This document shows, one piece after another, positions 1 through 64,000 of a stretch of DNA of 64,000 nucleotides (position 1 is its first letter; each line of letters opens with the position of its first letter). Location: positions 1 to 64,000 of the forward strand of contig CALAOT010000011.1 of assembly GCA_937889545.1 (NCBI GenBank), in the 5' to 3' direction. The translations under genes and the position numbers were made by a program. Source of the stretch: an uncultured Opitutaceae bacterium (GTDB lineage: Bacteria; Verrucomicrobiota; Verrucomicrobiia; Opitutales; Opitutaceae). The notes below the pieces were generated by a model. That model did no database searches. It had not been told where the DNA came from and was given only the letters and a program-made list of their open reading frames with translations.

Positions 1-810
1 GAGCGCGCGCGCGAGCCGGGTCGGCCCGGCGCCCGGGCCCGGGGGCGTGTCGGGCCCGAGGCGCAGGAACACCGGCACGAGGAGCGCGGCCCCGCCAAAG
101 AGGTACGTGGGGCGCGAGGCTATGGCGAGGCCGTAGCAGAGGCTCGCGAAGGCGAGCCACGCCAGCTTCCGCTCCCTGTGGAGCGATTGGTACAGGCCGA
201 GCAGGAAGAGGATGAAGAACGCGTACGCCGAGGACACGGCGACCTCGTAGAACTGCGGCCGCCGCAGCATCACCGGGACCATGGTTGCGAATCCCATGGC
301 GATGATCCCGCCCGCCTCAGCGGCCAGGCCGGCGTCCGGGAAATACCGGCGCCTCACCTGGATCAGGAGATAGGAGCCGGCCAGCAGCGCCGCGGTGCAG
401 AACAGGAGTATCGCCTGGTGGTCTTCAAGGTAGTGCCCCGAGAGGGCGGCGACCGGCCAGTACAACACCAGGGCCGGGGCGACCCCGAAGTAGAGGTAGA
501 ACTTCCCCTTGTAGAAGCTGACGTCGTGCATCCCGTACGGCGCGTTCTGCGCAGGGTCGTAGGGGTCCCTGAGCCTGAGCAGGCCGGGCGGCACGTCCAG
601 CTGGAGGCTGAGGTGCCCGGAGCGGAACCCCTTGACCAGGAGGTTGTAGTACTCGTCGCCGCCGTCGAACTTCGTGAGGAGGGAGCTGCCGGGCGCGATG
701 GTCCACGCGTAGAACGCGATGGCCGCGCCAAGCGACAGGCAAAGGACCGCGGCGCGGATGACTCCGGCCCGGGTCGCCGGCAGAGGGGAGGCGGAGCTTT
801 CGCGCGGCAT
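1..810 (-). CDS. Polytopic membrane protein, C-terminus off the window
   Basis: An open frame runs from an ATG at 810 to the left edge without a stop, so about 270 residues are visible. After a short basic N-terminus there is a first membrane helix near residues 18-38, then a hydrophilic, aromatic-rich loop (KFDGGDEYYNLLVKGF, later FYKGKFYLYFG), followed by several hydrophobic helices. This layout resembles GT-C-type membrane glycosyltransferases, where a long loop follows TM1, but I see no diagnostic catalytic motif. A similar architecture occurs in the gene at 16397-18832. The family is not recognised; function unknown. It is transcribed divergently from the cytidylate kinase-like gene. Confidence 0.6.
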   Translation of the reverse strand, partial: MPRESSASPLPATRAGVIRAAVLCLSLGAAIAFYAWTIAPGSSLLTKFDGGDEYYNLLVKGFRSGHLSLQLDVPPGLLRLRDPYDPAQNAPYGMHDVSFYKGKFYLYFGVAPALVLYWPVAALSGHYLEDHQAILLFCTAALLAGSYLLIQVRRRYFPDAGLAAEAGGIIAMGFATMVPVMLRRPQFYEVAVSSAYAFFILFLLGLYQSLHRERKLAWLAFASLCYGLAIASRPTYLFGGAALLVPVFLRLGPDTPPGPGAGPTRLARAL

Positions 811-1039
811 CGCCCGGCAATTTGGCGGAACGCGGTGCCGGGTGGAAGGATGATCAGCTGGCGTGGGTCGCGGGCAGAGGAACCGGCCTTCGGCCCCATT
901 CGGTCTCCCGCGGGAGCCGCGCGGGAGGGTTCCGGGGCCGCTTCCGGACCGCCCCGGCGGATGATGAGCCAGCCTTTGACTCCACGGGACAAATCGGTCA
1001 CATTGGGCTATCGGCAGCGCTTTCGGAGGGAATCACCCC

Positions 1040-1765
1040 ATGCATGCGGACCCCTACCTCGAACACAGTCTGGCCGTCCTGCAGACCCGGCTGAAGAGCC
1101 CGATGGGCACGACCCATTTTGCCAGCAAGGCTGTCACGTTCCCCTTCCTCACCATCTCGCGTGAAGTCTGCGCAGGAGCCACCACGATCGGCCAGCTGCT
1201 CATGCCGATGCTCAACCGGGCGTTTGGCGAGGAGGGCCAGGGCTGGGTGTTCCTCGACAGGAACCTCCTCGCGCACGCGCTCACCCAGCAGCACCTGGAG
1301 GAGCGGCTGGCAGACCACCTGCCGGAGGACCGGATCTCCGAGATCAAGGGTATCATCGGGGAGCTCATGGGCCTGCATCCCTCGATCTGGCAGCTTGAGC
1401 ACCAGGTGGCGGAGGTGATCCTGCAGCTGGCCCATGTCGGCCACGTGGTCTTCGTGGGGCGCGGGGCGCACATCATCACGCAGTCCGTGCCCGGCGGCTT
1501 CCATGTCCGGTTGATCGCCCCGCTGGAGGTCCGCGTGCGCCGCCTGATGGCCCTGCAGAAATGCGACGCCGCCGCCGCGAAGGCGCTCGCCGAGAAGACG
1601 GACCTGGCCCGCCGGCGCTATCTGCAGTCCAATTTTGGCCAGGATATCGAGGATCCGCACACGTACGACCTGGTCATAAACACGGGACTTGTGTCGGCGG
1701 CCGCGGCGGCGCGCCTCATCATCGAGGGCATGTGCTACAAGTTTGCCGACCAGCCGGGGCCCTGA
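1040..1765 (+). CDS. Cytidylate kinase-like family protein
   Basis: A 241-aa cytoplasmic protein of the Cytidylate_kin2 type, P-loop-fold proteins whose true substrate is usually unknown. Visible features are the N-terminal TISREVCAGATTIGQLL segment in the P-loop position (a degenerate Walker A), a middle FLDRN segment, then VVFVGRGAHII followed by FHVRLIAPLEVRVRRLMALQ. The last two match the core strand and the Arg-rich LID region of nucleotide kinases. The loop is not a canonical GxxxxGKS, so catalysis on CMP should not be assumed. It stands alone, divergent from the membrane protein to its left. Confidence 0.75.
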   Translation: MHADPYLEHSLAVLQTRLKSPMGTTHFASKAVTFPFLTISREVCAGATTIGQLLMPMLNRAFGEEGQGWVFLDRNLLAHALTQQHLEERLADHLPEDRISEIKGIIGELMGLHPSIWQLEHQVAEVILQLAHVGHVVFVGRGAHIITQSVPGGFHVRLIAPLEVRVRRLMALQKCDAAAAKALAEKTDLARRRYLQSNFGQDIEDPHTYDLVINTGLVSAAAAARLIIEGMCYKFADQPGP

Positions 1766-1852
1766 GCCCGCGGCGGAACAGCCTGGGCCGCCCGCCGGAT
1801 TCCCCCGCCAATGGACTCTTGCAAGTGGCTGCGGGTCATTTGATAATGCGGC

Positions 1853-3067
1853 ATGCGCTTCCTTAGCTTCCTGATCCTGGCGGCGGTGGCGCGGGCCGAC
1901 GCCCCGGCCCCCAGCTCCAGCTACCTCCTGAAGCCGTCGCGTGTCTTCGACGGCGAGTCGATGCATGACGGCTGGGCCGTCGTCGTGGTCGGCGACAAGA
2001 TCGAATCGGCGGGCCCCGCGGCGGAGCTCAAGGCGCCGGAGGCGGCAAAGGTGGTTGAGCTGCCGGGCGCGACACTGCTGCCCGGCCTCATCGAGGCCCA
2101 TTCCCACATCCTGCTCCATCCCTACACCGAGGCCTCGTGGAACGACCAGGTGGCGCGCGAGTCCGAGGCGCTGCGGGTCGCGCGGGCGACCAACCACCTG
2201 CGGGCGACGCTCCTCGCCGGCTTCACCACCATCCGCGACCTGGGCACCGAGGGGGCCGGCTGGGCCGACGTCGGGCTGAAGCAGGCGGTGGAGCGCGGCA
2301 TCATCGCCGGCCCGCGCATGCTGGTTGCGACCAAGGCCATCGTCGCGACCGGCAGTTACGGGCCCCGGGGCTTCTCCGCCGAGTGGAACGTGCCCCAGGG
2401 CGGGGCCGAGGCGAGCGGGGTCCCGGACCTGATCAGGGAGACCCGCAACCAGATCGGCCACGGCGCCGACTGGATCAAGGTCTACGCCGACTACCGCTGG
2501 GGGCCGCGCGGCGAGATGGAGCCGACGTTCTCCGTGGAGGAGCTCAGGGCCGTCGTCGAGACGGCGCGCAGCAGCGGGCGGCCGGTCGCGGCGCACGCCA
2601 TGACGGCCGAGGGCATGCGCCGGGCCGTGCTGGCGGGCGTCGAAACCATCGAGCACGGCACGAACGGCACGCCCGAGGTGTTCCAGCTGATGAAGGAGCA
2701 TGGCGTCGCGCTTGTCCCGACCCTTGCGGCGACCGGCGGGATCGCGGGCGCGAAGGAGGCCTTTCGCGCGGCGCTCGCCGCAGGCGTCACGATCGGCAGC
2801 GGCAGCGACGTGGGCGTCTTCGCGCATGGCAACAATGCGCTCGAGCTCGATGCGATGGTGCAGTTCGGCATGCCGCCGCTCGGCGCCTTGCGCGCCGCGA
2901 CCTCGGTCAACGCCCGCATTCTGCACCTGCAGGACAGGATCGGCCGGATCGCGCCAGGCCTGCTGGCCGACCTGGTCGCCGTGGAGGGCGACCCGACGGG
3001 CGACATAGGCAGGCTCCACGCCGTGCGGCTGGTCATGAAGGACGGCGTGCTCGTGCGGGCCCCGTGA
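1853..3067 (+). CDS. Secreted metal-dependent amidohydrolase (imidazolonepropionase-like)
   Basis: A 404-aa amidohydrolase-superfamily enzyme with a short N-terminal signal peptide (residues 1-15, ending ARADA), so probably periplasmic. The metal-site pattern is complete: LPGLIEAHSH gives H83 and H85, the WIKVYADY lysine is near 209, histidines follow in AAHAMT (~249) and IEHGTNG (~269), and the aspartate is in GSGSDVGVF (~319). The C-terminal RIGRIAPGLLADLVAVEGDP segment is the usual closing motif. The family cleaves cyclic amides or dipeptide-like substrates, but the substrate here cannot be read from sequence. It follows the kinase-like gene by 87 bp and may be independently transcribed. 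Confidence 0.85.
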   Translation: MRFLSFLILAAVARADAPAPSSSYLLKPSRVFDGESMHDGWAVVVVGDKIESAGPAAELKAPEAAKVVELPGATLLPGLIEAHSHILLHPYTEASWNDQVARESEALRVARATNHLRATLLAGFTTIRDLGTEGAGWADVGLKQAVERGIIAGPRMLVATKAIVATGSYGPRGFSAEWNVPQGGAEASGVPDLIRETRNQIGHGADWIKVYADYRWGPRGEMEPTFSVEELRAVVETARSSGRPVAAHAMTAEGMRRAVLAGVETIEHGTNGTPEVFQLMKEHGVALVPTLAATGGIAGAKEAFRAALAAGVTIGSGSDVGVFAHGNNALELDAMVQFGMPPLGALRAATSVNARILHLQDRIGRIAPGLLADLVAVEGDPTGDIGRLHAVRLVMKDGVLVRAP

Positions 3068-3316
3068 GCCGGCGCGGAGTGGGGGATCCAGCCCGGCTCC
3101 GGGATGGCTGACCCGAGCGGAACAAGACCCCGGGCCGTGCGGTCATTGGGCCCTTGCCCCGAGCGGTACGTGAATCCCTGTAATCTCCGGCCAGAAATCC
3201 CTTTCCGCCGCGCCGCCTTCCGTCAATCTCCGGTCAGCCCCGCGCGCCTGTCACCCAATGCCGGGACGCAAGGCCGCGGTCGATGTTCCCGACAAATGCC
3301 CCCATCCGCCATCCCC

Positions 3317-5035
3317 ATGAAAACCCTGCGCCCGTTCCTCCTCTGCCTGCTGGGATCGCCAGTCGTCCTGCCCGCCGCCCCCGTCGAGTCACGCATATCG
3401 GCCGCGACGGTCTACGCCGACCGCGCCGTTGTCACGCGCATTGCCGATGTCGAGCTGACCGCGGGAGAGCACGCCCTGGCGTTCGAGCGCCTGCCGGCCA
3501 GCCTCCTCGACCAGTCGCTGCAGGTCTCCGGCCGAGGCACGGCCGCGACGATCCTCGACGTCAACTCGCAGACGGCCTACGTCGATTTCACGCCCAACGC
3601 GCGGGTCCAGGAGCTGGAGGAGCAGATCCGCGGCCTGCAGAAGGAGGGCCGCGCGCTGGATGACCGGGCGGCGGTGCTCAACGAGGAGCGCGATTTCGTG
3701 AAGCGCATGCTCGTCTCCTCGACCGGCGCGGTGATCTATCCCCTCGGCGCCGACGCAGCGCATGGAGGCGGCACGGCCGTCCGGCCCTCGCTGGACGAAT
3801 GGCAGAAGCTCTACGCCTACGCCGACGAGACGCTGGGCAAGATCGCGGCCGAGACCCAGTCGCTCGACGGCCAGCGCGAGGGCCTGAAGAGGAAGCAGGC
3901 GGCGCTCGAGCAGCAGCTCAACGAGCTGCGCGGCGCCCGCGGCAAGAGCCTCAAGAACGTGACCGTGCGCGTGGCCGTGGCGACGGCCGGCAGGCTCGAG
4001 GTCGCGCTGAGATACGCCGTGCCGGGCGCCGGCTGGGTGCCGTCGTACGATGCGCGCCTGCATGGCGCCGACCGCGCCATCGAGCTGACCTATTACGGCA
4101 TGGTGCGCAACGGCACCGGCGAGGACTGGAACGACATCGCCCTCACGCTCTCCACCGCGCGGCCGGGCCTGGGCGGTGGCGCGCCGGAGCTGCGGCCGTG
4201 GGTGGTGGACGTGGCCCGGCCGATTTCATACGAGGCAAAAAGCGCCTTGGCCGGAACCCGGTTAGATCTTAAGGCGGAGAGCGCCAGAGCCGCTCCCGCG
4301 ATGGTCACGCAACAATTCCTCACGGATAGCGGTGCCGCAGGCGCCGCCAACTCGGAGGCCTCCCTGTCCTACGCCGAGGTCGAGGCGGGCGCCACCAGCG
4401 CGACGTTCAAGATCCCCGTGTCCGTGTCGGTCCCGGCCAACAACACGATGCAGAAGGTCCCCATCGCATCGGCCAAGCTCGCCGCGACCCTCCAGTACCA
4501 GGCCACGCCAAAGATGATGGATACCGCGTTTCTGAGCGCCTACGCGTTCAACAACACCGACTATCCATTCCTCGCCGGAGCGATGAGCACGTTCCTGGAC
4601 GACACTTTCATCGCGGCCAGCCGCCTCAAGACCGTCATGCCCGGCGAGAAGTTCGAGCTTCAGCTGGGCGCCGACGAAGGCATCGCGATCAAGCGCAAGC
4701 TCGTGAACCGCTTCGCCGAGAGCACCGGGCTCACCAGCAAGGGCCGTCGCATCACCTACGAGTACCTCGTGACGATCACCAACAACAAGCCGACAGCCGA
4801 GCACGTGGTCTTCAAGGAGCCCGTGCCGGTGTCGCGCAACGAAAAGATCGAGGTCAGCCTGCTCACGCCCGACGAGAAGGAGGTGGGAACGAAGGACGAA
4901 CCCAAGGAGGTCACGAGGGAGGAGGACGGCAAGCTGGTGTGGCGCCTGGAGCTCAAGCCGGCCGAGAAGCGTGAGGTGGCGCTCAAGTTCTCCGTCGACT
5001 ACCCGGCCGACCTGAACGTGGCCGGCCTGGAGTGA
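3317..5035 (+). CDS. MuiA-family (DUF4139/DUF4140) protein
   Basis: A 572-aa protein of the mucoidy-inhibitor MuiA type. I chose the ATG at 3317 because it begins a signal peptide (MKTLRPFLLCLLGSPVVL, cleavage near AAP); the frame stays open upstream to 3104 but encodes non-signal, low-quality residues. The DUF4140 N-terminal strand region (SRISAATVYADRAVVTRIADVEL) is followed by a coiled coil around residues 95-180 (RVQELEEQIRGLQKEGRAL and ETQSLDGQREGLKRKQAAL). The DUF4139 beta-rich domain then starts near RYAVPGAGWVPSYDARLHG and continues to the end (VALKFSVDYP). It is probably periplasmic. The biochemical role of the family is unsettled. Confidence 0.82.
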   Translation: MKTLRPFLLCLLGSPVVLPAAPVESRISAATVYADRAVVTRIADVELTAGEHALAFERLPASLLDQSLQVSGRGTAATILDVNSQTAYVDFTPNARVQELEEQIRGLQKEGRALDDRAAVLNEERDFVKRMLVSSTGAVIYPLGADAAHGGGTAVRPSLDEWQKLYAYADETLGKIAAETQSLDGQREGLKRKQAALEQQLNELRGARGKSLKNVTVRVAVATAGRLEVALRYAVPGAGWVPSYDARLHGADRAIELTYYGMVRNGTGEDWNDIALTLSTARPGLGGGAPELRPWVVDVARPISYEAKSALAGTRLDLKAESARAAPAMVTQQFLTDSGAAGAANSEASLSYAEVEAGATSATFKIPVSVSVPANNTMQKVPIASAKLAATLQYQATPKMMDTAFLSAYAFNNTDYPFLAGAMSTFLDDTFIAASRLKTVMPGEKFELQLGADEGIAIKRKLVNRFAESTGLTSKGRRITYEYLVTITNNKPTAEHVVFKEPVPVSRNEKIEVSLLTPDEKEVGTKDEPKEVTREEDGKLVWRLELKPAEKREVALKFSVDYPADLNVAGLE

Positions 5036-5151
5036 ACGGGGCTCGTCCCGGCCGGCCCGAAACCGCAGAATAGGCTCGCTATCCGCCAGACCGGCTCCTG
5101 CCTTCCGTTGCCCCCAGCGGCCGCGCCAGAAGGCGCCGGCCGCCCATCATC

Positions 5152-6057
5152 ATGAAGACAACCAACACATTATTCAGGCTGGCGGCCGGCGTGCTGATCC
5201 CGGCGCTCTTGCTGCTCACGGTCGGTTGCTCGACGGTGGATCAAGGCGGCGCCCAGGCATTTGCGACCGGGGTGGCTGCGGCGAAAGCCCAGACCCAGAC
5301 GGCGTTCGATGCCGTGGTGGATCTCACCCGCGACGGAGCAATCGAGTACGCGGTGACCCAGGACCATCTCACCGAGGAGGCGCTGGTCGTCGTCCCGAAC
5401 GCCGAGGCCGTCGCCGCCTGGAACGGGGCGCTCGACCCGATTGAGTCCTACGCAAAGCATCTGTCCTCACTGAGCGCGCCGGACTCGGCCCAGGGTGTCG
5501 AGACATCGCTCGGCGGATTGGCCAAGCAGTTCAATGCGACATCGGACAGCCTGAAGAGCGCCAACCTTGGCAGCGCCGGGCAGATTGCGCCCGGCGTGGC
5601 GTCCGCGTTTGCGGAGGCGGCCAGCGCCCTGACGCGCATCCACGCGCAGAAGCAGGCCATGGAGGTTGCGGCCCAGGCCGACCCGGAGATCCGGAAGGTG
5701 CTCACGGCGCTGGCCGATGCGATCGGCAAGGACAACACGACGCCGGGGCTGCGCTCCACGGTCCGGGCGAATTGGGAGCAGCGGATCGGCGCCCTGAAGG
5801 CCGATTACCTGCGGGCCGGGTCTCCTGACAGCCGCCGGCCCATCGTGAAGGACTTCATCGACCTGCTCAAAAAGCGCGACGCCCAGGATGAGCTGCTGGC
5901 GGCGCTGCGGCGCTCGTACCTCGCGCTGGCCGAGGCCCACACCGCGCTGGCCAAGGGCCGGGCGACCGACCTTGGAAGCGCGATCGACATTGTCGCGGCG
6001 GAGCTGAAGCGCGCCCGTGACCTCCAGGACCAGTTCACCAAGACCCTAAGCAAATAG
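5152..6057 (+). CDS. Helical lipoprotein, hypothetical
   Basis: A 301-aa protein with a lipoprotein signal (hydrophobic stretch, then LLTVGC with Cys26 as the lipidated residue), so a membrane-anchored envelope protein. The rest is Ala/Leu/Lys/Glu-rich and almost wholly helical, including an FNATSDSLKSANLGSAG linker and a C-terminal long helix ending LQDQFTKTL. I do not recognise the family. The next gene starts only 4 nt after its stop, so the two very probably form an operon and may act together. Confidence 0.7.
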   Translation: MKTTNTLFRLAAGVLIPALLLLTVGCSTVDQGGAQAFATGVAAAKAQTQTAFDAVVDLTRDGAIEYAVTQDHLTEEALVVVPNAEAVAAWNGALDPIESYAKHLSSLSAPDSAQGVETSLGGLAKQFNATSDSLKSANLGSAGQIAPGVASAFAEAASALTRIHAQKQAMEVAAQADPEIRKVLTALADAIGKDNTTPGLRSTVRANWEQRIGALKADYLRAGSPDSRRPIVKDFIDLLKKRDAQDELLAALRRSYLALAEAHTALAKGRATDLGSAIDIVAAELKRARDLQDQFTKTLSK

Positions 6058-6061
6058 CACC

Positions 6062-6409
6062 ATGGCCACAACGAATCCCCCCGTGAAAGACCTCATGCAA
6101 GTCCTGCTCGACCAGCATGGGGCGCTGCTCGCGAAACTGGACCAAGTCACCGACTCCAAGCTGGGCGACGCCATCGTTGCCAAGGCGCAGGAAATCCTGA
6201 ACCGCATCAACCTGACGCAGAACCTGCTGCTCGTCGCCGCGACTCAGGAGCTCACGGACGCGGTTGCCGCGGTAAAAGGCGCCGACACCCAGCTGACCAA
6301 GGACCTGCAGGGCATCGCCGACACCGCCAAGTTCATCGACAGCGTCACGGGCTTCCTAGGATACGTCGACAAGGCGATCGACATAGCCAAGAAGGTCGCC
6401 GCCATCTGA
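6062..6409 (+). CDS. Small helical protein, hypothetical
   Basis: A 115-aa soluble-looking protein without signal or membrane segment, predicted almost entirely alpha-helical (LLDQHGALLAKLDQVTD, then AQEILNRINLTQNLLLVAATQEL). It lies 4 nt downstream of the lipoprotein gene and is presumably co-translated. The amphipathic heptad-like pattern suggests a helical bundle or a partner for the helical lipoprotein; this is inference. No recognisable family. Confidence 0.65.
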   Translation: MATTNPPVKDLMQVLLDQHGALLAKLDQVTDSKLGDAIVAKAQEILNRINLTQNLLLVAATQELTDAVAAVKGADTQLTKDLQGIADTAKFIDSVTGFLGYVDKAIDIAKKVAAI

Positions 6410-6517
6410 CGCGACGCGCGGTCCGTCCGGGCCCGCGAGGCCGGCCCTGGCGACGGCCGCAGGCGGGCGTGGAGCCATTCCGGCCGTGCCCGAGGGCCCG
6501 CGATCAGCTCCGGCCGC

Positions 6518-7774
6518 TCACCGCTTTTCAGGGAACTTCAGCGCAATATAGGTCCCGGAGCTCACCCCCATCAGCCCAAGCAGCGTGGCGCTGAATTCAG
6601 GCATGGTGAGATTGTTGTAGACCTTCGAGACAAACACGACGCCCAGCGCGAGGGTCCACATGATCATCTGAAAGCGGTTGAAACTGTAACCCTCCCCGTC
6701 GGACATGATGTCGCGAACGAACCCCTCGGAGGCCGGCAGCGCCGCGGGTCCCGCCCGGCCGAGCGCCTGCACGAGCTCACCCAGGCGGGTGCGCTTTTGG
6801 AGGAGCTCGTTGTTCAGGTTGTTGCGGGCAAACGCGTCGTCGGCCGCTGCGCCGGCACCCGGCGCCAGCGCCGCGAGCTGGCCCTGCAGCGCCGAGATGG
6901 CCTGCTCGACCGACGTCCGCTCGGCGGTCATCGACTGCAAGGCGGCGGCGCCCTTAGCGTCCTTGCTGGAATCGATCAGAACTGCGCCCAGGGCCGTCAT
7001 AGCGCTTATCCCCATCAAGGCCACCAGCCCCGGCGTTATCGTCTCGATATCGTCCGTGATCAGCCAGATCACTATATAGGAGACATACGTCAGAAAGAAC
7101 CAGAACGCGATCTGCGCCTTTCCCAGGTTGTAAGGCTTGCGCACACCTGATGCGGACTCCGGCCCCGCGTCGCGGATGAGGTTGGTGCGCAGCACCAGCC
7201 AGAAGAAGACAGAGGTCATCGTTGCGATCACCAGCAGCGATATCACGCCGTACTTCGGCAGAATGATGACCAAATAGGGTGAACTGGCGCCGGCAAGGTC
7301 GCTGGCAAAGGGTGTTTCATCCTCCAATCCCACGCTGAACTTGACCTGTTTGCCCCACCCGCTCTCCCATCTCCAGGCCGAGCGCTCCCAGTTTGCCTTG
7401 TCCAGGGGAGCCCCTAGAAGTTCGCTCCACACTGCGCGGTTGACCGACGTGTTCTGCATGTCGAACTTGAGGGTGTTGTCCCGCCCGTCGATTGCGACGG
7501 GATGGTTCCCGCGGAGGGGCCTTCCGTCGATGTAGGGAACAAGCTTCTTTGAATCGTTTTTGGCCGCCCAGGCCTCGAGATTATCAACCGTTACGTTGAT
7601 GGTCTCGTCTGGGGCGAGGGTCCCACTAATCCTGCTGACCCTCGGCGGCGGGGGGGCTGCAGCCGCCGGATTGGGCGCGGATTCCGCCCCGGGCAGAGCG
7701 CAGCAGAACAGGCACAGCGGCAGGAGCGAGCCGAGGGCCGCCTTGCGTCGCGCGGATATGGCGTGGCAAATCAT
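6518..7774 (-). CDS. Signal-bearing polytopic membrane protein, hypothetical
   Basis: About 418 aa from the ATG at 7774, which begins a signal-like stretch (RRKAALGSLLPLCLFCCALPGAES) and sits 19 nt after the stop of the upstream DUF4239 gene. Farther-upstream starts would overlap that gene and add no signal. A Pro/Ala linker precedes a beta-rich extracytoplasmic domain (SRISGTLAPDETINVTVDNLEAW). Three membrane helices follow (near VISLLVIATMTSVFFWLVL, IAFWFFLTYVSYIVIWLI and LVALMGISAMTALGAVLI), then a coiled coil (MTAERTSVEQAISALQGQL) and a C-terminal hairpin of two more helices. Function unknown; likely an operon partner of the DUF4239 protein. Confidence 0.7.
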   Translation of the reverse strand: MICHAISARRKAALGSLLPLCLFCCALPGAESAPNPAAAAPPPPRVSRISGTLAPDETINVTVDNLEAWAAKNDSKKLVPYIDGRPLRGNHPVAIDGRDNTLKFDMQNTSVNRAVWSELLGAPLDKANWERSAWRWESGWGKQVKFSVGLEDETPFASDLAGASSPYLVIILPKYGVISLLVIATMTSVFFWLVLRTNLIRDAGPESASGVRKPYNLGKAQIAFWFFLTYVSYIVIWLITDDIETITPGLVALMGISAMTALGAVLIDSSKDAKGAAALQSMTAERTSVEQAISALQGQLAALAPGAGAAADDAFARNNLNNELLQKRTRLGELVQALGRAGPAALPASEGFVRDIMSDGEGYSFNRFQMIMWTLALGVVFVSKVYNNLTMPEFSATLLGLMGVSSGTYIALKFPEKR

Positions 7775-7793
7775 GGGCAATCTGCGGGCTGAT

Positions 7794-8588
7794 CTATTTC
7801 TCCTTGTACCCGCCGAACTCCTTTTCGAGCTGAACAAAGACATCCTTTTCGACGAAAAAGCCTCTTCCGTTAAAGGGCTCGTCCAAGGCATGGATCAGGT
7901 ACACGGAGAGGACCACGGTGGCCACTACGATGAAATCGACTAGAAACTGGACCTTCCAATGCCTGCCTCCGAGGAAGAAGAAGCCAACGAGGGTGAACAC
8001 GGCAAGGAACCTGATGGCAGCGCTGAGCAGAGGGTGCAGCGATGGGCCAAGGAGATTCAGCCGGTCCCGCCGAAGCGTGTTGATTCGGACCACGCTGTTC
8101 AGGACCTCGTTGGCGACAAGGGCCGGAGGCTGGGCGTGGCTGGCCAGAATGTAAGCTTCGTGGCGCATATTCTCCAAGGCATTGTCCGTATTGGTTCCAT
8201 GACTCCCCTTTCCGCTCTCCATCGCCTGCCATTCCTCGCCTATCAACGAGTGTAGATATTGGTTCACCTGGGTGCCGATAAGCGCGTTTCCGTCTCCGTC
8301 GATCACGCTCGGTTGCTGTGTCAGAAGATCATGCAACGTGCGGATCTCGTTGGCCTCGTCGAGAACCAGGCGGTCGGCGAATTCATAGGCCTGCCACAGA
8401 TTGACGATGGCAAAGCCCAGGAAAAAGCTAAACAGCAGCGTGACGAAGGAGACGGAAACGCCCAAGGTCTCCTGGATTGTATCCTCGTCGGAGAATTTGA
8501 ACCGGCGCCTCAACCAAGCCATGAGCAGTGCGCCAAGAAGGCCGGATCCAACGGTCGCCACGATAAACCACACTAGGCCCGAGTTCAT
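7794..8588 (-). CDS. DUF4239 (bestrophin-like) membrane protein
   Basis: A 264-aa integral membrane protein. Two N-terminal helices (VWFIVATVGSGLLGALLMAWL and VSFVTLLFSFFLGFAIVNLW) frame a short loop. A large helical soluble domain with AYEFADRLVLDEANEIRTLHDLL and the INTLRRDRLN segment follows, then two C-terminal helices (FLAVFTLVGFFFLGG and DFIVVATVVLSVYLIHALDEPF). This order and the DEPF...G ending match DUF4239, a family distantly compared with bestrophin anion channels. It is the first gene of a two-gene minus-strand unit with the protein ending at 6518. Confidence 0.75.
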   Translation of the reverse strand: MNSGLVWFIVATVGSGLLGALLMAWLRRRFKFSDEDTIQETLGVSVSFVTLLFSFFLGFAIVNLWQAYEFADRLVLDEANEIRTLHDLLTQQPSVIDGDGNALIGTQVNQYLHSLIGEEWQAMESGKGSHGTNTDNALENMRHEAYILASHAQPPALVANEVLNSVVRINTLRRDRLNLLGPSLHPLLSAAIRFLAVFTLVGFFFLGGRHWKVQFLVDFIVVATVVLSVYLIHALDEPFNGRGFFVEKDVFVQLEKEFGGYKEK

Positions 8589-8823
8589 ATACCGGGGCGT
8601 TTAGACATGGTCCGCGTCATGAAAGGCGGTTCGATCCTGATCGGGACATGATGGTCCCGCGGATGACGTGCGGTTCTCGCAGTCGCGTTCTTCATGAAGG
8701 GGGGTGCCATTGGCGTCTTCCTGATAGGGCGGGCCGCCGCTGCCGAGTCGCTAGACGGGGATGCTCGCCTGCGCGCCTTTCCATAGCAACCGTGCCGGCG
8801 GCATCCTTGGCGTCCGAAGCGAC

Positions 8824-8940
8824 CTAGTCGGCCGCACTCGTGACACCCCCTGCAACGGTGTTCGCCGCGCTTGCGGCGGTTGAGGCAACCTTGTTGCCTG
8901 CGTCCTCGATGCCGTGCCTGATATCGTCAAAAAAGCCCAT
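8824..8940 (-). CDS. 38-aa small protein, hypothetical
   Basis: A short frame starting MGFFDDIRHGIEDAGNKVAS and continuing with a low-complexity Ala/Ser/Thr/Val tail (TAASAANTVAGGVTSAAD). The frame stays open upstream, but the Met at 8940 is the natural start and has a purine-rich GGGAT about 8 nt upstream. The amphipathic N-terminus followed by an Ala/Val helix resembles small membrane-associated or stress proteins. No family can be assigned. Confidence 0.45.
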   Translation of the reverse strand: MGFFDDIRHGIEDAGNKVASTAASAANTVAGGVTSAAD

Positions 8941-9280
8941 GGTGAATATCCCTGTTCGGTGACATTGAAGGCGAGTTGTTGGTCGTGTTGCACAGAATCG
9001 CCTCCAGTTTCGGAACAACACCGATACTCGGGGAACTCGACGGTCAGTATTAGGGCTGGTCAACCGGATTATTAGCCTATGGAATGCTATTATTACATGG
9101 AATTACGTAGAAACGCTGTTCGTAATTCTTGGAGCACAAGGGTTTCTAAGAAACGCGGAACGGTGCTCCCCTATGAATTCACACCACCAAAACCACAACC
9201 CAGACCCACGGAATGCCATGTATGCTGATTCACGCCCGGACATCGGACAAGCGACAGTCGACGGAGGAATAGGGCGCGCG
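8941..9280. other. Intergenic region with an 8-bp inverted repeat
   Basis: No gene is visible here. The stretch 9060-9170 is much more AT-rich than its surroundings and contains a perfect inverted repeat, GAATTACG at 9100-9107 and CGTAATTC at 9121-9128, separated by 13 nt. There is no T-run after it, so it is more likely an operator or structured leader for the S1/P1 nuclease gene than a terminator. The region also presumably holds promoters for the small minus-strand gene and the nuclease. Confidence 0.4.
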
Positions 9281-10210
9281 ATGCGCAGATGCGCGCTCAC
9301 CTTGTGCCTCATGATTCCGGTGGTTTCGGCGCAGGCCTGGAACGGCCTGGAGCACATGATGACCGCGAAGATTGCCTACGACCGGCTGAACCCGCACGCG
9401 AAGCAGAAGGTCGATTGGGCCAGCGAGCAGATCACCCTGCTCGGAAAGCATTACAATTCGATCAACATGGCGACATGGGCCGACGGCATCAAGCACACCA
9501 AGGGAGACCCGTTCAGCGCGCACTACAACAACTGGCATTTCATAGACATGGGCCTAAAGGACACGGATCCCGATCCGCTTGCGAATCCCCAGCCCCTCAC
9601 CGTCAAAAACGGGGACATTGTCACCGCCCTGAAGCACTGCGAGGCGGTGATGAGCGGGCAATCGGATCCTCTGATACCCAACGAGGCGGTCGCCATCGCC
9701 CTGATGTGGCACCTGATGGGCGACCTGCACCAGCCGCTTCATTGCACGACCGACTATTATCCGAACCAGCCTTCGGGTCAGCACAAGACGGACATCGGCG
9801 GAAACAACGTGGCCGTTTCCAACTTCGTTGATCCCTACCCCAATTTTCACTCTTTGTGGGACGGGGCCCTGGAAGGCGCCTGGGACGACAAGGGGAACCG
9901 CTTTGTGGTGCCCGACGAGGCCGATCCGTTCACCATCACCGCCACGAGCCCCCTCCTGGTTGACAAGGTCAACGAGGTCGTGAGCGCGAATACGATTCCC
10001 CCCGCTGATCTAGGCGGCGATTACGTCGCATGGGCCCGGGAAACCCATGCGCTCGGCGTGACGGCCTATGAGTCGCTTGGTCAGGACTACACCCAGAACA
10101 AAATAACCGTTTCGGCGGCCTACGTGAGCAACGCCCAGGCTATCGCGCGGCGCCAAGTCCTGCTGGGCGGGATGCGGCTGGCGGCCGTCCTCAATCGCCT
10201 TTATCCGTAA
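9281..10210 (+). CDS. S1/P1-type zinc nuclease, secreted
   Basis: About 309 aa from the ATG at 9281, preceded by GGAGG at 9263. The signal peptide MRRCALTLCLMIPVVSAQA ends exactly before WNGLEH. In this family the mature N-terminal Trp is itself a zinc ligand, which strongly supports this start and cleavage site. Other ligand motifs are present: NMATWADGIKH, HYNNWHFIDM, LMWHLMGDLHQPLHC and a later NFHSLWDG. These enzymes hydrolyse single-stranded DNA and RNA and release 3'-phosphate from nucleotides, here outside the cytoplasm. A second nuclease gene lies 150 bp downstream in the opposite orientation. Confidence 0.9.
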   Translation: MRRCALTLCLMIPVVSAQAWNGLEHMMTAKIAYDRLNPHAKQKVDWASEQITLLGKHYNSINMATWADGIKHTKGDPFSAHYNNWHFIDMGLKDTDPDPLANPQPLTVKNGDIVTALKHCEAVMSGQSDPLIPNEAVAIALMWHLMGDLHQPLHCTTDYYPNQPSGQHKTDIGGNNVAVSNFVDPYPNFHSLWDGALEGAWDDKGNRFVVPDEADPFTITATSPLLVDKVNEVVSANTIPPADLGGDYVAWARETHALGVTAYESLGQDYTQNKITVSAAYVSNAQAIARRQVLLGGMRLAAVLNRLYP

Positions 10211-10360
10211 TCGGCCCCGGAGCGGCCCGCCGTGGGCGGCGGGGAGGGCCCGTCGCCGATGACCGCCGGCCGCATGCCGGGCGTCCCGGTCGGGACGCTT
10301 CCGCGTGCCGCCCTCGGAGTCCGGCCTGCTTGCGGGGCTATCTGACCGCCGGCGCCCGGC

Positions 10361-11365
10361 TCAGGGAGCGTCAAGCACCTTGAGCCAGCGGTCGTCGACG
10401 GTGGTCTTGAGCGTGGGGTTCATGTCATTCGGCAGGAACGTGAGCGAAGTCTTGGCCTCAATGGCGCTGATCGGGACGACATACTTCCTGAAGTCGTCCT
10501 TCCCCAGGTCGCTCAGGTGCGGCACAAGAAAAGCCACGGCAGAGGCCTTGCCGTCAATCTGGGCGATGATGATCTTGAAGAAGTGGGTGGGAATCGGGAT
10601 GGCGGGGTCCTTCGCGCCCTTGGTGAAGATGATCTTGTTGACCGGCGGGGGGAGCGACTCGTCCGGGGCAAAGACCGGCCCGGTGATCACCGCGACCCGC
10701 TGGAACTTTGCGGAGTAGACGAGGCAGCTGTTCTCCAGGGCCGCCCACAGCGGCGCATTGTTGTGCTGGGTCTGGGGCGATACGTTGGCGAGTGAGAAGG
10801 ACTCCTGCTGGGCTTCCTGGCCGTCGGCGTCGTTGCCCTCCAGCTTCATTTCCAGGTTGGGGGCGTTGTGCCCGCGGGTGATGTGGATCTTGCCCCCCGG
10901 GAGGTCGAGCAGCTCGGGCGGATTCGGCTTCGTGTAGCACCCATCGACCACGTAGGGCAGATTGTGGGCGGTTGAGAACGTCACCACATTATCATCCGGG
11001 TAGAACCCGATGCGGGCCCATTTGCTGTCGTGACTCTCGGTCCGCATCTTCGCCTTTTCGCTCGCGTCGCCTTCATCGATATGCGCGACCCAAAGGGGGC
11101 ACAGGCGGTCGGCGTCGTAGTCGGACACGTAAAAGGTGTATCGCAGCAGGATGAGGTCCTTGTGATCGCCGTGATAGACCGGGGCGCCCTCGAAGAGCGC
11201 GGTTTCCTCCGGGGTCCACTTGGTGGCCGTCCATTTCGTCGGATCATTGGCGTCGCCAACAACCGAGGAAACCGAATCGGGCGCCGAACCTGCCCGCGCC
11301 GTTAAAAGGGCAAGCTGGCCGGTAATCAGGACGCCAAGGCTGAGCGTAACGAGGTGGTTTTTCAT
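10361..11365 (-). CDS. DNA/RNA non-specific endonuclease (NUC1 type), secreted
   Basis: A 334-aa protein with an N-terminal signal peptide (LVTLSLGVLITGQLALLTARAG). The beta-beta-alpha-metal nuclease core is recognisable: IHITRGHNAP carries the RGH catalytic histidine, and about 40 residues later SLANVSPQTQHNNAPLWAALE supplies the N-SPQ metal-binding segment and the conserved W-LE. The DRGH of typical members is TRGH here. It converges with the S1/P1 nuclease gene and may have the same nutritional role in extracellular nucleic-acid degradation. The start is followed upstream by a GCTAATGC direct repeat. Confidence 0.85.
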   Translation of the reverse strand: MKNHLVTLSLGVLITGQLALLTARAGSAPDSVSSVVGDANDPTKWTATKWTPEETALFEGAPVYHGDHKDLILLRYTFYVSDYDADRLCPLWVAHIDEGDASEKAKMRTESHDSKWARIGFYPDDNVVTFSTAHNLPYVVDGCYTKPNPPELLDLPGGKIHITRGHNAPNLEMKLEGNDADGQEAQQESFSLANVSPQTQHNNAPLWAALENSCLVYSAKFQRVAVITGPVFAPDESLPPPVNKIIFTKGAKDPAIPIPTHFFKIIIAQIDGKASAVAFLVPHLSDLGKDDFRKYVVPISAIEAKTSLTFLPNDMNPTLKTTVDDRWLKVLDAP

Positions 11366-11373
11366 GAAGTAAC

Positions 11374-11403
11374 GCTAATGCAGAATAGCAACAGAGCTAA
11401 TGC
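11374..11403. promoter_or_regulatory. Direct repeat GCTAATGC upstream of NUC1 gene
   Basis: GCTAATGC occurs at 11374-11381 and again at 11396-11403, 22 nt apart, about two helical turns, directly in front of the NUC1 start at 11365. Spacing and position suggest an operator for a dimeric or tandem regulator; no regulator is identified. Confidence 0.35.
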
Positions 11404-11492
11404 AAGCCATGTTATTACATAGGATCGTGCATGGTTGGCTCCGGGAAGCGGGCGGTTGCGTCCGGGCGGATCGGAGCAAAATGAGGGCGCAA

Positions 11493-12302
11493 ATGAAGAG
11501 GACCATCTTGGTCACGGGAACCTCATCCGGTTTCGGCAGGGCCACCGCCCGCCTCTTTGCCGAGCGAGGGTGGAACGTGGTAGCCACCATCCGCCGGCCG
11601 GAGGATGAACGGGATCTTCCCCGACTCCCCGGCGTGCTGGTCACGCGCCTCGACGTGCAGGACCGGGAGACGATCGCCGCGGCCATCAGCGCAGGAATCG
11701 CGCGCTTCGGGCGCATCGATGCCGTGGTCAATAACGCCGGCTTCGGCCCCTTTGAGGCGACTCCGTCGGAGAAGATTGCGGAGTAGTTCGAGGTGAAGGT
11801 CTTCGGGGTGATGGACGTCGCGCGGGCGATCCTGCCGTATTTCCGCAGGAACAAGGGCGGACTGATCCTCAACGTGGGCTCGGGCGCCGGGGTGTTCGCC
11901 CTGACGATGCTTTCGCTCTATTGCGCGAGCAAGTTCGCGCTGGAGGGCTTCTCCGAGGCGATCGCCTGCGAGCTGGCGTCGCAGAATATCGTCGTGAAGA
12001 TGATCGAGCCCGGCGGCGTCCTGAGCACGAACTTTGGGCGGCGCAGCGGCGCGGAATCCGCGCAAAACTCCGCGCTGCCCGACTTCGACGCATTTGTCGC
12101 CCACACAAACGCTGCTTTTGCCAAACTGCGCTCCGAGCGCTTGGCGACCGAGGCCGACGTCGCGCAGGCCATCTACGGCACGGACCGGTTGCGCTACGTC
12201 GCCACCGATGACATTAAGCCGCTGTTACGGGCCCCGCGCGAAACTTCCGAGGAGCAATACACTGCCTTGATGCGCGCCCGCTTCGGGCCCGCGACCCGGT
12301 AG
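11493..12302 (+). pseudogene. Short-chain dehydrogenase/reductase interrupted by TAG
   Basis: One SDR reading frame starts at 11493 (ILVTGTSSGFGRATA, the TGxxxGxG cofactor loop) and is interrupted by TAG at 11784-11786. It resumes in the same frame (FEVKVFGVMDVARAIL) to a stop at 12302. Downstream it keeps the NNAG-type turn (VVNNAGFG, before the stop), the catalytic Ser in NVGSGAG and the YCASK active site. The stop falls where related proteins usually have Gln or another residue before F-V, so a CAG to TAG change is plausible. Either the gene is dead or the base is a sequencing error; read-through is less likely. An internal restart at 11793 would lack the cofactor domain. Confidence 0.8.
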
Positions 12303-12368
12303 ACGGCAGTTGGCGAGACGGCCGGGAGCGCGCCGCTTCCGGCGGCGCGCGATGGCCATAAGCCCGGC

Positions 12369-15300
12369 TCACGACGCCGGGGCGGACAAGACCAGGGTCC
12401 CCGACCGTGGGGAAAAGTCGTGCTCCGTCGTGGCGCCCGAGGGCCATCGCACACCGATGCGCCGAGGGGGTTTGCGGTCGCTCCAGCCAAAAAAGCACGC
12501 CGCGGTCGATTGCGAATAGTAGCCCGAGCCGGCATATACCTCGGCCACCTGGGAGGGATCCTCGCCGAATTCGACCGTGATGCGCGCCCCGACGGCCCTT
12601 GGATTGCCTTTGGGGCCGCGAAGCTGGACGCGGAGCGAACGGCGTCCGGGCATGCCGTTGTTCCGAAACGCAAGCGTCGTGCTGTTGTTGCGTGATAGGA
12701 TGAAGTCGGGCCAGCCGTCCTGGTCGAGATCGACCACGGCGAGGGCCTTCGCGTCGCCCGGCACGATCAGGTTGCTCTCGGCCGGCGCCACGGGCGTGAA
12801 TCCGCCGCGGCCGTCACCGCGCAGCAGCTGGCTCAGGCCGCCGTCGAAACGGCCGACGGACGGGACCGGCGAGTAGGAATTCTGCACGGCGTAGATGTCG
12901 GCGTTGCCGTCGCCGTCAAAGTCCCCGGCGACCAGCCCCTGGATCGGCGAAACCTGCGCCAACCTGGGCAGCGGCTCGAACCGGTGGGTGCCGTCGGGCT
13001 GGCTGAGGAAAACACCGCTCCGGAATTCCGTGGCCGCGAAGCGCTGCGCCGCCGCAAGCCTATCCTCGCCCAGGATGTCCGCCAGCGTCGCCCGGGCGTA
13101 ATAGTCGTTTCTGGGGAAGCGCTTCAGAATATTTGGGATCACGGCCCCGAGATCCTGGCGGGTGCGTCGCGGATAGAGCCTGTCCCCTTCGTAATAGGCC
13201 TCGACCAGTTGGCGGTCGCCGTCGCCATTGAAGTCCCCGTAATAGAGCAACGCGGGATGCTCCCGGGTCGCCAGGTACGGCGTGTTGAGGCCCACGTTGC
13301 CGACGGCGTAGTCAGGCCGGCCGTCGCCGTTAAAATCGGCGGCGGCGATCGAGTTCCACCATCCGGTGCCGGCCGCGGAGAAGCCCGCCCTTTCGCTCCA
13401 GTCCTCGAGGGTCCTCCCGCGGTCGTTGTGGAAGTACTTCACGTGGCCCCATTCGAGCGTCAGCAGGAGGTCGGGCCAGCCGTCCCCGTCCACGTCGCTC
13501 CACAATGCCCCGGTCACCATGCCCACCTCGCGCAAACCGGGCGCCACCTGCTCGGTGACATCCTCAAACCTGGCGCCGCGGTTTGCCCACAGGGCGCTGG
13601 CCGGGGAGAGCGGGTACTGGCCCGGTACGACGCGGCCGCCCAGGAAGAGGCCCAGGCGGCCGCTTCGGTCGAAATCGGCGGCCGCTGCGGCGCCGGCGCT
13701 CACCGCAAGTGGGGGAAGCGCATCCGCCTGAGCCGGCCTGAAGCGGCCGCGGCCGTCGTTCAGGAAGAGCCTCGGCTGGTATTCCGCCGAGCCGGCGGGC
13801 AGGCTGCTTCCGCCCTTCGTGACCAGCAGGTCGTCGATCCCGTCGCCGTCGGCGTCAAAAAGGAGAACGGGCCCGTCGTTCAGCGGCTCCCCGGCGGGAA
13901 GCGCGCCGGAGTCGGCGCCCGAGTACCTCGCCGCCGGGCCGGCAAGGAGAATCCGGGCGGGGTCCGTTGGCGTGCCTCCCAGCACGATGTCGTCCTTCCC
14001 GCCGCCGTTCAGGTCGCCCACGGCGATCGCGGGCCCCCTCCTGTTCTGGCGCATCGGAAGGAGCGGCTGCTGGACGGTCTCATCGACAAGGGTCTCCCGG
14101 GAGACGAGAGAGAAATTCGAGGCCGAGCTCACTTCCGAAAACTGGCTCGGGGCGGCCTCGTTCGGCGGCCGCGGCACAACAGGCGCGGATGGCTCGGTGA
14201 TCGTATATCGCCTTTCGGCGGCGAGATCCGAGAAGCTCTGGACATGCCCGCTCGGCCAGGAGACGGTCAGGCGCCTTATCCTTGGGTCGTTCCCAAGGCC
14301 AAAGTGCAGGATCGGCTCGGAGCTGGAGAGAACGCCGCGGGCGAGCACGAGCGCGCGTACCTGGACGCCCGAATCCGTTTCGATGCGAACGGTCGAGCCG
14401 ACGCCAAACCTGTTTGAGCGCGTTCCGCGAAGCGCTACGGTGACCCGGTACCCGGTGTCCGAGTCGTTCCGCAGGAGCGTCACGCCCCCCTCGTAGTTCG
14501 AATAGACAAGGTCGAGGTTGCCGTCGCCGTCCAGGTCGCCGAACGCGGAGCCGAAGCTGATGCCCTTTTGGTTGAGCCCCCAGGCCGCGCTGACGTCCTC
14601 GAAGCGCAGGTCGCCCATGTTGCGGAACGCCAGGTGCTGCTCGACCAGCGGCGGGCTCGCCTTCTCGATGCGCACCTTCTCGCCAAGGCTTTCCGCAAGC
14701 GCCTTGCGGGCATAGAGATCCGCATTGTGCAACTCACGGTTCATTCCGTTGGTCACGAAGAGGTCCAGGCGGCCGTCGTTGTCGAGGTCCTCGAGGCGCG
14801 GCGACCAGGTCCAATCGGTCGCGGACAGGCCCGCGAGGCATGCGGCCTCCAGGCAACGGCCCGTCCCCGTGTTGATGAAGAGCGCGTTTCGCATGTACTG
14901 GGGGGCCGCCCCCGAGTTCTCCGGAGGATCCGCCAAGTTGGCCCGCATCCAGGCGAACCCGCGCTGGTCCTTCTGGTGGGTGGTGGCCGCCATCTCGGCG
15001 ACGAACAAGTCGATAAGCCCGTCGTTGTTCACGTCGCCCAGGTCGGAGCCCATGGAGGAATAGGTCGTGTGCGGCACCACCGAATCGATCGTGTCGGTGA
15101 AGGTCCCGTCCCTGTTGTTGTGGTAGAGCTTGTCCGGCACCGCGAAGTCGTTCGCGACATAAAGGTCCGGCCAGCCGTCCCCGTCGTAGTCCCACCACAC
15201 GGAGGAGTGCCCCTGCGCCTCCCCGCTGATCCCCGCCCGCTCGGTGACGTCGGTGAACGTGCCGTCGCTGTTGTTGTGGAAGAGATAGTCCCTCTGGCCG

Positions 15301-16007
15301 TTCGGATGGCTGGGGTCCAGAAGGTTGGTCTGGACGAAGACGTCGAGGAACCCGTCGCGGTCATAGTCGCAAAAGGCCGCCATCACGGACGCGTCCTTGA
15401 CCGCGAGTCCCCTGGCCTGGGCCTCCTCCCTGAACGTGCCGTCACCCTGGTTGATGTAGAGGAGGTTAGGGGCCCCGAAGCGGCAGACGTAGATGTCCAG
15501 GAGCCCGTTGTTGTCCACGTCCACAAACGTCGCGCCGTGCTTCCATATCCCCGCCGACTCCCCCTTGTCGCCGACCCCGGCCCTTTCCGTCACGTCCTCG
15601 AACTTCCAGCCCCCGAGATTGCGGAATAGCCGGCAGCTCCTGGTCTTGCTCACCACAAAGATGTCCGGCCGGCCGTCGTTGTCGTAGTCGCCGATCGCCA
15701 GCCCCGTGCCGAACGAGCCGTTCTCGCTCTGGTAGTAGAGGTCCCCCCACATCCTCGGGTCGTCATACGGGTTCTCCGTGACGACCCCGGTCTCCTGCGG
15801 CGCGAGCACCTTGAACATCGTCGCGCCCCGCCGGCCCAGGCGGGAGGCCAGGGGCCGCTCGGCAATCTCGCCTGTGGAGGCCGACGATGCCGCTTGTGCC
15901 GATGGACCGGGCGAACCCGGAGCCGAACCGCCGATCAGGGACAACGGCCGGCCCACGAGCACGGCTCCGCCGGCTGCCAGGGTCTTAATGAATCTCTTGC
16001 GATTCAC
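12369..16007 (-). CDS. Double-length FG-GAP/VCBS CRTAC1-like protein with two ASPIC/UnbV domains
   Basis: A 1212-aa exported protein with an N-terminal signal (RKRFIKTLAAGGAVLVGRPLSL, a weak Tat-like pattern with RK in place of RR). It contains two successive halves. Residues ~80-500 carry calcium-binding-type repeats (DYDNDGRPDIFV, DVDNNGLLDIYV, DYDGDGWPDLYV, DLDNDGRLDLFV) ending in an ASPIC/UnbV domain near 520-600 (RFGVGSTVRIET, then LTVSWPSG). Residues ~640-1130 carry a second repeat set (DADGDGIDDLLV, DVDGDGWPDLLL, DFNGDGRPDYAV, DFDGDGNADIYA) and a second ASPIC domain (RAVGARITVEF, then IGVRWPSG). The repeats predict a beta-propeller fold. Most relatives have one set; the fused tandem is notable. 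Role unknown, probably carbohydrate or surface binding. Confidence 0.85.
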   Translation of the reverse strand: MNRKRFIKTLAAGGAVLVGRPLSLIGGSAPGSPGPSAQAASSASTGEIAERPLASRLGRRGATMFKVLAPQETGVVTENPYDDPRMWGDLYYQSENGSFGTGLAIGDYDNDGRPDIFVVSKTRSCRLFRNLGGWKFEDVTERAGVGDKGESAGIWKHGATFVDVDNNGLLDIYVCRFGAPNLLYINQGDGTFREEAQARGLAVKDASVMAAFCDYDRDGFLDVFVQTNLLDPSHPNGQRDYLFHNNSDGTFTDVTERAGISGEAQGHSSVWWDYDGDGWPDLYVANDFAVPDKLYHNNRDGTFTDTIDSVVPHTTYSSMGSDLGDVNNDGLIDLFVAEMAATTHQKDQRGFAWMRANLADPPENSGAAPQYMRNALFINTGTGRCLEAACLAGLSATDWTWSPRLEDLDNDGRLDLFVTNGMNRELHNADLYARKALAESLGEKVRIEKASPPLVEQHLAFRNMGDLRFEDVSAAWGLNQKGISFGSAFGDLDGDGNLDLVYSNYEGGVTLLRNDSDTGYRVTVALRGTRSNRFGVGSTVRIETDSGVQVRALVLARGVLSSSEPILHFGLGNDPRIRRLTVSWPSGHVQSFSDLAAERRYTITEPSAPVVPRPPNEAAPSQFSEVSSASNFSLVSRETLVDETVQQPLLPMRQNRRGPAIAVGDLNGGGKDDIVLGGTPTDPARILLAGPAARYSGADSGALPAGEPLNDGPVLLFDADGDGIDDLLVTKGGSSLPAGSAEYQPRLFLNDGRGRFRPAQADALPPLAVSAGAAAAADFDRSGRLGLFLGGRVVPGQYPLSPASALWANRGARFEDVTEQVAPGLREVGMVTGALWSDVDGDGWPDLLLTLEWGHVKYFHNDRGRTLEDWSERAGFSAAGTGWWNSIAAADFNGDGRPDYAVGNVGLNTPYLATREHPALLYYGDFNGDGDRQLVEAYYEGDRLYPRRTRQDLGAVIPNILKRFPRNDYYARATLADILGEDRLAAAQRFAATEFRSGVFLSQPDGTHRFEPLPRLAQVSPIQGLVAGDFDGDGNADIYAVQNSYSPVPSVGRFDGGLSQLLRGDGRGGFTPVAPAESNLIVPGDAKALAVVDLDQDGWPDFILSRNNSTTLAFRNNGMPGRRSLRVQLRGPKGNPRAVGARITVEFGEDPSQVAEVYAGSGYYSQSTAACFFGWSDRKPPRRIGVRWPSGATTEHDFSPRSGTLVLSAPAS

Positions 16008-16396
16008 CGGGGTTCAATAGCCGCCAGGCGCCTCGGCCGCCGGAATCTGGGGAGAACAATGGTCGCCTTCGGAGTCGAGGGCGGTCCGCCCAAGGCCGCC
16101 CCCTCCAGCACTTGCGTGCTATTCCGCCTGCCAGCGTGTTCGATTGGCGCCATTGACCAATTCAGCTTGTGGGAACGGGACTTGTTGCCTCAAGAGATTT
16201 CACCGCGCCTCGCAGGTTGACAAGCAATGTCCCGATCAAGAAGCCGCGAATGCATCTTGGGCGGGAGCGCCTGCGCCACTTCTCCCGCGGGCCGGCACGC
16301 CCTTTTGCCAAGCCCCGGTTTTCTTCGGATATCAGTTCTATTCTCCGTGTATTTGGTTCAGGGTTTTCCGACTCTTCGGCCGATGCAAAAGCACCC
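16008..16396. other. Divergent intergenic region
   Basis: About 390 bp between the start of the CRTAC1-like gene (minus) and the Met start at 16397 (plus). The plus-strand frame stays open back to 16169 but encodes residues with no membrane or family character. No RNA gene or clear repeat is seen; divergent promoters are expected here. Confidence 0.4.
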
Positions 16397-18832
16397 ATGA
16401 GCTTCCCCTTTAGGTTTTCGTCCCGAGCCTGGATGCTGGCCCCGGTTTGCGCGCTGGCATTCACCTTGTGGGCGGACCGCGTGCGGCTGCAACGCGTCGA
16501 ATTCATATCGAAGGCCGCCACGAAGGACGCCCTGGTGGACCCCTATTCGCCGACCGGCTATGCCGACGGCAAGCGGTGGCTCATCGTGCCGGAGCACGAC
16601 AACCCGACCTACCAGTGGATCGAGGAGACGCAGCTCATGTTGGCGCGCGGGGACTGGCGCGTGAGGAGCGTCGGCTATGAGAATGCGCCGTTCGGGCGGG
16701 GCGTGCACTCGGCGTCGCCGTATCGGTGGTGGCTCGTGCTGCTCGCCTGGTCCGGCCGCGCTGTCTCCGGCCAGCCGCTCGGGTTGTGCGTGGAGCGGGC
16801 CGCCCTTTATGCCGACCCGCTTCTGCATCTCCTGCTTCTGGTCGCGGCGACGGTTTTCGTGGCGCGGCGCTTTGGGCCCTTCTGCGCCGCGCTCCTTTCC
16901 CTGGGCCTGGCCGCCATCTTTCCGCTCGCGTCGGCGTTCCTCCCCGGAGTCGCGAATGACTTCGGCCTGGAGCAGATCTGCACCCTCTGGGGCGTCCTCC
17001 TGCTCGTGGCCGGGACCCTGGCCGGGCGCCACGCCTCCCGCTGGTTTTTCGCGGGAGGCGTCGCCGGCGGCTGCGGCCTGTGGCTCAGCGCAATGGGCCA
17101 GGTGCCGGTCCTCGCGGGGATCGCCGGAGGGGGGATCCTTGCAGCGCTGCAGGCGCGAGGCGGCCCGAAGGAGCCCTCGGCCGAGGGCTCAACGCTGCTC
17201 CCATGGAGGGCCTGGGCATTCGGCGGAGCGGCCTCCAGCCTGCTCGCCTACCTCGTCGAATATTTCCCGGGGCACATGGAACCGCAGCTTCGTGTCAACT
17301 ATCCCCTTTACGGGCTGGCGTGGCTCGGGCTTGGCGAGCTGCTTTGGCGGCTCGAGTCGTGGATTCGGGGAGGACGGCCGTTCGGCGGCCTGCGGGGCGT
17401 GGGCATGTGGATTCTTTCGGCGGCCGCCGTCGCCTCGCTGCCGGTCGCCATTCTGCGGAGCGGAGACCGTGCGTTCCTTGCCGACGACATGCTTTCGACC
17501 CGGCTCACAAACCTGCCCGATGGCGTCGCGGCGGCCGGCCTGTCAGCGTGGATCGGCCGCGATGGTCCCTGGGGATCCTTTGCTGCGGCCTGCCTTCCTC
17601 TCCTCCTGCTCGGTCCGGCTGCCTGGTTCCTGTTCCGCGGCCGGACGGGCGCGGTCCACCGCAGGGCGATCGCAATCGCCCTGGGGCCGGCCCTGGCGGC
17701 CCTTGCGCTTGCAATTCAAAGGCTCCGCTGGTGGAACACGCTCGATGTCGCCCTGCTCGCGCTTCTGGTGGCCGCGGCCGCGGCCGTCCACACGGCGGTC
17801 AATCCTCGGGGCAGCCGTTGGCTGTGGTCCGCGCTCCTCGGTGCGGTCCTGGCATTCGGCCTGGTGCAGCTTGTGCCCTCGGCCGGGTCCGGCGGACCAC
17901 GCGTGATCCGGCTCACCCGGGCCGAGGTCGAAGGCCTCTATGAGCGGGCCCTTTCCCAATGGATCGCGGATCACGCGGGGCCCGATGGCGCGACTGTTCT
18001 CGCGCCCCCGTTCCGCACATCGAGCCTTTGCTTTTACGGGGGACTGCGCGGGCTGGGCACCCAGAACTGGGAGAACGGGGACGGCCTGTCGGCCGCATTC
18101 CACATAGTCTCCTCGATGCGTCAGGATGAGTCGCTGTCGGTGATCAGGCAGCGCGGGGTGACCCACATCGTGCTCCCCTCATGGGACACGGATCTCGAGG
18201 AATTCGCGCGCCTGAACCTGAAGTACCCGGAGGCCTCCTTCGTCTACGCCCTGCACGGCACCGGTGGCGGCGGCTTCAACTGGCTGCGCCCGTTGCCCTA
18301 TGAGGTGCCGCCGGTCGCCGGCCTCGAACAGCAGTCGGTGCTTGTCCTCGAGGTGACGGACAGGACCGATCCGGCGACGCTGCAGGGCCGCTTCGTGGAA
18401 TACCTGGTCGAGATGCACAGGATCGACCGGGCGGCCGTCGCGAGCGGGGAGCTCCTGCGTTATCCCGCGGACCTTGGCTCCCTGGTGGCCCTGGCGCAGC
18501 TGGCAAAGGCGCGGGGCGACGACGAGGCCTTCGCCAAGGTGTTCAGATCAATCGTGTCGGGCGTCACGGGAGGCTCCGACCGGCGCCTCATTTGGGATAG
18601 GCGGGTCAGTCTGGCGGTCGTTCTGGCGCTTGGCGGACGGTCCGACCTCTCTCGCGCGCAGGTGAAGCGCTGCGTCGGGGAGGCCGACGAAGCGCGCATT
18701 CGTTTTCTCACGACAGAGTCGCTCTACCATCTCCTTCTGCTCGCCAAACGGAGCGGCACGGAGATTTCGGACCCGGGATTGCACTCGCTTTCGTTGAAAC
18801 TGCTGCCTGAGGAATTGCGCGGGCGCCTTTGA
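16397..18832 (+). CDS. Large polytopic membrane protein, possible GT-C-like fold
   Basis: About 811 aa from the ATG at 16397, where the first membrane helix (WMLAPVCALAFTLWADRV) begins two lines into the protein; earlier in-frame starts only add ~76 unsupported residues. A loop follows with NPTYQWIEETQLMLARGDWRVRS and GVHSASPYRWWLVLLAW, which resembles the first extracytoplasmic loop of STT3/GT-C enzymes (acidic residue near TQ-ML--GDWR). At least ten hydrophobic helices run to about residue 500, and the remaining ~300 residues form a soluble domain (VTHIVLPSWDTDLEEF). A membrane glycosyltransferase is a reasonable guess, not established. It converges with the GH32 gene. Confidence 0.6.
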   Translation: MSFPFRFSSRAWMLAPVCALAFTLWADRVRLQRVEFISKAATKDALVDPYSPTGYADGKRWLIVPEHDNPTYQWIEETQLMLARGDWRVRSVGYENAPFGRGVHSASPYRWWLVLLAWSGRAVSGQPLGLCVERAALYADPLLHLLLLVAATVFVARRFGPFCAALLSLGLAAIFPLASAFLPGVANDFGLEQICTLWGVLLLVAGTLAGRHASRWFFAGGVAGGCGLWLSAMGQVPVLAGIAGGGILAALQARGGPKEPSAEGSTLLPWRAWAFGGAASSLLAYLVEYFPGHMEPQLRVNYPLYGLAWLGLGELLWRLESWIRGGRPFGGLRGVGMWILSAAAVASLPVAILRSGDRAFLADDMLSTRLTNLPDGVAAAGLSAWIGRDGPWGSFAAACLPLLLLGPAAWFLFRGRTGAVHRRAIAIALGPALAALALAIQRLRWWNTLDVALLALLVAAAAAVHTAVNPRGSRWLWSALLGAVLAFGLVQLVPSAGSGGPRVIRLTRAEVEGLYERALSQWIADHAGPDGATVLAPPFRTSSLCFYGGLRGLGTQNWENGDGLSAAFHIVSSMRQDESLSVIRQRGVTHIVLPSWDTDLEEFARLNLKYPEASFVYALHGTGGGGFNWLRPLPYEVPPVAGLEQQSVLVLEVTDRTDPATLQGRFVEYLVEMHRIDRAAVASGELLRYPADLGSLVALAQLAKARGDDEAFAKVFRSIVSGVTGGSDRRLIWDRRVSLAVVLALGGRSDLSRAQVKRCVGEADEARIRFLTTESLYHLLLLAKRSGTEISDPGLHSLSLKLLPEELRGRL

Positions 18833-18929
18833 CGAGCGCGGGGCGCAAACCGGGCCCAGGTGAATCCTTGTTCGCCGCCGCTGCGTCCGATGGAAGCCCG
18901 CAATCACCCAAGCCATTGCCTGCAATCAG

Positions 18930-18963
18930 TCGGCCAACAGGGAATCGAACCCTGGGCCAAAGT
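18930..18963 (-). other. tRNA-like T-arm fragment at the GH32 stop
   Basis: Read on the minus strand, this stretch gives CAGGG-TTCGATT-CCCTG, a perfect 5-bp T-stem with a canonical T-loop, followed by TTGGCCGA as a possible acceptor 3' strand but no CCA. No matching 5' half is nearby. It begins just past the TAA of the GH32 frame. It may be a scar of an older tRNA-targeted integration, or chance. Confidence 0.35.
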
Positions 18964-18964
18964 G

Positions 18965-20535
18965 TTAGGGGCCGTCATTGCGAGGGCCCCAAATCGACGC
19001 CAGCTTCCATCCCTCCAGCTGCGTGCTTTTTACAGAGCCGCATAGCCCCCTTAGGCTCAGGCGGCGACTCCCCGCGGACGGCAGCAAGAGAGAGCTCAGC
19101 ACCGCCTCGTCATTGTTGGCGAATATCTCGATGGAGGAGGTGTCTACGAAGAGGTTCAGCTTTAAATGGCCGCCGATCAACCGCAGCGGGGCGGCGGCGG
19201 TGCCGGCAAACTTGGGGTGGAACCCGACGTTGCCCGATTGGGTGCGATCCAGGGTGAGCTCGCGGTTGGGCATGTCGACCCGGAGCGTGGTCGCTTCCAC
19301 CGCTCCCGTCTGCAGCGTGAGGTCGAAAACCGAGTCCGAGCCGGGCTCCGCATCGAGGCTCAGCTCGCACGGGCCGGCGACGACCCCGTCCAACCTAGCC
19401 AGCTCGGCTTGGGAGCCCAGTCCCTTGAGCGCGATAGACACGGGCTGGCCGCGCAGCGATTCCAGCTCCCTCACCGGCCGCTGCAGCAGGCGCCAGCCAT
19501 CCGGGGTTTCCCTCACGGCCAGCGACTGGGGCAGGGACATGGCGTTGCGCCACGGCGAGGTGGGCACATCGGGGGCGTAATCCCAGTTGCTCATCCAGCC
19601 AATCCACAGGCGGCGGCCGTCGGACGCCGGAACGTCGTTCCAGAAGACCGCTGCGTAGAAATCCCGGGCCCAGTCAGCCCAGAGCGGCCTTCCCGGCCGG
19701 GCGGCGGACCGGTCGGGCGCAAATCGGCGCCCGTCAAATTGCCCGACGAAATACTGGCAATCCGAGCCGCCCGCGGATGCGCCGGCGTTGACGTTGACGA
19801 TGAGAATCCATTTTAGCGCGCCCGCGCCGCCTTCCATCGGCACGGGGAAAATGTCCGGGCATTCCCAGATCCCCTCCGTGGCGCCGGGGGGGCCAAAGTC
19901 GCTCAGGTGGGACCAATCCCTCAGGTTGGGGGAGCCGTAGAAGCGCACGTTCCGGTGGGCGGGCCACGAAACCGCCATCACCCACCGCCGGGTCGGCTCA
20001 TGCCAGAAAACCTTCGGGTCGCGAAAGTCCGCCTCACCGATGTCGAGCACGGGATTGCCGGAGAACTTCGTCCAGGTCCGCTCCCGGTCATTGCTGTACG
20101 CCAGGTTCTGGTTCTGCCGCGGCCGCCTGGTGTAATGCCCGGTGTAGATGGCCACGAGCGGAGGCTCTTTTCCCCGTCCAAACCCGCTGGTGTCCTGCCA
20201 GTCGACCACGGCGCTCCCGGGAAAGACCATCACCTCGTTGGCCTCAGGGAGCGCGAGGGCGAGCTGCTCCCAATGCACCAGGTCCCTGCTGACCGCATGG
20301 CCCCAGCTCATGTGGCCCCATTTGATGCCTTCCGGGTTGTACTGGTAGAAGAGGTGGAACTCCTCTTGGAAGAAGACCAACCCGTTCGGGTCGTTCATCC
20401 AGTTCCTGGCCGGGGTGAAATGAAACTGGGGGCGCCATGGCTTGCGGTAGGCTCGGCGGCGCCCAGCCGAGGCGCCAGGCCGAGGCAGGCGACGGTGAGA
20501 AGCGGGATCAGGCGGAGAAGACCGCGGGTGTCCAT
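18965..20535 (-). CDS. GH32 fructan hydrolase (levanase/inulinase/invertase type), frameshift after the signal peptide
   Basis: The catalytic part (from Met at 20398, 477 aa) begins at WMNDPNG, which carries the nucleophile Asp. The other hallmarks follow: EADFRDPK (RDP motif) and WECPDIFPV (EC motif, acid/base Glu), then a C-terminal beta-sandwich (LDLTLQTGAVEATTLRVD-like region, SSIEIFANNDEAVLSS). Just upstream the bases still encode the conserved PQFHFTPARN in the GH32 frame, but the signal peptide (MDTRGLLRLIPLLTVACLGL from ATG 20535) is in another frame. A single-base indel near 20440-20465 therefore separates export signal and enzyme. The family hydrolyses beta-fructosides. It lies 64 bp downstream of a sugar porter gene, a logical pair for fructan use. 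Confidence 0.82.
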
Positions 20536-20598
20536 CGTGAGGGAGGCCTTGCAGCGGGGCGGATCGGAAGGCGCTGCAAATGGGAGAGGGCAGGGGCC

Positions 20599-21945
20599 TT
20601 AGGCCCCGCGGGCGGCCCGGGAATCCCCGGCCAGCCGGTGCTCGATCTCCTCCAGGGAGGCGCCCTTTGTCTCAGGCACCATGAGCCGCACCCAGGCCAG
20701 CTGCAGCACCATCATGCAGCAAAAGAACAGGAACACGTAGCCCGGCGCGAACGCGGACACCACGCTCGGGAACACGGTCGTGATCAGGGCGGCGAAGATC
20801 CAGTGCGTGAAGCTGCCCAGGGCCTGCCCGGTCGCCCTGTGGCGGTTGGGGAAGATCTCGGAGATCAGCACCCAGATCACCGCGCCCTGCCCGACCGCGT
20901 GCGCGGCGATGAAGCCGAAGATGCACGCCGGCACGATTGCGAAACGCCCGGAAAAGAACGCCCAGGAGGTGAGGCCGAGGGAAAGGATGTAGCCGAACGA
21001 GCCGATGTAGAGCAGGGTCCGGCGGCCCATGCGGTCGATAAGCCACAGCCCGACGAAGGTGAAGATAAGGTTCGTCACCCCGACGCCGACCGACTGGAGA
21101 AGCGCCGCCTTGGCTCCGAGGCCGGTGAGCTCGAAGATCCTCGGTGCAAAGTATAGGATGGCGTTGATTCCGGAGAGTTGGTTGAAGAAGGCGACGAACA
21201 CGGCCAGCAGGATCGGCCGGCGCAACTGGCGGGTCCAGAAGGGCCCCTCTTCCACCCGCTCATGGGAGACCGCGAGGATCTCGTCCGCCGCCGCCTCGAT
21301 GGTCTCGGGCGATGCTTCGGGGGAGATCCGCCGAAGGACCGCAACGCCGGCTGCGCGGTCCCGGCGCCGCCCGAGCAGCCAGCGCGGGCTCTCGGGCAAT
21401 CCGAAGCAAAGCAGGACATAGGCCACGGATGGGAACACCGCGACCCCCAGCATCCAGCGCCAGGCGTTATCCCCGACGTCCTTCAGCAGGTAGTTCGAGA
21501 GGAATGCGATGATGATGCCGAATACGATGTTGAACTGGAACATGCCCGCCAGGCGCCCGCGATGGGCCGGGGGAGCAATCTCGGCGATATAAAGCGGCGC
21601 CACCACCGTCGAAACCCCGATGCCGAGCCCCCCGATGAAGCGCGCGAGGATGAACGAGCCCACGCCGCCTGCGAAGGCGCAGCCGACCGCCGAGACGACA
21701 TAGAGCGCCCCGATGCCAATCAGCGTGGCCTTGCGGCCGAACCGGTCGGTCGGCCAGCCGCCGAGAAGGGAGCCGACCACGGTGCCATAGAGGGCCGAGG
21801 CCAGGGCGAATCCGTGCAGGGCGGCGCTGAGCTTCCACTGCGCTTGGATCGCCTGTTCCGCGCCTGAAATGACGACCGTGTCGAAGCCGAACAGGAAGCC
21901 GGCCAGGGCGGATGTGAGCGACCAGAAGTAGAGACGGGCCTTCAT
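20599..21945 (-). CDS. Sugar porter family MFS transporter
   Basis: A 448-aa, 12-helix proton-coupled sugar importer. ATG 21945 begins the first helix (WSLTSALAGFLFGFDTVVISGAE). All family signatures are visible: DRFGRK after helix 2, RFIGGLGIGV in helix 4, PESPRWLL before the central loop, QLSGINAILYFAPRIF in helix 7, DRMGRR after helix 8 and PETKGASLEEIE at the end. QLSGINAILYFAP fits hexose porters of the XylE/GalP/GLUT type. Upstream of GH32 on the same strand, it probably imports fructose or a related sugar. Its start is 100 bp from the left end of the genomic island. Confidence 0.9.
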   Translation of the reverse strand: MKARLYFWSLTSALAGFLFGFDTVVISGAEQAIQAQWKLSAALHGFALASALYGTVVGSLLGGWPTDRFGRKATLIGIGALYVVSAVGCAFAGGVGSFILARFIGGLGIGVSTVVAPLYIAEIAPPAHRGRLAGMFQFNIVFGIIIAFLSNYLLKDVGDNAWRWMLGVAVFPSVAYVLLCFGLPESPRWLLGRRRDRAAGVAVLRRISPEASPETIEAAADEILAVSHERVEEGPFWTRQLRRPILLAVFVAFFNQLSGINAILYFAPRIFELTGLGAKAALLQSVGVGVTNLIFTFVGLWLIDRMGRRTLLYIGSFGYILSLGLTSWAFFSGRFAIVPACIFGFIAAHAVGQGAVIWVLISEIFPNRHRATGQALGSFTHWIFAALITTVFPSVVSAFAPGYVFLFFCCMMVLQLAWVRLMVPETKGASLEEIEHRLAGDSRAARGA

Positions 21946-22043
21946 TGTTCTGGGGAGGAGGGGGCGCGGGAAAACTGTCGATCGGGGGCGACCGCTCCAA
22001 GCCAAATACTTGCGGCGGCATCACCAAAGCATTTGGTAATGAA

Positions 22044-22088
22044 TGGTGGGCCCACAGGGATTCGAACCCTGATCAAAAGGATTATGAG
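22044..22088 (-). repeat. Left-most tRNA(CAU) 3' half (attachment-site copy)
   Basis: Minus-strand sequence equals positions 32-73 of the intron-bearing tRNA plus an encoded CCA: anticodon loop CTCATAA, then the T-arm and acceptor strand TGGGCCCACCA. Its variable region (TTGAT) differs from the complete copy (TGGTT). No 5' half adjoins it; homology stops at the anticodon loop. This is the outer-left boundary of the island. Confidence 0.85.
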
Positions 22089-22139
22089 GCCTCAAGTCGT
22101 ACTTTACAAACTATCTTACCAAATGATAAGTATACTTAC

Positions 22140-23267
22140 ATGATTGATCGACCGTTTTGGCAGAAGAAGTTAGAGCAGGCTTGGTTGGAGGCTCCCATTG
22201 TCTGGCTTGCAGGCGCCCGCCGTTCGGGGAAGACGACCTTGGCTCGAAGCCTCGGGGCCCAAAGCAGTCTTTATGTTAATTGCGACCTTCCTGCGGCCGA
22301 GGACATGGTGGGTGATCCCGCATTGTTTTTCCGCAACTGTGACCGGCGGATTGTGGTCTTCGACGAGATCCATCAGTTGAGCGACCCAAGCCGTGTGCTG
22401 AAGATCGCCGCCGACGAGTTTCCTGGCCTGCGCGTGCTTGCAACCGGCTCATCGACGCTGGCGGCGAGTCGTAAATTCCGTGACACGCTTACCGGGCGAA
22501 AGCGCCTGCTTCACCTCGTGCCCGTGTTGAGCAGCGAGCTTGCGGCCTTCAAGGCTACGTTGGAGAAGCGCCTATACCAAGGCGGCCTCCCGCAGGCCCT
22601 ATTGGCCGCTGACAAGCAGCCGGCATTTTACCGCGAGTGGCTTGATTCGTTTTTTGCCCGGGACATCCAGCGGCTATTCGCGTTTCGGGACATGAATCGA
22701 TTCAATGCCCTCTTTGAGTATGTGCTCCGCCAGAGCGGGGGACAATTGGAGGTCAGCCGCACGGCCTCCGCCTTGGGAATTTCCCGGCCAACGGTTGAGA
22801 GCCATTTGCAGGCTTTGGAAATCACACAGGCACTAACGCTAGTGCGGCCCTTTCACGGTGGTGGACAGGGTGAGATTGTGCGCCAGCCCAAAGCCTACGC
22901 GTTCGACACTGGCTTTGTGAGCTTTGCCCGAGGCTGGGATCCGCTGCGGCCTTCAGACCGTGGGTTGCTCTGGGAGCATCTGGTGCTTGAGACCTTCCAG
23001 GCGCTGCGGCCGGACGAGCCTGTGCGCTACTGGCGTGACAAGGCTGGGCGGGAGGTGGATTTCGTGCGTTCCCGGGACCGCGACGCGGTTGACGCATACG
23101 AATGCAAATGGGATCCCGGCGAGCTCGACACGGGCGCCCTCAAGGAATTCCGTGAGCGCTACCCGAGGGGGAAAAACTACTTCGTTACTCCACAAAGCGG
23201 TCCAACTTACGTTAAACAAGCCAAGGGGCTGGAGTTCACGGTGTGCGGCTTGGACTTTCTGCAATGA
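22140..23267 (+). CDS. AAA_14/DUF4143 family ATPase
   Basis: About 375 aa from ATG 22140 (MIDRPFWQKKLEQAW); the frame remains open upstream through the tRNA fragment but that part is not protein-like. Walker A is GARRSGKTT (residues 25-33), Walker B RIVVFDEIHQL, and sensor 1 VLATGSSTLA. The C-terminal DUF4143 domain shows a winged-helix-like segment (LEVSRTASALGISRPTVESHLQ) and a PD-(D/E)xK-like end (YWRDKAGREVDFVRSRDRD, then DAYECKW). Members are common solitary ATPases in mobile DNA, with unknown function. An AT-rich GATAAGTATACT just before the start could be a promoter. Confidence 0.85.
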   Translation: MIDRPFWQKKLEQAWLEAPIVWLAGARRSGKTTLARSLGAQSSLYVNCDLPAAEDMVGDPALFFRNCDRRIVVFDEIHQLSDPSRVLKIAADEFPGLRVLATGSSTLAASRKFRDTLTGRKRLLHLVPVLSSELAAFKATLEKRLYQGGLPQALLAADKQPAFYREWLDSFFARDIQRLFAFRDMNRFNALFEYVLRQSGGQLEVSRTASALGISRPTVESHLQALEITQALTLVRPFHGGGQGEIVRQPKAYAFDTGFVSFARGWDPLRPSDRGLLWEHLVLETFQALRPDEPVRYWRDKAGREVDFVRSRDRDAVDAYECKWDPGELDTGALKEFRERYPRGKNYFVTPQSGPTYVKQAKGLEFTVCGLDFLQ

Positions 23268-23821
23268 CCTTTCTTGAGAATGCTTCACGGCGCACGGGTG
23301 GCTCTGTGATTGATTACTTTGCCCCGCAACGATCGTCAGCTGGGTGGCTATGGGTAATGAGGCAGCCTAAAGAAAGAACATAGGAATCTTGCGGTGGCCG
23401 CAGGCCTAGGCCGTTGACGGGCTTCAAGAATCCGGGCCGACGTTTTCTTGGAGAAGATCAATTGTGTTGTAACCTCTTGGTATGGAGTGGTGGGCCCACA
23501 GGGATTCGAACCCTAGAGCCGCCAATCTCGACAGAGCGGAATTCACGAGGGGTTTCCTCTCTGAGAATCCGTATATCATGGTTTTATGTTATTTCAGTAC
23601 GACGCATCGAAACTGCACGGAGATGAACGAAAATGAAGCGAATAACGCCATAGTGGCGGCATGCTGGCGGCAATGAATCGACCCTCGGCCACCTTTGCGG
23701 CCGACCCCTTGCGGCGATGCGCCTAAATTGATAGAATCCCTCTCACAATGCCCGCAGCGGGGCACAGGTGATGGACGAGTTCTTGGCCGGCACGCGCACA
23801 AAGGCGAATCTGGTTGCCTTG
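23268..23821. other. Gene-poor island stretch with a tRNA fragment
   Basis: About 550 bp with no convincing gene. At 23488-23514 (minus) it holds a T-arm and acceptor fragment of the CAU tRNA with encoded CCA, the homology ending abruptly at the base of the T-stem. The apparent frames across it merely translate the tRNA remnant. GC is clearly lower than in the flanking chromosome. Confidence 0.6.
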
Positions 23822-23853
23822 TATATCTAGCAGGCACATTACTAACAGATATA
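23822..23853. promoter_or_regulatory. Inverted repeat TATATCT-N18-AGATATA at the PadR gene start
   Basis: TATATCT at 23822-23828 and its complement AGATATA at 23847-23853 flank 18 nt and end on the first base of the PadR start codon. PadR regulators commonly bind AT-rich dyads over their own promoters, so autoregulation is a reasonable inference. Confidence 0.45.
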
Positions 23854-24434
23854 TGGCAAAACGTTCAAGCTCCGGAATGGAGATTCTTCTCGGCCTGCTG
23901 ACGGTCGGATCGATGTCCGGTTATGATCTGGGACAAGCCATCCGGTCATCGGTCGGCCACTTCTGGAACGAAAGCTACGGCCAGATCTATCCAAACCTAA
24001 AAAGACTGAAGTCCGAGGGCTTTGTGACCTCGAAGACACAGCGGCAAAAAGGCAGGCCTGATCGGCATCTCTATTCGATCACGAGACAAGGACGAGAACG
24101 TTTGGCCGCGTGGCTTGCGGTTGCCCCCCAACCGGAAATTCCCCGGAACGAATTGCTGTTGAAACTCTTTTTTGGATCACAGGTGCCAACCGAGGTCCTC
24201 ATCGGCTATGTGGAAGGGATGCTTGAAAGGGAGCGCCGGGCGGCCCTCAAGTTCAAGAAGGTAGCCGAAGAGGATATTGCTCAGAATCGGCAATATCCGG
24301 ACGCGCCGTACTGGACGATGGCTGCGCGATTCGGGCAGCTTGAGTTGGAAGCGCACTTGCGGTGGGCGGAAGAGACATTGGAGGAGCTGCGCCGGATCGC
24401 TGCGGCGCGACGAAACTCAGGGAAGGAACCATAA
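23853..24434 (+). CDS. PadR-family transcriptional regulator
   Basis: A 193-aa regulator from ATG 23853. The N-terminal winged helix is clear: MEILLGLLTVGSMSGYDLGQ, then GQIYPNLKRLKSEGFV and the wing RPDRHLYSITRQGRERL. The C-terminal half is the helical PadR dimerisation domain (LLLKLFFGSQVPTEVLIGYV, then FGQLELEAHLRWAEETLEELRR). It lies 190 bp upstream of a CPBP membrane protease gene on the same strand, which could be its target. Confidence 0.88.
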   Translation: MAKRSSSGMEILLGLLTVGSMSGYDLGQAIRSSVGHFWNESYGQIYPNLKRLKSEGFVTSKTQRQKGRPDRHLYSITRQGRERLAAWLAVAPQPEIPRNELLLKLFFGSQVPTEVLIGYVEGMLERERRAALKFKKVAEEDIAQNRQYPDAPYWTMAARFGQLELEAHLRWAEETLEELRRIAAARRNSGKEP

Positions 24435-24623
24435 ATCATGAATATGAATGGAGTAATCGCTGCGGAGAATTCTCATGCATGCCAAAGACCGAAGCAGAGC
24501 GCTTCATGGGGGGTGCAAGCAAACAAACGGCAGAAAAATCCCAAAGGAAATCCCGCAAAAAGATTGCCGACAGCGTCTGACCTTCCCGGGAGTTTCTCTC
24601 CGTTTGATTAAACTCATCCAATA

Positions 24624-25379
24624 ATGGAAGACTTAAACAAGGTCCCAATCACTCCCACTCCTCTGGGCCGGAAACTCATGGAAGCTGCTCTGATGCTGTT
24701 GTTCTTCGAAGGTAGTCAGGGCATGACCCTCCTTCGACTGCCGCGACTCATCTTCCCCGCTGTTGTGCTCAGCAACAATGCCTGGATCGGCGTCTATGAG
24801 GGACACATCTGGGAACTCGCGTTTGCCCTCGCTTTCATCCGTCTTGTAGGAAAGGGGAGGTATTCAAGCTGGGGCATCAACCTGAGGAACGCAGCGCTTT
24901 CCTGGCAGATTCTTTGGAAGTTCACGGTCGTCTTTGCCCTGATCACGTTGGCATGGACCGTGATTCCATCGTTGCTGCATCCCAACTCCGATCTTGGCAT
25001 CTTCGGTCCCCCAACCTTGACGAATGTGGTGGGCTGGCTTTCCTTTGAGTGGATCTTTGTCGGGTTTGCGGAGGAGATCATGTTCCGGGGTGTAATCCAT
25101 ACGAATCTCGCACAAAGCTGGAAGGGCGTCATGCGGATTTTTGGGTTTGAGATTCCCACTTCTGGCATTGTTACCACGGTGCTCTTCTGTCTCGCCCACA
25201 TCGATCCGCTCCACCCGCATATTTACTGGTCTCAGCAGTTATTCGCGTTTGGGCTCGGCATTTACTACAGCATGGTCTTCCATCGCACCGGCAGCTTGTT
25301 AAATCCGATTCTCGCACATAACGTGACGGACGGAATGATTGTAACTGCGATCTACCTCATTTACTGGAAATTTCACTGA
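24624..25379 (+). CDS. CPBP-family intramembrane metalloprotease
   Basis: A 251-aa polytopic protein of the CAAX protease/bacteriocin-processing (Abi) family. The three active-site elements are present: EEIMFRG in a late helix (~150-156), the histidine in LFCLAHIDPL (~190) and PILAHNVTDG (~230-238). Earlier helices include LAFALAFIRLVG and FTVVFALITLAWTVI. Members cleave or process peptides, and some give self-immunity to bacteriocins; the substrate here is unknown. It is island cargo next to a PadR regulator, with GC lower than the chromosome. Confidence 0.87.
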   Translation: MEDLNKVPITPTPLGRKLMEAALMLLFFEGSQGMTLLRLPRLIFPAVVLSNNAWIGVYEGHIWELAFALAFIRLVGKGRYSSWGINLRNAALSWQILWKFTVVFALITLAWTVIPSLLHPNSDLGIFGPPTLTNVVGWLSFEWIFVGFAEEIMFRGVIHTNLAQSWKGVMRIFGFEIPTSGIVTTVLFCLAHIDPLHPHIYWSQQLFAFGLGIYYSMVFHRTGSLLNPILAHNVTDGMIVTAIYLIYWKFH

Positions 25380-25610
25380 TCGTCCATTGAAGCACCGTGC
25401 GGAATGCTTCGGGAAACAATCGTCGTTGACGAGGGCAGCCGACCACGTGGAAGCTGCACCTATTTCCGAACTTCACGAAAGCACGCCTCACTCTTTTGGT
25501 TCGGCGTGCTTCGTGGACTCGCGGAGCGTGCACATGGGTGCGGGGGCTTGCCGACCCCACCTCCTATGCCGACGGTTCGCCCCAGCTGGGGTTAGGGCGC
25601 GCCTACTTGC

Positions 25611-25817
25611 TCAAGACGCCTTCCCGACGGTAAAGCGTAGATTCATGGCCTCGCGCACGCGGTCGGGGTCATATCTGACAAGTCGGCCGATTTTGAGGTA
25701 CGGAATCGCGCGCCTCTTCTTCTGGTTGTGAAGCCACCTGAACGACGGCCTCGAATCCTCATCAAAGATCAGCTCCAATAGCCGCTCGCCGGAAACCAAC
25801 AGATTAACTGATGCCAT
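25611..25817 (-). CDS. Excisionase-like small HTH protein
   Basis: A 68-aa protein with the pattern of MerR-like HTH_17/excisionase proteins: LLELIFDEDSRPSFRWLHNQKKRRAIPYLKIGRLVRYDPDRVREAM, where IPYLKIGRLVRYDPDRV matches the usual recognition-wing and closing helix. It is on the same strand and 105 bp downstream of a tyrosine integrase, the normal place for a recombination directionality factor. Such proteins bend DNA at the attachment site and favour excision. Confidence 0.75.
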   Translation of the reverse strand: MASVNLLVSGERLLELIFDEDSRPSFRWLHNQKKRRAIPYLKIGRLVRYDPDRVREAMNLRFTVGKAS

Positions 25818-25922
25818 GATACCCTTGGGACGGCGTCAACTCCCAGCCGGACAATCCAACCCGATGCAACTGGATTCAGGCGGGTTCACTCGCCGGACGG
25901 CTGCGACGTCTACCGTGCGGGC

Positions 25923-27141
25923 CTAAGCCTGTTTGGCAATTAATTCGGTTACGGCGCCGACGTTCATTCCGGGCTTAATCGACCAAAACCTTTCGGCCTC
26001 GGCCACGCCGACGAGATTGAGGTAGTGCCTCCGTACCATGGTCTCGCTGTTGCCGGCCTCAAGGGCGACTTCCGCTAGGCTTTTGAACTTAGCCACGTGC
26101 ATCGAAATGAACGAGTGCCTTAGCACATCGTCACCCAGCGCAAACTGCTTACGAACGGTTGAAATCATCGCCTGTGCGTTGGGCGGAATAAGCGGGTACT
26201 TCTTGAGTGGGTAGCGCACGAGCCATTCAGTCAGATTGGGCTGAATGGTCACTTGGCGCACCGACTTGGTCTTCGCCACGTTCGGCGAAATTCGGATGAC
26301 GCCAAGCGTCTGGTCGATGCATTTCGACGGATCCGGCAAATCGGCCATCTTCCTGATTTCGCCGCACTGGAACGACGGCCGGATGACGGCAAACAGGCAC
26401 AGGGCGAAATAGGGGACCATCTTGCCTCCCTGGTAGCCTTCGACGTAGGCCATCAGCTTTGCGGCCGTGTCGGCTCCTATGATTTCGGGCATTCCGCGAC
26501 TGATTTTGAACTTCGGGATCGGTTTGACCGGGTTCTCGATTGTCCACCCGCGCGGCGCTGCCTGGCAGAATGCGAAGAACGCGTGCAGGTCGCCCCGCAG
26601 GTTGTTGAAGCGTTTCTTGCCGATGTCCCGACTGCCGAGGAAGTGTTGAATGTCCACGGTCGAAACTCCGTGGACGGACCGGCTTGGAAATGCCGCTTTC
26701 AGCCATTCCAGCGTGCGCCGGTAGTCACCCAAGGCAGTTGCCCTGACGTGGGCCCGCCCTTTCGGCAAGGAAGGCCGGCACAGCCATTTCTATGGCCATG
26801 GCTTCGACGGGTGGTCGGGGTAACGTGGTCAGGAAGCATTCAACGGCCAGGGCATGGGAATGCGGGCCAAGGCGGGCCATCGCTGCTTCAGCTTCGGCAA
26901 GCTGGGCGGCGCTCAGGCGGGTATTCCGGGCGCGAACCTCGCCGCCGACGTTTGCGGCGTCGACCTCAAGTGCGTTCTTTTCGCCCAGGGCGAGGTCGCG
27001 GCTCTTGAACTGCTTTCGGTATCGCTTCCCGCGAACCCAGCCCGACAGCAGGAAGGTCGAGTATTCAAGCGGCTGGCCGTCGATCCGCTTCTTGACCGTT
27101 ATTTCGCGGAGCGTGAACCGTCCGGATGGCTTGGGCCTCAT
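25923..27141 (-). pseudogene. Tyrosine-recombinase integrase, frameshifted
   Basis: Two overlapping frames make one integrase. The N-terminal part (27141 to about 26770, starting MRPKPSGRFTLREITVKKR) is the arm-binding and early core region ending VPAFLAERAG. The C-terminal part (from about 26768 to 25923) continues VRATALGDYRRTLEWL with the SAM-like core-binding domain and catalytic domain. The catalytic set is visible: Arg in LFAVIRPSFQCGEIR, LRHSFIS (Arg and His), and the nucleophile Tyr in MVRRHYLN. The box II position before LRH is Asp rather than His. The frames join around 26745-26770, so one indel would restore ~400 aa. It starts 85 bp from a tRNA attachment copy at 27226, as expected. 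Confidence 0.85.
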
Positions 27142-27225
27142 GTTGAAGGCCCTCCTGTCAACCCACTGCCGCCATTAAACTGGCGGCAGTGGAAGGCGTT
27201 TAGGTGATTTCCCCTCTGTAGAAGG

Positions 27226-27271
27226 TGGCGGGCCCACAGGGATTCGAACCCTGAACCAAAGGATTATGAGT
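27226..27271 (-). repeat. tRNA(CAU) 3' half beside the integrase (attachment copy)
   Basis: Matches tRNA positions 31-73 plus CCA, with G instead of A at the discriminator position. The variable region is almost as in the complete copy. Homology ends just past the anticodon loop. Its place 85 bp upstream of the integrase start marks it as an attachment site and as the boundary between the integrase module and the Srf-like cargo. Confidence 0.85.
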
Positions 27272-27334
27272 ACCTGCTGCCCATGCCGGGACCCTATGAC
27301 CGGGATGATGTCGCTGCACGGAATGTTCAATTGG

Positions 27335-27430
27335 CATCCCACCGTGGGCGAGTTCTCACGGCGGCGGCGGTACCATTGCGGCGCGGAGGCGTTCAATCTT
27401 CTTCAACGCCTGCTGCACATCGACCGTATC
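27335..27430 (-). pseudogene. C-terminal remnant of a TPR-type protein, repeated at 45504
   Basis: The minus strand encodes VDVQQALKKIERLRAAMVPPP and stops. About 95 bp here closely match 45480-45575, where the same C-terminus (VDVQEALKEIERLRAATVPPPQ) closes a longer frame. Both copies lie near a tRNA attachment fragment, so related elements probably used this tRNA and left the same 3' end behind. Confidence 0.6.
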
Positions 27431-27485
27431 TTGCCTAGGGGAAAAGGGTTTCATCGCTCGCATATCTAGCTTTCGTATAAATATC

Positions 27486-28706
27486 TTACAATAGTTTGAC
27501 ATCGAAACCGATCTCCCCAAAGCGCAACTCATGACCGGCTTGCAGCGGGACGATGTCCCCTGCGGACCGGCGCCGCCGATCCAGCGTCACAACGCTCTTC
27601 CCATCGTCGGGTACCCCCAGCCAAAAGCCCCCGTCGAAGTAGTGAATCCGCCCCGCCACGGCCGGTAGCGAGCAGTCGAGTATGACGGCGGCTCCGGCGC
27701 CCGAGCCTAGGGCGACCTCCGAAAATATCCAAATTCCGATTACCGGCGCGTGGCGAAGACTGGCCGGCCAGAAGCGGATGCAGCCGGAAGGGCGGTCCGG
27801 CAGCGCCGGCGTCTGCCGGACGTAGGAAGCCGGATTCGGCCGCTCGGTCCAGGGGCTCTCCGCAGACGTCGCCGGAAACTGCAGCGCCTGGACCTCGAAG
27901 AGGCACTGGCCCAGCTTGAGCCGGCGTTCCTTGGCGAAATTGAGGACGGTCGCCGCCCCGATGCGCTGGTCGTCGACGATCGTGCCGTTCTTGCTCGGGA
28001 TCGCGGCGCCGTCCTCACCGATCTGTCCGTCCTGGATGCAGACCTGGCGGCCCCGGAAGAAGAGGGTCGTATTGATGCGGCTGATCGTGCTCGTCTTTTG
28101 CCGATTCTCCTCGCTCTCCGGCCAGAACTGCGTCGTGAAATCCGCGCTGCCCTTCCTGCCGAGCGTGAAGTGCGTCCGGGCGACGATCCGAACCGTCGGA
28201 GCCGAACGGCGGAGCGTGCCTTCGATCTCCAGCGGGCGCAGTTCGAGGATAGTCCCCGCCCCGGCCCCGGTGGCGGAGGGCGCCTCTGGCCTGGGAACAA
28301 CCGCCAAAGGCGGCTGTTTCGCCGCCACGCTTTCCTCCGCCGAAGCCCAGCGCTTTTCCCACTCGAAGCGCAATTCGCCCTCGGGCAACTCGTTGAGCAG
28401 CGGCTTAGCCTTGTCGAGGCAGAGCCGGAGCGTGGCGCGCGCTGGCGCGGGCTTCGCCCGTTCCGCTTCCAGTTCGGCGAGGTATCTCGCGATATCCGCC
28501 GCGACGCGAAGCTGCGCCACGACCCCGGCCCCTTCCTCGCACCGCCGCAGCTCCTGTTGGAGGCGCAGCTTGACGGGCTTGGCGTTTCCTCCCTGCGCCA
28601 GTGCGGCGGCGAGGCCGCTTCGGCGCCTTTCCCAGGCCGCGACGAGCTCGCCCGGCGCCGTGTCCACCGGGGCCTGGAGCTGCGCGCAGAGTTCCTCGAG
28701 GCTCAT
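27486..28706 (-). CDS. FHA-domain protein of the Srf-like cargo
   Basis: A 406-aa cytoplasmic protein. I place the start at ATG 28706, which overlaps the stop of the upstream gene as ATGA. The N-terminal ~150 residues are helical. A forkhead-associated-like beta-sandwich follows (VRIVARTHFTLGRKGSADF, then STISRINTTLFFRGRQVCIQDGQIG and SKNGTIVDDQRI). S-RINT and S-KNGT stand where canonical domains have S-xH and xSTNGT, so the phosphothreonine pocket is recognisable but divergent. The last ~130 residues look like a second degenerate FHA unit (GDIVPLQAGHELRFGEIGFDVKLL). It would dock onto phosphoproteins, plausibly products of the kinase at 41441-44437. Confidence 0.72.
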   Translation of the reverse strand: MSLEELCAQLQAPVDTAPGELVAAWERRRSGLAAALAQGGNAKPVKLRLQQELRRCEEGAGVVAQLRVAADIARYLAELEAERAKPAPARATLRLCLDKAKPLLNELPEGELRFEWEKRWASAEESVAAKQPPLAVVPRPEAPSATGAGAGTILELRPLEIEGTLRRSAPTVRIVARTHFTLGRKGSADFTTQFWPESEENRQKTSTISRINTTLFFRGRQVCIQDGQIGEDGAAIPSKNGTIVDDQRIGAATVLNFAKERRLKLGQCLFEVQALQFPATSAESPWTERPNPASYVRQTPALPDRPSGCIRFWPASLRHAPVIGIWIFSEVALGSGAGAAVILDCSLPAVAGRIHYFDGGFWLGVPDDGKSVVTLDRRRRSAGDIVPLQAGHELRFGEIGFDVKLL

Positions 28707-30100
28707 TCGACGCCCACTGGGAGCGTCTTCTTGATCGTGAAGGCGCTTCCCCAGTCGGTCTTGCCCGAAACCTGGATAGTGTATTCGCCCGAGGCCGCAA
28801 ACGTCGCCGTCGCCTGGGCGCCGGCGGAATTGCTCACCGCGGGCGAGCCGCCCGGCCCGGAGATGTCCCATTTCTCGATGGTGAAGCCGGTCGCGCCGTT
28901 GCGGTCGGTCAATTCAAAGGCGATCGTCAGGCTCCCGGTCGATTTCTTTTCGGTACCGGGCACGGTTTGGACGTCGAAGGCCCAAGAGCGGACCTCGCCA
29001 TTCTCGCGGGCGACGACGAAGGTATTCGGCTGGCCGGGACTGGGGTTGGGTCGGAAGGTGACCTTGGTTTCCCGGATCAGGCGTCCGCCGCGCCCTCCGA
29101 CAAAGACCTTTTCGATCCCGGTTGCGATGCCGTTCTTCCAATCGAAGTCTGCCGGGATCACGATTTCGCCGCCGTCGGTTCCGACGAAGCGCGAGTTGGC
29201 GTTGGCGACGCCGCCGTCCCCGCCGCTCCCGTTCAAGGTTTCGCCGGACGCAAGTCGGACGCGCCCGTCCGGTTCGATGGCCGCGTTCTTCAGATCGACG
29301 GTCCTCCCGTCTGCGAGGCGCGCCGTTCCGTCGGGATTGAGGGTTGCGCCCGCCAGGGTCGCGGACCGGCCGCTCGGATCGGAGAGGATGACGCCGCCTT
29401 TCCCCGCAACCGCTGTGATGCCGTTGCCCAGGGATTGCGCGTTTTCGCTCGATCCCGGCGCGCCCAAGGCGCCTGCTTCCGGTCCACCCCAACCGGCATG
29501 AAGCCCGGTGCTGGCGTCGCTGCCGCCGCCGACCTTCGCCGCGGCCTGGCGCGAGACTTCCGTCACGACCTGGTCGATCTCCCGCTCGATCTGGCGCTTG
29601 GTCGCCGCGTCGTTCGCGGTGTTCCAGGCGCGCAGCTTGTTGATCGTAACGAGCACTGCGGAATAGCCCCGGTCCTTCAAGTTGTGGGCGAAGTTGTCGA
29701 GGCGCTCCTCCAAATCATCGTAGCGCGGCTTGAGCACCTTGAAGAAATTGTCGCGCAACAACGAGCGCGCTGCGTCGTTGTCGAAGAACCAGGAGCGGAC
29801 CTGCTCCACGTGATACGGATCCTTGTCCATGAGCTTGGAGCATTGCAGCATCTGGTCGACGGCGTGAAGGCCGCTGACCGTCGCCAGATCGAGGTTGTTG
29901 GCGCCGGCCCGCTCGAGGCCCTTCTGTAGATCGGAGGCGGCGTAAGTGAGATAGTCGGCGATGTGCCGCTGCTCCTCCCGTACATCGCGGGCCTTTGGCG
30001 GCGGTGGTGGAGCCGGAGGAGGAGTCTGGGCGACGAGAACAGGGACCGCCATGGCGGCGCCCGCGATCGACAAAACTGCACGGAGGAGATGAGCGTTCAT
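28703..30100 (-). CDS. Secreted protein with helical N-domain and beta-rich C-domain
   Basis: A 465-aa exported protein. ATG 30100 begins a clear signal peptide (LLRAVLSIAGAAMAVPVLVAQ), followed by a Pro-rich linker. Residues ~40-170 are helical (REEQRHIADYLTYAASDL, KPRYDDLEERLDNFAHNL). The middle is Gly/Asp/Asn-rich with short repeats (ATLNPDGTARLADGRTV, AAIEPDGRVRLASGETL). The C-terminus is an Ig/PKD-like beta domain (ATATFAASGEYTIQVSGK). Family not recognised. It is translationally coupled to the FHA gene and divergent from the SrfC-like gene, with a 127-bp shared promoter region, so it is probably part of the same system. Confidence 0.65.
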   Translation of the reverse strand: MNAHLLRAVLSIAGAAMAVPVLVAQTPPPAPPPPPKARDVREEQRHIADYLTYAASDLQKGLERAGANNLDLATVSGLHAVDQMLQCSKLMDKDPYHVEQVRSWFFDNDAARSLLRDNFFKVLKPRYDDLEERLDNFAHNLKDRGYSAVLVTINKLRAWNTANDAATKRQIEREIDQVVTEVSRQAAAKVGGGSDASTGLHAGWGGPEAGALGAPGSSENAQSLGNGITAVAGKGGVILSDPSGRSATLAGATLNPDGTARLADGRTVDLKNAAIEPDGRVRLASGETLNGSGGDGGVANANSRFVGTDGGEIVIPADFDWKNGIATGIEKVFVGGRGGRLIRETKVTFRPNPSPGQPNTFVVARENGEVRSWAFDVQTVPGTEKKSTGSLTIAFELTDRNGATGFTIEKWDISGPGGSPAVSNSAGAQATATFAASGEYTIQVSGKTDWGSAFTIKKTLPVGVE

Positions 30101-30227
30101 AGGATCTTGGAGTGCCGCGATGCTCCGCCGTGCCCGCGCGAATTCAACTTCGAAGCGCCCCCTTAGCCGAAGATGAGGGAGAAACCCTGATGGGTCTGAG
30201 GTCCGAAATCGTGGATCATCTTGGGTC

Positions 30228-32951
30228 ATGGACCGAATCACGTTTTGCCGGGACCTCATCGAATGGTACTGGCAGCATGGAAGCCGCCGGGAGGACGACT
30301 ATGCGATCCCTACGAGCAGTTGGCTGAAGAAACTCTACGAGGCTGAAAAGCAGCTCACCGCGATCGCCGACGCCCGTGCCAAGCCACGGCCCGCGATGGC
30401 GATCTGGGGCCCGTCCCAAACCGGCAAGTCCACACTCGTCGCCTTCGACATCGACGCGCAGGCGCTCTACCCGCGCACCGAAGGCGTGGACGGCACCGGA
30501 TCCGGCCTGCATTGGCCGGGTGGGGCGCCGATGTTCTTCATGGCCCCGGAGGCGGCGCCGCCTGCTTATCTCAACCACTATGTCCTCAACCCCTTCAACC
30601 AGGGCTGGGACGGATCGTCGGCCTTGACGCGGTTCGTGTTCGGCAGCACCGAGCCGGGACGGGATGGCGCGCATTTCATCCGGGACGTGCGCCATCCGGT
30701 CGACGTCCATTTGATCACCGCGAAGGATCTGCTTCAAGTGGTCGCCCGCGGTTACGACACCGAGTGCCTGGGGCCGACCAGGACCCGCGACGCCACGATC
30801 TGGACGATCGCGGAGTTCGAATCGCGGCTGGCCAAGTTCAAACGCCGAAGCGCCGCTGCAGGAAAAACCGTGGCGCGCCCCGCATACGAGGCCCTGTTCG
30901 ATCTTTGCGAAGTGATGGGTGATCTGGTCGCGGCCGAACTTCCCCGCTACAAGAAACTGCTGGAGGAGGGCGAGGAGAATTGGCGCAGCCTGACCGCCTC
31001 GCTCCTGGCGGACTCGGCGCTTCTCTCCGATCCCAAAGTGGTGGCGGACCTCGCCGCCGACCTCCTCTGGGACGGATACGAGCCGCTGACGGTCCACTTT
31101 CGCCGGCTGCAGGGCGATTTGTGCGAATTGGGCCGGCTCTGGGGCGGAAAGCCCGTCCTGGCTTCGCTCGAGGCAGCCGCGATTTTTCTCAACATGGAGG
31201 CTTGCAGGATATTCTTTGATCCCCGTCCGTCCGATCCGAACACCCAGGAGGGGGTGGTGTACGAATCGATCTCCAGCATCGGTTGGCGGGAGGAGAACGG
31301 GGTCGTCCTCATCGGCTGCGGGCCGGAGTATCGCCACAGCCTGAGCGACTCCCCGGAGAGATTCGCGCAGGTGCAGGCGCTCGTCTGGGAACTGGTGGTC
31401 CCGCTAAATCCCGCCCATCTGTCGGACGGTCCCTTCAAATCATATCTTCGCGACGCGGACCTGCTCGATTTTGCCGGAGTGGGCAACGAGCCCAAAAGCG
31501 ACGTTTCCCGGATTGATCTCGAACCGTCGAAGGAGGATGTCCCGGCGAAGGGAAAGCCGTTCGAGTCCGTCCTTTTTTACAAACAGATCATCAAGCGGGG
31601 AAAGACGGCGTGCATCGTCTCGACCTACGCGAAGCGCCTGACGATCGACGGATTCAATATATTCCAGAACGTCGACAAATATCCGCCGACGAACGCACCG
31701 CAGCTCATCAATGGCGTCTCGACCTGGTGGAAGTACTTCGCGCCGGAATTTCACCTGCACCGGCGGGGGCGCAGCCCGCTCCCGCTCAACCTCGGCCTGA
31801 TGTGGTGGGCGCCGCGGCTGGCGGAATCGGTTGGGACACCCGAGCGGATATTCAAGTCGATCGTTCCGATTTACGCCGAACTGGGGCCGATCGCCGACCC
31901 GGCTGTGTGCGTCACCTTCGCGCTAAACTATTACAAATTTCCCCGCGGGCGGGTCGAGTCCGAGTTCGAGGTGGGCGGGAAACTCTACCAGGGGATCAAA
32001 TCCTCCCCTGAGTTCCAGAAGCAATTCGCGCATCCCGAAAGCGCCGAGTCGTTCGATGAGATGGTGCGAGACAAGGCGACCGGCGGGACCGATTTCTTCT
32101 TCGCGGCGATCCACAGGCAACTGGAAACCGCCCGCGCCAATCCGGCGACCAACCGCCTGGCGATTCTCGAGGCCAGGATAGCCCCCTGGGAAACCGAGAT
32201 CGTCGATTTGCTCAAGGCCCCGCGGCTATTCCCGCCCACCAAGGTCGTCGACGTCCGGCGGCAGAACCTCGAACGGTTTCGCGCTGGGATCCTCGAGGCG
32301 GTCAAGGGCAAGTCCGAGCGCCAAATGCGCGAGATCAATCATGCCCTGCGCGAACTGCTTGACGTCAATTACCAGGTGCTGCTGACGCCCGCGATGGACG
32401 CTTCCGAAATCGATCGGACCTTCATCGCGCGGCAGTTCCGCCGGTGGGTGGACAGCCAGGTCGGCCGCTTCGACCAATGGGAGCGGAACGGGCAAAGGGC
32501 GGGGCCTGACTGGACCCTCCTCGGACTGATGACCCGCGACGCCCTGGTCGATGCCCTTGACGCCCTGCGCACCTCGATCGAAAGCAGCTTCGACGAAATG
32601 GCCCGGTGGCTCGGCCGGATCGCGGCCCAGTGCTGCCATGCCAATTCCGACCTGCGCAATACCCAGCTTCGCCGTCATCTCGCGGTCCGGATGGGAAACG
32701 AACTGGTCTCAGGCCAGAGGGGCGACGGCGACGCCGAGGTGGACGAGCCGGAGGGCGACGCCGAGGAGGTTGTCGCTCCCCCGATCGGCCGGGAGTGCCT
32801 CACCTACCGCGCCTTTGTCCGCCCCTTCGTCGAGGGGCAGCTCGCGGCCCTGATCGCCCTGCGCCTCGATCCGATGCTGCGTCCGGAAAACATTCCCGGC
32901 GACAAGGAGCTGACCGAGCTCTGCGATCGCCACCATTTGCGGCCGCTGTGA
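30228..32951 (+). CDS. SrfC-like P-loop protein
   Basis: A 907-aa cytoplasmic protein with one nucleotide-binding loop, GPSQTGKST (residues 61-69), close to the N-terminus. Size, the Q-x-GKS loop and the gene directly before an SrfB-like gene match the putative virulence factor SrfC family (Virul_Fac); this assignment is from memory of the family and was not searched. Following segments include GLHWPGGAPMFFM and a central EGVVYESISSIGW. A long helical C-terminus (SERQMREINHALRELLDVNY) suggests a dynamin-like or STAND-like NTPase with helical arms. An acidic low-complexity patch lies near 830. It opens a plus-strand operon of six genes with short gaps. Confidence 0.7.
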   Translation: MDRITFCRDLIEWYWQHGSRREDDYAIPTSSWLKKLYEAEKQLTAIADARAKPRPAMAIWGPSQTGKSTLVAFDIDAQALYPRTEGVDGTGSGLHWPGGAPMFFMAPEAAPPAYLNHYVLNPFNQGWDGSSALTRFVFGSTEPGRDGAHFIRDVRHPVDVHLITAKDLLQVVARGYDTECLGPTRTRDATIWTIAEFESRLAKFKRRSAAAGKTVARPAYEALFDLCEVMGDLVAAELPRYKKLLEEGEENWRSLTASLLADSALLSDPKVVADLAADLLWDGYEPLTVHFRRLQGDLCELGRLWGGKPVLASLEAAAIFLNMEACRIFFDPRPSDPNTQEGVVYESISSIGWREENGVVLIGCGPEYRHSLSDSPERFAQVQALVWELVVPLNPAHLSDGPFKSYLRDADLLDFAGVGNEPKSDVSRIDLEPSKEDVPAKGKPFESVLFYKQIIKRGKTACIVSTYAKRLTIDGFNIFQNVDKYPPTNAPQLINGVSTWWKYFAPEFHLHRRGRSPLPLNLGLMWWAPRLAESVGTPERIFKSIVPIYAELGPIADPAVCVTFALNYYKFPRGRVESEFEVGGKLYQGIKSSPEFQKQFAHPESAESFDEMVRDKATGGTDFFFAAIHRQLETARANPATNRLAILEARIAPWETEIVDLLKAPRLFPPTKVVDVRRQNLERFRAGILEAVKGKSERQMREINHALRELLDVNYQVLLTPAMDASEIDRTFIARQFRRWVDSQVGRFDQWERNGQRAGPDWTLLGLMTRDALVDALDALRTSIESSFDEMARWLGRIAAQCCHANSDLRNTQLRRHLAVRMGNELVSGQRGDGDAEVDEPEGDAEEVVAPPIGRECLTYRAFVRPFVEGQLAALIALRLDPMLRPENIPGDKELTELCDRHHLRPL

Positions 32952-32970
32952 CCCCCAACCCCTCTCCGCC

Positions 32971-35900
32971 ATGATCGAACTGGAAGTCTTCCCCAATACC
33001 GGCCACCATTTTTTCCATGTGCCGCTGAAGAGCCTCGCCCCGCGCAAAACGGAGGAGGAGCTGACGCGCTACGCCCACCGCAACCGCGGGCCGTGGGAGC
33101 CTTGGAGCGAATTCTCTCCCTGGCTGCTTTATCAATACTCGATCGAGACCTCCCCGTACACCGGGGAGGAGACCCCCGTGATCAAGCTTGCGGTCGAATC
33201 CAACCTGGGACTCCCGGATCGGGGCCTGCTCTTCGGCGTCGAGCGCTTTTCCTTCGCTGAGCCTGCGCGGGATGCGGCCGAGCAAGCGGCTCAGAAGCGG
33301 GCCCGGGCCTACGAGGAAGCGCGCGCGGCCGATGCGATCGTTCCTCCCTATGCCAGTTTCGACAAAGCCAAGCTCTGGGAAGATTACCCGACCAAACGCC
33401 TCTTTCTGGATGAACTCAGCCCCCATCTACCCCAGAGGCGCAGAGGCGGCGGCGACGGCTCCACCCCCGAGCCGATTCTTCTGGCGCCCGGGCAGCTTGC
33501 GGTGCATTGGAAGCGACCTGGGGGCGCCGATCCGGTCGACGTCGACCTGATCGTCGATCTGGGCAACACCCGCACAGTCGCCCTCCTGCTGGAAAACCCG
33601 GGCCAGGAGGGAATCCCGTTCGGGCGGCGGGTGAAGGTGCTTCGCTTCATCCCGCGGGGTTGCCCTTTCACTCCGTCGCACACGCTGCCCGAGCCGGGCA
33701 AGGCGAACGACGACTACGCCATCATCGATTCTTGGCTGGTCCTGCACCGGCCAATCTTCGCCAGCCGCGAGCCGCCTTTTTCCGAGGAAAAGGTCTTCGA
33801 GCATTGGCAGAAGGAGGAGGGTGCCAACGGTTCCTCGGCGCTGAGATTGCAGCATCTTCCCCAGACCTTCGTCGAACTCTCGCCGGCGTTGATCGGCGGC
33901 GGCAAGGCCGCGGAAGGTGCGGCGAGGACGCTCTCCCAGGTCAGGCTCGACACCGACGCCCGCTTCTATCTCAGCAGCCCCAAGCGCTACGCCTGGGATG
34001 AGGAGCCGGTCGGCCGACGCGGCGGCACCTACTGGAAGCAGATTCCCAACGACACCGACCCGGGCATTCCGGATGCCTTCGACGACCTGCGCGGCCTGTT
34101 TCGCTATTATATGGACCCGGGTGGAGTCGACTGGGATTGGGCAAACCAGCCAACGCGCGAGGACTTTCGCGGCAAGCCGATGGTGGATTCGCCGCCGGAA
34201 TATCCGCGGCGCGACGCAATATGCTGGTTTGCGCTCTCGATCCTGGAGTGCGCCTACCGTCAGATCAATTCCGCCGGCTACTTGGCCACGGTCGGCCGGG
34301 AAAGCCTGCCCCGGCAGCTTCGGCAAGTCCGCGTCACCTATCCGTCGGGCTGGACTTGGGAGGAGCAGTCCCGCTATCTCGCGCAGTGGCGGCGCGCGGT
34401 GGATCTGTTCGCCCTGACCCATCTGGCGGACCCCCGCCCCGTCGATCTGGTAGGCGGGGGCTGCGGGCAGAAACCGGTCCTGGCCGAGCGCTCTCTAGAC
34501 GAGGCCGTCTGCTCCCAACTGCCGGTCCTTTACGCGGACATCAGCTTTCTTGGAGGCGACGGCCTGAATTGGTTCGAAACTTACGGCCGCCAGCGCTCGG
34601 TCGTCGTTATGAACATCGACGTCGGCGGCGGCACAACCGACGTATCGATCATCCGCTACCATCTGAACCGGCCGGACGGGGATCGCAATGGGCGGATCGG
34701 GCACAAGGGCATGACCGCGATCAGCTCGACGCTGCTCTTCCGCGACGGCAACTCGATCGCCGGCGACGTGCTGGTCAAGCGCATCGTCGAGAAAGTGTTG
34801 CTCCCGGCCTGGCTACGGGCCGGCGGCCTCGAGAAGTTCGAGGACAACCCCGCGGCGCGCCGCGCGCTGCTCACCCTCCTCAAGACCCCGGCGACTGAGG
34901 CGATCGCACAGGTCGACCCGAAGGCGGTGACTCGCCTTGTCGCGATAGTGCGGCTGGTCTTTATCCCACTCGTCAACCAATGGTTGCAGCAGCTCACGAT
35001 CGCGGAGAATTATCCCGATTCGCCCCGGCGGCCGCTGGTCGTCCGCGACATCGTCCATCCCAGATGCCTGAACGAGCTCAACGCCCTGGCGCTCAAGGTG
35101 ATCGTCGCCAAGTGCGATCGATGGGGAGAGGAAGCCAACCTCATGCGGCTGCGCGATGCGGGCAATTTCGAGGAGTGGACCAAGGCGCTGATCGCGCGCG
35201 ACGAGGTGCCCTTCCCTATGGAGGCGCGGCTGCAGGCCGACCCAGCTGCGCTCGAAAGCTGCGTCGACGACGTCTTCGAGTCGATGTTCGCCTCGCTCGG
35301 GCTGGTGGCGGCCCGCGAGCGCTGCGACCTCGCGATCGTGTCGGGCAAACCCTCCGAGCTGCCCCGGATGCGCAAGCTCCTGGTGCGGAACCTGCCCGTT
35401 CTGCCGCAGCGGATCATCCCAATGCGCAACTTCCCGGCGGGCGGCTGGTATCCGTTTGTCGGCGATGACGGCATCCGGATCAACGATGCCAAGACCTGCA
35501 CGGTGGCGGGCGCCGCCCTCTATCAGGACATCCTCAACGGCAACCTCGAGGGTTTCAGCATCGAGCAGGGCTCGGCCGGGCACGTCCAGAAATATTTCTG
35601 GGGGCTGGTCGGCCGCGGTTCCGGGCCCGAGGAATTCTACCGCTCCGACAACCTGCTCTTCCGGCCTTCCGACTATGGGTCGGCCCGGCCGCTCGAAGGG
35701 GCCCCGGGAACGGTCGCCCTCGAACGCGACTTTGATCTCCCGCTCAACTGCCGGATCGGCCGGCAGATCAAGCAGGTCGCCAACGTCCGTCCGGAGCCGG
35801 TCTACCGGCTGGCCTGGACGCCGCCCGAGCAGCACGACAACCGGCCCGTTTTCGCCCGGGTGCGCTTGCGGTGGGCGGCGGCGGTGGGGGGCGGCGAACG

Positions 35901-36048
35901 GCTGGAATTGATTTCGGTCACTCCGCTCTCCGGCCAGCCGGTCGGGGTCCAGCCGGAGCACGTGCGCCTTCGGCTCAACACCATGCTCGACGAGAGCTTC
36001 TGGCTCGATGAGCCGAGGTTCGACGTCGATGACCTTTTTAACCCCTGA
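32971..36048 (+). CDS. SrfB-like Hsp70/actin-fold ATPase
   Basis: A 1025-aa protein 19 nt after the SrfC-like gene. It carries the split nucleotide-binding signatures of the Hsp70/actin fold: phosphate-1 loop LIVDLGNTRTVALLL (near residue 195), phosphate-2 loop MNIDVGGGTTDVSII (near 547) and an adenosine-type turn LAIVSGKPSELPRMRKLL (near 788). The length and the ~350-residue insertion between the phosphate loops fit the SrfB virulence protein family. The first ~190 residues are a separate N-terminal domain. The C-terminal ~200 residues are beta-rich. SrfB and SrfC genes are paired in enterobacteria and many proteobacteria; their function is not established. Confidence 0.75.
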   Translation: MIELEVFPNTGHHFFHVPLKSLAPRKTEEELTRYAHRNRGPWEPWSEFSPWLLYQYSIETSPYTGEETPVIKLAVESNLGLPDRGLLFGVERFSFAEPARDAAEQAAQKRARAYEEARAADAIVPPYASFDKAKLWEDYPTKRLFLDELSPHLPQRRRGGGDGSTPEPILLAPGQLAVHWKRPGGADPVDVDLIVDLGNTRTVALLLENPGQEGIPFGRRVKVLRFIPRGCPFTPSHTLPEPGKANDDYAIIDSWLVLHRPIFASREPPFSEEKVFEHWQKEEGANGSSALRLQHLPQTFVELSPALIGGGKAAEGAARTLSQVRLDTDARFYLSSPKRYAWDEEPVGRRGGTYWKQIPNDTDPGIPDAFDDLRGLFRYYMDPGGVDWDWANQPTREDFRGKPMVDSPPEYPRRDAICWFALSILECAYRQINSAGYLATVGRESLPRQLRQVRVTYPSGWTWEEQSRYLAQWRRAVDLFALTHLADPRPVDLVGGGCGQKPVLAERSLDEAVCSQLPVLYADISFLGGDGLNWFETYGRQRSVVVMNIDVGGGTTDVSIIRYHLNRPDGDRNGRIGHKGMTAISSTLLFRDGNSIAGDVLVKRIVEKVLLPAWLRAGGLEKFEDNPAARRALLTLLKTPATEAIAQVDPKAVTRLVAIVRLVFIPLVNQWLQQLTIAENYPDSPRRPLVVRDIVHPRCLNELNALALKVIVAKCDRWGEEANLMRLRDAGNFEEWTKALIARDEVPFPMEARLQADPAALESCVDDVFESMFASLGLVAARERCDLAIVSGKPSELPRMRKLLVRNLPVLPQRIIPMRNFPAGGWYPFVGDDGIRINDAKTCTVAGAALYQDILNGNLEGFSIEQGSAGHVQKYFWGLVGRGSGPEEFYRSDNLLFRPSDYGSARPLEGAPGTVALERDFDLPLNCRIGRQIKQVANVRPEPVYRLAWTPPEQHDNRPVFARVRLRWAAAVGGGERLELISVTPLSGQPVGVQPEHVRLRLNTMLDESFWLDEPRFDVDDLFNP

Positions 36049-36066
36049 ACCCGCCGTCACCCACCC

Positions 36067-37476
36067 ATGAGAATCGCCATCTTCATTCCCGCTTTGGCCT
36101 TTTTTGTCGCAGTGACAGTGGCCCGGGCCGGTTCGAATGACGCTGCCGCCAAAGAGGCCGTGGCCGCCCTAACAAAGGGGCCGATCCACGATCTGAGCGA
36201 CTCGATTGCCAAATTGAATGCGCGCTTGGCCGGATTGGAGAGAGAGATCGCGCGCGCCAACCGGAACATGGACGGGAGCGATCTGCCCGGGCTGACGAAA
36301 GGGCAAGCCGAGGTGAGGGGCGAACTGACGCTGCTGAACGGCAAGGCCGACTCCTGGGAGAAAGGCCTTAAGGAAACGGCTGCACGCGCCGGGGAAGCTT
36401 CCGTGATGACGAATGCGGCTTGGACCGACGTGAAGAACCAGTTGGAAAAGACCCAAGCACGCCTGGCAGGTGCCGAAGCGGCTCTTGCCGCGTTCCCAGG
36501 CCAGTGGGATCGGCAAAGCGAAGCTTTCGCCGGCGCGGAGGCGGCGAACTCCGCTTCGGCCGCCGCGAAGTTGGAAGCTTCGGCTGACCGACGGGCGCGA
36601 GAGCTAACTGCTGCCGGATGGACCGCGGCAGCCGCCGTCGTCCTCCTCATTTGCGCCGCCGGATGGGCGGATTGGCGCGGACGTCGGCAGCTCCAAACCG
36701 AGCTCTTGCTTGCGGTTGCCCGGGTCGGGTCGGAAATGAGGAGGGCTGAGGAGGCGCCGGCCGGCCGCGCGAACCTGGGACCGGGCTGGAGCGAGATCGA
36801 GGCGCGCCTGCTCAGCCTGATCGAGCGCTGGGACAAACCCGCACCGTCCTGGACAGCAACAGCTGCTTCGGTGGGTGGTCCCGCGTTCCGGGGCGGGGGT
36901 GGCAAACCCGCGAGCGAGGCCGCGGCGGCCGTTTCGCCGAGCGAAGAACCGACCGCGGCGATCGGCGCAGCGCCCGAGTCTTCCATCGCCTACCGCTTGC
37001 TCTGGCCGGTGGAATTTCTCGATCCGGAATCGCCGCTTTCGCGCTGGCGCTTTTTGCTCGAGAGCCATTTCGCCAACGAGGATCACCCCGCGCTTCCCGT
37101 CGTGGCGGCTATGCTGGGACTGCGGACGGTCCTGAGCAAACGCGCCGTCGCGGCCGAGATCGGCGCGGCGGTGTTCACGCTGTCGCAGTCGCTGCATGCC
37201 TATTGGAACAGCCTGACCGATCTGTCGGCAGACGACCGCCAGCAGGCCAGTTCCGCTTGGCTAGCGAGCACCCGGGCCCAAGTGGCCCCGGCGGCGCCCC
37301 GCGTCGAACTGAGGGAGGTAATGACGGGCGCGCGGGTCGATCCCGACCTGATGATCCCTGTCAAGGAAGGCGCTGGCAACCATCTCAACGTGGCGGCGGT
37401 GTTCTCGTGGGCGGTGATGGACCGCAGCGCAGACCGGCCTAAAATCCTCCATCGGGCCCAGATTGCCACCACCTGA
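36067..37476 (+). CDS. Coiled-coil bitopic membrane protein of the Srf-like cargo
   Basis: A 469-aa protein 18 nt after SrfB-like. Residues 1-20 form a signal peptide or first helix (IFIPALAFFVAVTVARA). Residues ~40-165 are a long coiled coil (DSIAKLNARLAGLEREIARA, KNQLEKTQARLAGAEAAL). A second membrane helix lies near 183-201 (AAAAVVLLICAAGW), and the remaining ~265 residues are cytoplasmic: an Ala/Pro linker and a C-terminal domain (YRLLWPVEFLDPESPLSRW). Topology would place a coiled-coil stalk in the periplasm and a domain inside, suitable for signalling or anchoring. Family unrecognised. Confidence 0.68.
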   Translation: MRIAIFIPALAFFVAVTVARAGSNDAAAKEAVAALTKGPIHDLSDSIAKLNARLAGLEREIARANRNMDGSDLPGLTKGQAEVRGELTLLNGKADSWEKGLKETAARAGEASVMTNAAWTDVKNQLEKTQARLAGAEAALAAFPGQWDRQSEAFAGAEAANSASAAAKLEASADRRARELTAAGWTAAAAVVLLICAAGWADWRGRRQLQTELLLAVARVGSEMRRAEEAPAGRANLGPGWSEIEARLLSLIERWDKPAPSWTATAASVGGPAFRGGGGKPASEAAAAVSPSEEPTAAIGAAPESSIAYRLLWPVEFLDPESPLSRWRFLLESHFANEDHPALPVVAAMLGLRTVLSKRAVAAEIGAAVFTLSQSLHAYWNSLTDLSADDRQQASSAWLASTRAQVAPAAPRVELREVMTGARVDPDLMIPVKEGAGNHLNVAAVFSWAVMDRSADRPKILHRAQIATT

Positions 37477-37482
37477 TTTTCC

Positions 37483-40281
37483 ATGACCGCATCCGATCCC
37501 CAGCCGCCCCGGCCCCCCTCCCAGCGCGATCTCAAATCGCCCTATTACCTCCTTCGCACGCCCGACGGCGTCGGATCGTTTTTCACGGCGGAAAACTTGC
37601 CTATTGTGGCCTCGCCCAACGAGCCCTTGGCGCGCTTTCTCGCCCCGGCGCGCATCGTGGAGAATGGAACGCTGCGGTCGATCCGCTACGATTTCGCCCC
37701 GCCGGTGCTGGAGACGGCCCGGCCGATGGAGTTTCTACCCCAAAGCGAGATCGACGGCTTCGCCGCCGCCGCTCGGATGTTCTACGCAAAGGCGCACGCC
37801 TTGGCGCCGCGCATCGTGGCGCACGAGAAGCACCTGCGTGCCAATTTCCGCCTGCCCGATCCCGACCTCGAACCGGATGCCTATTGGGTCTTCGGGCCGG
37901 CGCACGACCGGCGGCTCCTGATCGCGTGGGGAGCGGAGCTGAAAGCCGGCACTTCGATTATGCTCGCCCCTGATGCCGAACTAAAAATTCCCGTTGGCCG
38001 GACGCTGCTCGATAAGCTGCAGAGCCGGGTGATGACCTGGGAAGCGCGGCAGCGGGAAGCCCTGCGCTTCGCCGCCCTCGGCACGGAGCCGATCTCGCGC
38101 TTCTTGGCGCGGCCGGCCGTCGACCGGTCGGGGACGCCTGTGGGTGTCAGTTTCAATGGCCGCACGATCGAGGCAAAAAAAATGCGGACCCTGCGCCGGA
38201 TCTATACCTCCGAGTGCAGCGCCTTTGAGAAGGCGGCCCGCGCATTCTACGACCGCGCGAGCGCTCCCGAGAGCACCCCCTACGAAAAGGAGATCCGTCG
38301 GGAGTTCCGCCTGCCAGATCCGGATGCGGTTTCGGGCGCCTATTTTGTGGCTGGCAAGAAACTCCTGATCGTGCTCGACGGAAAGGAAGCCCGCGAGACG
38401 ACACTGCCCTTGGTCGACCACCCCGCCGTCCCTGCGGCTCCCGCCGCCGCCATCGGGGTTGCGGGAGCCGGCTACGGGCCCGTCGTTGTCGGCCGGCGGC
38501 GGAATTCTCCGGGCGCGACGGTCGCCGAGAAACTTCGCGCGCGGTCGATTTCCTCCGCGCGGGTGGTTGCGGTCGCAGTGGCGGCGGGGATCGTCCTTGC
38601 GGCGGCCGGCTTCGCCGCTTGGAAGAGGGCGTCCGATCGGACGCCGCCGCGGGTGATCGAATCGGCAGATTATCCCGCCGCTCCCGATGAGCGGGATGTG
38701 GTGGTGAAGTTTTCCAAGCCGATCGATCCGCAGTCGGTCCAACTGGACGCCGCGGGCAAGCCTTCCTTCCTCTTTGGCGACGATGCCGCCCGGATCGAAT
38801 CGGCCAGGGTTGACGGGAAAGACCCCTCGAAGGTCCTTTTGGCGACGACACCTCTGACGGACGGGAAAACCTACCGACTGACGGTCGACAACCTGCGCGA
38901 CCGGGCGGGAAACCGGCTGGCGGGACCGACGTCGGTCAGTTTCAGGTACCTCGATACGGTCGCGCCCGAATTGAAGACGGTGTCGGCGGGCGAAAATGCC
39001 AACCAGCTCATCCTGGAATTCTCCAAGCCGCTCTCCGAGCCGTCGATCGCACGCGGCAGCAACTATGCCATCTTTGAGCTGGAGGGAGCCGGGGAGGGGG
39101 CGGCGCAGCGGATCGCCTCGGGACACCTCGATTCCGAGGACAAGAGCGGCCGGACTGTCACGCTCGACGCCGTGCGGGACTTCGTCAGCAATCAGCCCTA
39201 CCGATTGGAGTCGATCGCGGGCGTCACGGACGCCTCCGTCAGCAAAAACTCCGTGGCGCTGCCCGCCAAGGGTTTGGACTTCCCTTACCGCGATGTGCTT
39301 CCGCCCCGGATTCACAGCCTGACGGCTAGCGCGGCGAAGCTCGAATTGACCGTGACCTTCAGCAAGCCGGTCGATCCGGCCGCCGCCCGGGATCTGGGGA
39401 ACTACGCGGCCGTCGGACCGGACAAGAACTCCCTGGGCTTTATCCCCGGAACAGCGGCTTTGGACCCGACCGGGCGCAACGTCACCTTGCGCCTGGTGCC
39501 GGGACCGCTGGCTCTCGGGGTCTATCGGTTCACCGTGCGAACGATGCAGGATCGGATGGGCAACCGTACGGCCGGTCCACTCGCCACCGCGTTTGAATTT
39601 GCCTATCCCGGCGGTTACGCTCTACAGGTGGTATCCCACTCCATCGTGACCGCGGACAACCAGGTGGACAACAAAGTCACGCTCACCTTCAACCGGGCGC
39701 TCAACCCCGATGACGCGACCCGGGCGGGCAACTACGCCTTGCTCGGCGCTGATCGCACTCCGCTGGACGTGGCGGTTGTGGAGGCCCGCCGCGTGCCCGA
39801 CGATTCGGCGAAGGTCATCCTCATTCTCTCGCAGGCGCCGACTCCGGGAGCCAAGGTCATCGTTCGCGTTGCCGGCATTGCGGATATCTTCGGACGAAAG
39901 GCGCTCGGTCCGATCGAATATGCCTTCACTCCCGCGGGAGTTCACGATCCCTCCGAGCAGGTGCTTGACTGGCTGTCGCAGCCGGTCTTGCGCGGGAACG
40001 AACTCATTCTCGGCATCAAGGAGGCGGTCGCCCAGCGTTCCGCGATGGAGGCGCAAAACTTTGTCTTCAATTCCGGGGATGGCCGGGTGCAACGGGTCGT
40101 CGGATACGACGTTCGGACCGATGCCAAGTCCGGTTCGCGGCGGACGTTCCTGACGCTGCGAGTTGACGTGCCCTCCGCCGCACGGCGGGGGCTGACCCTG
40201 CGGGCGAGGGACCTGCGCGCCGAAGGTCTCGATTTCCTCGGAGAGCAGCGGCTGAGACCGGTGGAGGTCGAGCAGCCGTGA
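37483..40281 (+). CDS. Membrane-anchored protein with duplicated N-domain and bacterial Ig-like repeats
   Basis: A 932-aa protein 6 nt after the coiled-coil gene. The cytoplasmic N-terminus holds two diverged copies of one ~60-residue module, near 84-140 (AAARMFYAKA, ANFRLPDPDLEPDAYWVFG) and 246-302 (KAARAFYDRA, REFRLPDPDAVSGAYFVAG). A single membrane helix follows near 360-380 (VVAVAVAAGIVLAAAGFAAW). The outer ~550 residues contain about five Big_5-like Ig repeats, each with the pattern VTFSKPVDP...N/R-LTV or TVRTMQDRMGNRTAGP (also VVVKFSKPIDPQSV, LTLTFNRALNPDDA-like). Such repeats usually project from the cell and bind surfaces or partners. No signal cleavage is needed with the internal anchor. 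Confidence 0.72.
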   Translation: MTASDPQPPRPPSQRDLKSPYYLLRTPDGVGSFFTAENLPIVASPNEPLARFLAPARIVENGTLRSIRYDFAPPVLETARPMEFLPQSEIDGFAAAARMFYAKAHALAPRIVAHEKHLRANFRLPDPDLEPDAYWVFGPAHDRRLLIAWGAELKAGTSIMLAPDAELKIPVGRTLLDKLQSRVMTWEARQREALRFAALGTEPISRFLARPAVDRSGTPVGVSFNGRTIEAKKMRTLRRIYTSECSAFEKAARAFYDRASAPESTPYEKEIRREFRLPDPDAVSGAYFVAGKKLLIVLDGKEARETTLPLVDHPAVPAAPAAAIGVAGAGYGPVVVGRRRNSPGATVAEKLRARSISSARVVAVAVAAGIVLAAAGFAAWKRASDRTPPRVIESADYPAAPDERDVVVKFSKPIDPQSVQLDAAGKPSFLFGDDAARIESARVDGKDPSKVLLATTPLTDGKTYRLTVDNLRDRAGNRLAGPTSVSFRYLDTVAPELKTVSAGENANQLILEFSKPLSEPSIARGSNYAIFELEGAGEGAAQRIASGHLDSEDKSGRTVTLDAVRDFVSNQPYRLESIAGVTDASVSKNSVALPAKGLDFPYRDVLPPRIHSLTASAAKLELTVTFSKPVDPAAARDLGNYAAVGPDKNSLGFIPGTAALDPTGRNVTLRLVPGPLALGVYRFTVRTMQDRMGNRTAGPLATAFEFAYPGGYALQVVSHSIVTADNQVDNKVTLTFNRALNPDDATRAGNYALLGADRTPLDVAVVEARRVPDDSAKVILILSQAPTPGAKVIVRVAGIADIFGRKALGPIEYAFTPAGVHDPSEQVLDWLSQPVLRGNELILGIKEAVAQRSAMEAQNFVFNSGDGRVQRVVGYDVRTDAKSGSRRTFLTLRVDVPSAARRGLTLRARDLRAEGLDFLGEQRLRPVEVEQP

Positions 40282-40290
40282 GGAGCCCGC

Positions 40291-41286
40291 ATGCCCGCTC
40301 ATTCGCCTTCCGCTGAGGATGCGTGGCTTGAAACGCCGGAGGGGCGGCCGCACCGGATCGGCCGGGCCTGCGTCATCGGGCGGCTGGGAAGTTGCAACGT
40401 GGTGCTGGGTGACGAGAGCGTCTCGCGCAAGCACGCCCGGATCGGGTCGGGGCCTAAAGGCGGCCACACCATCATGGATCTGGGCAGCACCAACGGGACG
40501 TACGTCAATGGACTCAAGATAGCGGAAGCGACCCCATTGAGGGACCGGGACACGATCGGGCTTGGATCCTGGCGCCTGAAATACCGGAAGGAGCAGGCGG
40601 TCTCGGAAATGGCCACAGAGGTTAAGGTGGCGGCCCCGCCGGCCTACCAGCACCGCGTGCTCGTCGCGACGGATGCTTCCCTCGAGGGGGACGGATTGCT
40701 GCGATCGATTGACGGCCAGCCCGACTTACGGGTGGATGGCCACGCCACGAACGCGCGCCAGGCGCTCCAAATGTACGACCGGTCACGGCCTGATATCGTC
40801 CTTCTGGATGCGTCAACGAATGGTGTGGGGGCATTCTCCCTCTTGACGGACCTCATGGCGGCCGATCCGGATGCGCGGATCGTGGCGCTGCTTGCGCGGC
40901 CCGATCCGGATTACATCAACCGGACCCTGCGCCGGGGAGCGCTGGCATGCGTCCTAAAGACCGATCCGGCGGTGGAGTTAATCCGCGCACTGCAAAGCGC
41001 GGCGGCGGGCAGCGTGTACTTGAGCCGGCGGATCGCCGCAGTCACCGTCAAGCTGCTCGCCGGTTCGAAGGAGGGAGGGCGGCGGGACGGGCCGCAGGTC
41101 CTAACCAACCGCGAATTGGAGATCTTTCATCTAATCGGCGGTGCCAAGGCGAACCGGGAGATTGCCGCCTCCCTGGGGATGAGCGTCAAGACCGTTGAAA
41201 CGCACAAGGAGAATATCAAGATCAAGCTGGGCGTCGCCAATTCCGCCGAACTGTCGGAACGGGCCCGGGAATGGCTTGCCGGCTGA
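40291..41286 (+). CDS. FHA-receiver-LuxR/NarL-type response regulator fusion
   Basis: A 331-aa regulator with three domains. Residues ~15-98 are a canonical FHA domain: IGRLGSCNV with Arg31, SVSRKHA (43-49) and LGSTNGTYVNG (64-74). Residues ~121-245 are a receiver: RVLVATDAS, phosphoacceptor Asp173 in DIVLLDAS and Lys223 in CVLKTDP. The usual acidic pair is reduced to one Asp and the conserved Thr/Ser is Leu, so phosphorylation may be altered. Residues ~268-326 are a LuxR HTH (LTNRELEIFHLIGGAKANREIA, then MSVKTVETHKENI). The FHA domain suggests control by Ser/Thr phosphorylation, consistent with the kinase gene that follows. Confidence 0.88.
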   Translation: MPAHSPSAEDAWLETPEGRPHRIGRACVIGRLGSCNVVLGDESVSRKHARIGSGPKGGHTIMDLGSTNGTYVNGLKIAEATPLRDRDTIGLGSWRLKYRKEQAVSEMATEVKVAAPPAYQHRVLVATDASLEGDGLLRSIDGQPDLRVDGHATNARQALQMYDRSRPDIVLLDASTNGVGAFSLLTDLMAADPDARIVALLARPDPDYINRTLRRGALACVLKTDPAVELIRALQSAAAGSVYLSRRIAAVTVKLLAGSKEGGRRDGPQVLTNRELEIFHLIGGAKANREIAASLGMSVKTVETHKENIKIKLGVANSAELSERAREWLAG

Positions 41287-41440
41287 ATCCCGAGCTTCAG
41301 AACGCTTTTCGACCATGACGACCCAGCCCCTTCATTCTTCCTGCTTAGCCTGGAGCGCGGGCCCGCCGCACCCAATCTGAGGCCCGGCGCCGGGAGTTTT
41401 CCATTGAAGGCGCGGCGCCCTGCAGATAGTTGTGGGGAAC

Positions 41441-44437
41441 ATGGCCAGCGACGAGGATCCGACGCGGCGAGGTGATCCCGACGACTATCAGACCCGGGCG
41501 GGCCTTGTGGTAGGTCAGCTGGTGTTTGGGCGTTTCACGCTTGAGGCGCACGCTGGCAGGGGCGGGATGGGGGTTGTGTGGCGGGCGCGTGACGAGAAGT
41601 TGGAGCGGACGGTGGCGCTTAAGTTCCTGCCAGAGTTGGTGACGGCAAACGCGGAAGCCGTCAACGACCTCAAGCGTGAGACCCGTCGCGCCTTGGACCT
41701 TACGCACCCCAATATCGTCCGCATTTACGACCTTTTGCAGGACGAGCGCTTTGCGGCCATTGCGATGGAATATATCGATGGCAAGTCGCTCGGTGCGCTG
41801 AAACTTGAACAGCCGAACGGGCATTTCGAGGTTGATCAGATCAGCGATTGGGTGCGGAGCCTTTGTCAGGCACTCTCCTACGCCCATGAGAAGGCGAAGG
41901 TCGTTCACCGTGATCTCAAACCCACGAACCTGATAATCAGTTCGAAGGGCGAGTTGAAAATCACGGACTTCGGCATTTCGGCCACCATCGCTGACACTGC
42001 GACGCTGGTGAGCGGCATGGCCGGCACAAGCGGTACACCCGCCTACATGAGCCCGCAGCAGATGTTGGGCGAGAAATCAAAGCCAACCGACGACATCTAC
42101 TCGCTTGGCGCGACGCTCTACGAACTGCTCACCGGAAAGCCGCCATTCCACACGGGCAAGATCGTGCTTCAGGTGCAGTCGAAAACACCGCCTCGGATGA
42201 CGGAGCGCCGGACAGAATTGGGCGTGGCGGGACAATCGATTCCCGGAGCTTGGGAGCGGACGGTCGCTGACTGTCTGTCGAAAGAATCGGCGGCACGGCC
42301 CGCCAATATGCGGACAGTTGCTGAGCGCCTGAGCTTGGGAAAAAACGCCCAAGATGCGAAGGATACGAAGCAGCGAGGCATTGTCCCTATCGCGCTTCAA
42401 CCCGGCGCGGAAGGGGATTTGCATCTGGTACCCAAATCCAGATTGAAAGGCTCCAGCCGAAAAGCGAAAATGCCAATCGTAGGCGCTCTGGCCGCAGCTC
42501 TGCTCCTGGGCCTCGGCGCGTGGTGGTATTTCGGCTGGCATGTGCCTGCCGTCGCTGCGGAGCAGGCGCACCGTGAAGCCTTGGGCTGGGTGACCGGCCT
42601 GCCTTTGACGGCGTCAGACAACGAGATGACCGCCGCGCACGAGAAACTCGAAGCCTATGCCCGCGCCGTCTCGCCGGAACGAGAGAGGGAAGTCCGCTCC
42701 GCTTTCGACAAGCAGCGCGGCCTAATTGCTGCGGAACGGGAGCGGATTCATTTGGCCAACGCCCGCGGCGGGATCATCGTGCGGACCGAGCCGGCGGGCG
42801 CGGAGGTGATGATTGGCTCATTCGAGCACGGCAAGAGTCCGATCACTGTCAAGGAGGTGCCGCTCGGGCGCTATCCGGTGATCGCTCGGTTGGACAACTA
42901 CGAGGATCGGGTGGGCGAGATCGTGGTGGAGGAGAATCGGTTTTCGGAGCTGGACGCACGGCTCGTTCGCTCGGCTGGAACGCTCCGGATTCTTACTGAG
43001 CCTTCGGTTGTAGCGTGGCAGGTGAGAGGTGCCGAAACCGCCGAGAAGGGCCAGGGTCTGCAGGAACTCAAGTTGCCGACGGGTCATTACGAAGTGGTGT
43101 TCTCTCGCGAGGGATGGCCGGAAAGTCGTGCTCAGGTGGATATCAAACGAAACGAGGCGGTCCAACTGCTGGGTGATTTGGCTGGAGGCATGCTGTCGCT
43201 GGAAACGAGCCTTGTTGGCGTGGCGTGGGAGCTTCGCGACGCAAAAGGCATCATCCTCAGCGCCGGCAAAACGCCCACGGCAAGAATGGAGCTGCCAGTG
43301 GGCCATTATGAGGTTAGTTTCAAACGGAGTGGATGGCCTGAACAGGGCAGGAGTGTCGACATCAAGAAGAATGAATCGGCCCTGGCGTTCGCCGAGTTCC
43401 CCGCAGGAAGGATGCATATGATATCCGAGCCGGCCGGGGCCGAGGTTTGGATCAACGGGGCGTTGGTCGGGAAGACGCCATTGGCGACTCAAGAATATCC
43501 AGCGGGTATGGATTTGGCGGTGCAAATCAAATTGCCCGGCTACCGTCGCTGGGAGCAAACCGTGCGGCTTACGGGTGATAATGAGGTCACGATAAACACC
43601 GGCGCGCTGATACCGCTTTCGGGTGCGATCAAGCTTCATTTTGCACATCCCGACTATTGGACGGATTCCGCTCCACCAACCTTGCTTCTTGATGGAACGG
43701 AATTGCGCGATGTTCGTTTCGATCCGGCAGTCATTACTCTAGCCGGCATCAAACCCGGACGCCATACACTAGAAGTTCACCACCCTGATTTTTGGGATTG
43801 GACTCAAGTGCTCAATATTGCCGATGGTGATCGAGTGGACATGACGGCGGATCCGGCCCCAAAACCGGCGCATCTTACAGTTACGGTGAATCCCCAAGTG
43901 TCGTTCTCCATCAGAATCAATGGCAACGCAGTGGCTTTTTATCCCAGTCGTGCGAACGACCTTGAGCTTCCTTTAGGGAAAAACGTTAAGATCGAAATCA
44001 GAGCGCGCGGGTATGCCAAGGTCGAGCGGGACTTCACTCTGAAGGCTAATCAACGTGAAGTTTGGAATGTGGAGCTCGCCGCCCTACCACCTGGGAGGAT
44101 TAAGGTTGCTTGGAATACAACCGGCCGCTCGGTGCTTAGTGCGGTAGGTGTGCTCGGTCCCGTCGCATTGGTTCCTTTATTGGGACGCACGAAAGGGGTA
44201 AATCACATATTATTAGATGGGCGAGAAGTGGGGTCTTTTTCTGGAGCACTAGGGGATATGTCATGGACTTCCGATGACCTTGTGGAAGGAGAATATCGGC
44301 TCGATGTATATGCCGATAGGCCTGACAATGTGCCTCCACGGGTGACGATTCCTTTTGGAATGGTCGGAGTGCGGCCGGGAGAGATTGCTTTAATCTATTT
44401 GGACAGAACGGAAATCACCTACGAAAAGATTAGGTGA
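41441..44437 (+). CDS. Transmembrane Ser/Thr protein kinase with PEGA repeats
   Basis: About 998 aa from ATG 41441 (GTG at 41432 is an alternative). The PknB-type kinase domain occupies residues ~30-300: Gly-loop GRGGMGVV, VALKFL lysine, HRDLKPTN catalytic loop, ITDFGIS and the activation segment GTPAYMSPQQM. All catalytic residues are present. A single membrane helix (PIVGALAAALLLGLGAWWYF) lies near 344-366. The outer ~600 residues contain several PEGA-type beta units (GGIIVRTEPAGAEVMIG, RMHMISEPAGAEVWING, with KSPITVKEVPLGRY). Expected to sense an envelope cue and phosphorylate cytoplasmic FHA partners. Codon and base composition drop noticeably in GC over the last ~270 codons. Confidence 0.9.
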   Translation: MASDEDPTRRGDPDDYQTRAGLVVGQLVFGRFTLEAHAGRGGMGVVWRARDEKLERTVALKFLPELVTANAEAVNDLKRETRRALDLTHPNIVRIYDLLQDERFAAIAMEYIDGKSLGALKLEQPNGHFEVDQISDWVRSLCQALSYAHEKAKVVHRDLKPTNLIISSKGELKITDFGISATIADTATLVSGMAGTSGTPAYMSPQQMLGEKSKPTDDIYSLGATLYELLTGKPPFHTGKIVLQVQSKTPPRMTERRTELGVAGQSIPGAWERTVADCLSKESAARPANMRTVAERLSLGKNAQDAKDTKQRGIVPIALQPGAEGDLHLVPKSRLKGSSRKAKMPIVGALAAALLLGLGAWWYFGWHVPAVAAEQAHREALGWVTGLPLTASDNEMTAAHEKLEAYARAVSPEREREVRSAFDKQRGLIAAERERIHLANARGGIIVRTEPAGAEVMIGSFEHGKSPITVKEVPLGRYPVIARLDNYEDRVGEIVVEENRFSELDARLVRSAGTLRILTEPSVVAWQVRGAETAEKGQGLQELKLPTGHYEVVFSREGWPESRAQVDIKRNEAVQLLGDLAGGMLSLETSLVGVAWELRDAKGIILSAGKTPTARMELPVGHYEVSFKRSGWPEQGRSVDIKKNESALAFAEFPAGRMHMISEPAGAEVWINGALVGKTPLATQEYPAGMDLAVQIKLPGYRRWEQTVRLTGDNEVTINTGALIPLSGAIKLHFAHPDYWTDSAPPTLLLDGTELRDVRFDPAVITLAGIKPGRHTLEVHHPDFWDWTQVLNIADGDRVDMTADPAPKPAHLTVTVNPQVSFSIRINGNAVAFYPSRANDLELPLGKNVKIEIRARGYAKVERDFTLKANQREVWNVELAALPPGRIKVAWNTTGRSVLSAVGVLGPVALVPLLGRTKGVNHILLDGREVGSFSGALGDMSWTSDDLVEGEYRLDVYADRPDNVPPRVTIPFGMVGVRPGEIALIYLDRTEITYEKIR

Positions 44438-44481
44438 CCAGAATCAAACGGCGCTGGCGTGTTGCACGACTTGGTTATAAT

Positions 44482-44526
44482 TAGTGGGCGCACAGGAATT
44501 CGAACCCCGAACCCAAGGATTATGAG
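44482..44526 (-). repeat. Diverged tRNA(CAU) 3' half (attachment copy)
   Basis: Matches positions 32-73 of the tRNA with several changes (acceptor strand TGCGCCCA, T-stem CGGGG). It ends in CTA rather than CCA. It closes the Srf-like cargo on the right, 45 nt after the kinase stop, and is the most mutated of the long copies. Confidence 0.75.
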
Positions 44527-44660
44527 GCCCTAGGTGCAGATCGGCAGGCATGAGTCGGCTATGGTCCGTAGGCAAATGACAAGATGGGGTTCGATGGAAA
44601 GACGCATTCGGAAGATGAAATTAATATTGTTTTTCAAGATACGGCCCCTAAGGCTTGCCG

Positions 44661-44951
44661 ATGAGGTTTACCTGGGACCCGCGAAAGGAGATCACCAATC
44701 TTGCGAAACACGGCGTATCGTTCTCCGATGCCAAACGGGCCTTTGGCGATTCCCTCGCAATCGTTGCTTTCGAAGACGTGCATAGCCCACGAGGAATTCA
44801 TGAACTTCGTTGGTGGTTACTCGGAAAGGTGGGTGGGCGCATAATGCTTGTACGGTATTCTCATCGTCCGAATGGAGTGATCCGAATAATTGGCGCCGGA
44901 TATTGGGAAATTGGAGCCAAACTTTATGAAGAAGAAAATAGAGATCGCTGA
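44661..44951 (+). CDS. brnT: BrnT-family toxin
   Basis: A 96-aa protein from ATG 44661 (an in-frame TTG lies two codons earlier). It shows the family signature FTWDPRKEITNLAKHGVSFSDAKRAFGD at the N-terminus, then HSPRGIHELRWWLLGKVGGRIMLVRYSHR and IRIIGAGYWEIGAKLYEEEN. BrnT proteins are RelE-fold ribonucleases that stop translation and are neutralised by BrnA. The partner follows with a 26-bp overlap, the standard toxin-first order. R/H and Arg-rich core positions appear intact. Confidence 0.9.
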   Translation: MRFTWDPRKEITNLAKHGVSFSDAKRAFGDSLAIVAFEDVHSPRGIHELRWWLLGKVGGRIMLVRYSHRPNGVIRIIGAGYWEIGAKLYEEENRDR

Positions 44952-45210
44952 AAGACCCGAATTCGACAGCGCGGGATATCAGGTCAACATGAGGGACCTG
45001 AACGGGGAGCCATTGCCGAACGTAAAGGGTCTGGATTTTAGGCCATTCAAACACGGTGGAGCCCGGGTTGGTGCAGGACGTAAGCCGTCAGGCCGAAAGG
45101 CTGTGCTCTTGCGGCTTAGCCCCAAACTGATCTCGGCGATGCGAAAGGAAGCCGAAAGAATGAACAAGACGCTCTCTCAGGTAGCCGAGGAACGTCTGGC
45201 GCAAATCTGA
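44926..45210 (+). CDS. brnA: BrnA-type antitoxin
   Basis: A 94-aa protein from ATG 44926, which overlaps the end of brnT by 26 bp. The C-terminal half is a ribbon-helix-helix DNA-binding unit (KAVLLRLSPKLISAMRKEAER and NKTLSQVAEERLAQI), preceded by a flexible Gly/Arg linker (HGGARVGAGRKPSGRK). Antitoxins of this kind bind the toxin with the N-terminal region and repress the operon as a complex. Confidence 0.82.
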   Translation: MKKKIEIAERPEFDSAGYQVNMRDLNGEPLPNVKGLDFRPFKHGGARVGAGRKPSGRKAVLLRLSPKLISAMRKEAERMNKTLSQVAEERLAQI

Positions 45211-45288
45211 ATTGTTTTGGCATCGACGTGCTGGCTGCGAACAATCTGGTGCAGTTTATTGCCACTGGCTGTGGTTAAAGTTCGCGCG

Positions 45289-45424
45289 TTATTTCGCAGG
45301 CTCCGCGTATCTGTCCAGCCAATCGAGAATCTCTTTGATCAATGCATTTTGCGGGAAAGGCCCGTGGCCGGTGTCAAAGACGACGTGGCGTTTTTGATCC
45401 GGCTGCATCCCGAGCAGGCGGAAC
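45289..45424 (-). pseudogene. C-terminal alpha/beta-hydrolase fragment
   Basis: The minus strand encodes MFRLLGMQPDQKRHVVFDTG followed by HGPFPQNALIKEILDWLDRY, ending AEPAK and a stop at 45289. This is the typical C-terminus of an alpha/beta-hydrolase domain (the catalytic His region GHGPF and closing helix), as found appended to some verrucomicrobial kinases. No upstream part of the enzyme exists, so it is an orphan 3' end left by recombination. Confidence 0.6.
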
Positions 45425-45503
45425 ATGGGAAATTGCGAACTCCATTACCGGGATGGTGGCGCGGCACGGGGTGCGCATTCGGCGTCCCACCGTAAGCAAG
45501 TTC

Positions 45504-46068
45504 TCACTGCGGCGGCGGTACCGTTGCGGCGCGGAGGCGCTCAATCTCCTTCAACGCCTCCTGCACATCCACCGACAGTCGGCCGACGGTCTTGTCGGGG
45601 GGGAAGGTCGTGGCGGCTTGGTCCAGCAGTTCCCTGCGGCGTGCGGCCTCAAAGCGAATGGTGGGATCAAAGGAAGCCCGCCGCACGAATACGAATGACG
45701 GCCAGGTGTTTCTGGGCGCACCAGTATTCAGGGAAACTCGGCACCCACCCCTTATAGGCGCTCAGTAATTCATCCGCCCATTTCCTGGCCTGCGCATGGT
45801 CGCCGCTTTTCCACAACGTCTCGACCCATGCGTCTTCGACAACCCACACGACCATGTCGCCATCGCAAACGCCGTAGACGGATAGGGTTTCCCTGGTTGC
45901 CTTTAAACGATCTCTCACCGCCTTCAGCCGCGTTGCAGCTTCGGCATTTGGGCCGGAGCCGGCTAGGGCCAGCGCTGCGAAGCCGTCGGCCGTCGCCCGG
46001 TGTTTGAGCAATTCCTCGCTGACCGGCTGCTCCTTCAGGAGATCAAGGTTCAAGAACCGGCCCAGCAA
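45504..46068 (-). pseudogene. Frameshifted TPR-like C-terminal gene fragment
   Basis: Two minus-strand frames make one product: 46068 to about 45675 (SVYGVCDGDMVVWVVEDAWV, then HAQARKWADELLSAYKGWVP and YWCAQKHLAVIRI), continued in another frame to 45504 (FDPTIRFEAARRRELLDQA, then SVDVQEALKEIERLRAATVP). A single indel near 45670-45690 separates them. The helical Ala/Leu pattern resembles TPR regions, but I cannot name the family. Its last ~95 bp recur at 27335-27430. It is probably the 3' remnant of a larger signalling protein. Confidence 0.6.
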
Positions 46069-46265
46069 TTGATATCTTTCGTTTGCGACGGACTATCGCG
46101 GCATACGAGGTTGCCGGAACAGGCTTCGGGGACCCGCGAAGGGGTGCCCAGGGCAAGAAAGATGGGGTCAGGAGCGCCGTTTCAAGAACCTCAAAAGTGG
46201 CCAAGTTATGGCCAAGCACATTTTACTAGTATTCAACGATTATCATACAACTCATTGATAATAAA

Positions 46266-46303
46266 TGGTGGACTCACAGGGATTCGAACCCTGAATCAAA
46301 GGA
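46266..46303 (-). repeat. Partial tRNA(CAU) 3' segment (attachment copy)
   Basis: Covers the acceptor strand, T-arm and variable region with encoded CCA, stopping before the anticodon loop (the sequence diverges after CAAAGGA). The acceptor strand is mutated (TGAGTCCA). The neighbouring ATPase fragment is cut off at this point. Confidence 0.75.
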
Positions 46304-46701
46304 GGTCGCGATCTTCTTCAACGTGCCGGGTACCCAAAAATTGATATCAACGCTGTAGAATCGTCCGGCTAGGTCTGGATTGTTTCGGACGGGATCATCT
46401 CCTCGGTGGGGCACTGTTAGGACTACGAGGCGTACGGCTCGTGCTGCAGCACCCTTCATCTGCTGACACAATCGCTTCTGGAGTTGTCTGCTGACGTAGT
46501 GGAAGTCGTCGATAATCACGGGCATTCTCGCGGCAGCAACTTGGTGAATGATAACATCGCGAGGTGGGGGCTCCATGTAATTACCGGCCGCAGGTATCTG
46601 TGCTAGCGCCTGATTCCAAAACTCGTTGTCTGAATGTGTGTGAATCTGTGTGTTGGATTCATCAACTTCCAGACCGACCCTAGGGGTGGAGCGAAAAACC
46701 G
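46274..46701 (-). pseudogene. Internal fragment of an AAA-type ATPase
   Basis: An open stretch without a valid N-terminus encodes GLEVDESNTQIHTHSDNEFW, then PVIIDDFHYVSRQLQKRLCQ (a Walker B-like VIIDDFHY) and AVRLVVLTVPHRGDDPVRNN followed by DLAGRFYSVDINFW (sensor-like). This matches the middle of large AAA/STAND-like ATPases common in defence islands. The Walker A region lies beyond an upstream stop, and the C-terminus is replaced by tRNA sequence from 46303 leftward. It is a dead relic of an earlier insertion. Confidence 0.65.
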
Positions 46702-46833
46702 GACTCGATCAACGGCGCTTGTGCACCCTGGGCTCGAAACGGTTCGGCCGGTGAGGGAGTCGGTCTTCGGCCAGGAGGTCGAGGAGGGCGGCCCGATGGG
46801 ATTTGTGCTTGCGGGGGCAGACGGCGAGGATCC

Positions 46834-48009
46834 TCAGTGCTGCGGCGTCGCCTTAGCGGCTGGCTTGGGACCGGCGGGGGACGTGGGCGGCAACTTGGAA
46901 TTCGCGTTGTCGGGATGGATGGTCCCCTCGAAACCCTGCGACAAGGCCTTTACGAAGCCATGATGCAGACCGTTCGCTATAGTCCTCAGCGTCTTCACAT
47001 CCAGGCCCTGCGCATCGCCCGAGAAAGGGACCCGGGTGGCCAACTGCTTTGTCTCGCTGTTCTTGAACAATTCGAGCACGGCGACGACGGCGCTCTTCCA
47101 TATGCGCTCCCCAATGTTTTTCTTATCATTGTCAAAATTCTTGAAGTCGACGTGGTCCAGGAACGGTTTCACGTATCCCTCATAGTGTCCCTTTTGCATG
47201 GCCATCTGTCCGAATATTTCGAACTGCCCCCGTGACGCGTCGATGCCGACGTAGGCCCTAAGCAAATCGTTCAGAGCCGGTAGCGAAACCTTTTTCAATT
47301 CAACGGCTAGTTCGAAGTGAGGCTGAACGGCAAGAGGCTCCAATTTCGCGTGAAGGCGCAGCTGGCCGTTTCCGAGCGATCGGCCCGAGATATCAATCTT
47401 CGCAGGAAAGACGTCGCCGGTCTCCGACGGGCGGTTGCGCAAGCCCGTGGCAATGACCTCAATGTCTTGGATCGCGACGTCCACGCGCGGCTCTCGCGTC
47501 GTGTCGACAAAGCGAATGATGCCGCCCTTTATCTCGAGATGCGCGATATCGATCGGGAAGATGTCGTTGATGGCATCCTGCCAGCGGTGGTCGGCTGTTA
47601 GCTGGCTCGTCTCATCGCTGGGGCCGTGAAGAAATACCAGGCGCCCGTCCGTGACATAGATGTCGCTGACAAATCTTCCGCGGAATAGGTCCCGCCAGGC
47701 GACGGAGAAGTCGATCCTGCTCGCGGTGAAGAATGGTTCTGGTACCTTTCCGTTGCTCTTGACGATTTCGATATCGTCAATGCGGTATGCGCCCCGCCAC
47801 AGGTGCAGACCGATATCGCCCACGTGACCCGCATAGCCGGGTATCTGGCTGAGCCGGCGATTGATTGCACGGTGAACGTAACTCGGCGCCAATAGCCGTG
47901 CGGCCACAGCAGTCGCAGCGATAGCCAGCACCGTCCACAGAATCGCGCTCGGCCAGCGGCGAATCCAGCGAGCATAGGGCCTTTTCTTCGATTCGAACGA
48001 TGGGCCCAT
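46834..48009 (-). CDS. AsmA/DUF748-like membrane-anchored protein
   Basis: A 391-aa protein with one N-terminal membrane helix (AILWTVLAIAATAVAARLLA, residues ~22-42). A beta-rich domain typical of AsmA-like/DUF748 proteins follows: VGDIGLHLWRGAYRIDDIEI, then FVSDIYVTDGRLVFLHG, IDIAHLEIKGGIIRFVDTT and LRLHAKLEPLAVQPHFELAV. A low-complexity Pro/Ala tail ends it. AsmA-like proteins form hydrophobic grooves in the periplasm that carry lipids toward the outer membrane. It stands alone inside the island, so it may be captured cargo. Confidence 0.75.
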   Translation of the reverse strand: MGPSFESKKRPYARWIRRWPSAILWTVLAIAATAVAARLLAPSYVHRAINRRLSQIPGYAGHVGDIGLHLWRGAYRIDDIEIVKSNGKVPEPFFTASRIDFSVAWRDLFRGRFVSDIYVTDGRLVFLHGPSDETSQLTADHRWQDAINDIFPIDIAHLEIKGGIIRFVDTTREPRVDVAIQDIEVIATGLRNRPSETGDVFPAKIDISGRSLGNGQLRLHAKLEPLAVQPHFELAVELKKVSLPALNDLLRAYVGIDASRGQFEIFGQMAMQKGHYEGYVKPFLDHVDFKNFDNDKKNIGERIWKSAVVAVLELFKNSETKQLATRVPFSGDAQGLDVKTLRTIANGLHHGFVKALSQGFEGTIHPDNANSKLPPTSPAGPKPAAKATPQH

Positions 48010-48429
48010 TGCATCCTACAGTCTATCGCGCCCAACCCCGGTTCCCTGCGAACTGTCGAATATCCACTCGATTCTGCAGAAGCCCCGGAGCGCGTGAGGT
48101 TATTCTCGACGAATTGGTCGTGGAAGAATTACTCAGCGTATGGTGCCTTAAAAGTAAGCGTTCAAGTTCACCGCGGCGGGTTCTCGTAGGTTCTGGGTAC
48201 GGTTGCAAGCGCACAGTTCCGGATCGCGGGGCGGCTGTGTGCCCGATTGTGATAGGACGTTCGAAGCCGACCGCCGGAGTGAATGTTGGCGCGGCAAATT
48301 ATCCTGAGGGCCGAAGGGACTGGCAGCCAGGTTAAGGTATATTGAGAGCATGGATTAGATGGCGTATTAACGACACGGATACGTTATAACAATCTTGTCG
48401 GCGAACTGATCGACGGCAGGGTCGGCCGG

Positions 48430-49977
48430 GTGATCGCTGCCGCAGCACCCGCCGAGGAGGTTGGGCTTCTTAAGAAGGAAAACGAGGAGCTGCGCGAGCT
48501 CAACCGCCTGCTGGAGTTGAAGGTCGAGAAGCTTGAGTGGCAACTGTGGAGCCCAAAATCCGAGCGGCACGTTTCGGACGACAAGAGGCAGCAAAAGCTG
48601 TTTGCCGAGCCTGTTATCGAACCGGCGCCGGCTACGCCAGAGGCTTCGAACCCATCGCACAAGACGCAAACGAGCCGGATTCCCAAGGGGCCCAAGCCGC
48701 TGGATCCGTCGCTGCCAAGGCAGAGGATCCAAGTGCCCGATCCGGATTTGAAGGAGCTCATGTGCCCGGAGAGCGGCAGGCCGCGGCAACCGGCATTTGT
48801 GGAGCGGATCGAAGTGTTGGCCCGCAAGGCGGCGGAGTATTACGTGAAAGTCTATGAGAGGACCGTCTTCACGAGCCCCCTGAAGACGGCGCCGGTATAC
48901 TCTCCCCGGCCGGACGAGGTGCTTCCCCGGTCGCGGACCCACGCGAGCGTGGTGGCGCACATCGCCTGCGCGCACTTTGCCGACCATCAGCCCTATTTTC
49001 GAATCGAGGGCCAACTGGCTCGGGTGGGCGTCCGCCTTCCCCGCAATTGCCAGGTCTCTCTGATGCGTCAGCTCGATGAACGTGTGGTGCCGCTGGTGCG
49101 CCACCTTAAGATGGAGATTCTCGGCAGCGGCTACGTTCAGCTCGACGCCACGGCAATCAACGTCGCCGACCCGGCTCGTCCGGGACGGCTGCGCGAAGCG
49201 AGCCTGTGGGTCTACCGGAGCCAGGCCGGGGCGGTGTGGTTCGATTACCAACCCAACAAGTCGCCGAAAGGGCCGGGCCGGATACTTTCGGAGGCGAAAT
49301 ACCGAGGTTTGTTGCAAACCGATGCTGCGGTCGGCTTGGGGAATATCGGTCCGCCCCGCCAGATCGTCTCCTTGGGTTGCCATGCGCACCTTCGCAGACC
49401 GTTCTTCCATTCGTTCAAGGGACGGGAAAAGAAGGCTGTGCGCTACCTGAAGGCCATCAATCGCATGTTTCGGGTCGACCGGCTGGCTAAGCGCTTCAGC
49501 TTGTCCATGAAAAAACGCCAAAAGCTTCGGGAAAAACACAGCTTGCCCCTGTTCCGCGAAATGCTCGTTTGGGCCAAGCAGGAGATGACGACGCCGAAAA
49601 CCGATCTGGCCAATGGGATGCATTATCTATTAGCCCATCAAGTTGCGCTGGAGCGGTGTCTGAGCGTTCCGGAAGCCGAACTGTCGAACAATGGCGCTGA
49701 AAACGCCGTCCGCCCGCTCAAGCTGGGCGCGAAGAACTGGCTCGCGATTGGCCATCCATCGGCCGGACCCCGGTTGGCCAACCTCTTCACCCTGGTCGAG
49801 AACTGCCGCCACGCAGAAATCGATCCGGAGGCATGTTTGATCGATCTCATCGCCCGCCTGCCGGACCATCCGGCAAAGGACATTGCGGCGTTGTCGCCAT
49901 GGCGGTGGAAACCGGAGTCCGGACCGGCAGTTTCGATCACTTCCGCGGTCGGGTCTTCGCGAGGTCCAGGCCGCTGA
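48430..49977 (+). CDS. tnpC: IS66-family transposase TnpC
   Basis: A 515-aa transposase from a GTG near 48430. The N-terminal leucine-zipper helix (LLKKENEELRELNRLLELKV) and Zn-ribbon-like CPESGRP region precede the DDE domain. The first catalytic Asp is in YVQLDATAIN and the region LGCHAHLRRPFFH supports the second; the C-terminal motif ECNNAENAVRP-type Glu is seen as AELSNNGAENAVRPLKLG. Length and motifs are typical of full-length TnpC. Its 3' end overlaps the 3' end of the oppositely oriented TnpB by 41 bp, which is unusual. Confidence 0.9.
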   Translation: MIAAAAPAEEVGLLKKENEELRELNRLLELKVEKLEWQLWSPKSERHVSDDKRQQKLFAEPVIEPAPATPEASNPSHKTQTSRIPKGPKPLDPSLPRQRIQVPDPDLKELMCPESGRPRQPAFVERIEVLARKAAEYYVKVYERTVFTSPLKTAPVYSPRPDEVLPRSRTHASVVAHIACAHFADHQPYFRIEGQLARVGVRLPRNCQVSLMRQLDERVVPLVRHLKMEILGSGYVQLDATAINVADPARPGRLREASLWVYRSQAGAVWFDYQPNKSPKGPGRILSEAKYRGLLQTDAAVGLGNIGPPRQIVSLGCHAHLRRPFFHSFKGREKKAVRYLKAINRMFRVDRLAKRFSLSMKKRQKLREKHSLPLFREMLVWAKQEMTTPKTDLANGMHYLLAHQVALERCLSVPEAELSNNGAENAVRPLKLGAKNWLAIGHPSAGPRLANLFTLVENCRHAEIDPEACLIDLIARLPDHPAKDIAALSPWRWKPESGPAVSITSAVGSSRGPGR

Positions 49978-50266
49978 GCAGGAGCTGCAACTCGGCGGCT
50001 GTCAGTTCGACTGTCGTCTCGCCGAACTGCGGCCAGCGGTAGGTCCCAATCATAAGCCGTTTTGCGCAGACCCAGATTCCTCCTGAATCGAAGAAGAAGG
50101 CCTTGATCATGTCGCGCCATCGATTGGCAAAGAGATAAATGTCGCCGTTGAGAGGCGGCCGGCCCAGGGCGTGTTCGATTACGGCCTGCAGGCTAAAGCC
50201 TCGCCTGAGATCGGTGACCCCCGTGGCGAGGAAGATTCGGACCCGGCCGCCGCCGATGGCAACCAT
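49937..50266 (-). CDS. tnpB: IS66-family accessory protein TnpB
   Basis: A 109-aa protein with the complete TnpB signature: RIFLATGVTDLRRGFSLQAV, then LNGDIYLFANRWRDMIKAFFFDSGGIWVCAKRL split by short links, and FETTVELTAAEL-like end. TnpB of IS66 is required for transposition together with TnpA and TnpC. It follows the tnpA remnant on the minus strand by 4 nt and overlaps tnpC tail-to-tail. Confidence 0.88.
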   Translation of the reverse strand: MVAIGGGRVRIFLATGVTDLRRGFSLQAVIEHALGRPPLNGDIYLFANRWRDMIKAFFFDSGGIWVCAKRLMIGTYRWPQFGETTVELTAAELQLLLSGLDLAKTRPRK

Positions 50267-50270
50267 GGCC

Positions 50271-50631
50271 TCAGCGCGCCCTCAGCTCACGCACCAGCCG
50301 GCCGACCCAACTGGGGTCGGCGCCGACGGGAAGCTCCAGCAAAACGCCGGTGTTCAGATGGACGATGAAACCGGGCGATGAGCTTGCGGCCTCAACCGCC
50401 GCCTCGGCAATGCCGGTCTTCACGGCCGGCCGGCCTAGGCCGGAGCCCAACCGATTTGCGCCAATAGTAAAAAGTCTGTTCACACAGCCCGTGCTCCCGG
50501 CAGAATGCCGACACAGGCTTCCCGCTCCTCTCGAATAGCGCCAGGTACTCCGCCTTCTCCTCCTCGCTCCGCGGTGCTCGTCTCGGGCCGCCTGCTGTCT
50601 TGGTCGTTCTGGCGCTGATTCTCGGATTCAT
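50271..50631 (-). pseudogene. tnpA: IS66-family accessory protein TnpA, frameshifted
   Basis: The first frame (50631 to about 50440) encodes the HTH part: RSEEEKAEYLALFERSGKPV, then SAFCREHGLCEQTFYYWRKS. The second frame carries the end: VKTGIAEAAVEAASSSPGFI and VHLNTGVLLELPVGADPSWV, stop at 50271. A single indel around 50420-50450 would join them to a normal ~120-aa TnpA. The break may immobilise the element. Confidence 0.8.
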
Positions 50632-50688
50632 CCCGACAGCTTATCCGGAACCTCCGGCGACGTCATCCTGTCCGAAATGAACGCGTCC

Positions 50689-50703
50689 CCAAAGGATTAT
50701 GAG
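50689..50703 (-). repeat. 15-bp tRNA(CAU) anticodon-region fragment
   Basis: CCAAAGGATTATGAG equals the anticodon loop and the 3' strand of the anticodon stem only. It lies inside a decayed gene, exactly where the reading frame stops making sense. It marks the minimal core shared by all junctions and so probably the crossover region. Confidence 0.6.
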
Positions 50704-50907
50704 GTGGCACCTTCGGTGTCCACAACCATGGCCCAATGTCCACGTTCGTCCGCTCTGGCGCCTAGACGTTTTTCTTGGTACATCGACTGATTTTCTTACC
50801 CTTAGATGACCCTCTATGAACTTTCTCGCATACTCCTCCCGGTTGAAGAACCGGAGAAGTGTCTTAGGATATTCGCCGCTAACTCGACTCTTTCGTTGCA
50901 TTGCCAA
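50704..50907 (-). pseudogene. 5' fragment of a small gene, truncated at an attachment core
   Basis: Starts MAMQRKSRVSGEYPKTLLRF, then FNREEYARKFIEGHLRVR, and loses coherence after about 40 residues. A shifted frame resumes protein-like sequence (LGARADERGHWAMVVDTEGA) up to the 15-bp tRNA core at 50703. The LRFFNREEYARKFIEG pattern resembles N-termini of an uncharacterised accessory protein family. It is frameshifted and cut off. Confidence 0.55.
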
Positions 50908-50919
50908 AAACTAAGATAG

Positions 50920-51218
50920 TGGGCCCACAGGGATTCGAACCCTGAACCAAAGGATTATGCCTCCCACTTCGGCTTTCGCCGCCGATGTCCGTTGGGGGAT
51001 TCGTTCGTGGTCTGGAACATGCCTTCACCATGCCGTTTCCGGTTTAGGTGGGTGATTATGTTCTCTACACCTTACCGCGCTTTCGCGCGGGCTTGGCTCG
51101 GCATTGGGTCGCCCTGGGAAGGCAGGCCGTTCACCGAGTTTACACCTGACTACTGGCAGATTTCTCCGCCAGCGACCCATTCTTGAGTCCTCTGCTCTAA
51201 CCGTTGAGCTATAGGCCC
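50920..51218 (-). tRNA. tRNA with anticodon CAU (Ile2 or elongator Met), interrupted by an intron
   Basis: Exons 51218-51186 (33 nt) and 50959-50920 (40 nt) join to a canonical 73-nt tRNA. The acceptor stem is GGGCCTA/TGGGCCC (one G-U), the D-stem GCTC/GAGC, the anticodon stem GAGGA/TCCTT with loop CTCATAA, and the T-stem CAGGG/CCCTG with TTCGAAT loop. The anticodon CAU is at 50959-50957. G1-C72 pairing excludes an initiator. The GGGCCTA...GACTCATAATC pattern is more like tRNA-Ile2 (lysidine-modified) than elongator Met, but this is not certain. The 3' end is followed by CTA, not CCA. It is the only complete copy in the window. Confidence 0.9.
50960..51185 (-). ncRNA. Group I intron (IC3/Azoarcus-like) in the tRNA anticodon loop
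   Basis: A 226-nt insert between tRNA positions 33 and 34. P1 pairs exon GACU (51189-51186) with internal guide GGUC (51177-51174), with the splice-site U-G wobble. P2 is an 8-bp hairpin with a GAAA loop (51153-51172). P4 pairs CTCGG (51138-51134) with CCGAG (51101-51097). A P6 hairpin with GAAA loop is at 51075-51090. P7 pairs GAACAT (51063-51058) with ATGTTC (51020-51015), after the hallmark AAGGTGTAGAGA. The GGTGAAGGCATG and ACCCACCTAA blocks match the Azoarcus tRNA-Ile intron. The intron ends in G. It has no ORF, so it would be a small self-splicing ribozyme. Confidence 0.92.
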
Positions 51219-51563
51219 GAAATATCCAAAGAACATCAAGAGGGTGGGTAGTCCCGCCTTCGTTCTCAACAGGAATCTGAGCGGGCCATGCCAGCGATGT
51301 CTGCTCTTCCAAGGCCCATATCCGTCCAAAGTGTGACCGTCAGGTTATGAGCCTGACCTGTTTTCCCTATGAGAAGACCCAGAAAAACCCCTGTTTTTGG
51401 GGGACTTTTTTGGGGGGCGACCGGCAGGCGCCGTTCGGTACAGTTGGCAGTTTTTTGAACGCAGATTCACGGAATCTGTGGATTGGCAGAGTGTGCGAGC
51501 TTCCTGTCGAATGGCGTGTTAAGACCAACGGATTGAGTCGGTCCCGCGAGCAATTGATCGACC
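51219..51563. other. Intergenic stretch upstream of the tRNA
   Basis: About 345 bp between the 5' end of the intron-bearing tRNA and the AbiEii remnant. No gene or RNA is evident. It contains a run-rich segment near 51380-51415 (AAAACCCC, TTTTTGGGGGG); the tRNA promoter should lie next to 51219. Confidence 0.4.
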
Positions 51564-52344
51564 TTATTCCGGAGCAGAATGCACAAGGCGAATGAACTCC
51601 TGGACACGGGCTGCTGCCTGCTGTTTGCGGATTGCGCGGGGCTCACCGAGCAGCTGCTCGATGTCGGCGACGATGCGCGGGCCTTCGTCCTCTTCGTCGT
51701 GGAATTTCGCGGCCATTTTGCCCAGTGCCTCAGCCACGAGCGCATCATCGTGCCACGGGTGGAACAGGGCTGCGAGAGCCTTCAGGCCGTCGGGATATGC
51801 CTCCAGGCAGAAATGAATATCGTAGGCGTCCTTTTCGGTTGGTGCGGCCGTGCATCGCGAGGCTCTTCATCACGAGAAAGGCGACGATTCCGGCAACGCG
51901 CAGGGTGGCGTGATCCCCAACGGGGACCAAGGCGTTGTCGGCAAACGCGACATCCGCCCCTCGGATCGGCTCCGGGGCTTGATCGGGACGCGTGCCGGCG
52001 AAATGCGTGTCGTAGTGACGCTGACTGGTAAGCAGATCGAGGCGGGCAAGGCAGGTCCGGCCATTCGGCAAAGGTATCTCCTTAAAGAACTGGTATCCGT
52101 GCTCGCCTTGGTGGAAGCCGTGTTCGCCGAGAATGGCGATCAACCGGGCGTATCCGTCGCGCTGCAGCCGTAGGGCGACGTCAACATCGATGCTTCCGAC
52201 GTGCGCCGGTCGAGCTTTCGGGAACAGAACCTCAGGCACCCAGCCGCCCACCAGTACGGCGTCATCCCGGTGCTCGGTGAGCAGAGCGCAGACCTCGCGC
52301 AGGAGTGCCCGAGCCGCTGTTACCTGCTCACTGCTCGGTGGCAT
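51564..52344 (-). pseudogene. AbiEii/AbiGii-type nucleotidyltransferase toxin, frameshifted
   Basis: From ATG 52344 the first frame (to about 51830) encodes EVCALLTEHRDDAVLVGGWV followed by SIDVDVALRLQRDGY, the GG-W and D-D-A features of AbiEii nucleotidyltransferases, then VAFLVMKSLAMHGRT. There the frame shifts; the next frame continues EKDAYDIHFCLEAYPDGLKA and the helical C-terminal domain to TAA at 51564. One indel in the CCGAAAAGG region (about 51828-51840) is enough. It overlaps the antitoxin gene by 17 bp. The toxin kinase-like KDxxDI motif lies right at the break, so the encoded product is probably inactive. Confidence 0.82.
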
Positions 52345-53419
52345 GGTGAGGGAAGAGCTTCGTCTCCCACAAATGCTTGGCGGCTTCGGCACCCCGCGCG
52401 GGCTCCCGCTGAAGGTCGAGGTAAAGCTGCAGCGGTGAAACAACGGGGATCCCGCCTACTTCCTCCTTTGCAAAAAAGGCGCCTTGGTCGCGCGGCGCAA
52501 TGATCTGCACGTTAGCGCCTGATTCGACGGGCTTCAGTCCGAGCGCCTGGGCGAGTTCATCCGGATCGCCCTGCCAATATGCCTGCGTGCGGTTGTAGCG
52601 CACCATGGGCGCAATCCTCCACGCACCGGCGGTGCCGGTGAGCGCAAACGGGCGATCATTCTGGCGCGCGAAGTCAGCCATTTGGCGCTCGGCGTCTTCC
52701 AGCGGCGCCCGAGTAAAATAGGCCTTTGTGCGTTCGCGCCGACGTGCCCAGACGGCGGCCCAGTCGGCGAGCAGCTTTTCCGGGTGCGTAAGCTGGATTC
52801 CGTTTGGCGTTTCTTTCGCCCACTCCCGCTCCAATAGGATCGTGCGGACCGTCGAGACCGTGCCGAGACTGACATGGGCCTTGTCACCCAGTGAAACCAC
52901 TTTCCACGCCTTGTCTTTGCCCTCGAAGAGCGCCCGTAATATCCTCTCGCTCTTCGGTGCGTAGAGGCCCGGAGTGGCCGTAAGACGATTTTTGCGGGCC
53001 GGGTTCGGATTTCCGGTCCGCTCGATATAGTAATTGCCGAACACGAGGCGGCAATTACCGGCTAGATCGTAGTAGCCTACGTTTTCTTCCTTACAAATGG
53101 CGGCTCCGTCTTCGGTAATATAAGGCGCTGCCACAACCGGATAGTCGTTGCGGTGTGAGTGGCGGTAGTAACGCAGGAGGTGGTTTACGGCCTCGCGCAG
53201 TTGGCGAGGATGCCCTGGGCTCTTTAGTTCCACCACGAGCGTGTCCAAGCGGTGGGCGGTCGTCACACCCACAGTCAAATCTGCATGTTGGGCCATGTCC
53301 TTTTGGTCGCTGTTTTGATCGTGATCCCAGTCTAGTCCGACGACAGCAGGTACACTGCGAAGGATGCGCTCCAAGGTTTCGCGAGCCTTGGGAAGGAGTT
53401 CATTTTCAGTTTGTATCAT
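52328..53419 (-). CDS. AbiEi-type antitoxin/autorepressor (type IV TA)
   Basis: A 363-aa protein matching AbiEi-family antitoxins of the longer AbiEi_2 kind. The N-terminal portion contains a nuclease-fold-like region (LTVGVTTAHRLDTLVVELKS, YYRHSHRNDYPVVAAPYITE). A winged-helix segment follows (LYAPKSERILRALFEGKD, then VSLGTVSTVRTILLER), and a C-terminal domain ends VVSPLQLYLDLQREPARGAE. The antitoxin is intact while its toxin is frameshifted. Type IV antitoxins counter toxin action without binding it and repress their own promoter; a repeat-rich AT region precedes the start. Confidence 0.82.
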   Translation of the reverse strand: MIQTENELLPKARETLERILRSVPAVVGLDWDHDQNSDQKDMAQHADLTVGVTTAHRLDTLVVELKSPGHPRQLREAVNHLLRYYRHSHRNDYPVVAAPYITEDGAAICKEENVGYYDLAGNCRLVFGNYYIERTGNPNPARKNRLTATPGLYAPKSERILRALFEGKDKAWKVVSLGDKAHVSLGTVSTVRTILLEREWAKETPNGIQLTHPEKLLADWAAVWARRRERTKAYFTRAPLEDAERQMADFARQNDRPFALTGTAGAWRIAPMVRYNRTQAYWQGDPDELAQALGLKPVESGANVQIIAPRDQGAFFAKEEVGGIPVVSPLQLYLDLQREPARGAEAAKHLWETKLFPHHATEQ

Positions 53420-53420
53420 G

Positions 53421-53501
53421 TTTCAGAATATTGTGATATATGTTTGACACTGAAAATCAATGATAATTTCAGTTTAAATACGAAATTACTGTTTACTGAA
53501 A
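53421..53501. promoter_or_regulatory. TTTCAGT/ACTGAAA inverted repeats before AbiEi
   Basis: TTTCAG at 53421 and ACTGAAA at 53449, then TTTCAGT at 53467-53473 and ACTGAAA at 53495-53501, form two inverted pairs in an AT-rich promoter just upstream of the AbiEi start (53419). AbiEi proteins bind inverted repeats in their own promoters, so this is a strong operator candidate. Confidence 0.6.
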
Positions 53502-53830
53502 ACCGTCATAAAATGAAAACTATGGCACTTGAAGGGCTCCTGTGGAACTTATAAAGCCCGAATTCGACTCGGCATCCGCCAATCAAATTATTCTGCCGGA
53601 AACATTTAGGGTGATTTGGCGCGTGCTTGGTTACCCATCCGTATCACCAAAACCGCCCAGTCCGACCGATACGATTCTACGCCAACGTCCTTTGCTCAAC
53701 TTCCGGCTGCCCGAAATCGGGGTCCCCATCTTGGGAGCATGAACATCGTGGCTCTAACCGGTGGGAAACCCGCGGCTGAGGTGGTCCAAGGGAGGGCTCT
53801 CCTTGGGCAACCAGCGCAAAGGCGGAAGCC
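53502..53830. other. Intergenic stretch without a clear gene
   Basis: About 330 bp. A 66-residue open frame starting at 53542 has no protein-like pattern and no ribosome site, so I do not call it. Probably promoter and leader for the membrane protein at 53831. Confidence 0.35.
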
Positions 53831-54433
53831 GTGAAGAGCCCCTTCGCCTGGTTTGAATCTGTGGGCGGCGCTCCGCCCATTTCTGCCAAAGTCATTACTG
53901 TTTCAATCCACACCGTTTGCTCCGTGACCGGCAAGATTGGCGCCGCGGGCGCCGTCATCTGCTATTTTGGAAGCCACCTTGCGATGATGGCGCGCGCCTT
54001 CTATTCCCACTCCCCGTTCTTTCGGGGGTGGGGATGGCAGTTCATTGTCGAGTGCGCCTCAGTACTGGAGAATCACCTTAGGGCGTACGTTTGCTACTTT
54101 TATGGGTTATGTGTCTTTCCTTTGATACGATCTCTGTTTCTCCGTCTCCTCGGCATTCACGAGCCTGAGGCTAACAAGGAGATGGGCGACCTGAATGCCG
54201 CCAAACGGCCACACCAATTCGTACGCCGCTTAATTGCGTGCCTGCTGCTCATTCCGTTTGTGCAGGTTTTCTTGGGGGCCTTAGCGGGGATTATGACTCT
54301 GGTCCTGGTTCTTGTTCTTTTCTCAGTGCATGCGTTGGTGGGTTGCCGACGTTACGGTGGGATCCTTTACTTCTGGATGAGAGTGGCAGGACGGATCGGG
54401 ATACGGAATATGGTGCGTCGTCGGTACCGTTGA
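53831..54433 (+). CDS. Hypothetical membrane protein
   Basis: A 200-aa protein with several hydrophobic segments: VCSVTGKIGAAGAVICYFGS (~31-50), AYVCYFYGLCVFPLIRSLFL (~85-104) and a long C-terminal one (CLLLIPFVQVFLGALAGIM, then LVLVLVLFSVHALVG). It ends in a basic tail (RRRYR). The next gene starts 1 nt after its stop codon. Family unrecognised; an immunity or accessory role for the neighbouring phosphoesterase is only speculation. Confidence 0.55.
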   Translation: MKSPFAWFESVGGAPPISAKVITVSIHTVCSVTGKIGAAGAVICYFGSHLAMMARAFYSHSPFFRGWGWQFIVECASVLENHLRAYVCYFYGLCVFPLIRSLFLRLLGIHEPEANKEMGDLNAAKRPHQFVRRLIACLLLIPFVQVFLGALAGIMTLVLVLVLFSVHALVGCRRYGGILYFWMRVAGRIGIRNMVRRRYR

Positions 54434-54434
54434 T

Positions 54435-55868
54435 ATGAACACAACCTCCCGCCCATCCACATTGGTCATTGGCGACGTCCACCACCGGATCGATGCGTCC
54501 CGCCATTTGATCGCTAAGTATTCAGCACGTTGCCAGCGCACGGTCTTCCTTGGCGATTACTTCGATGCATTCGGAGACGGACCGCGGGAAATGCGCGCAT
54601 CCTGCCAATGGCTCCGGCGCTCACTAAAGGTTCCTACCCGCACGCACCTCTTGGGTAATCACGATTTGGCCTACTTTCTTACTCAACACCCGCAGGCATG
54701 GTGTCCTGGCTGGACCCCGAAGAAGCAGCAAGTCTTCGATGAGGAGGTGGCTGGGATTGGAATTGGTTCCTTCCGCATAGCCACGGCCCATGAACTCGCA
54801 TCGAAGCTGCCGCTGATTGAGGAAGCGGGCCTCACGGAGTCCTTCTGTAGTCGGGTTAGGCAGTTACCGCGCTGCCGATGCCCGGAGCACGGGGTCAAGA
54901 CGGTGCGTGTGCCGTGGGCGGAGAAGGACTCGCGCTTTACGCTGCATTTCGAGGCGTTGGCGGTGGAGATGATCGGAGCATGCCGGTCGCTCATCCAGGC
55001 GGCCGATCTGCTGCAATTGGACTGGGACGGGGTGCAACGCATCGTCGATCGAGCGGTGGCCCGGGGCCTGTTGCGGCGCTCGACCGAGGGAGTGCGCTAT
55101 GTCGGGCTCGACGAGAAGAGCTTTGGCCGGGGCCAGCGTTATGTCTCGATCGCCACCGACATCAAGGGAGCACGAGTCCTGGAGGTGGTGCCGGGTAACG
55201 ACCAGGCGGCCGGAGAGTCGCTGTGGCGGGCTTTGCCGCCAGAGCAGAGGAGCAAGGTGGAGGCCGCGGCCATGGACATGAGTGCAGGCTTCGCCGCGGT
55301 GACCCGCGCCCAGGCTCCGCAGGCAGCCATTGTCCACGACAAGTTTCATGTGGCCAAGCTGCTCAACGATGCGGTCGACCAGACCCGGCGGGCCGAACAC
55401 CAGCAGCTCCATGCCGAGGGAGACGACACGCTCAAAAACACCCACTATTTGTGGCTGCACGGGCAATTGCCAGAGGCCAAGCAGGCCAGCTTCGCCGAGC
55501 TTTTGGAGATCAACCTGAAGACCGCCAGGGCCTGGGCCTACAAAGAACAATTTGTCGAGTTCTGGGGACAGGCGGACGCCGCTCAGGGCTTTGACTTCTT
55601 CACCCAATGGAAGCGATCCGTCATGCGCAGCCGTCTCACCAAGGTGAAGACGGTCGCCAAAACCCTTCACCAGCATCTGACCAACCTGCTGACCTACTTC
55701 ATGCATCCGATTACGAATGCCGTCAGCGAGGGCTTCAATTCCCGCATCCAAGCCATCAAGGCCGACGCCCGCGACTTCCGCCGCTTCTTCAACTATCGCT
55801 CTCGGATCCTTTTTCACTGTGGTAAACTCAACATGCTCCCGGTCCTCCCTGAGTCAGCGAGCCACTAG
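54435..55868 (+). CDS. Metallophosphoesterase N-terminus fused in frame to a 5'-truncated ISL3 transposase
   Basis: A 477-aa chimeric frame. Residues 1-~140 are a calcineurin-like phosphoesterase start with metal motifs TLVIGDVHH, FLGDYFDAFGD and LLGNHDLAYF; later metal histidines are missing. From about residue 143 (54861) the sequence is an ISL3-family transposase lacking its first ~60 residues: LPRCRCPEHGVKTVRVPW (end of the Zn ribbon), the HTH DLLQLDWDGVQRIVDRAVAR, and DDE motifs VGLDEKSFGRGQ, VHDKFHVAKLLNDAVD and ITNAVSEGFNSRIQ. The catalytic core is complete. The fusion arose by insertion plus deletion; whether any protein is made is unknown. Confidence 0.82.
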   Translation: MNTTSRPSTLVIGDVHHRIDASRHLIAKYSARCQRTVFLGDYFDAFGDGPREMRASCQWLRRSLKVPTRTHLLGNHDLAYFLTQHPQAWCPGWTPKKQQVFDEEVAGIGIGSFRIATAHELASKLPLIEEAGLTESFCSRVRQLPRCRCPEHGVKTVRVPWAEKDSRFTLHFEALAVEMIGACRSLIQAADLLQLDWDGVQRIVDRAVARGLLRRSTEGVRYVGLDEKSFGRGQRYVSIATDIKGARVLEVVPGNDQAAGESLWRALPPEQRSKVEAAAMDMSAGFAAVTRAQAPQAAIVHDKFHVAKLLNDAVDQTRRAEHQQLHAEGDDTLKNTHYLWLHGQLPEAKQASFAELLEINLKTARAWAYKEQFVEFWGQADAAQGFDFFTQWKRSVMRSRLTKVKTVAKTLHQHLTNLLTYFMHPITNAVSEGFNSRIQAIKADARDFRRFFNYRSRILFHCGKLNMLPVLPESASH

Positions 55869-55901
55869 GAAACCGGAAGAACCTGAAATACCCGTTTCGT
55901 T

Positions 55902-55939
55902 TTATGAGTCCTCTGCTCTAACCGTTGAGCTATAGGCCC
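55902..55939 (-). repeat. Orphan tRNA(CAU) 5' half, right border of the island
   Basis: Minus strand positions 1-38 of the tRNA (GGGCCTATAGCTC... to the anticodon loop CTCATAA), identical to the 5' exon of the intron-bearing copy and without an intron. Homology stops exactly at the 3' side of the anticodon loop; the ISL3 remnant end follows. With the 3' half at 22044-22088 it would rebuild a whole tRNA, sharing the 7-nt loop as overlap. Confidence 0.88.
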
Positions 55940-56073
55940 AGCACTGGATGCCATGGAGGCCGCAAGTTGTCGAAGCCGACATCCTGAGATTCCAAAAGCA
56001 CCCCGTAGTCCCAATATGTTCCCGGGGAAAAGCACATTTTTTGGGTACGGCCGACGGTTGATCATCTGTTGCT

Positions 56074-58266
56074 TCACGGGCGCAACGCGAAGCTCGGAAC
56101 GACAAAGCTATAGCAGGAATAGTGCATTTCGCTCCACGCCAACGGGGGCAATGGATATTCAGGGTAGAGTGGCACGGGCAGCGGCTTGAAATGAATCCGG
56201 ATCCGTATCGACGAGCGCCCGCGCGTGAGGTTCCTCGGGACCAGAAACTCATCGTCGCGGAACCGGCGATTGGAGGTTTCGACGACGTGAAGCGTTGCCC
56301 CGAGCTCCGACTCTGGATTGGAGTAGACGCAGGTGTTTGACCCCGCCGTGTACCAGATCCCGGCCGCTTGCCATTGCGGCGAGGCACCGCTCGCGTCGGC
56401 CACGGACACCTCGGCGCGCTGGTTGGGGATGGCGTAGTCGAGCTTTCGGCGCAGGAGCACCCCGTAGTTCTCCGGGTCAATGTTCAGGACGAACTCCGAG
56501 GAGCCGGTAGTCGAACGCCCCCGGTCGGTTGTTGCGGGATAGCACTCCTTTCCGTTCAGCGTATCAGGGCCCCATTCATACCGGGACGTGACATCCTGGG
56601 CCTGGGTGGCGTCAGGCGAACGGTAGCCATGGCGCTTTTCGCTTGTGGTGTCTCCGACCGACAACTCGTCGGAAAGGACCAAGGACGGGGCCGGCAGCCC
56701 GTACCAATAGGCAACCGTCTCGTAGTGTTCCGTCGACTCGTCGACTCCCCCGTGTTCCAGCTGAATCCGGGCGTTCCGGCCGAATGGCATCAGGTCGCCC
56801 AGGAGGAAACGATAGGCTGCCTCGATCCCGTCCTCCGGACCAGCCGCTAGCTCCGCCTTTTCCGCGCCGACCGGGTGGCCTGCAAATGGCAGCGTCATGT
56901 TCTTCCCGCCCCAGTAATCGCCGCCACCGCACCATTCCTCGGTGCCGGTGCCTTGGGCCTGCGGGGTAAGGCTGTCGTCAAAGAAGAACCTGGGATCGCC
57001 CTCAAGGGTGGTCAGAACCGCGCTGTGGGAGAAGATCAGCGAGGTGCCGACAAACTGGCCCGACCATTCGGCCGCGCCCTCCTCCTTGGTGGTGTCCAGC
57101 AGCACCAGGTCGCGCCCGGGTTCCGGCGAGGGATGGTCGCGGTAGGTGGCGTGGAAGTACCCCACCTGGTCGGGCGGGTCCGTGTAGGCCTGGTAGCGCA
57201 CCCTCCAGCGGATGTCGCGGACGGGCTTCTCCGGCGGCCCGACCAGCTCCATTTCCGCCGACCGGAAGAATGGCATGGGAAAATAGCAGCTCACGTAGAC
57301 CCGGTCCGGGGAGTACCGCACGACCATGGGGAAGCTCTTGACGAGGTACTCGCGGTTGTCCCGGTTGTAGAAGATCCCCGCGCCGAAGAATAGCGCGATT
57401 GGCGAGTCGATGGAGGGTTCGGCTCGGCCATCCCAGCACATCCTGATCCGCGCGTGGGAAAACGCCAGGGCGCTTTCCCTCGGAACGGACATCTCGACGG
57501 CCCGCACCATGCTGGGCCCCGCCCGGCAGCTCCAGGCGACTGCGGGCCCGCCGCGGGGCAGGTCCAGCGAGCCGGAGTCCTCCCGCACCTCTTCCGAACC
57601 GGCCGGCGGGGCGATGTCGGACCCCGCGCTGGCAAAGAGCCGCGCAAGGGCGGCAGGGGGCGCCGCCTCGGGGTCCCAGCGCGAGATCGGCTGCGAGAGC
57701 CTCGCGCCGCCGACGTATTGGTCGAAGATGTAGTACCCCGTCCCATAGTGAGTCCGCGAATACGCCATCCGGAAGGACTGCTCAAACCCGATGGGGACCC
57801 AGCTCAGGTCCGCGCCCCTGGTCTCCGCCCAGGTCGGGGCGACCGGCCGGGGGAACGCTATCTCGGGCAGGAAGACGGAGCCCGGCCTTTCATGCGCCGG
57901 ATCGGCGGTGTTGCTTTCCTCCACCAGGTGTTCCGCCCCGTCGACCTCGTAGTGCCACGGGCTCCCGTGCCAGTGGTTGTACCGGACGAAATAGAGGACG
58001 CCCGGGCCGGCGACATCGAGCGTGACGTTGAAATCATCGCGGAGCTGATACAGGTAATGCGAGGCGTCCGCCGCCTCGTTGCCTCCGCTGCGGTCGTAGG
58101 TGCTGCGCATGTAGGCCCGGGTGCCGATCCGCTGGTACGGCCATCGCTCCCACTTGAGGTAGGCATCCGCTCCGACCGGGATGACGGGCGGCTCCGCGGC
58201 CGCCAGCAGGCCGGTCGCAAGGAGGCAGGCTCCTAGGCGGCGGAGATTCAGCGGACCGGCTCCCAT
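56074..58266 (-). CDS. GH172 (DUF2961) family enzyme, secreted
   Basis: About 730 aa from ATG 58266, which starts a signal peptide (LRRLGACLLATGLLAAAEP). The DUF2961 hallmarks follow: a jelly-roll N-terminus with GTRAYMRSTYDRSGGNEAAD, GPGVLYFVRYNHWHGSPWHY and FRSAEMELVGPPEKPV, a middle RFFFDDSLTPQAQGTGTEEW with CGGGDYWGG, and ESTEHYETVAYWYGLP. DUF2961 is now classed as GH172, whose known members act on alpha-fructofuranosides and difructose anhydride. The same-strand sugar porter and GH32 gene beyond the island support a fructan-related function. Confidence 0.85.
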   Translation of the reverse strand: MGAGPLNLRRLGACLLATGLLAAAEPPVIPVGADAYLKWERWPYQRIGTRAYMRSTYDRSGGNEAADASHYLYQLRDDFNVTLDVAGPGVLYFVRYNHWHGSPWHYEVDGAEHLVEESNTADPAHERPGSVFLPEIAFPRPVAPTWAETRGADLSWVPIGFEQSFRMAYSRTHYGTGYYIFDQYVGGARLSQPISRWDPEAAPPAALARLFASAGSDIAPPAGSEEVREDSGSLDLPRGGPAVAWSCRAGPSMVRAVEMSVPRESALAFSHARIRMCWDGRAEPSIDSPIALFFGAGIFYNRDNREYLVKSFPMVVRYSPDRVYVSCYFPMPFFRSAEMELVGPPEKPVRDIRWRVRYQAYTDPPDQVGYFHATYRDHPSPEPGRDLVLLDTTKEEGAAEWSGQFVGTSLIFSHSAVLTTLEGDPRFFFDDSLTPQAQGTGTEEWCGGGDYWGGKNMTLPFAGHPVGAEKAELAAGPEDGIEAAYRFLLGDLMPFGRNARIQLEHGGVDESTEHYETVAYWYGLPAPSLVLSDELSVGDTTSEKRHGYRSPDATQAQDVTSRYEWGPDTLNGKECYPATTDRGRSTTGSSEFVLNIDPENYGVLLRRKLDYAIPNQRAEVSVADASGASPQWQAAGIWYTAGSNTCVYSNPESELGATLHVVETSNRRFRDDEFLVPRNLTRGRSSIRIRIHFKPLPVPLYPEYPLPPLAWSEMHYSCYSFVVPSFALRP

Positions 58267-58300
58267 GGCCGCCTCCGGCGGGTCTCCCCATGCGCAGGGC

Positions 58301-58723
58301 TCATGGCGCATCCGCCCCCGGGACGAGATTCGGGAGGCGTTCCTTGACCGCCTTCAGGGCCGATTCGGCGTTCGCGACCAGGTCCGGCTCGACCCGGATC
58401 TGGGCGATGATCTCGTCCATTCTCCGCTCGGCCACGCTCCGCGTCTCCGCACCCAGGGGCGTGAGGGAGACGCGCCAGGTCCGCGCGTCGGAGCGCCTGC
58501 GCTGGACGAGGCCCCTCCTCTGCAGCTGCCTCACCTGGAAGGTTATGCTCGATGCGGCGACGATGATCTGGTCGCTGATCTCCCGCTGGGAGAGGGGGCC
58601 GTCGTTCAGGACATTGAGGATGTTGAAGGTCATCGGCGTGAGGCCGAACGGCCTGAGGATCCTGCTTCCCGCGGCCTCGATCGTCCCCGCGGCGTCGATG
58701 ATCTGGTAGATGAGCTTCTTCAC
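58301..58723 (-). CDS. MarR-family transcriptional regulator
   Basis: 140 aa from GTG 58723, which overlaps the stop of the upstream gene as GTGA; an ATG at 58798 is possible but would lie inside that gene. Winged-helix features are clear: LRPFGLTPMTFNILNVLNDG, then LSQREISDQIIVAASSITFQ (recognition helix) and the wing RRGLVQRRRSDARTWRVSLT. The C-terminal dimerisation helix follows. It probably regulates its own operon and perhaps the divergent LplT-Aas operon through the palindromes at 59410 and 59857. Confidence 0.88.
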   Translation of the reverse strand: MKKLIYQIIDAAGTIEAAGSRILRPFGLTPMTFNILNVLNDGPLSQREISDQIIVAASSITFQVRQLQRRGLVQRRRSDARTWRVSLTPLGAETRSVAERRMDEIIAQIRVEPDLVANAESALKAVKERLPNLVPGADAP

Positions 58724-59388
58724 ACGTTGTGCTGGGCCACGACCCTGAGGAGCGGGCTGTTCATCTCGCTCGCGGGCGTGATGGTCGTCCTGCGCCATGG
58801 TATGGACCCCAGGAACCAGGCGCGCCAGAACAAGAGTGGCGTGTCGGGATTGCTGTGGAGCAGGTGGTCGAAGGTCTCGACCTCCCCGATCGGCTGGTGG
58901 GTGCTCTCGTACACGACGTCGTGGACGAACTTTGAGCAGAAGGTCTCCTGGGACTCGAGGTTGAATCCCAGCGTGTACACCCTGCCCATCTGGGTGTCGG
59001 CGAGCCTGAGCATCGCGCGCTTCTCGTCGTCAGTGGGTTCGGCCCTCAGGCGGCGGATGGAGAACTGCTGGCCCGCCGAGCGGCCGAGAAAGCTCCGAAG
59101 GGGAGTCTTACAGACAAACGGGATGCGGCTTTCCGCCACGATCCAGTCGCCGTGCTGGTAGTCCACGATGACTCCCACGTGGGAGGTCCAGCTCCGGGTT
59201 GTCTCGGCGACCCGGGCGAAGACCGGGCCCCCGATGCGGATGAAGACGATGTCGCCGATGGCGGGCTTGCTGGCGACGACCGCGTTGTAGGTCTGGTCGT
59301 CAAGGCCGGCCCGGGCGGTCAGGGCCAGAAGGGCGAAGGCGACCAGGAACTTCGCGCCGGCAAGGCACTGATGGATTCTGAGGTTCAT
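58720..59388 (-). CDS. YiiX/YebB-like permuted papain-fold (NlpC/P60-related) protein, secreted
   Basis: A 222-aa protein with signal peptide (KFLVAFALLALTARA). The permuted active site is visible: KPAIGDIVFIRIGG near the start, the histidine in TSHVGVIVDY, and the cysteine in ETFCSKFVHDVVYES. Members cleave or transfer amide or acyl groups in the envelope, often on lipids or peptidoglycan; the exact substrate is not known. It is translationally coupled to the MarR gene. Confidence 0.82.
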   Translation of the reverse strand: MNLRIHQCLAGAKFLVAFALLALTARAGLDDQTYNAVVASKPAIGDIVFIRIGGPVFARVAETTRSWTSHVGVIVDYQHGDWIVAESRIPFVCKTPLRSFLGRSAGQQFSIRRLRAEPTDDEKRAMLRLADTQMGRVYTLGFNLESQETFCSKFVHDVVYESTHQPIGEVETFDHLLHSNPDTPLLFWRAWFLGSIPWRRTTITPASEMNSPLLRVVAQHNV

Positions 59389-59409
59389 GGCGGCGAACCA
59401 ATAGAAGAT

Positions 59410-59425
59410 ACTTGTAATTGCAAGT
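59410..59425. promoter_or_regulatory. MarR-type palindrome ACTTGTAATTGCAAGT
   Basis: A near-perfect 16-bp dyad (ACTTG...CAAGT with AATT centre) 22 bp upstream of the YiiX-like start at 59388, within an AT-rich promoter. Position and form fit the operator of the MarR protein encoded in the same operon. Confidence 0.6.
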
Positions 59426-59856
59426 GTTCATTATGAAATCATGTGTAATAAATTATTATAAAATATGTTACGATAAGTATTTGTACGATTACACTCTTCA
59501 CACAAACCCGGTTTGCGGCTCGTTTGTCCGGGCTTAAGGCCGGCCTGCCGATTCAGCCGCAACTCCATTCGGACGTTCACGGACTCCGGCGCCCCATCAG
59601 ACCGGCAAGGGCACCCGGGGCGCGCCAGCTCAGGCCGTCGTTTCCCGCCGAATCTCAACGGCCTTCGCGTTGGAGCGCACGTTTGCCCGCGGCCGGGGGA
59701 GGACCAGCGTGATGCAGATCTCCTCGAGCTCGGCGGGCACCAGGACGGCGACCGCGATCCGGAGCGGCCGGGCGGGGCCGTGCGCGAGCATGACGACCAT
59801 CGCCGCCCCGGCTGGATGCGGGATACGGGGCGCGGGAGCCGTGGGATGGCGTTTAC
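59426..59856. other. Divergent intergenic region with a doubtful small ORF
   Basis: About 430 bp. The first 60 bp are very AT-rich (promoter). On the minus strand 59800-59630 encodes a possible 56-aa protein (MVVMLAHGPARPLRIAVAVL, then EEICITLVLPRPRANVRS) with strand-like alternation, but it has no family or ribosome site. No RNA gene is seen. Confidence 0.35.
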
Positions 59857-59888
59857 TTGATACATCAATTAATTAGTTGACACATCAA
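59857..59888. promoter_or_regulatory. Tandem palindromes TTGATACATCAA and TTGACACATCAA
   Basis: Two near-identical 12-bp dyads at 59857-59868 and 59877-59888, 20 bp apart start to start and on the same helix face. They sit immediately upstream of the operon beginning at 59912, and both are typical of MarR/SlyA operators. The outer arms ACTTGAT and ATCAAGT make a larger dyad. Confidence 0.6.
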
Positions 59889-59911
59889 GTAAGATCGGAA
59901 GGATGCCGTCC

Positions 59912-60193
59912 ATGAACTCCGTCTTCCGCGCCCATGCGGCGGCCCTGGTGCTCTTCTCCTGCCTGTTCCTCGCTCGCCCCGGGGCCGTCCTCGCGAATCC
60001 GAACGTCCCGGTGAACGTCGACTATGTCTACGGCTTCGGCGACCCGCAGCCGCAGCGCTGGATGAACCAGAACCTTTACGTGGCCGTCTACCTTGCGGCA
60101 CTCTGGGGCGGCATCTTCCTCCCGACCCACGCGCTCCTGCGCAGGATCGCCCTTCCAGCCGGCGCGTGGAGCGCAAAACCCCCGACCCCATGA
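59912..60193 (+). CDS. Small two-helix membrane protein
   Basis: About 93 aa; ATG 59912 has GGAAGG 9 nt upstream, better placed than the ATG at 59903. A signal-like helix (AAALVLFSCLFLARPGAVLA) is followed by an extracytoplasmic Asp/Tyr/Pro loop (VNVDYVYGFGDPQPQRWMNQ) and a second helix (LYVAVYLAALWGGIFLPTH). Its stop overlaps the LplT-like start as ATGA, so it is co-translated with the transporter. Function unknown, presumably in the same lipid pathway. Confidence 0.65.
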   Translation: MNSVFRAHAAALVLFSCLFLARPGAVLANPNVPVNVDYVYGFGDPQPQRWMNQNLYVAVYLAALWGGIFLPTHALLRRIALPAGAWSAKPPTP

Positions 60194-61455
60194 GCCCCAG
60201 TTCCCCGGTTCCCTCCGGCCGCAACTATCCCCTGCTGCTCGCAGGCCAGTTCCTCGGAGCCTTCGGCGACAACTTCCTCCTGGCGGCCATCCTCGGCCCC
60301 CTGACCTACGCGCTCAGCAGCGGCCGGATCACCGAGGGCGCGATCAACGGCGAGAACGCGCTCTTCAGCCTCGTCTTCAGCATCCCCTACATCGTGCTGG
60401 CGCCGCTCGCGGGATTCCTGAACGACCGGATGGCCAAGACCCGGTGGCTCGTGGGCGGGAACCTCATCAAGCTCGGGGGCACCGCGATCGGGTTCCTCGG
60501 GGTTTCCGCGCTTGCCGGCGGCCACAGCCACGCCCTCCAGGTCGCCGGCTATTGCGTCGTGGGCATCGGCGCGTGCACCTATTCCCCAGCGAAATACGGG
60601 ATCCTGCCGGAGATCGTCGCGAACGCCCGCCTCGTGAAGGCCAACGGCACGGTCGAGATGCTCACCCTGGTCGCCATCGTGGCCGGTCTGGGGGGCGGGG
60701 GCATCCTCTACGACCTCACGCTTTCGCTGCCGATCTGCTATTGCGCGAGCATGACGCTCTACGGCTGCGCCTTCCTCTGCAACGCGGCGATGGTGCGGAC
60801 GCCATTCAACCCGGACGCCTCCCTGCGCCGCAGCGCCGTCGAATTCGGCTCGAGCTTCCTCAAGCTCGTCACCAGTCCCCGGCTCGGGCGCATCCTCCTC
60901 GGCTCGGCCCTCTTCTGGTTCGCGGGGTCGACGCTCAAGTCCGCCCTCCAGGGCTGGGGGCTCGAGGTGTATGCGCAGGCGGGGGTTGCGAACGTGACCA
61001 ACTTCAAGCTCGTCCTCCTCAAGTTGGGCATGGTGGCCGGGATTGTCTCCGGCGCGTTCCTCGCCGGCCAGCTGCACAAGACGGGGGACCTCTCGTGGGC
61101 CCGGGGGTACGCCCTTCTCCTCGGCGCCGGCTTCGTGGGCCTCGGCCTCCTGGGCGGCAAATACGGGCTGCTTCCGGTCGTCCTTGTGCTCATCGTCACC
61201 GGGGCCGCGGCAGGCCTGCTTGTCGTTCCGTTCAACGCCGCCCTGCAGTCCGAGACCGACCAGACCAAGCTCGGCAAGACGATTTCGATCCAGAACTTCA
61301 CGGACTACATGGGCATTGCCGCCGGCGCCGCGTACCTATCGTTCCTGTCCCGGTTCAGCCTGAGCCCGAACCGCGACATGATCGTCCTCGGGGTCACGGT
61401 CGCCCTGATCACGTTCGGGATGCGGATCCTCGGGCCGTCGCGGCGCCCGTCCTGA
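60190..61455 (+). CDS. LplT-like lysophospholipid transporter (MFS)
   Basis: About 421 aa from ATG 60190 (ATGA overlap with the small membrane gene). Twelve helices; the beginning YPLLLAGQFLGAFGDNFLLAA matches the LplT N-terminus, followed by LNDRMAKTRWLVGGNLIKLG and YSPAKYGILPEIVANARLVKANG, both family signatures. LplT flips lysophospholipids across the inner membrane so that Aas can reacylate them. The next gene encodes an Aas-like enzyme, the same partnership as in E. coli. Confidence 0.88.
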   Translation: MSPSSPVPSGRNYPLLLAGQFLGAFGDNFLLAAILGPLTYALSSGRITEGAINGENALFSLVFSIPYIVLAPLAGFLNDRMAKTRWLVGGNLIKLGGTAIGFLGVSALAGGHSHALQVAGYCVVGIGACTYSPAKYGILPEIVANARLVKANGTVEMLTLVAIVAGLGGGGILYDLTLSLPICYCASMTLYGCAFLCNAAMVRTPFNPDASLRRSAVEFGSSFLKLVTSPRLGRILLGSALFWFAGSTLKSALQGWGLEVYAQAGVANVTNFKLVLLKLGMVAGIVSGAFLAGQLHKTGDLSWARGYALLLGAGFVGLGLLGGKYGLLPVVLVLIVTGAAAGLLVVPFNAALQSETDQTKLGKTISIQNFTDYMGIAAGAAYLSFLSRFSLSPNRDMIVLGVTVALITFGMRILGPSRRPS

Positions 61456-61504
61456 CGCGAGGCCCCCGCGCGGCGCGACGCCCGAATCCCGACCGGCGCC
61501 ATCC

Positions 61505-63643
61505 ATGAAAAGGCCCATCCCGGAGTCTCTGCTGTACGCCTTCACCCGCTTCCTCCTGCGGCTGGTCTTCCGGGTCCGGGGGCTCGAGCACTATCCGACG
61601 GGCGGCCGGCGGCTCGTCATCGCCAACCACACGTCGTGGCTCGACGCCGCCCTGCTGGCGGCGTTCCTGCCGGACAGGCCCGTCTTCGCGGTGCACACCC
61701 AGATCGCGCGTCTGCGCTGGGTGAGGCCGTTCCTCAGGCTGGTGACCGCGTATCCGATCGACCCCACGCAGCCGATGCTGCTCAAGAGGCTTTGCGCCTG
61801 CGTCGAGGAGGGTTTTGTGGTGGTGATCTTCCCTGAGGGCCGGCTGAGCACGACCGGCGGCCTCATGAAGGTGTACGACGGGGCCGGATTCATCGCGCAC
61901 CGCACCGGGGCGGCGATCGTGCCCGTGCACATCGACGGGGCCCATCTGTCGGTCTTCACCCGGCTCGCGCACAAGTACAGGCGGCGGTGCTTCCCCCGGA
62001 TCACGCTCACGCTAAGCCCGCCGGCCTCCATCGCGGAATCCATGCCGCGGGACGAGTGGACGCCGTTCGTCTACAGGCTCCTGAGCGAGAGCGCGTTCTC
62101 GGCGCAGAACCCGGCCCATTCGGTCTACCGCGAGCTGATCGTGGCCTCGCGGAGGCACGGCGGGGGCCGCCTGATCTGGGAGGGGCCGGACGGGCAGGGG
62201 CTCACCTACGCCCAGATCCTGGGCCGCTCGGCATACCTGGGCGCGCGCTTCGCGCGGGTGACGGAGCCCGGCTCCATCGTGGGGGTCATGATGCCCACGG
62301 GCCCCCAGGGCGCGCTCGCCTTCTGGGGGCTGCAGTTCAGCCACCGCGTCCCGGCGTGGCTCAATTTCACGATGGGCGTCTCCGCATTCGCATCCACCGT
62401 GCGGACCGCAGTGGTCCGGAGCGTCGTGACATCGCGGTCCTTCGTCGGAGCCGCCCACCTGGAGGGCCATGTCGCGGCGCTCCTGGGGATGGGTGTGGCG
62501 CTGGTCTACCTCGAGGACATGAGGCCCCGGGGGCGCTGGAAGCTCCGCGCGGCGTGGATGCGGCTCAATCCCGCCGCCCGGTACGCCCGGCACGAGGCCC
62601 GCTGGATCGGCGCGGGCCGGGACCGCCGCGGCGCCATCCTCTTCACGTCGGGGTCCTCGGGGCTGCCGAAGGCCGTCGTGCTCTCCCACGCCAACCTCCT
62701 CGCGAACGTGGCCCAGCTGCGGGCGCGGATCGACTTCGCCCACAGCGACTGCGTCTTCAACGCCCTGCCGCTCTTCCACGCCTTCGGACTCACCGGGGGG
62801 ATGCTGACGCCGCTCCTTTCCGGTGTGCGGACGGTCCTTTACCCGACGCCGCTCCACTACGGGCTCATCCCGGAATTCATCTACAGCGCCACTGCCACGA
62901 TCTTCTTCGCGACGAACTCGTTCCTGAACGGCTACGCGCGCAAGGCCCACGCCTACGACTTCTTCGCCCTTAGGTATGTCTTTGCGGGAGCGGAGAAGCT
63001 CCAGCCGGCCACCCAGAAGCTGTGGAGCGAGCGCTTCGGCATCCGGATCTTCGAGGGCTACGGCACGACGGAGGCCTCGCCCGCCCTGACGATGAACACG
63101 CCGCTCTGCTACAAGCCGGGCACGGTGGGCCAGTTCATCCCGGGGATCGATTACCGGCTGGAGCCCGTGCCCGGCACCTCGGGAGGCCGGCTCTTTTTTC
63201 GTGGCCCGAACCGGATGATGGGATACTACCTTGCCGACCGGCCGGGGGTCCTGGCCGAAACGGGCGACTGGTATGACACGGGCGACATCGTCTCCGTGGA
63301 CGGGCAGGGCTATGTCTCGATCCTGGGCCGGGCCACGCGGTTCGCGAAGATCGCCGGGGAGATGATCTCGCTGGCCGCGGTCGAGGAGGCGGTCTCCGGG
63401 GCCTGCTCCGGGGCAGTCGCCGTCGTGAGCCGGCCGCACCCGCTGAAGGGGGAGGAGCTGGTCCTGTTCACTGCCGACGCCGCGCTGACGACGGGCGCGG
63501 TCCGGGAGACCGTCCGCGCGGGGGGCCTTTCCGACCTGAGCGCGCCGAGGCAGATCAGGCTCTGCTCGCCGTTTCCCCTTCTCGGGTCCGGCAAACCCGA
63601 CCTGGTCGCGCTCCAGAAAATGGCCGGCCACGCTGTTGCGTAG
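61505..63643 (+). CDS. Aas-like bifunctional acyltransferase/acyl-ACP synthetase
   Basis: A 712-aa fusion. Residues ~25-200 are a PlsC-type acyltransferase: IANHTSWLDAALL (HX4D), then VVIFPEGRLSTTGGLMKVYDG. Residues ~215-700 are an AMP-dependent ligase: ILFTSGSSGLPKAVVLSHAN (AMP-binding P-loop), VFEGYGTTEASP-type motif seen as RIFEGYGTTEASPALTMN, WYDTGDIVSVD and the closing LGSGKPDLVALQK with the catalytic Lys. This is the arrangement of Aas, which activates a fatty acid and acylates lysophosphatidylethanolamine. It is the third gene of the operon starting at 59912. Confidence 0.9.
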   Translation: MKRPIPESLLYAFTRFLLRLVFRVRGLEHYPTGGRRLVIANHTSWLDAALLAAFLPDRPVFAVHTQIARLRWVRPFLRLVTAYPIDPTQPMLLKRLCACVEEGFVVVIFPEGRLSTTGGLMKVYDGAGFIAHRTGAAIVPVHIDGAHLSVFTRLAHKYRRRCFPRITLTLSPPASIAESMPRDEWTPFVYRLLSESAFSAQNPAHSVYRELIVASRRHGGGRLIWEGPDGQGLTYAQILGRSAYLGARFARVTEPGSIVGVMMPTGPQGALAFWGLQFSHRVPAWLNFTMGVSAFASTVRTAVVRSVVTSRSFVGAAHLEGHVAALLGMGVALVYLEDMRPRGRWKLRAAWMRLNPAARYARHEARWIGAGRDRRGAILFTSGSSGLPKAVVLSHANLLANVAQLRARIDFAHSDCVFNALPLFHAFGLTGGMLTPLLSGVRTVLYPTPLHYGLIPEFIYSATATIFFATNSFLNGYARKAHAYDFFALRYVFAGAEKLQPATQKLWSERFGIRIFEGYGTTEASPALTMNTPLCYKPGTVGQFIPGIDYRLEPVPGTSGGRLFFRGPNRMMGYYLADRPGVLAETGDWYDTGDIVSVDGQGYVSILGRATRFAKIAGEMISLAAVEEAVSGACSGAVAVVSRPHPLKGEELVLFTADAALTTGAVRETVRAGGLSDLSAPRQIRLCSPFPLLGSGKPDLVALQKMAGHAVA

Positions 63644-63673
63644 CCCGCCGGGAGCCCTGCGGCGCCCCAGCCG

Positions 63674-64000
63674 TCAGATCAGCCGACGAAGCCACTCGTC
63701 GATCTCAGGGGCGATCCGGCCTGCCGCCGCCTCGCATCCCCACGCGATGAACGCCGCCGCAACGACATCCATCAGGTAATGGGCGCGAAGGACAATTACG
63801 GCCGCCGCCTCGAGCGCGGCGATGATCGCCGCCGCCGCGGCAAGCCACGGCGGGCCCGCGCGGCCGAGCTCCATCGCCCCGAGCAACGCGATCGCCGTGT
63901 GGCCGGAGAAGAAGAAGTCGTTGTTCACGCCGTAGGTGACCAGGAGCGAGGGAATGCCGGGATGGCGCCAGATCGCGCCCCTGGGAGGGGGCAGCGAACA
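63674..64000 (-). CDS. PAP2-like phosphatase, N-terminus off the window
   Basis: About 109 C-terminal residues; the frame is open to the right edge. The segment RGAIWRHPGIPSLLVTYGVN, then NDFFFSGHTAIALLGAMELG and RAHYLMDVVAAAFIAWGCEA gives the SGH and R...H...D motifs of PAP2_C/sphingomyelin-synthase-like phosphatases. A GTG at 63928 could be misread as a start, but homology continues upstream. It converges with the Aas-like gene, fitting a lipid-related neighbourhood. Confidence 0.82.
   Translation of the reverse strand, partial: CSLPPPRGAIWRHPGIPSLLVTYGVNNDFFFSGHTAIALLGAMELGRAGPPWLAAAAAIIAALEAAAVIVLRAHYLMDVVAAAFIAWGCEAAAGRIAPEIDEWLRRLI

Follow-up and report, generated by a model that had tools for sequence, protein, structure and literature searches.

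Group I introns in tRNA-Ile2 genes are known, as is the grammar by which genomic islands occupy tRNA genes. The introns of the Azoarcus tRNA-Ile(CAU) gene and of its betaproteobacterial counterparts are small, contain no ORF, share a common core and lie after the anticodon, with the 3′ exon starting past CAU. The accessible part of the tRNAscan-SE 2.0 report explains missing CAU tRNAs by group I introns in 36 genomes, in tRNA-Ile2 and tRNA-fMet (PMC8450103); the cases in that part come from Acidovorax, Burkholderia and cyanobacteria, and it names neither Verrucomicrobiota, nor insertion between positions 33 and 34 (33/34), nor a leader. Islands in the Islander collection are marked by a tRNA gene and displaced fragments of it; according to the portion of that report considered here, 5′ fragments are rare (159 of 3919 islands) and tandem arrays of at least three are rarer still (4) (PMC4383910). 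Finally, boxA elements of rRNA and suhB follow the consensus GYTCTTTAANA in gammaproteobacteria, in a study whose consulted sections leave non-coding RNAs aside (PMC5725501), and the available text of PMC10931766 describes Nus factors acting at boxA as blocking Rho and assisting the folding of rRNA. Here we describe a locus of an uncultured Opitutaceae bacterium at which these systems appear to meet.

The window, that is the whole 64,000-nt stretch analysed, carries on its minus strand (51218-50920) a tRNA(CAU) gene resembling tRNA-Ile2 that is interrupted between positions 33 and 34; features given below are on the minus strand unless marked otherwise. The 5′ exon (51186..51218, tRNA positions 1-33) is identical to the intronless tRNA of six congeners. 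The 226-nt group I intron (50960..51185) is supported by ARAGORN, an alignment of its kin and the covariance model R1 described below, and the 3′ exon (50920..50959, positions 34-73), taken from the joined-exon tRNA call, does not encode CCA. ARAGORN without its intron option found zero tRNAs in the window; with that option it called c[50919,51218]. The joined exons (51218-51186 plus 50959-50920) yielded a clean 74-base tRNA(CAU), as the first-pass annotation had anticipated when it described a 226-nt insert in a CAU tRNA. That annotation had also placed the intron at 33/34, and kin whose introns start with bases other than CA fix the site there. The last intron base, a G in the same annotation, is G in all 19 sequences compared.

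The site distinguishes this intron from the Azoarcus type, which it resembles in tRNA class, size, lack of an ORF and core: theirs follows the anticodon, the Opitutaceae one precedes it. Two further groups provide points of reference. Four Opitutaceae genomes (G019, G028, G038, G077) carry an intron in the same tRNA, in the same family and with the same kind of boxA-like leader (4/4), but inserted after CAU, at 36/37, and with a weaker match to R1 (37-50 bits). Parcubacteria-type introns in initiator-like tRNA(CAU) genes (L051, L093, L102, L103, L106, L123) also occupy 33/34, with a preceding U in five of six and a terminal G; they differ in tRNA, in phylum and in having no boxA-like leader.

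For the fold we aligned 13 sequences, the window intron and 12 kin at the same site, over a structure that includes P1, P2, P3, P4, P6, P7, P8 and P9. P1 (51174..51189) pairs GACU (51189-51186) of the 5′ exon with GGUC (51177-51174), places a U.G pair at the 5′ splice site and is unchanged in 13 of 13 sequences, so the guide pairing and wobble proposed earlier are present. P2 (51152..51173) is a hairpin of nine pairs, seven of them changed on both sides. P3 (51146-51143 with 51054-51051) consists of four invariant pairs; P4 (51097..51138) joins 51138-51134 to 51101-51097 as CUCGG/CCGAG, and P6 (51075..51090) is the hairpin CCGCGC-GAAA-GCGCGG. P7 (51015..51063) pairs GAACAU (51063-51058) with AUGUUC (51020-51015), encloses P8, is 100% paired and shows both-side changes in two of its six pairs. 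One of these is A-U in the window and C-G in the 12 kin, a paired change like those that the first-pass annotation had invoked for P7 relative to the Azoarcus intron. Over the whole alignment 97.6% of 588 cells are paired and 15 of 46 pairs change on both sides; none of 500 shuffles reached either the pairing or the covariation value. The P2, P4, P6 and P7 pairings read from the single sequence are all present. The compensatory changes fall in P2, P6, P7 and P8, while P1, P3 and most of P4 are invariant and lend no covariation support. The folding energy of the intron is likewise low (z = -3.39 against 200 shuffles). As for P10, at most three pairs can form in the window and they are not conserved among kin, and we do not claim this pairing. 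With P3, P4, P6, P7 and P8 present, a U.G pair at the 5′ splice site and a terminal G, the insert has the features of a group I core.

A search with the Rfam model RF00028, suggested earlier as a check, was negative: the intron was not reported at the gathering score or up to E = 1. The kin intron L086 was likewise unmatched, and an Azonexus relative of the Azoarcus intron (L067) reached 40.1 bits against a cut-off of 50, for which reasons the negative result looks like a weakness of the model rather than a defining biological feature. R1 is a covariance model of Opitutaceae cores built from 13 sequences, the window intron included. It matched 14 of 14 introns tested from other hosts and viruses, all preselected by the core pattern, with a lowest score of 44 bits, and gave 63.2 bits (E 7.8e-18) for the Azonexus intron. 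Together with the fold, this kinship of cores supports the assignment of the insert to group I introns related to the Azoarcus tRNA-Ile type. Azoarcus-like group I introns also interrupt tRNA genes on several viral contigs (L139, L141, L142, L150, L151, L152, L149, L146), and L152 had the top R1 score of the 14, 104.7 bits.

The core pattern had picked out 105 stretches from genome contigs and 17 from viral ones. Twelve of the stretches have an intron at the identical site of the same tRNA, in Opitutia/Verrucomicrobiota (one labelled Akkermansia muciniphila). R1 matched 12 of 141 relatives, the source genome counted: eight strongly, at 33/34, and four weakly, these being the 36/37 introns introduced above. 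In a phylum sample nine of 387 matched: introns at 33/34 account for six of them and introns at 36/37 for two, and the ninth interrupts a tRNA-Arg from outside the Opitutaceae. Among 12 congeners, one of them 64% complete, there was no R1 match, and in six the intronless tRNA is 100% identical to the joined exons across 73 nt. Since congeners go without the intron and few relatives match R1, we take it from these comparisons to be a recent or patchy feature of the lineage. Three kin (G015, G435, G019) have a second, intronless tRNA-Ile2 copy besides the intron-bearing one. In the one-contig genome G015 (C1) the intronless gene (1267239-1267311) and the intron-bearing gene (1289509-1289653) lie on one strand, 22 kb apart, and a possible island is located between these two whole copies.

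Whether the cell depends on splicing turns on what other tRNAs can read AUA. The interrupted gene is distinct from the other CAU tRNAs of the genome (one elongator-Met-like, two initiator-like), and we take it to be tRNA-Ile2 by elimination of the other CAU classes. The genome, a draft of 128 contigs with 92% completeness and 0.44% contamination, has 41 tRNAs passing the Rfam cut-off; no further complete tRNA-Ile2 was found in it. tilS is present, and AUA occurs 26 times among the 9223 codons of 18 ORFs chosen for the count. Because the only detected tRNA-Ile2 is interrupted while tilS is present and AUA is used, splicing is probably needed to read this codon. It need not be essential in G015, G435 and G019, owing to their intronless second copy.

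The same extra copies in kin would suit a different view, in which the gene is a pseudogene, its intron a mere inert relic, and AUA is read by a tRNA absent from the assembly. The draft evidently misses some tRNAs, since at least tRNA-Asn(GUU) was not found in it either, and the 3′ exon encodes no CCA. Both exons, though, are 100% identical to the working tRNA of congeners, P1, P3 and P7 have kept all their pairs, and the leader motif is intact, at a locus where nearby tRNA fragments have drifted; a relic would be expected to retain none of these features. With exons, P1, P7 and leader all intact, we consider a relic distinctly unlikely.

The surroundings of the gene indicate how the interrupted copy may have arisen. 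At 4.7 kb upstream of the intron-bearing gene, the 5′ half of this tRNA recurs as an intronless fossil (55902..55939, positions 1-38, 100% identical to congeners). It is on the side of genes that are neighbours of tRNA-Ile2 in congeners: in G003 one for a transporter, about 680 bp from the tRNA, and in G008 three at a distance of 4-9 kb. The half is closed by an element-end sequence, AAAACGAAACGGGTATTTC (55885..55903), which also follows tRNA-Phe 5′ halves on contig C58 of the source genome. There, four tRNA-Phe 5′ parts, one of them an anticodon arm only, have an ending of the AAAACGAAACGGGTATTTC type with at most one mismatch and a fifth has a looser one; all five are upstream of the intact tRNA-Phe. 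The pattern, with one mismatch allowed, occurs in five of 149 other family genomes, in none of them beside tRNA halves. In our reading these arrangements are the work of elements that interrupt a tRNA just past position 38 and provide a new 5′ part. The C58 region as a whole (G000, ~4905-18800; L165, L248, L258-L261), with ends resembling AACGAAxCxGG, has the appearance of a train of elements restoring the tRNA-Phe 5′ half. On contig C73 of the same genome (26855-47796) several weak tRNA-like hits come after a tRNA-His gene (47723-47796) and may be another such train, made up of tRNA fragments.

Six 3′ fragments of tRNA-Ile2 are spread out downstream of the interrupted gene: 46269..46303 (positions 39-73, 91%), 44485..44529 (29-73, 89%), 27230..27278 (23-72, 96%), 23491..23514 (50-73, 100%), 22047..22093 (27-73, 94%) and a weak one at 18932..18976 (27-71, 78%, E 7.8e-6). 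A tRNA gene with correctly oriented displaced fragments is the mark of a tRNA-integrated island, and the tandem-integrated island recognized in the first-pass annotation is thus recovered, as is its reading overall of a group I intron at 33/34 in a tRNA island hot spot. Unlike most Islander cases, one 5′ and six 3′ fragments surround a single gene here, and no PF00589 integrase was found on its contig, C11; the 12 matches to that family in the genome are all elsewhere. An AbiEi-like antitoxin gene (52328..53419) occupies part of the 4.7 kb that separate the fossil half from the interrupted tRNA. An ISL3 element (54865..55883, plus strand) begins 18 nt beyond the ending of the fossil half; an ORF (54435-55868, plus strand) fuses an N-terminal stretch without a Pfam hit in frame to its transposase. 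At 51357-51335, 117 nt upstream of the intron-bearing tRNA, there is a 23-nt copy (96%) of the anticodon arm from L020, an initiator-like tRNA; this copy may be another attachment-site relic.

Insertion sequences and a draft of 128 contigs raise the question of whether an assembler joined two strains at IS elements, given that IS66 and ISL3 elements are found within 5 kb on either side. The tRNA, intron and leader nevertheless share one IS-free stretch (50267-54864), the exons have the sequence of the genus and contamination is 0.44%, and we regard a chimaera as very improbable.

The second unusual feature of the gene is its leader. Comparison of flanks revealed a boxA-like sequence, GTTCTTTGG (51226..51234), which starts 16 nt ahead of the tRNA 5′ end; like the fossil half, it had gone unnoticed in the first-pass annotation. 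A -35-like TTGAGA (51264..51269) precedes it by 35 nt; a sigma-70 consensus scan of 50600-51600 gave no complete promoter. The motif has GYTCTTT, as in the organism's own rRNA, and the GG after it differs from the gammaproteobacterial AANA. In the rRNA spacer of the source genome, TTTTGTTCTTTGAAAGTC stands just before the 23S gene and fits boxA, and the spacer's GTTCTTTGAAA is alike the rRNA/suhB consensus in the part of PMC5725501 cited above; the Opitutaceae motif precedes a single tRNA gene. A looser form of the motif is found within 45 nt of three of 41 other tRNAs of the genome, one of them in the rRNA spacer.

Across the family, 25 of 26 tRNA-Ile2 genes with an intron (22 at 33/34 and four at 36/37) have GTTCTTT in the 25 nt ahead of them, against 1 of 51 genes without one (Fisher p 5.7e-18). 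The intronless set is not random; it comprises eight congeners, three second copies and 40 further best-ranked hits of a longer list. Omitted from the count were L125 (genome of L167, short flank), the duplicates L168, L170, L171, L219 and L230, and L267 (contig end), L187 (11-nt flank) and L192 (genome of L187). When flanks more than 60% alike were collapsed, the motif remained in 19 of 20 intron-bearing and 1 of 45 intronless genes. There are two exceptions: G032 (L172) has the intron and no motif, and G002 is intronless with GTTCTTT just 8 nt off the gene. In the three genomes examined that have both kinds of gene (G015, G435, G019) the motif is at the intron copy only (3/3), and the fossil half at 55939 has no boxA-like motif. 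A TTG -35-like hexamer is found 34-37 nt before the motif in 13 of 25 motif-bearing flanks. Common ancestry of the flanks as the source of the motif was rejected, their mean identity before the motif being 0.32.

A general link between boxA and tRNA introns was likewise rejected: the motif is upstream of none of 83 intron-bearing tRNAs outside the family, and viral intron-bearing tRNAs have a boxA-like motif upstream in 2 of 17 cases (L149, L152). On these counts the coupling would be a trait of the family, perhaps common to some phages.

Is the motif read as boxA at all? It could serve instead as an RNA decoy, with GUUCUUUG pairing with CAGAGGAC of the 5′ exon (two G.U), so that it would mimic the anticodon stem on its 3′ side and steer how the pre-tRNA folds. 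Eight pairs are indeed possible in the window when G.U is allowed, and tRNA positions 39-46 read TCCTTTGG. Yet kin with GGGGAC for GAGGAC keep the leader GTTCTTT without a matching change, a pairing of this kind would be in competition with P1, no partner of this sort accompanies the GTTCTTTGAAA of L149, a viral tRNA-Leu (by eye), and the motif is present in the genome's own rRNA spacer. A decoy thus seems unlikely to us, and we continue with boxA.

Our preferred account, to which we would assign a probability of about three in four as a whole, is that of a self-splicing intron in the only tRNA-Ile2 gene detected, a gene history of splitting by elements, and antitermination at boxA. Splicing in the cell, Nus-factor binding and the order of events are what we infer here from sequence. 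For the reaction, guanosine would attack after U33, aligned by P1 (GACU/GGUC, with its U.G pair), and the freed U33 would attack after the terminal G of the intron, joining exons 1-33 and 34-73 into a 73-nt tRNA, which would then need CCA added and presumably lysidine, by TilS.

For transcription, RNA synthesis should start at the leader or shortly before it, and the leader would bind NusB-S10 and convert the polymerase to an antitermination complex of the rRNA type. A 75-nt pre-tRNA would be barely exposed to Rho; one with some 230 nt of untranslated, structured intron would be exposed. Given this exposure and the roles of Nus factors, boxA may let the polymerase finish the gene, keeping Rho from stopping it within the ~230 nt of untranslated RNA, and may aid folding of the ribozyme, so that the intron folds well.

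As to history, the lineage would have begun with an intronless tRNA, the one that its congeners have. Next, an element that targets tRNA genes would have split it just past position 38, so that the fossil half stayed behind at 55939-55902; the replacement 5′ part would have been provided 4.7 kb downstream, where the functional copy has both intron and boxA-like leader. Because the native fossil half has no motif, the joint arrival of leader, 5′ exon and intron is favoured. The other order, in which the intron entered by reverse splicing or recombination after the element had restored the gene, and not with the new 5′ part, is a serious candidate, though we hold it at less than even odds. In its favour, integrases that act in the anticodon loop require this loop to be uninterrupted (sub-site A, in the section of PMC4383910 on these enzymes), and an intron at 33/34 splits it; the 3′ fragments at 27278, 22093 and 44529 keep an intact CTCATAA loop. 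However, the boxA leader that is characteristic of genes with an intron is present at the intron copy, and the motif is absent from 11 of 12 intronless genes with longer flanks (L179-L186, L262-L264 and the organism's own half), which favours arrival as a package.

Returning to joint arrival, a wider proposal follows the same lines, and we offer it tentatively, at just short of an even chance. The intron-bearing tRNA of Opitutaceae would be an rRNA-style unit in which boxA loads Nus factors that stop Rho and chaperone the ribozyme; leader, 5′ exon and intron would travel as a package, here by way of a tRNA island hot spot; and the intron at 33/34 may shield the gene from integrases that use the loop. 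The last point extends the idea of Randau and Soell, as given in the available part of PMC4390854, that tRNA introns shield genes from integrases.

The 33/34 site in Verrucomicrobiota and the coupling of boxA to a tRNA intron look new; the open-access literature searched, in the parts available, mentions neither the site in this phylum nor boxA together with a tRNA intron. In practical terms, RF00028 and annotation pipelines with intron-blind tRNA callers miss such tRNA introns and, with them, probably essential tRNAs. If true, the account would join two systems not known to meet, the ribozyme intron of a tRNA and the Nus/boxA machinery of rRNA synthesis, and would suggest that host transcription factors assist the splicing of bacterial introns. 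The fossil half beside the intron copy would be a rare record of a tRNA intron free of a homing endonuclease reaching a new host, and the locus may serve as a bacterial test case for the protection of genes by tRNA introns from integrating elements.
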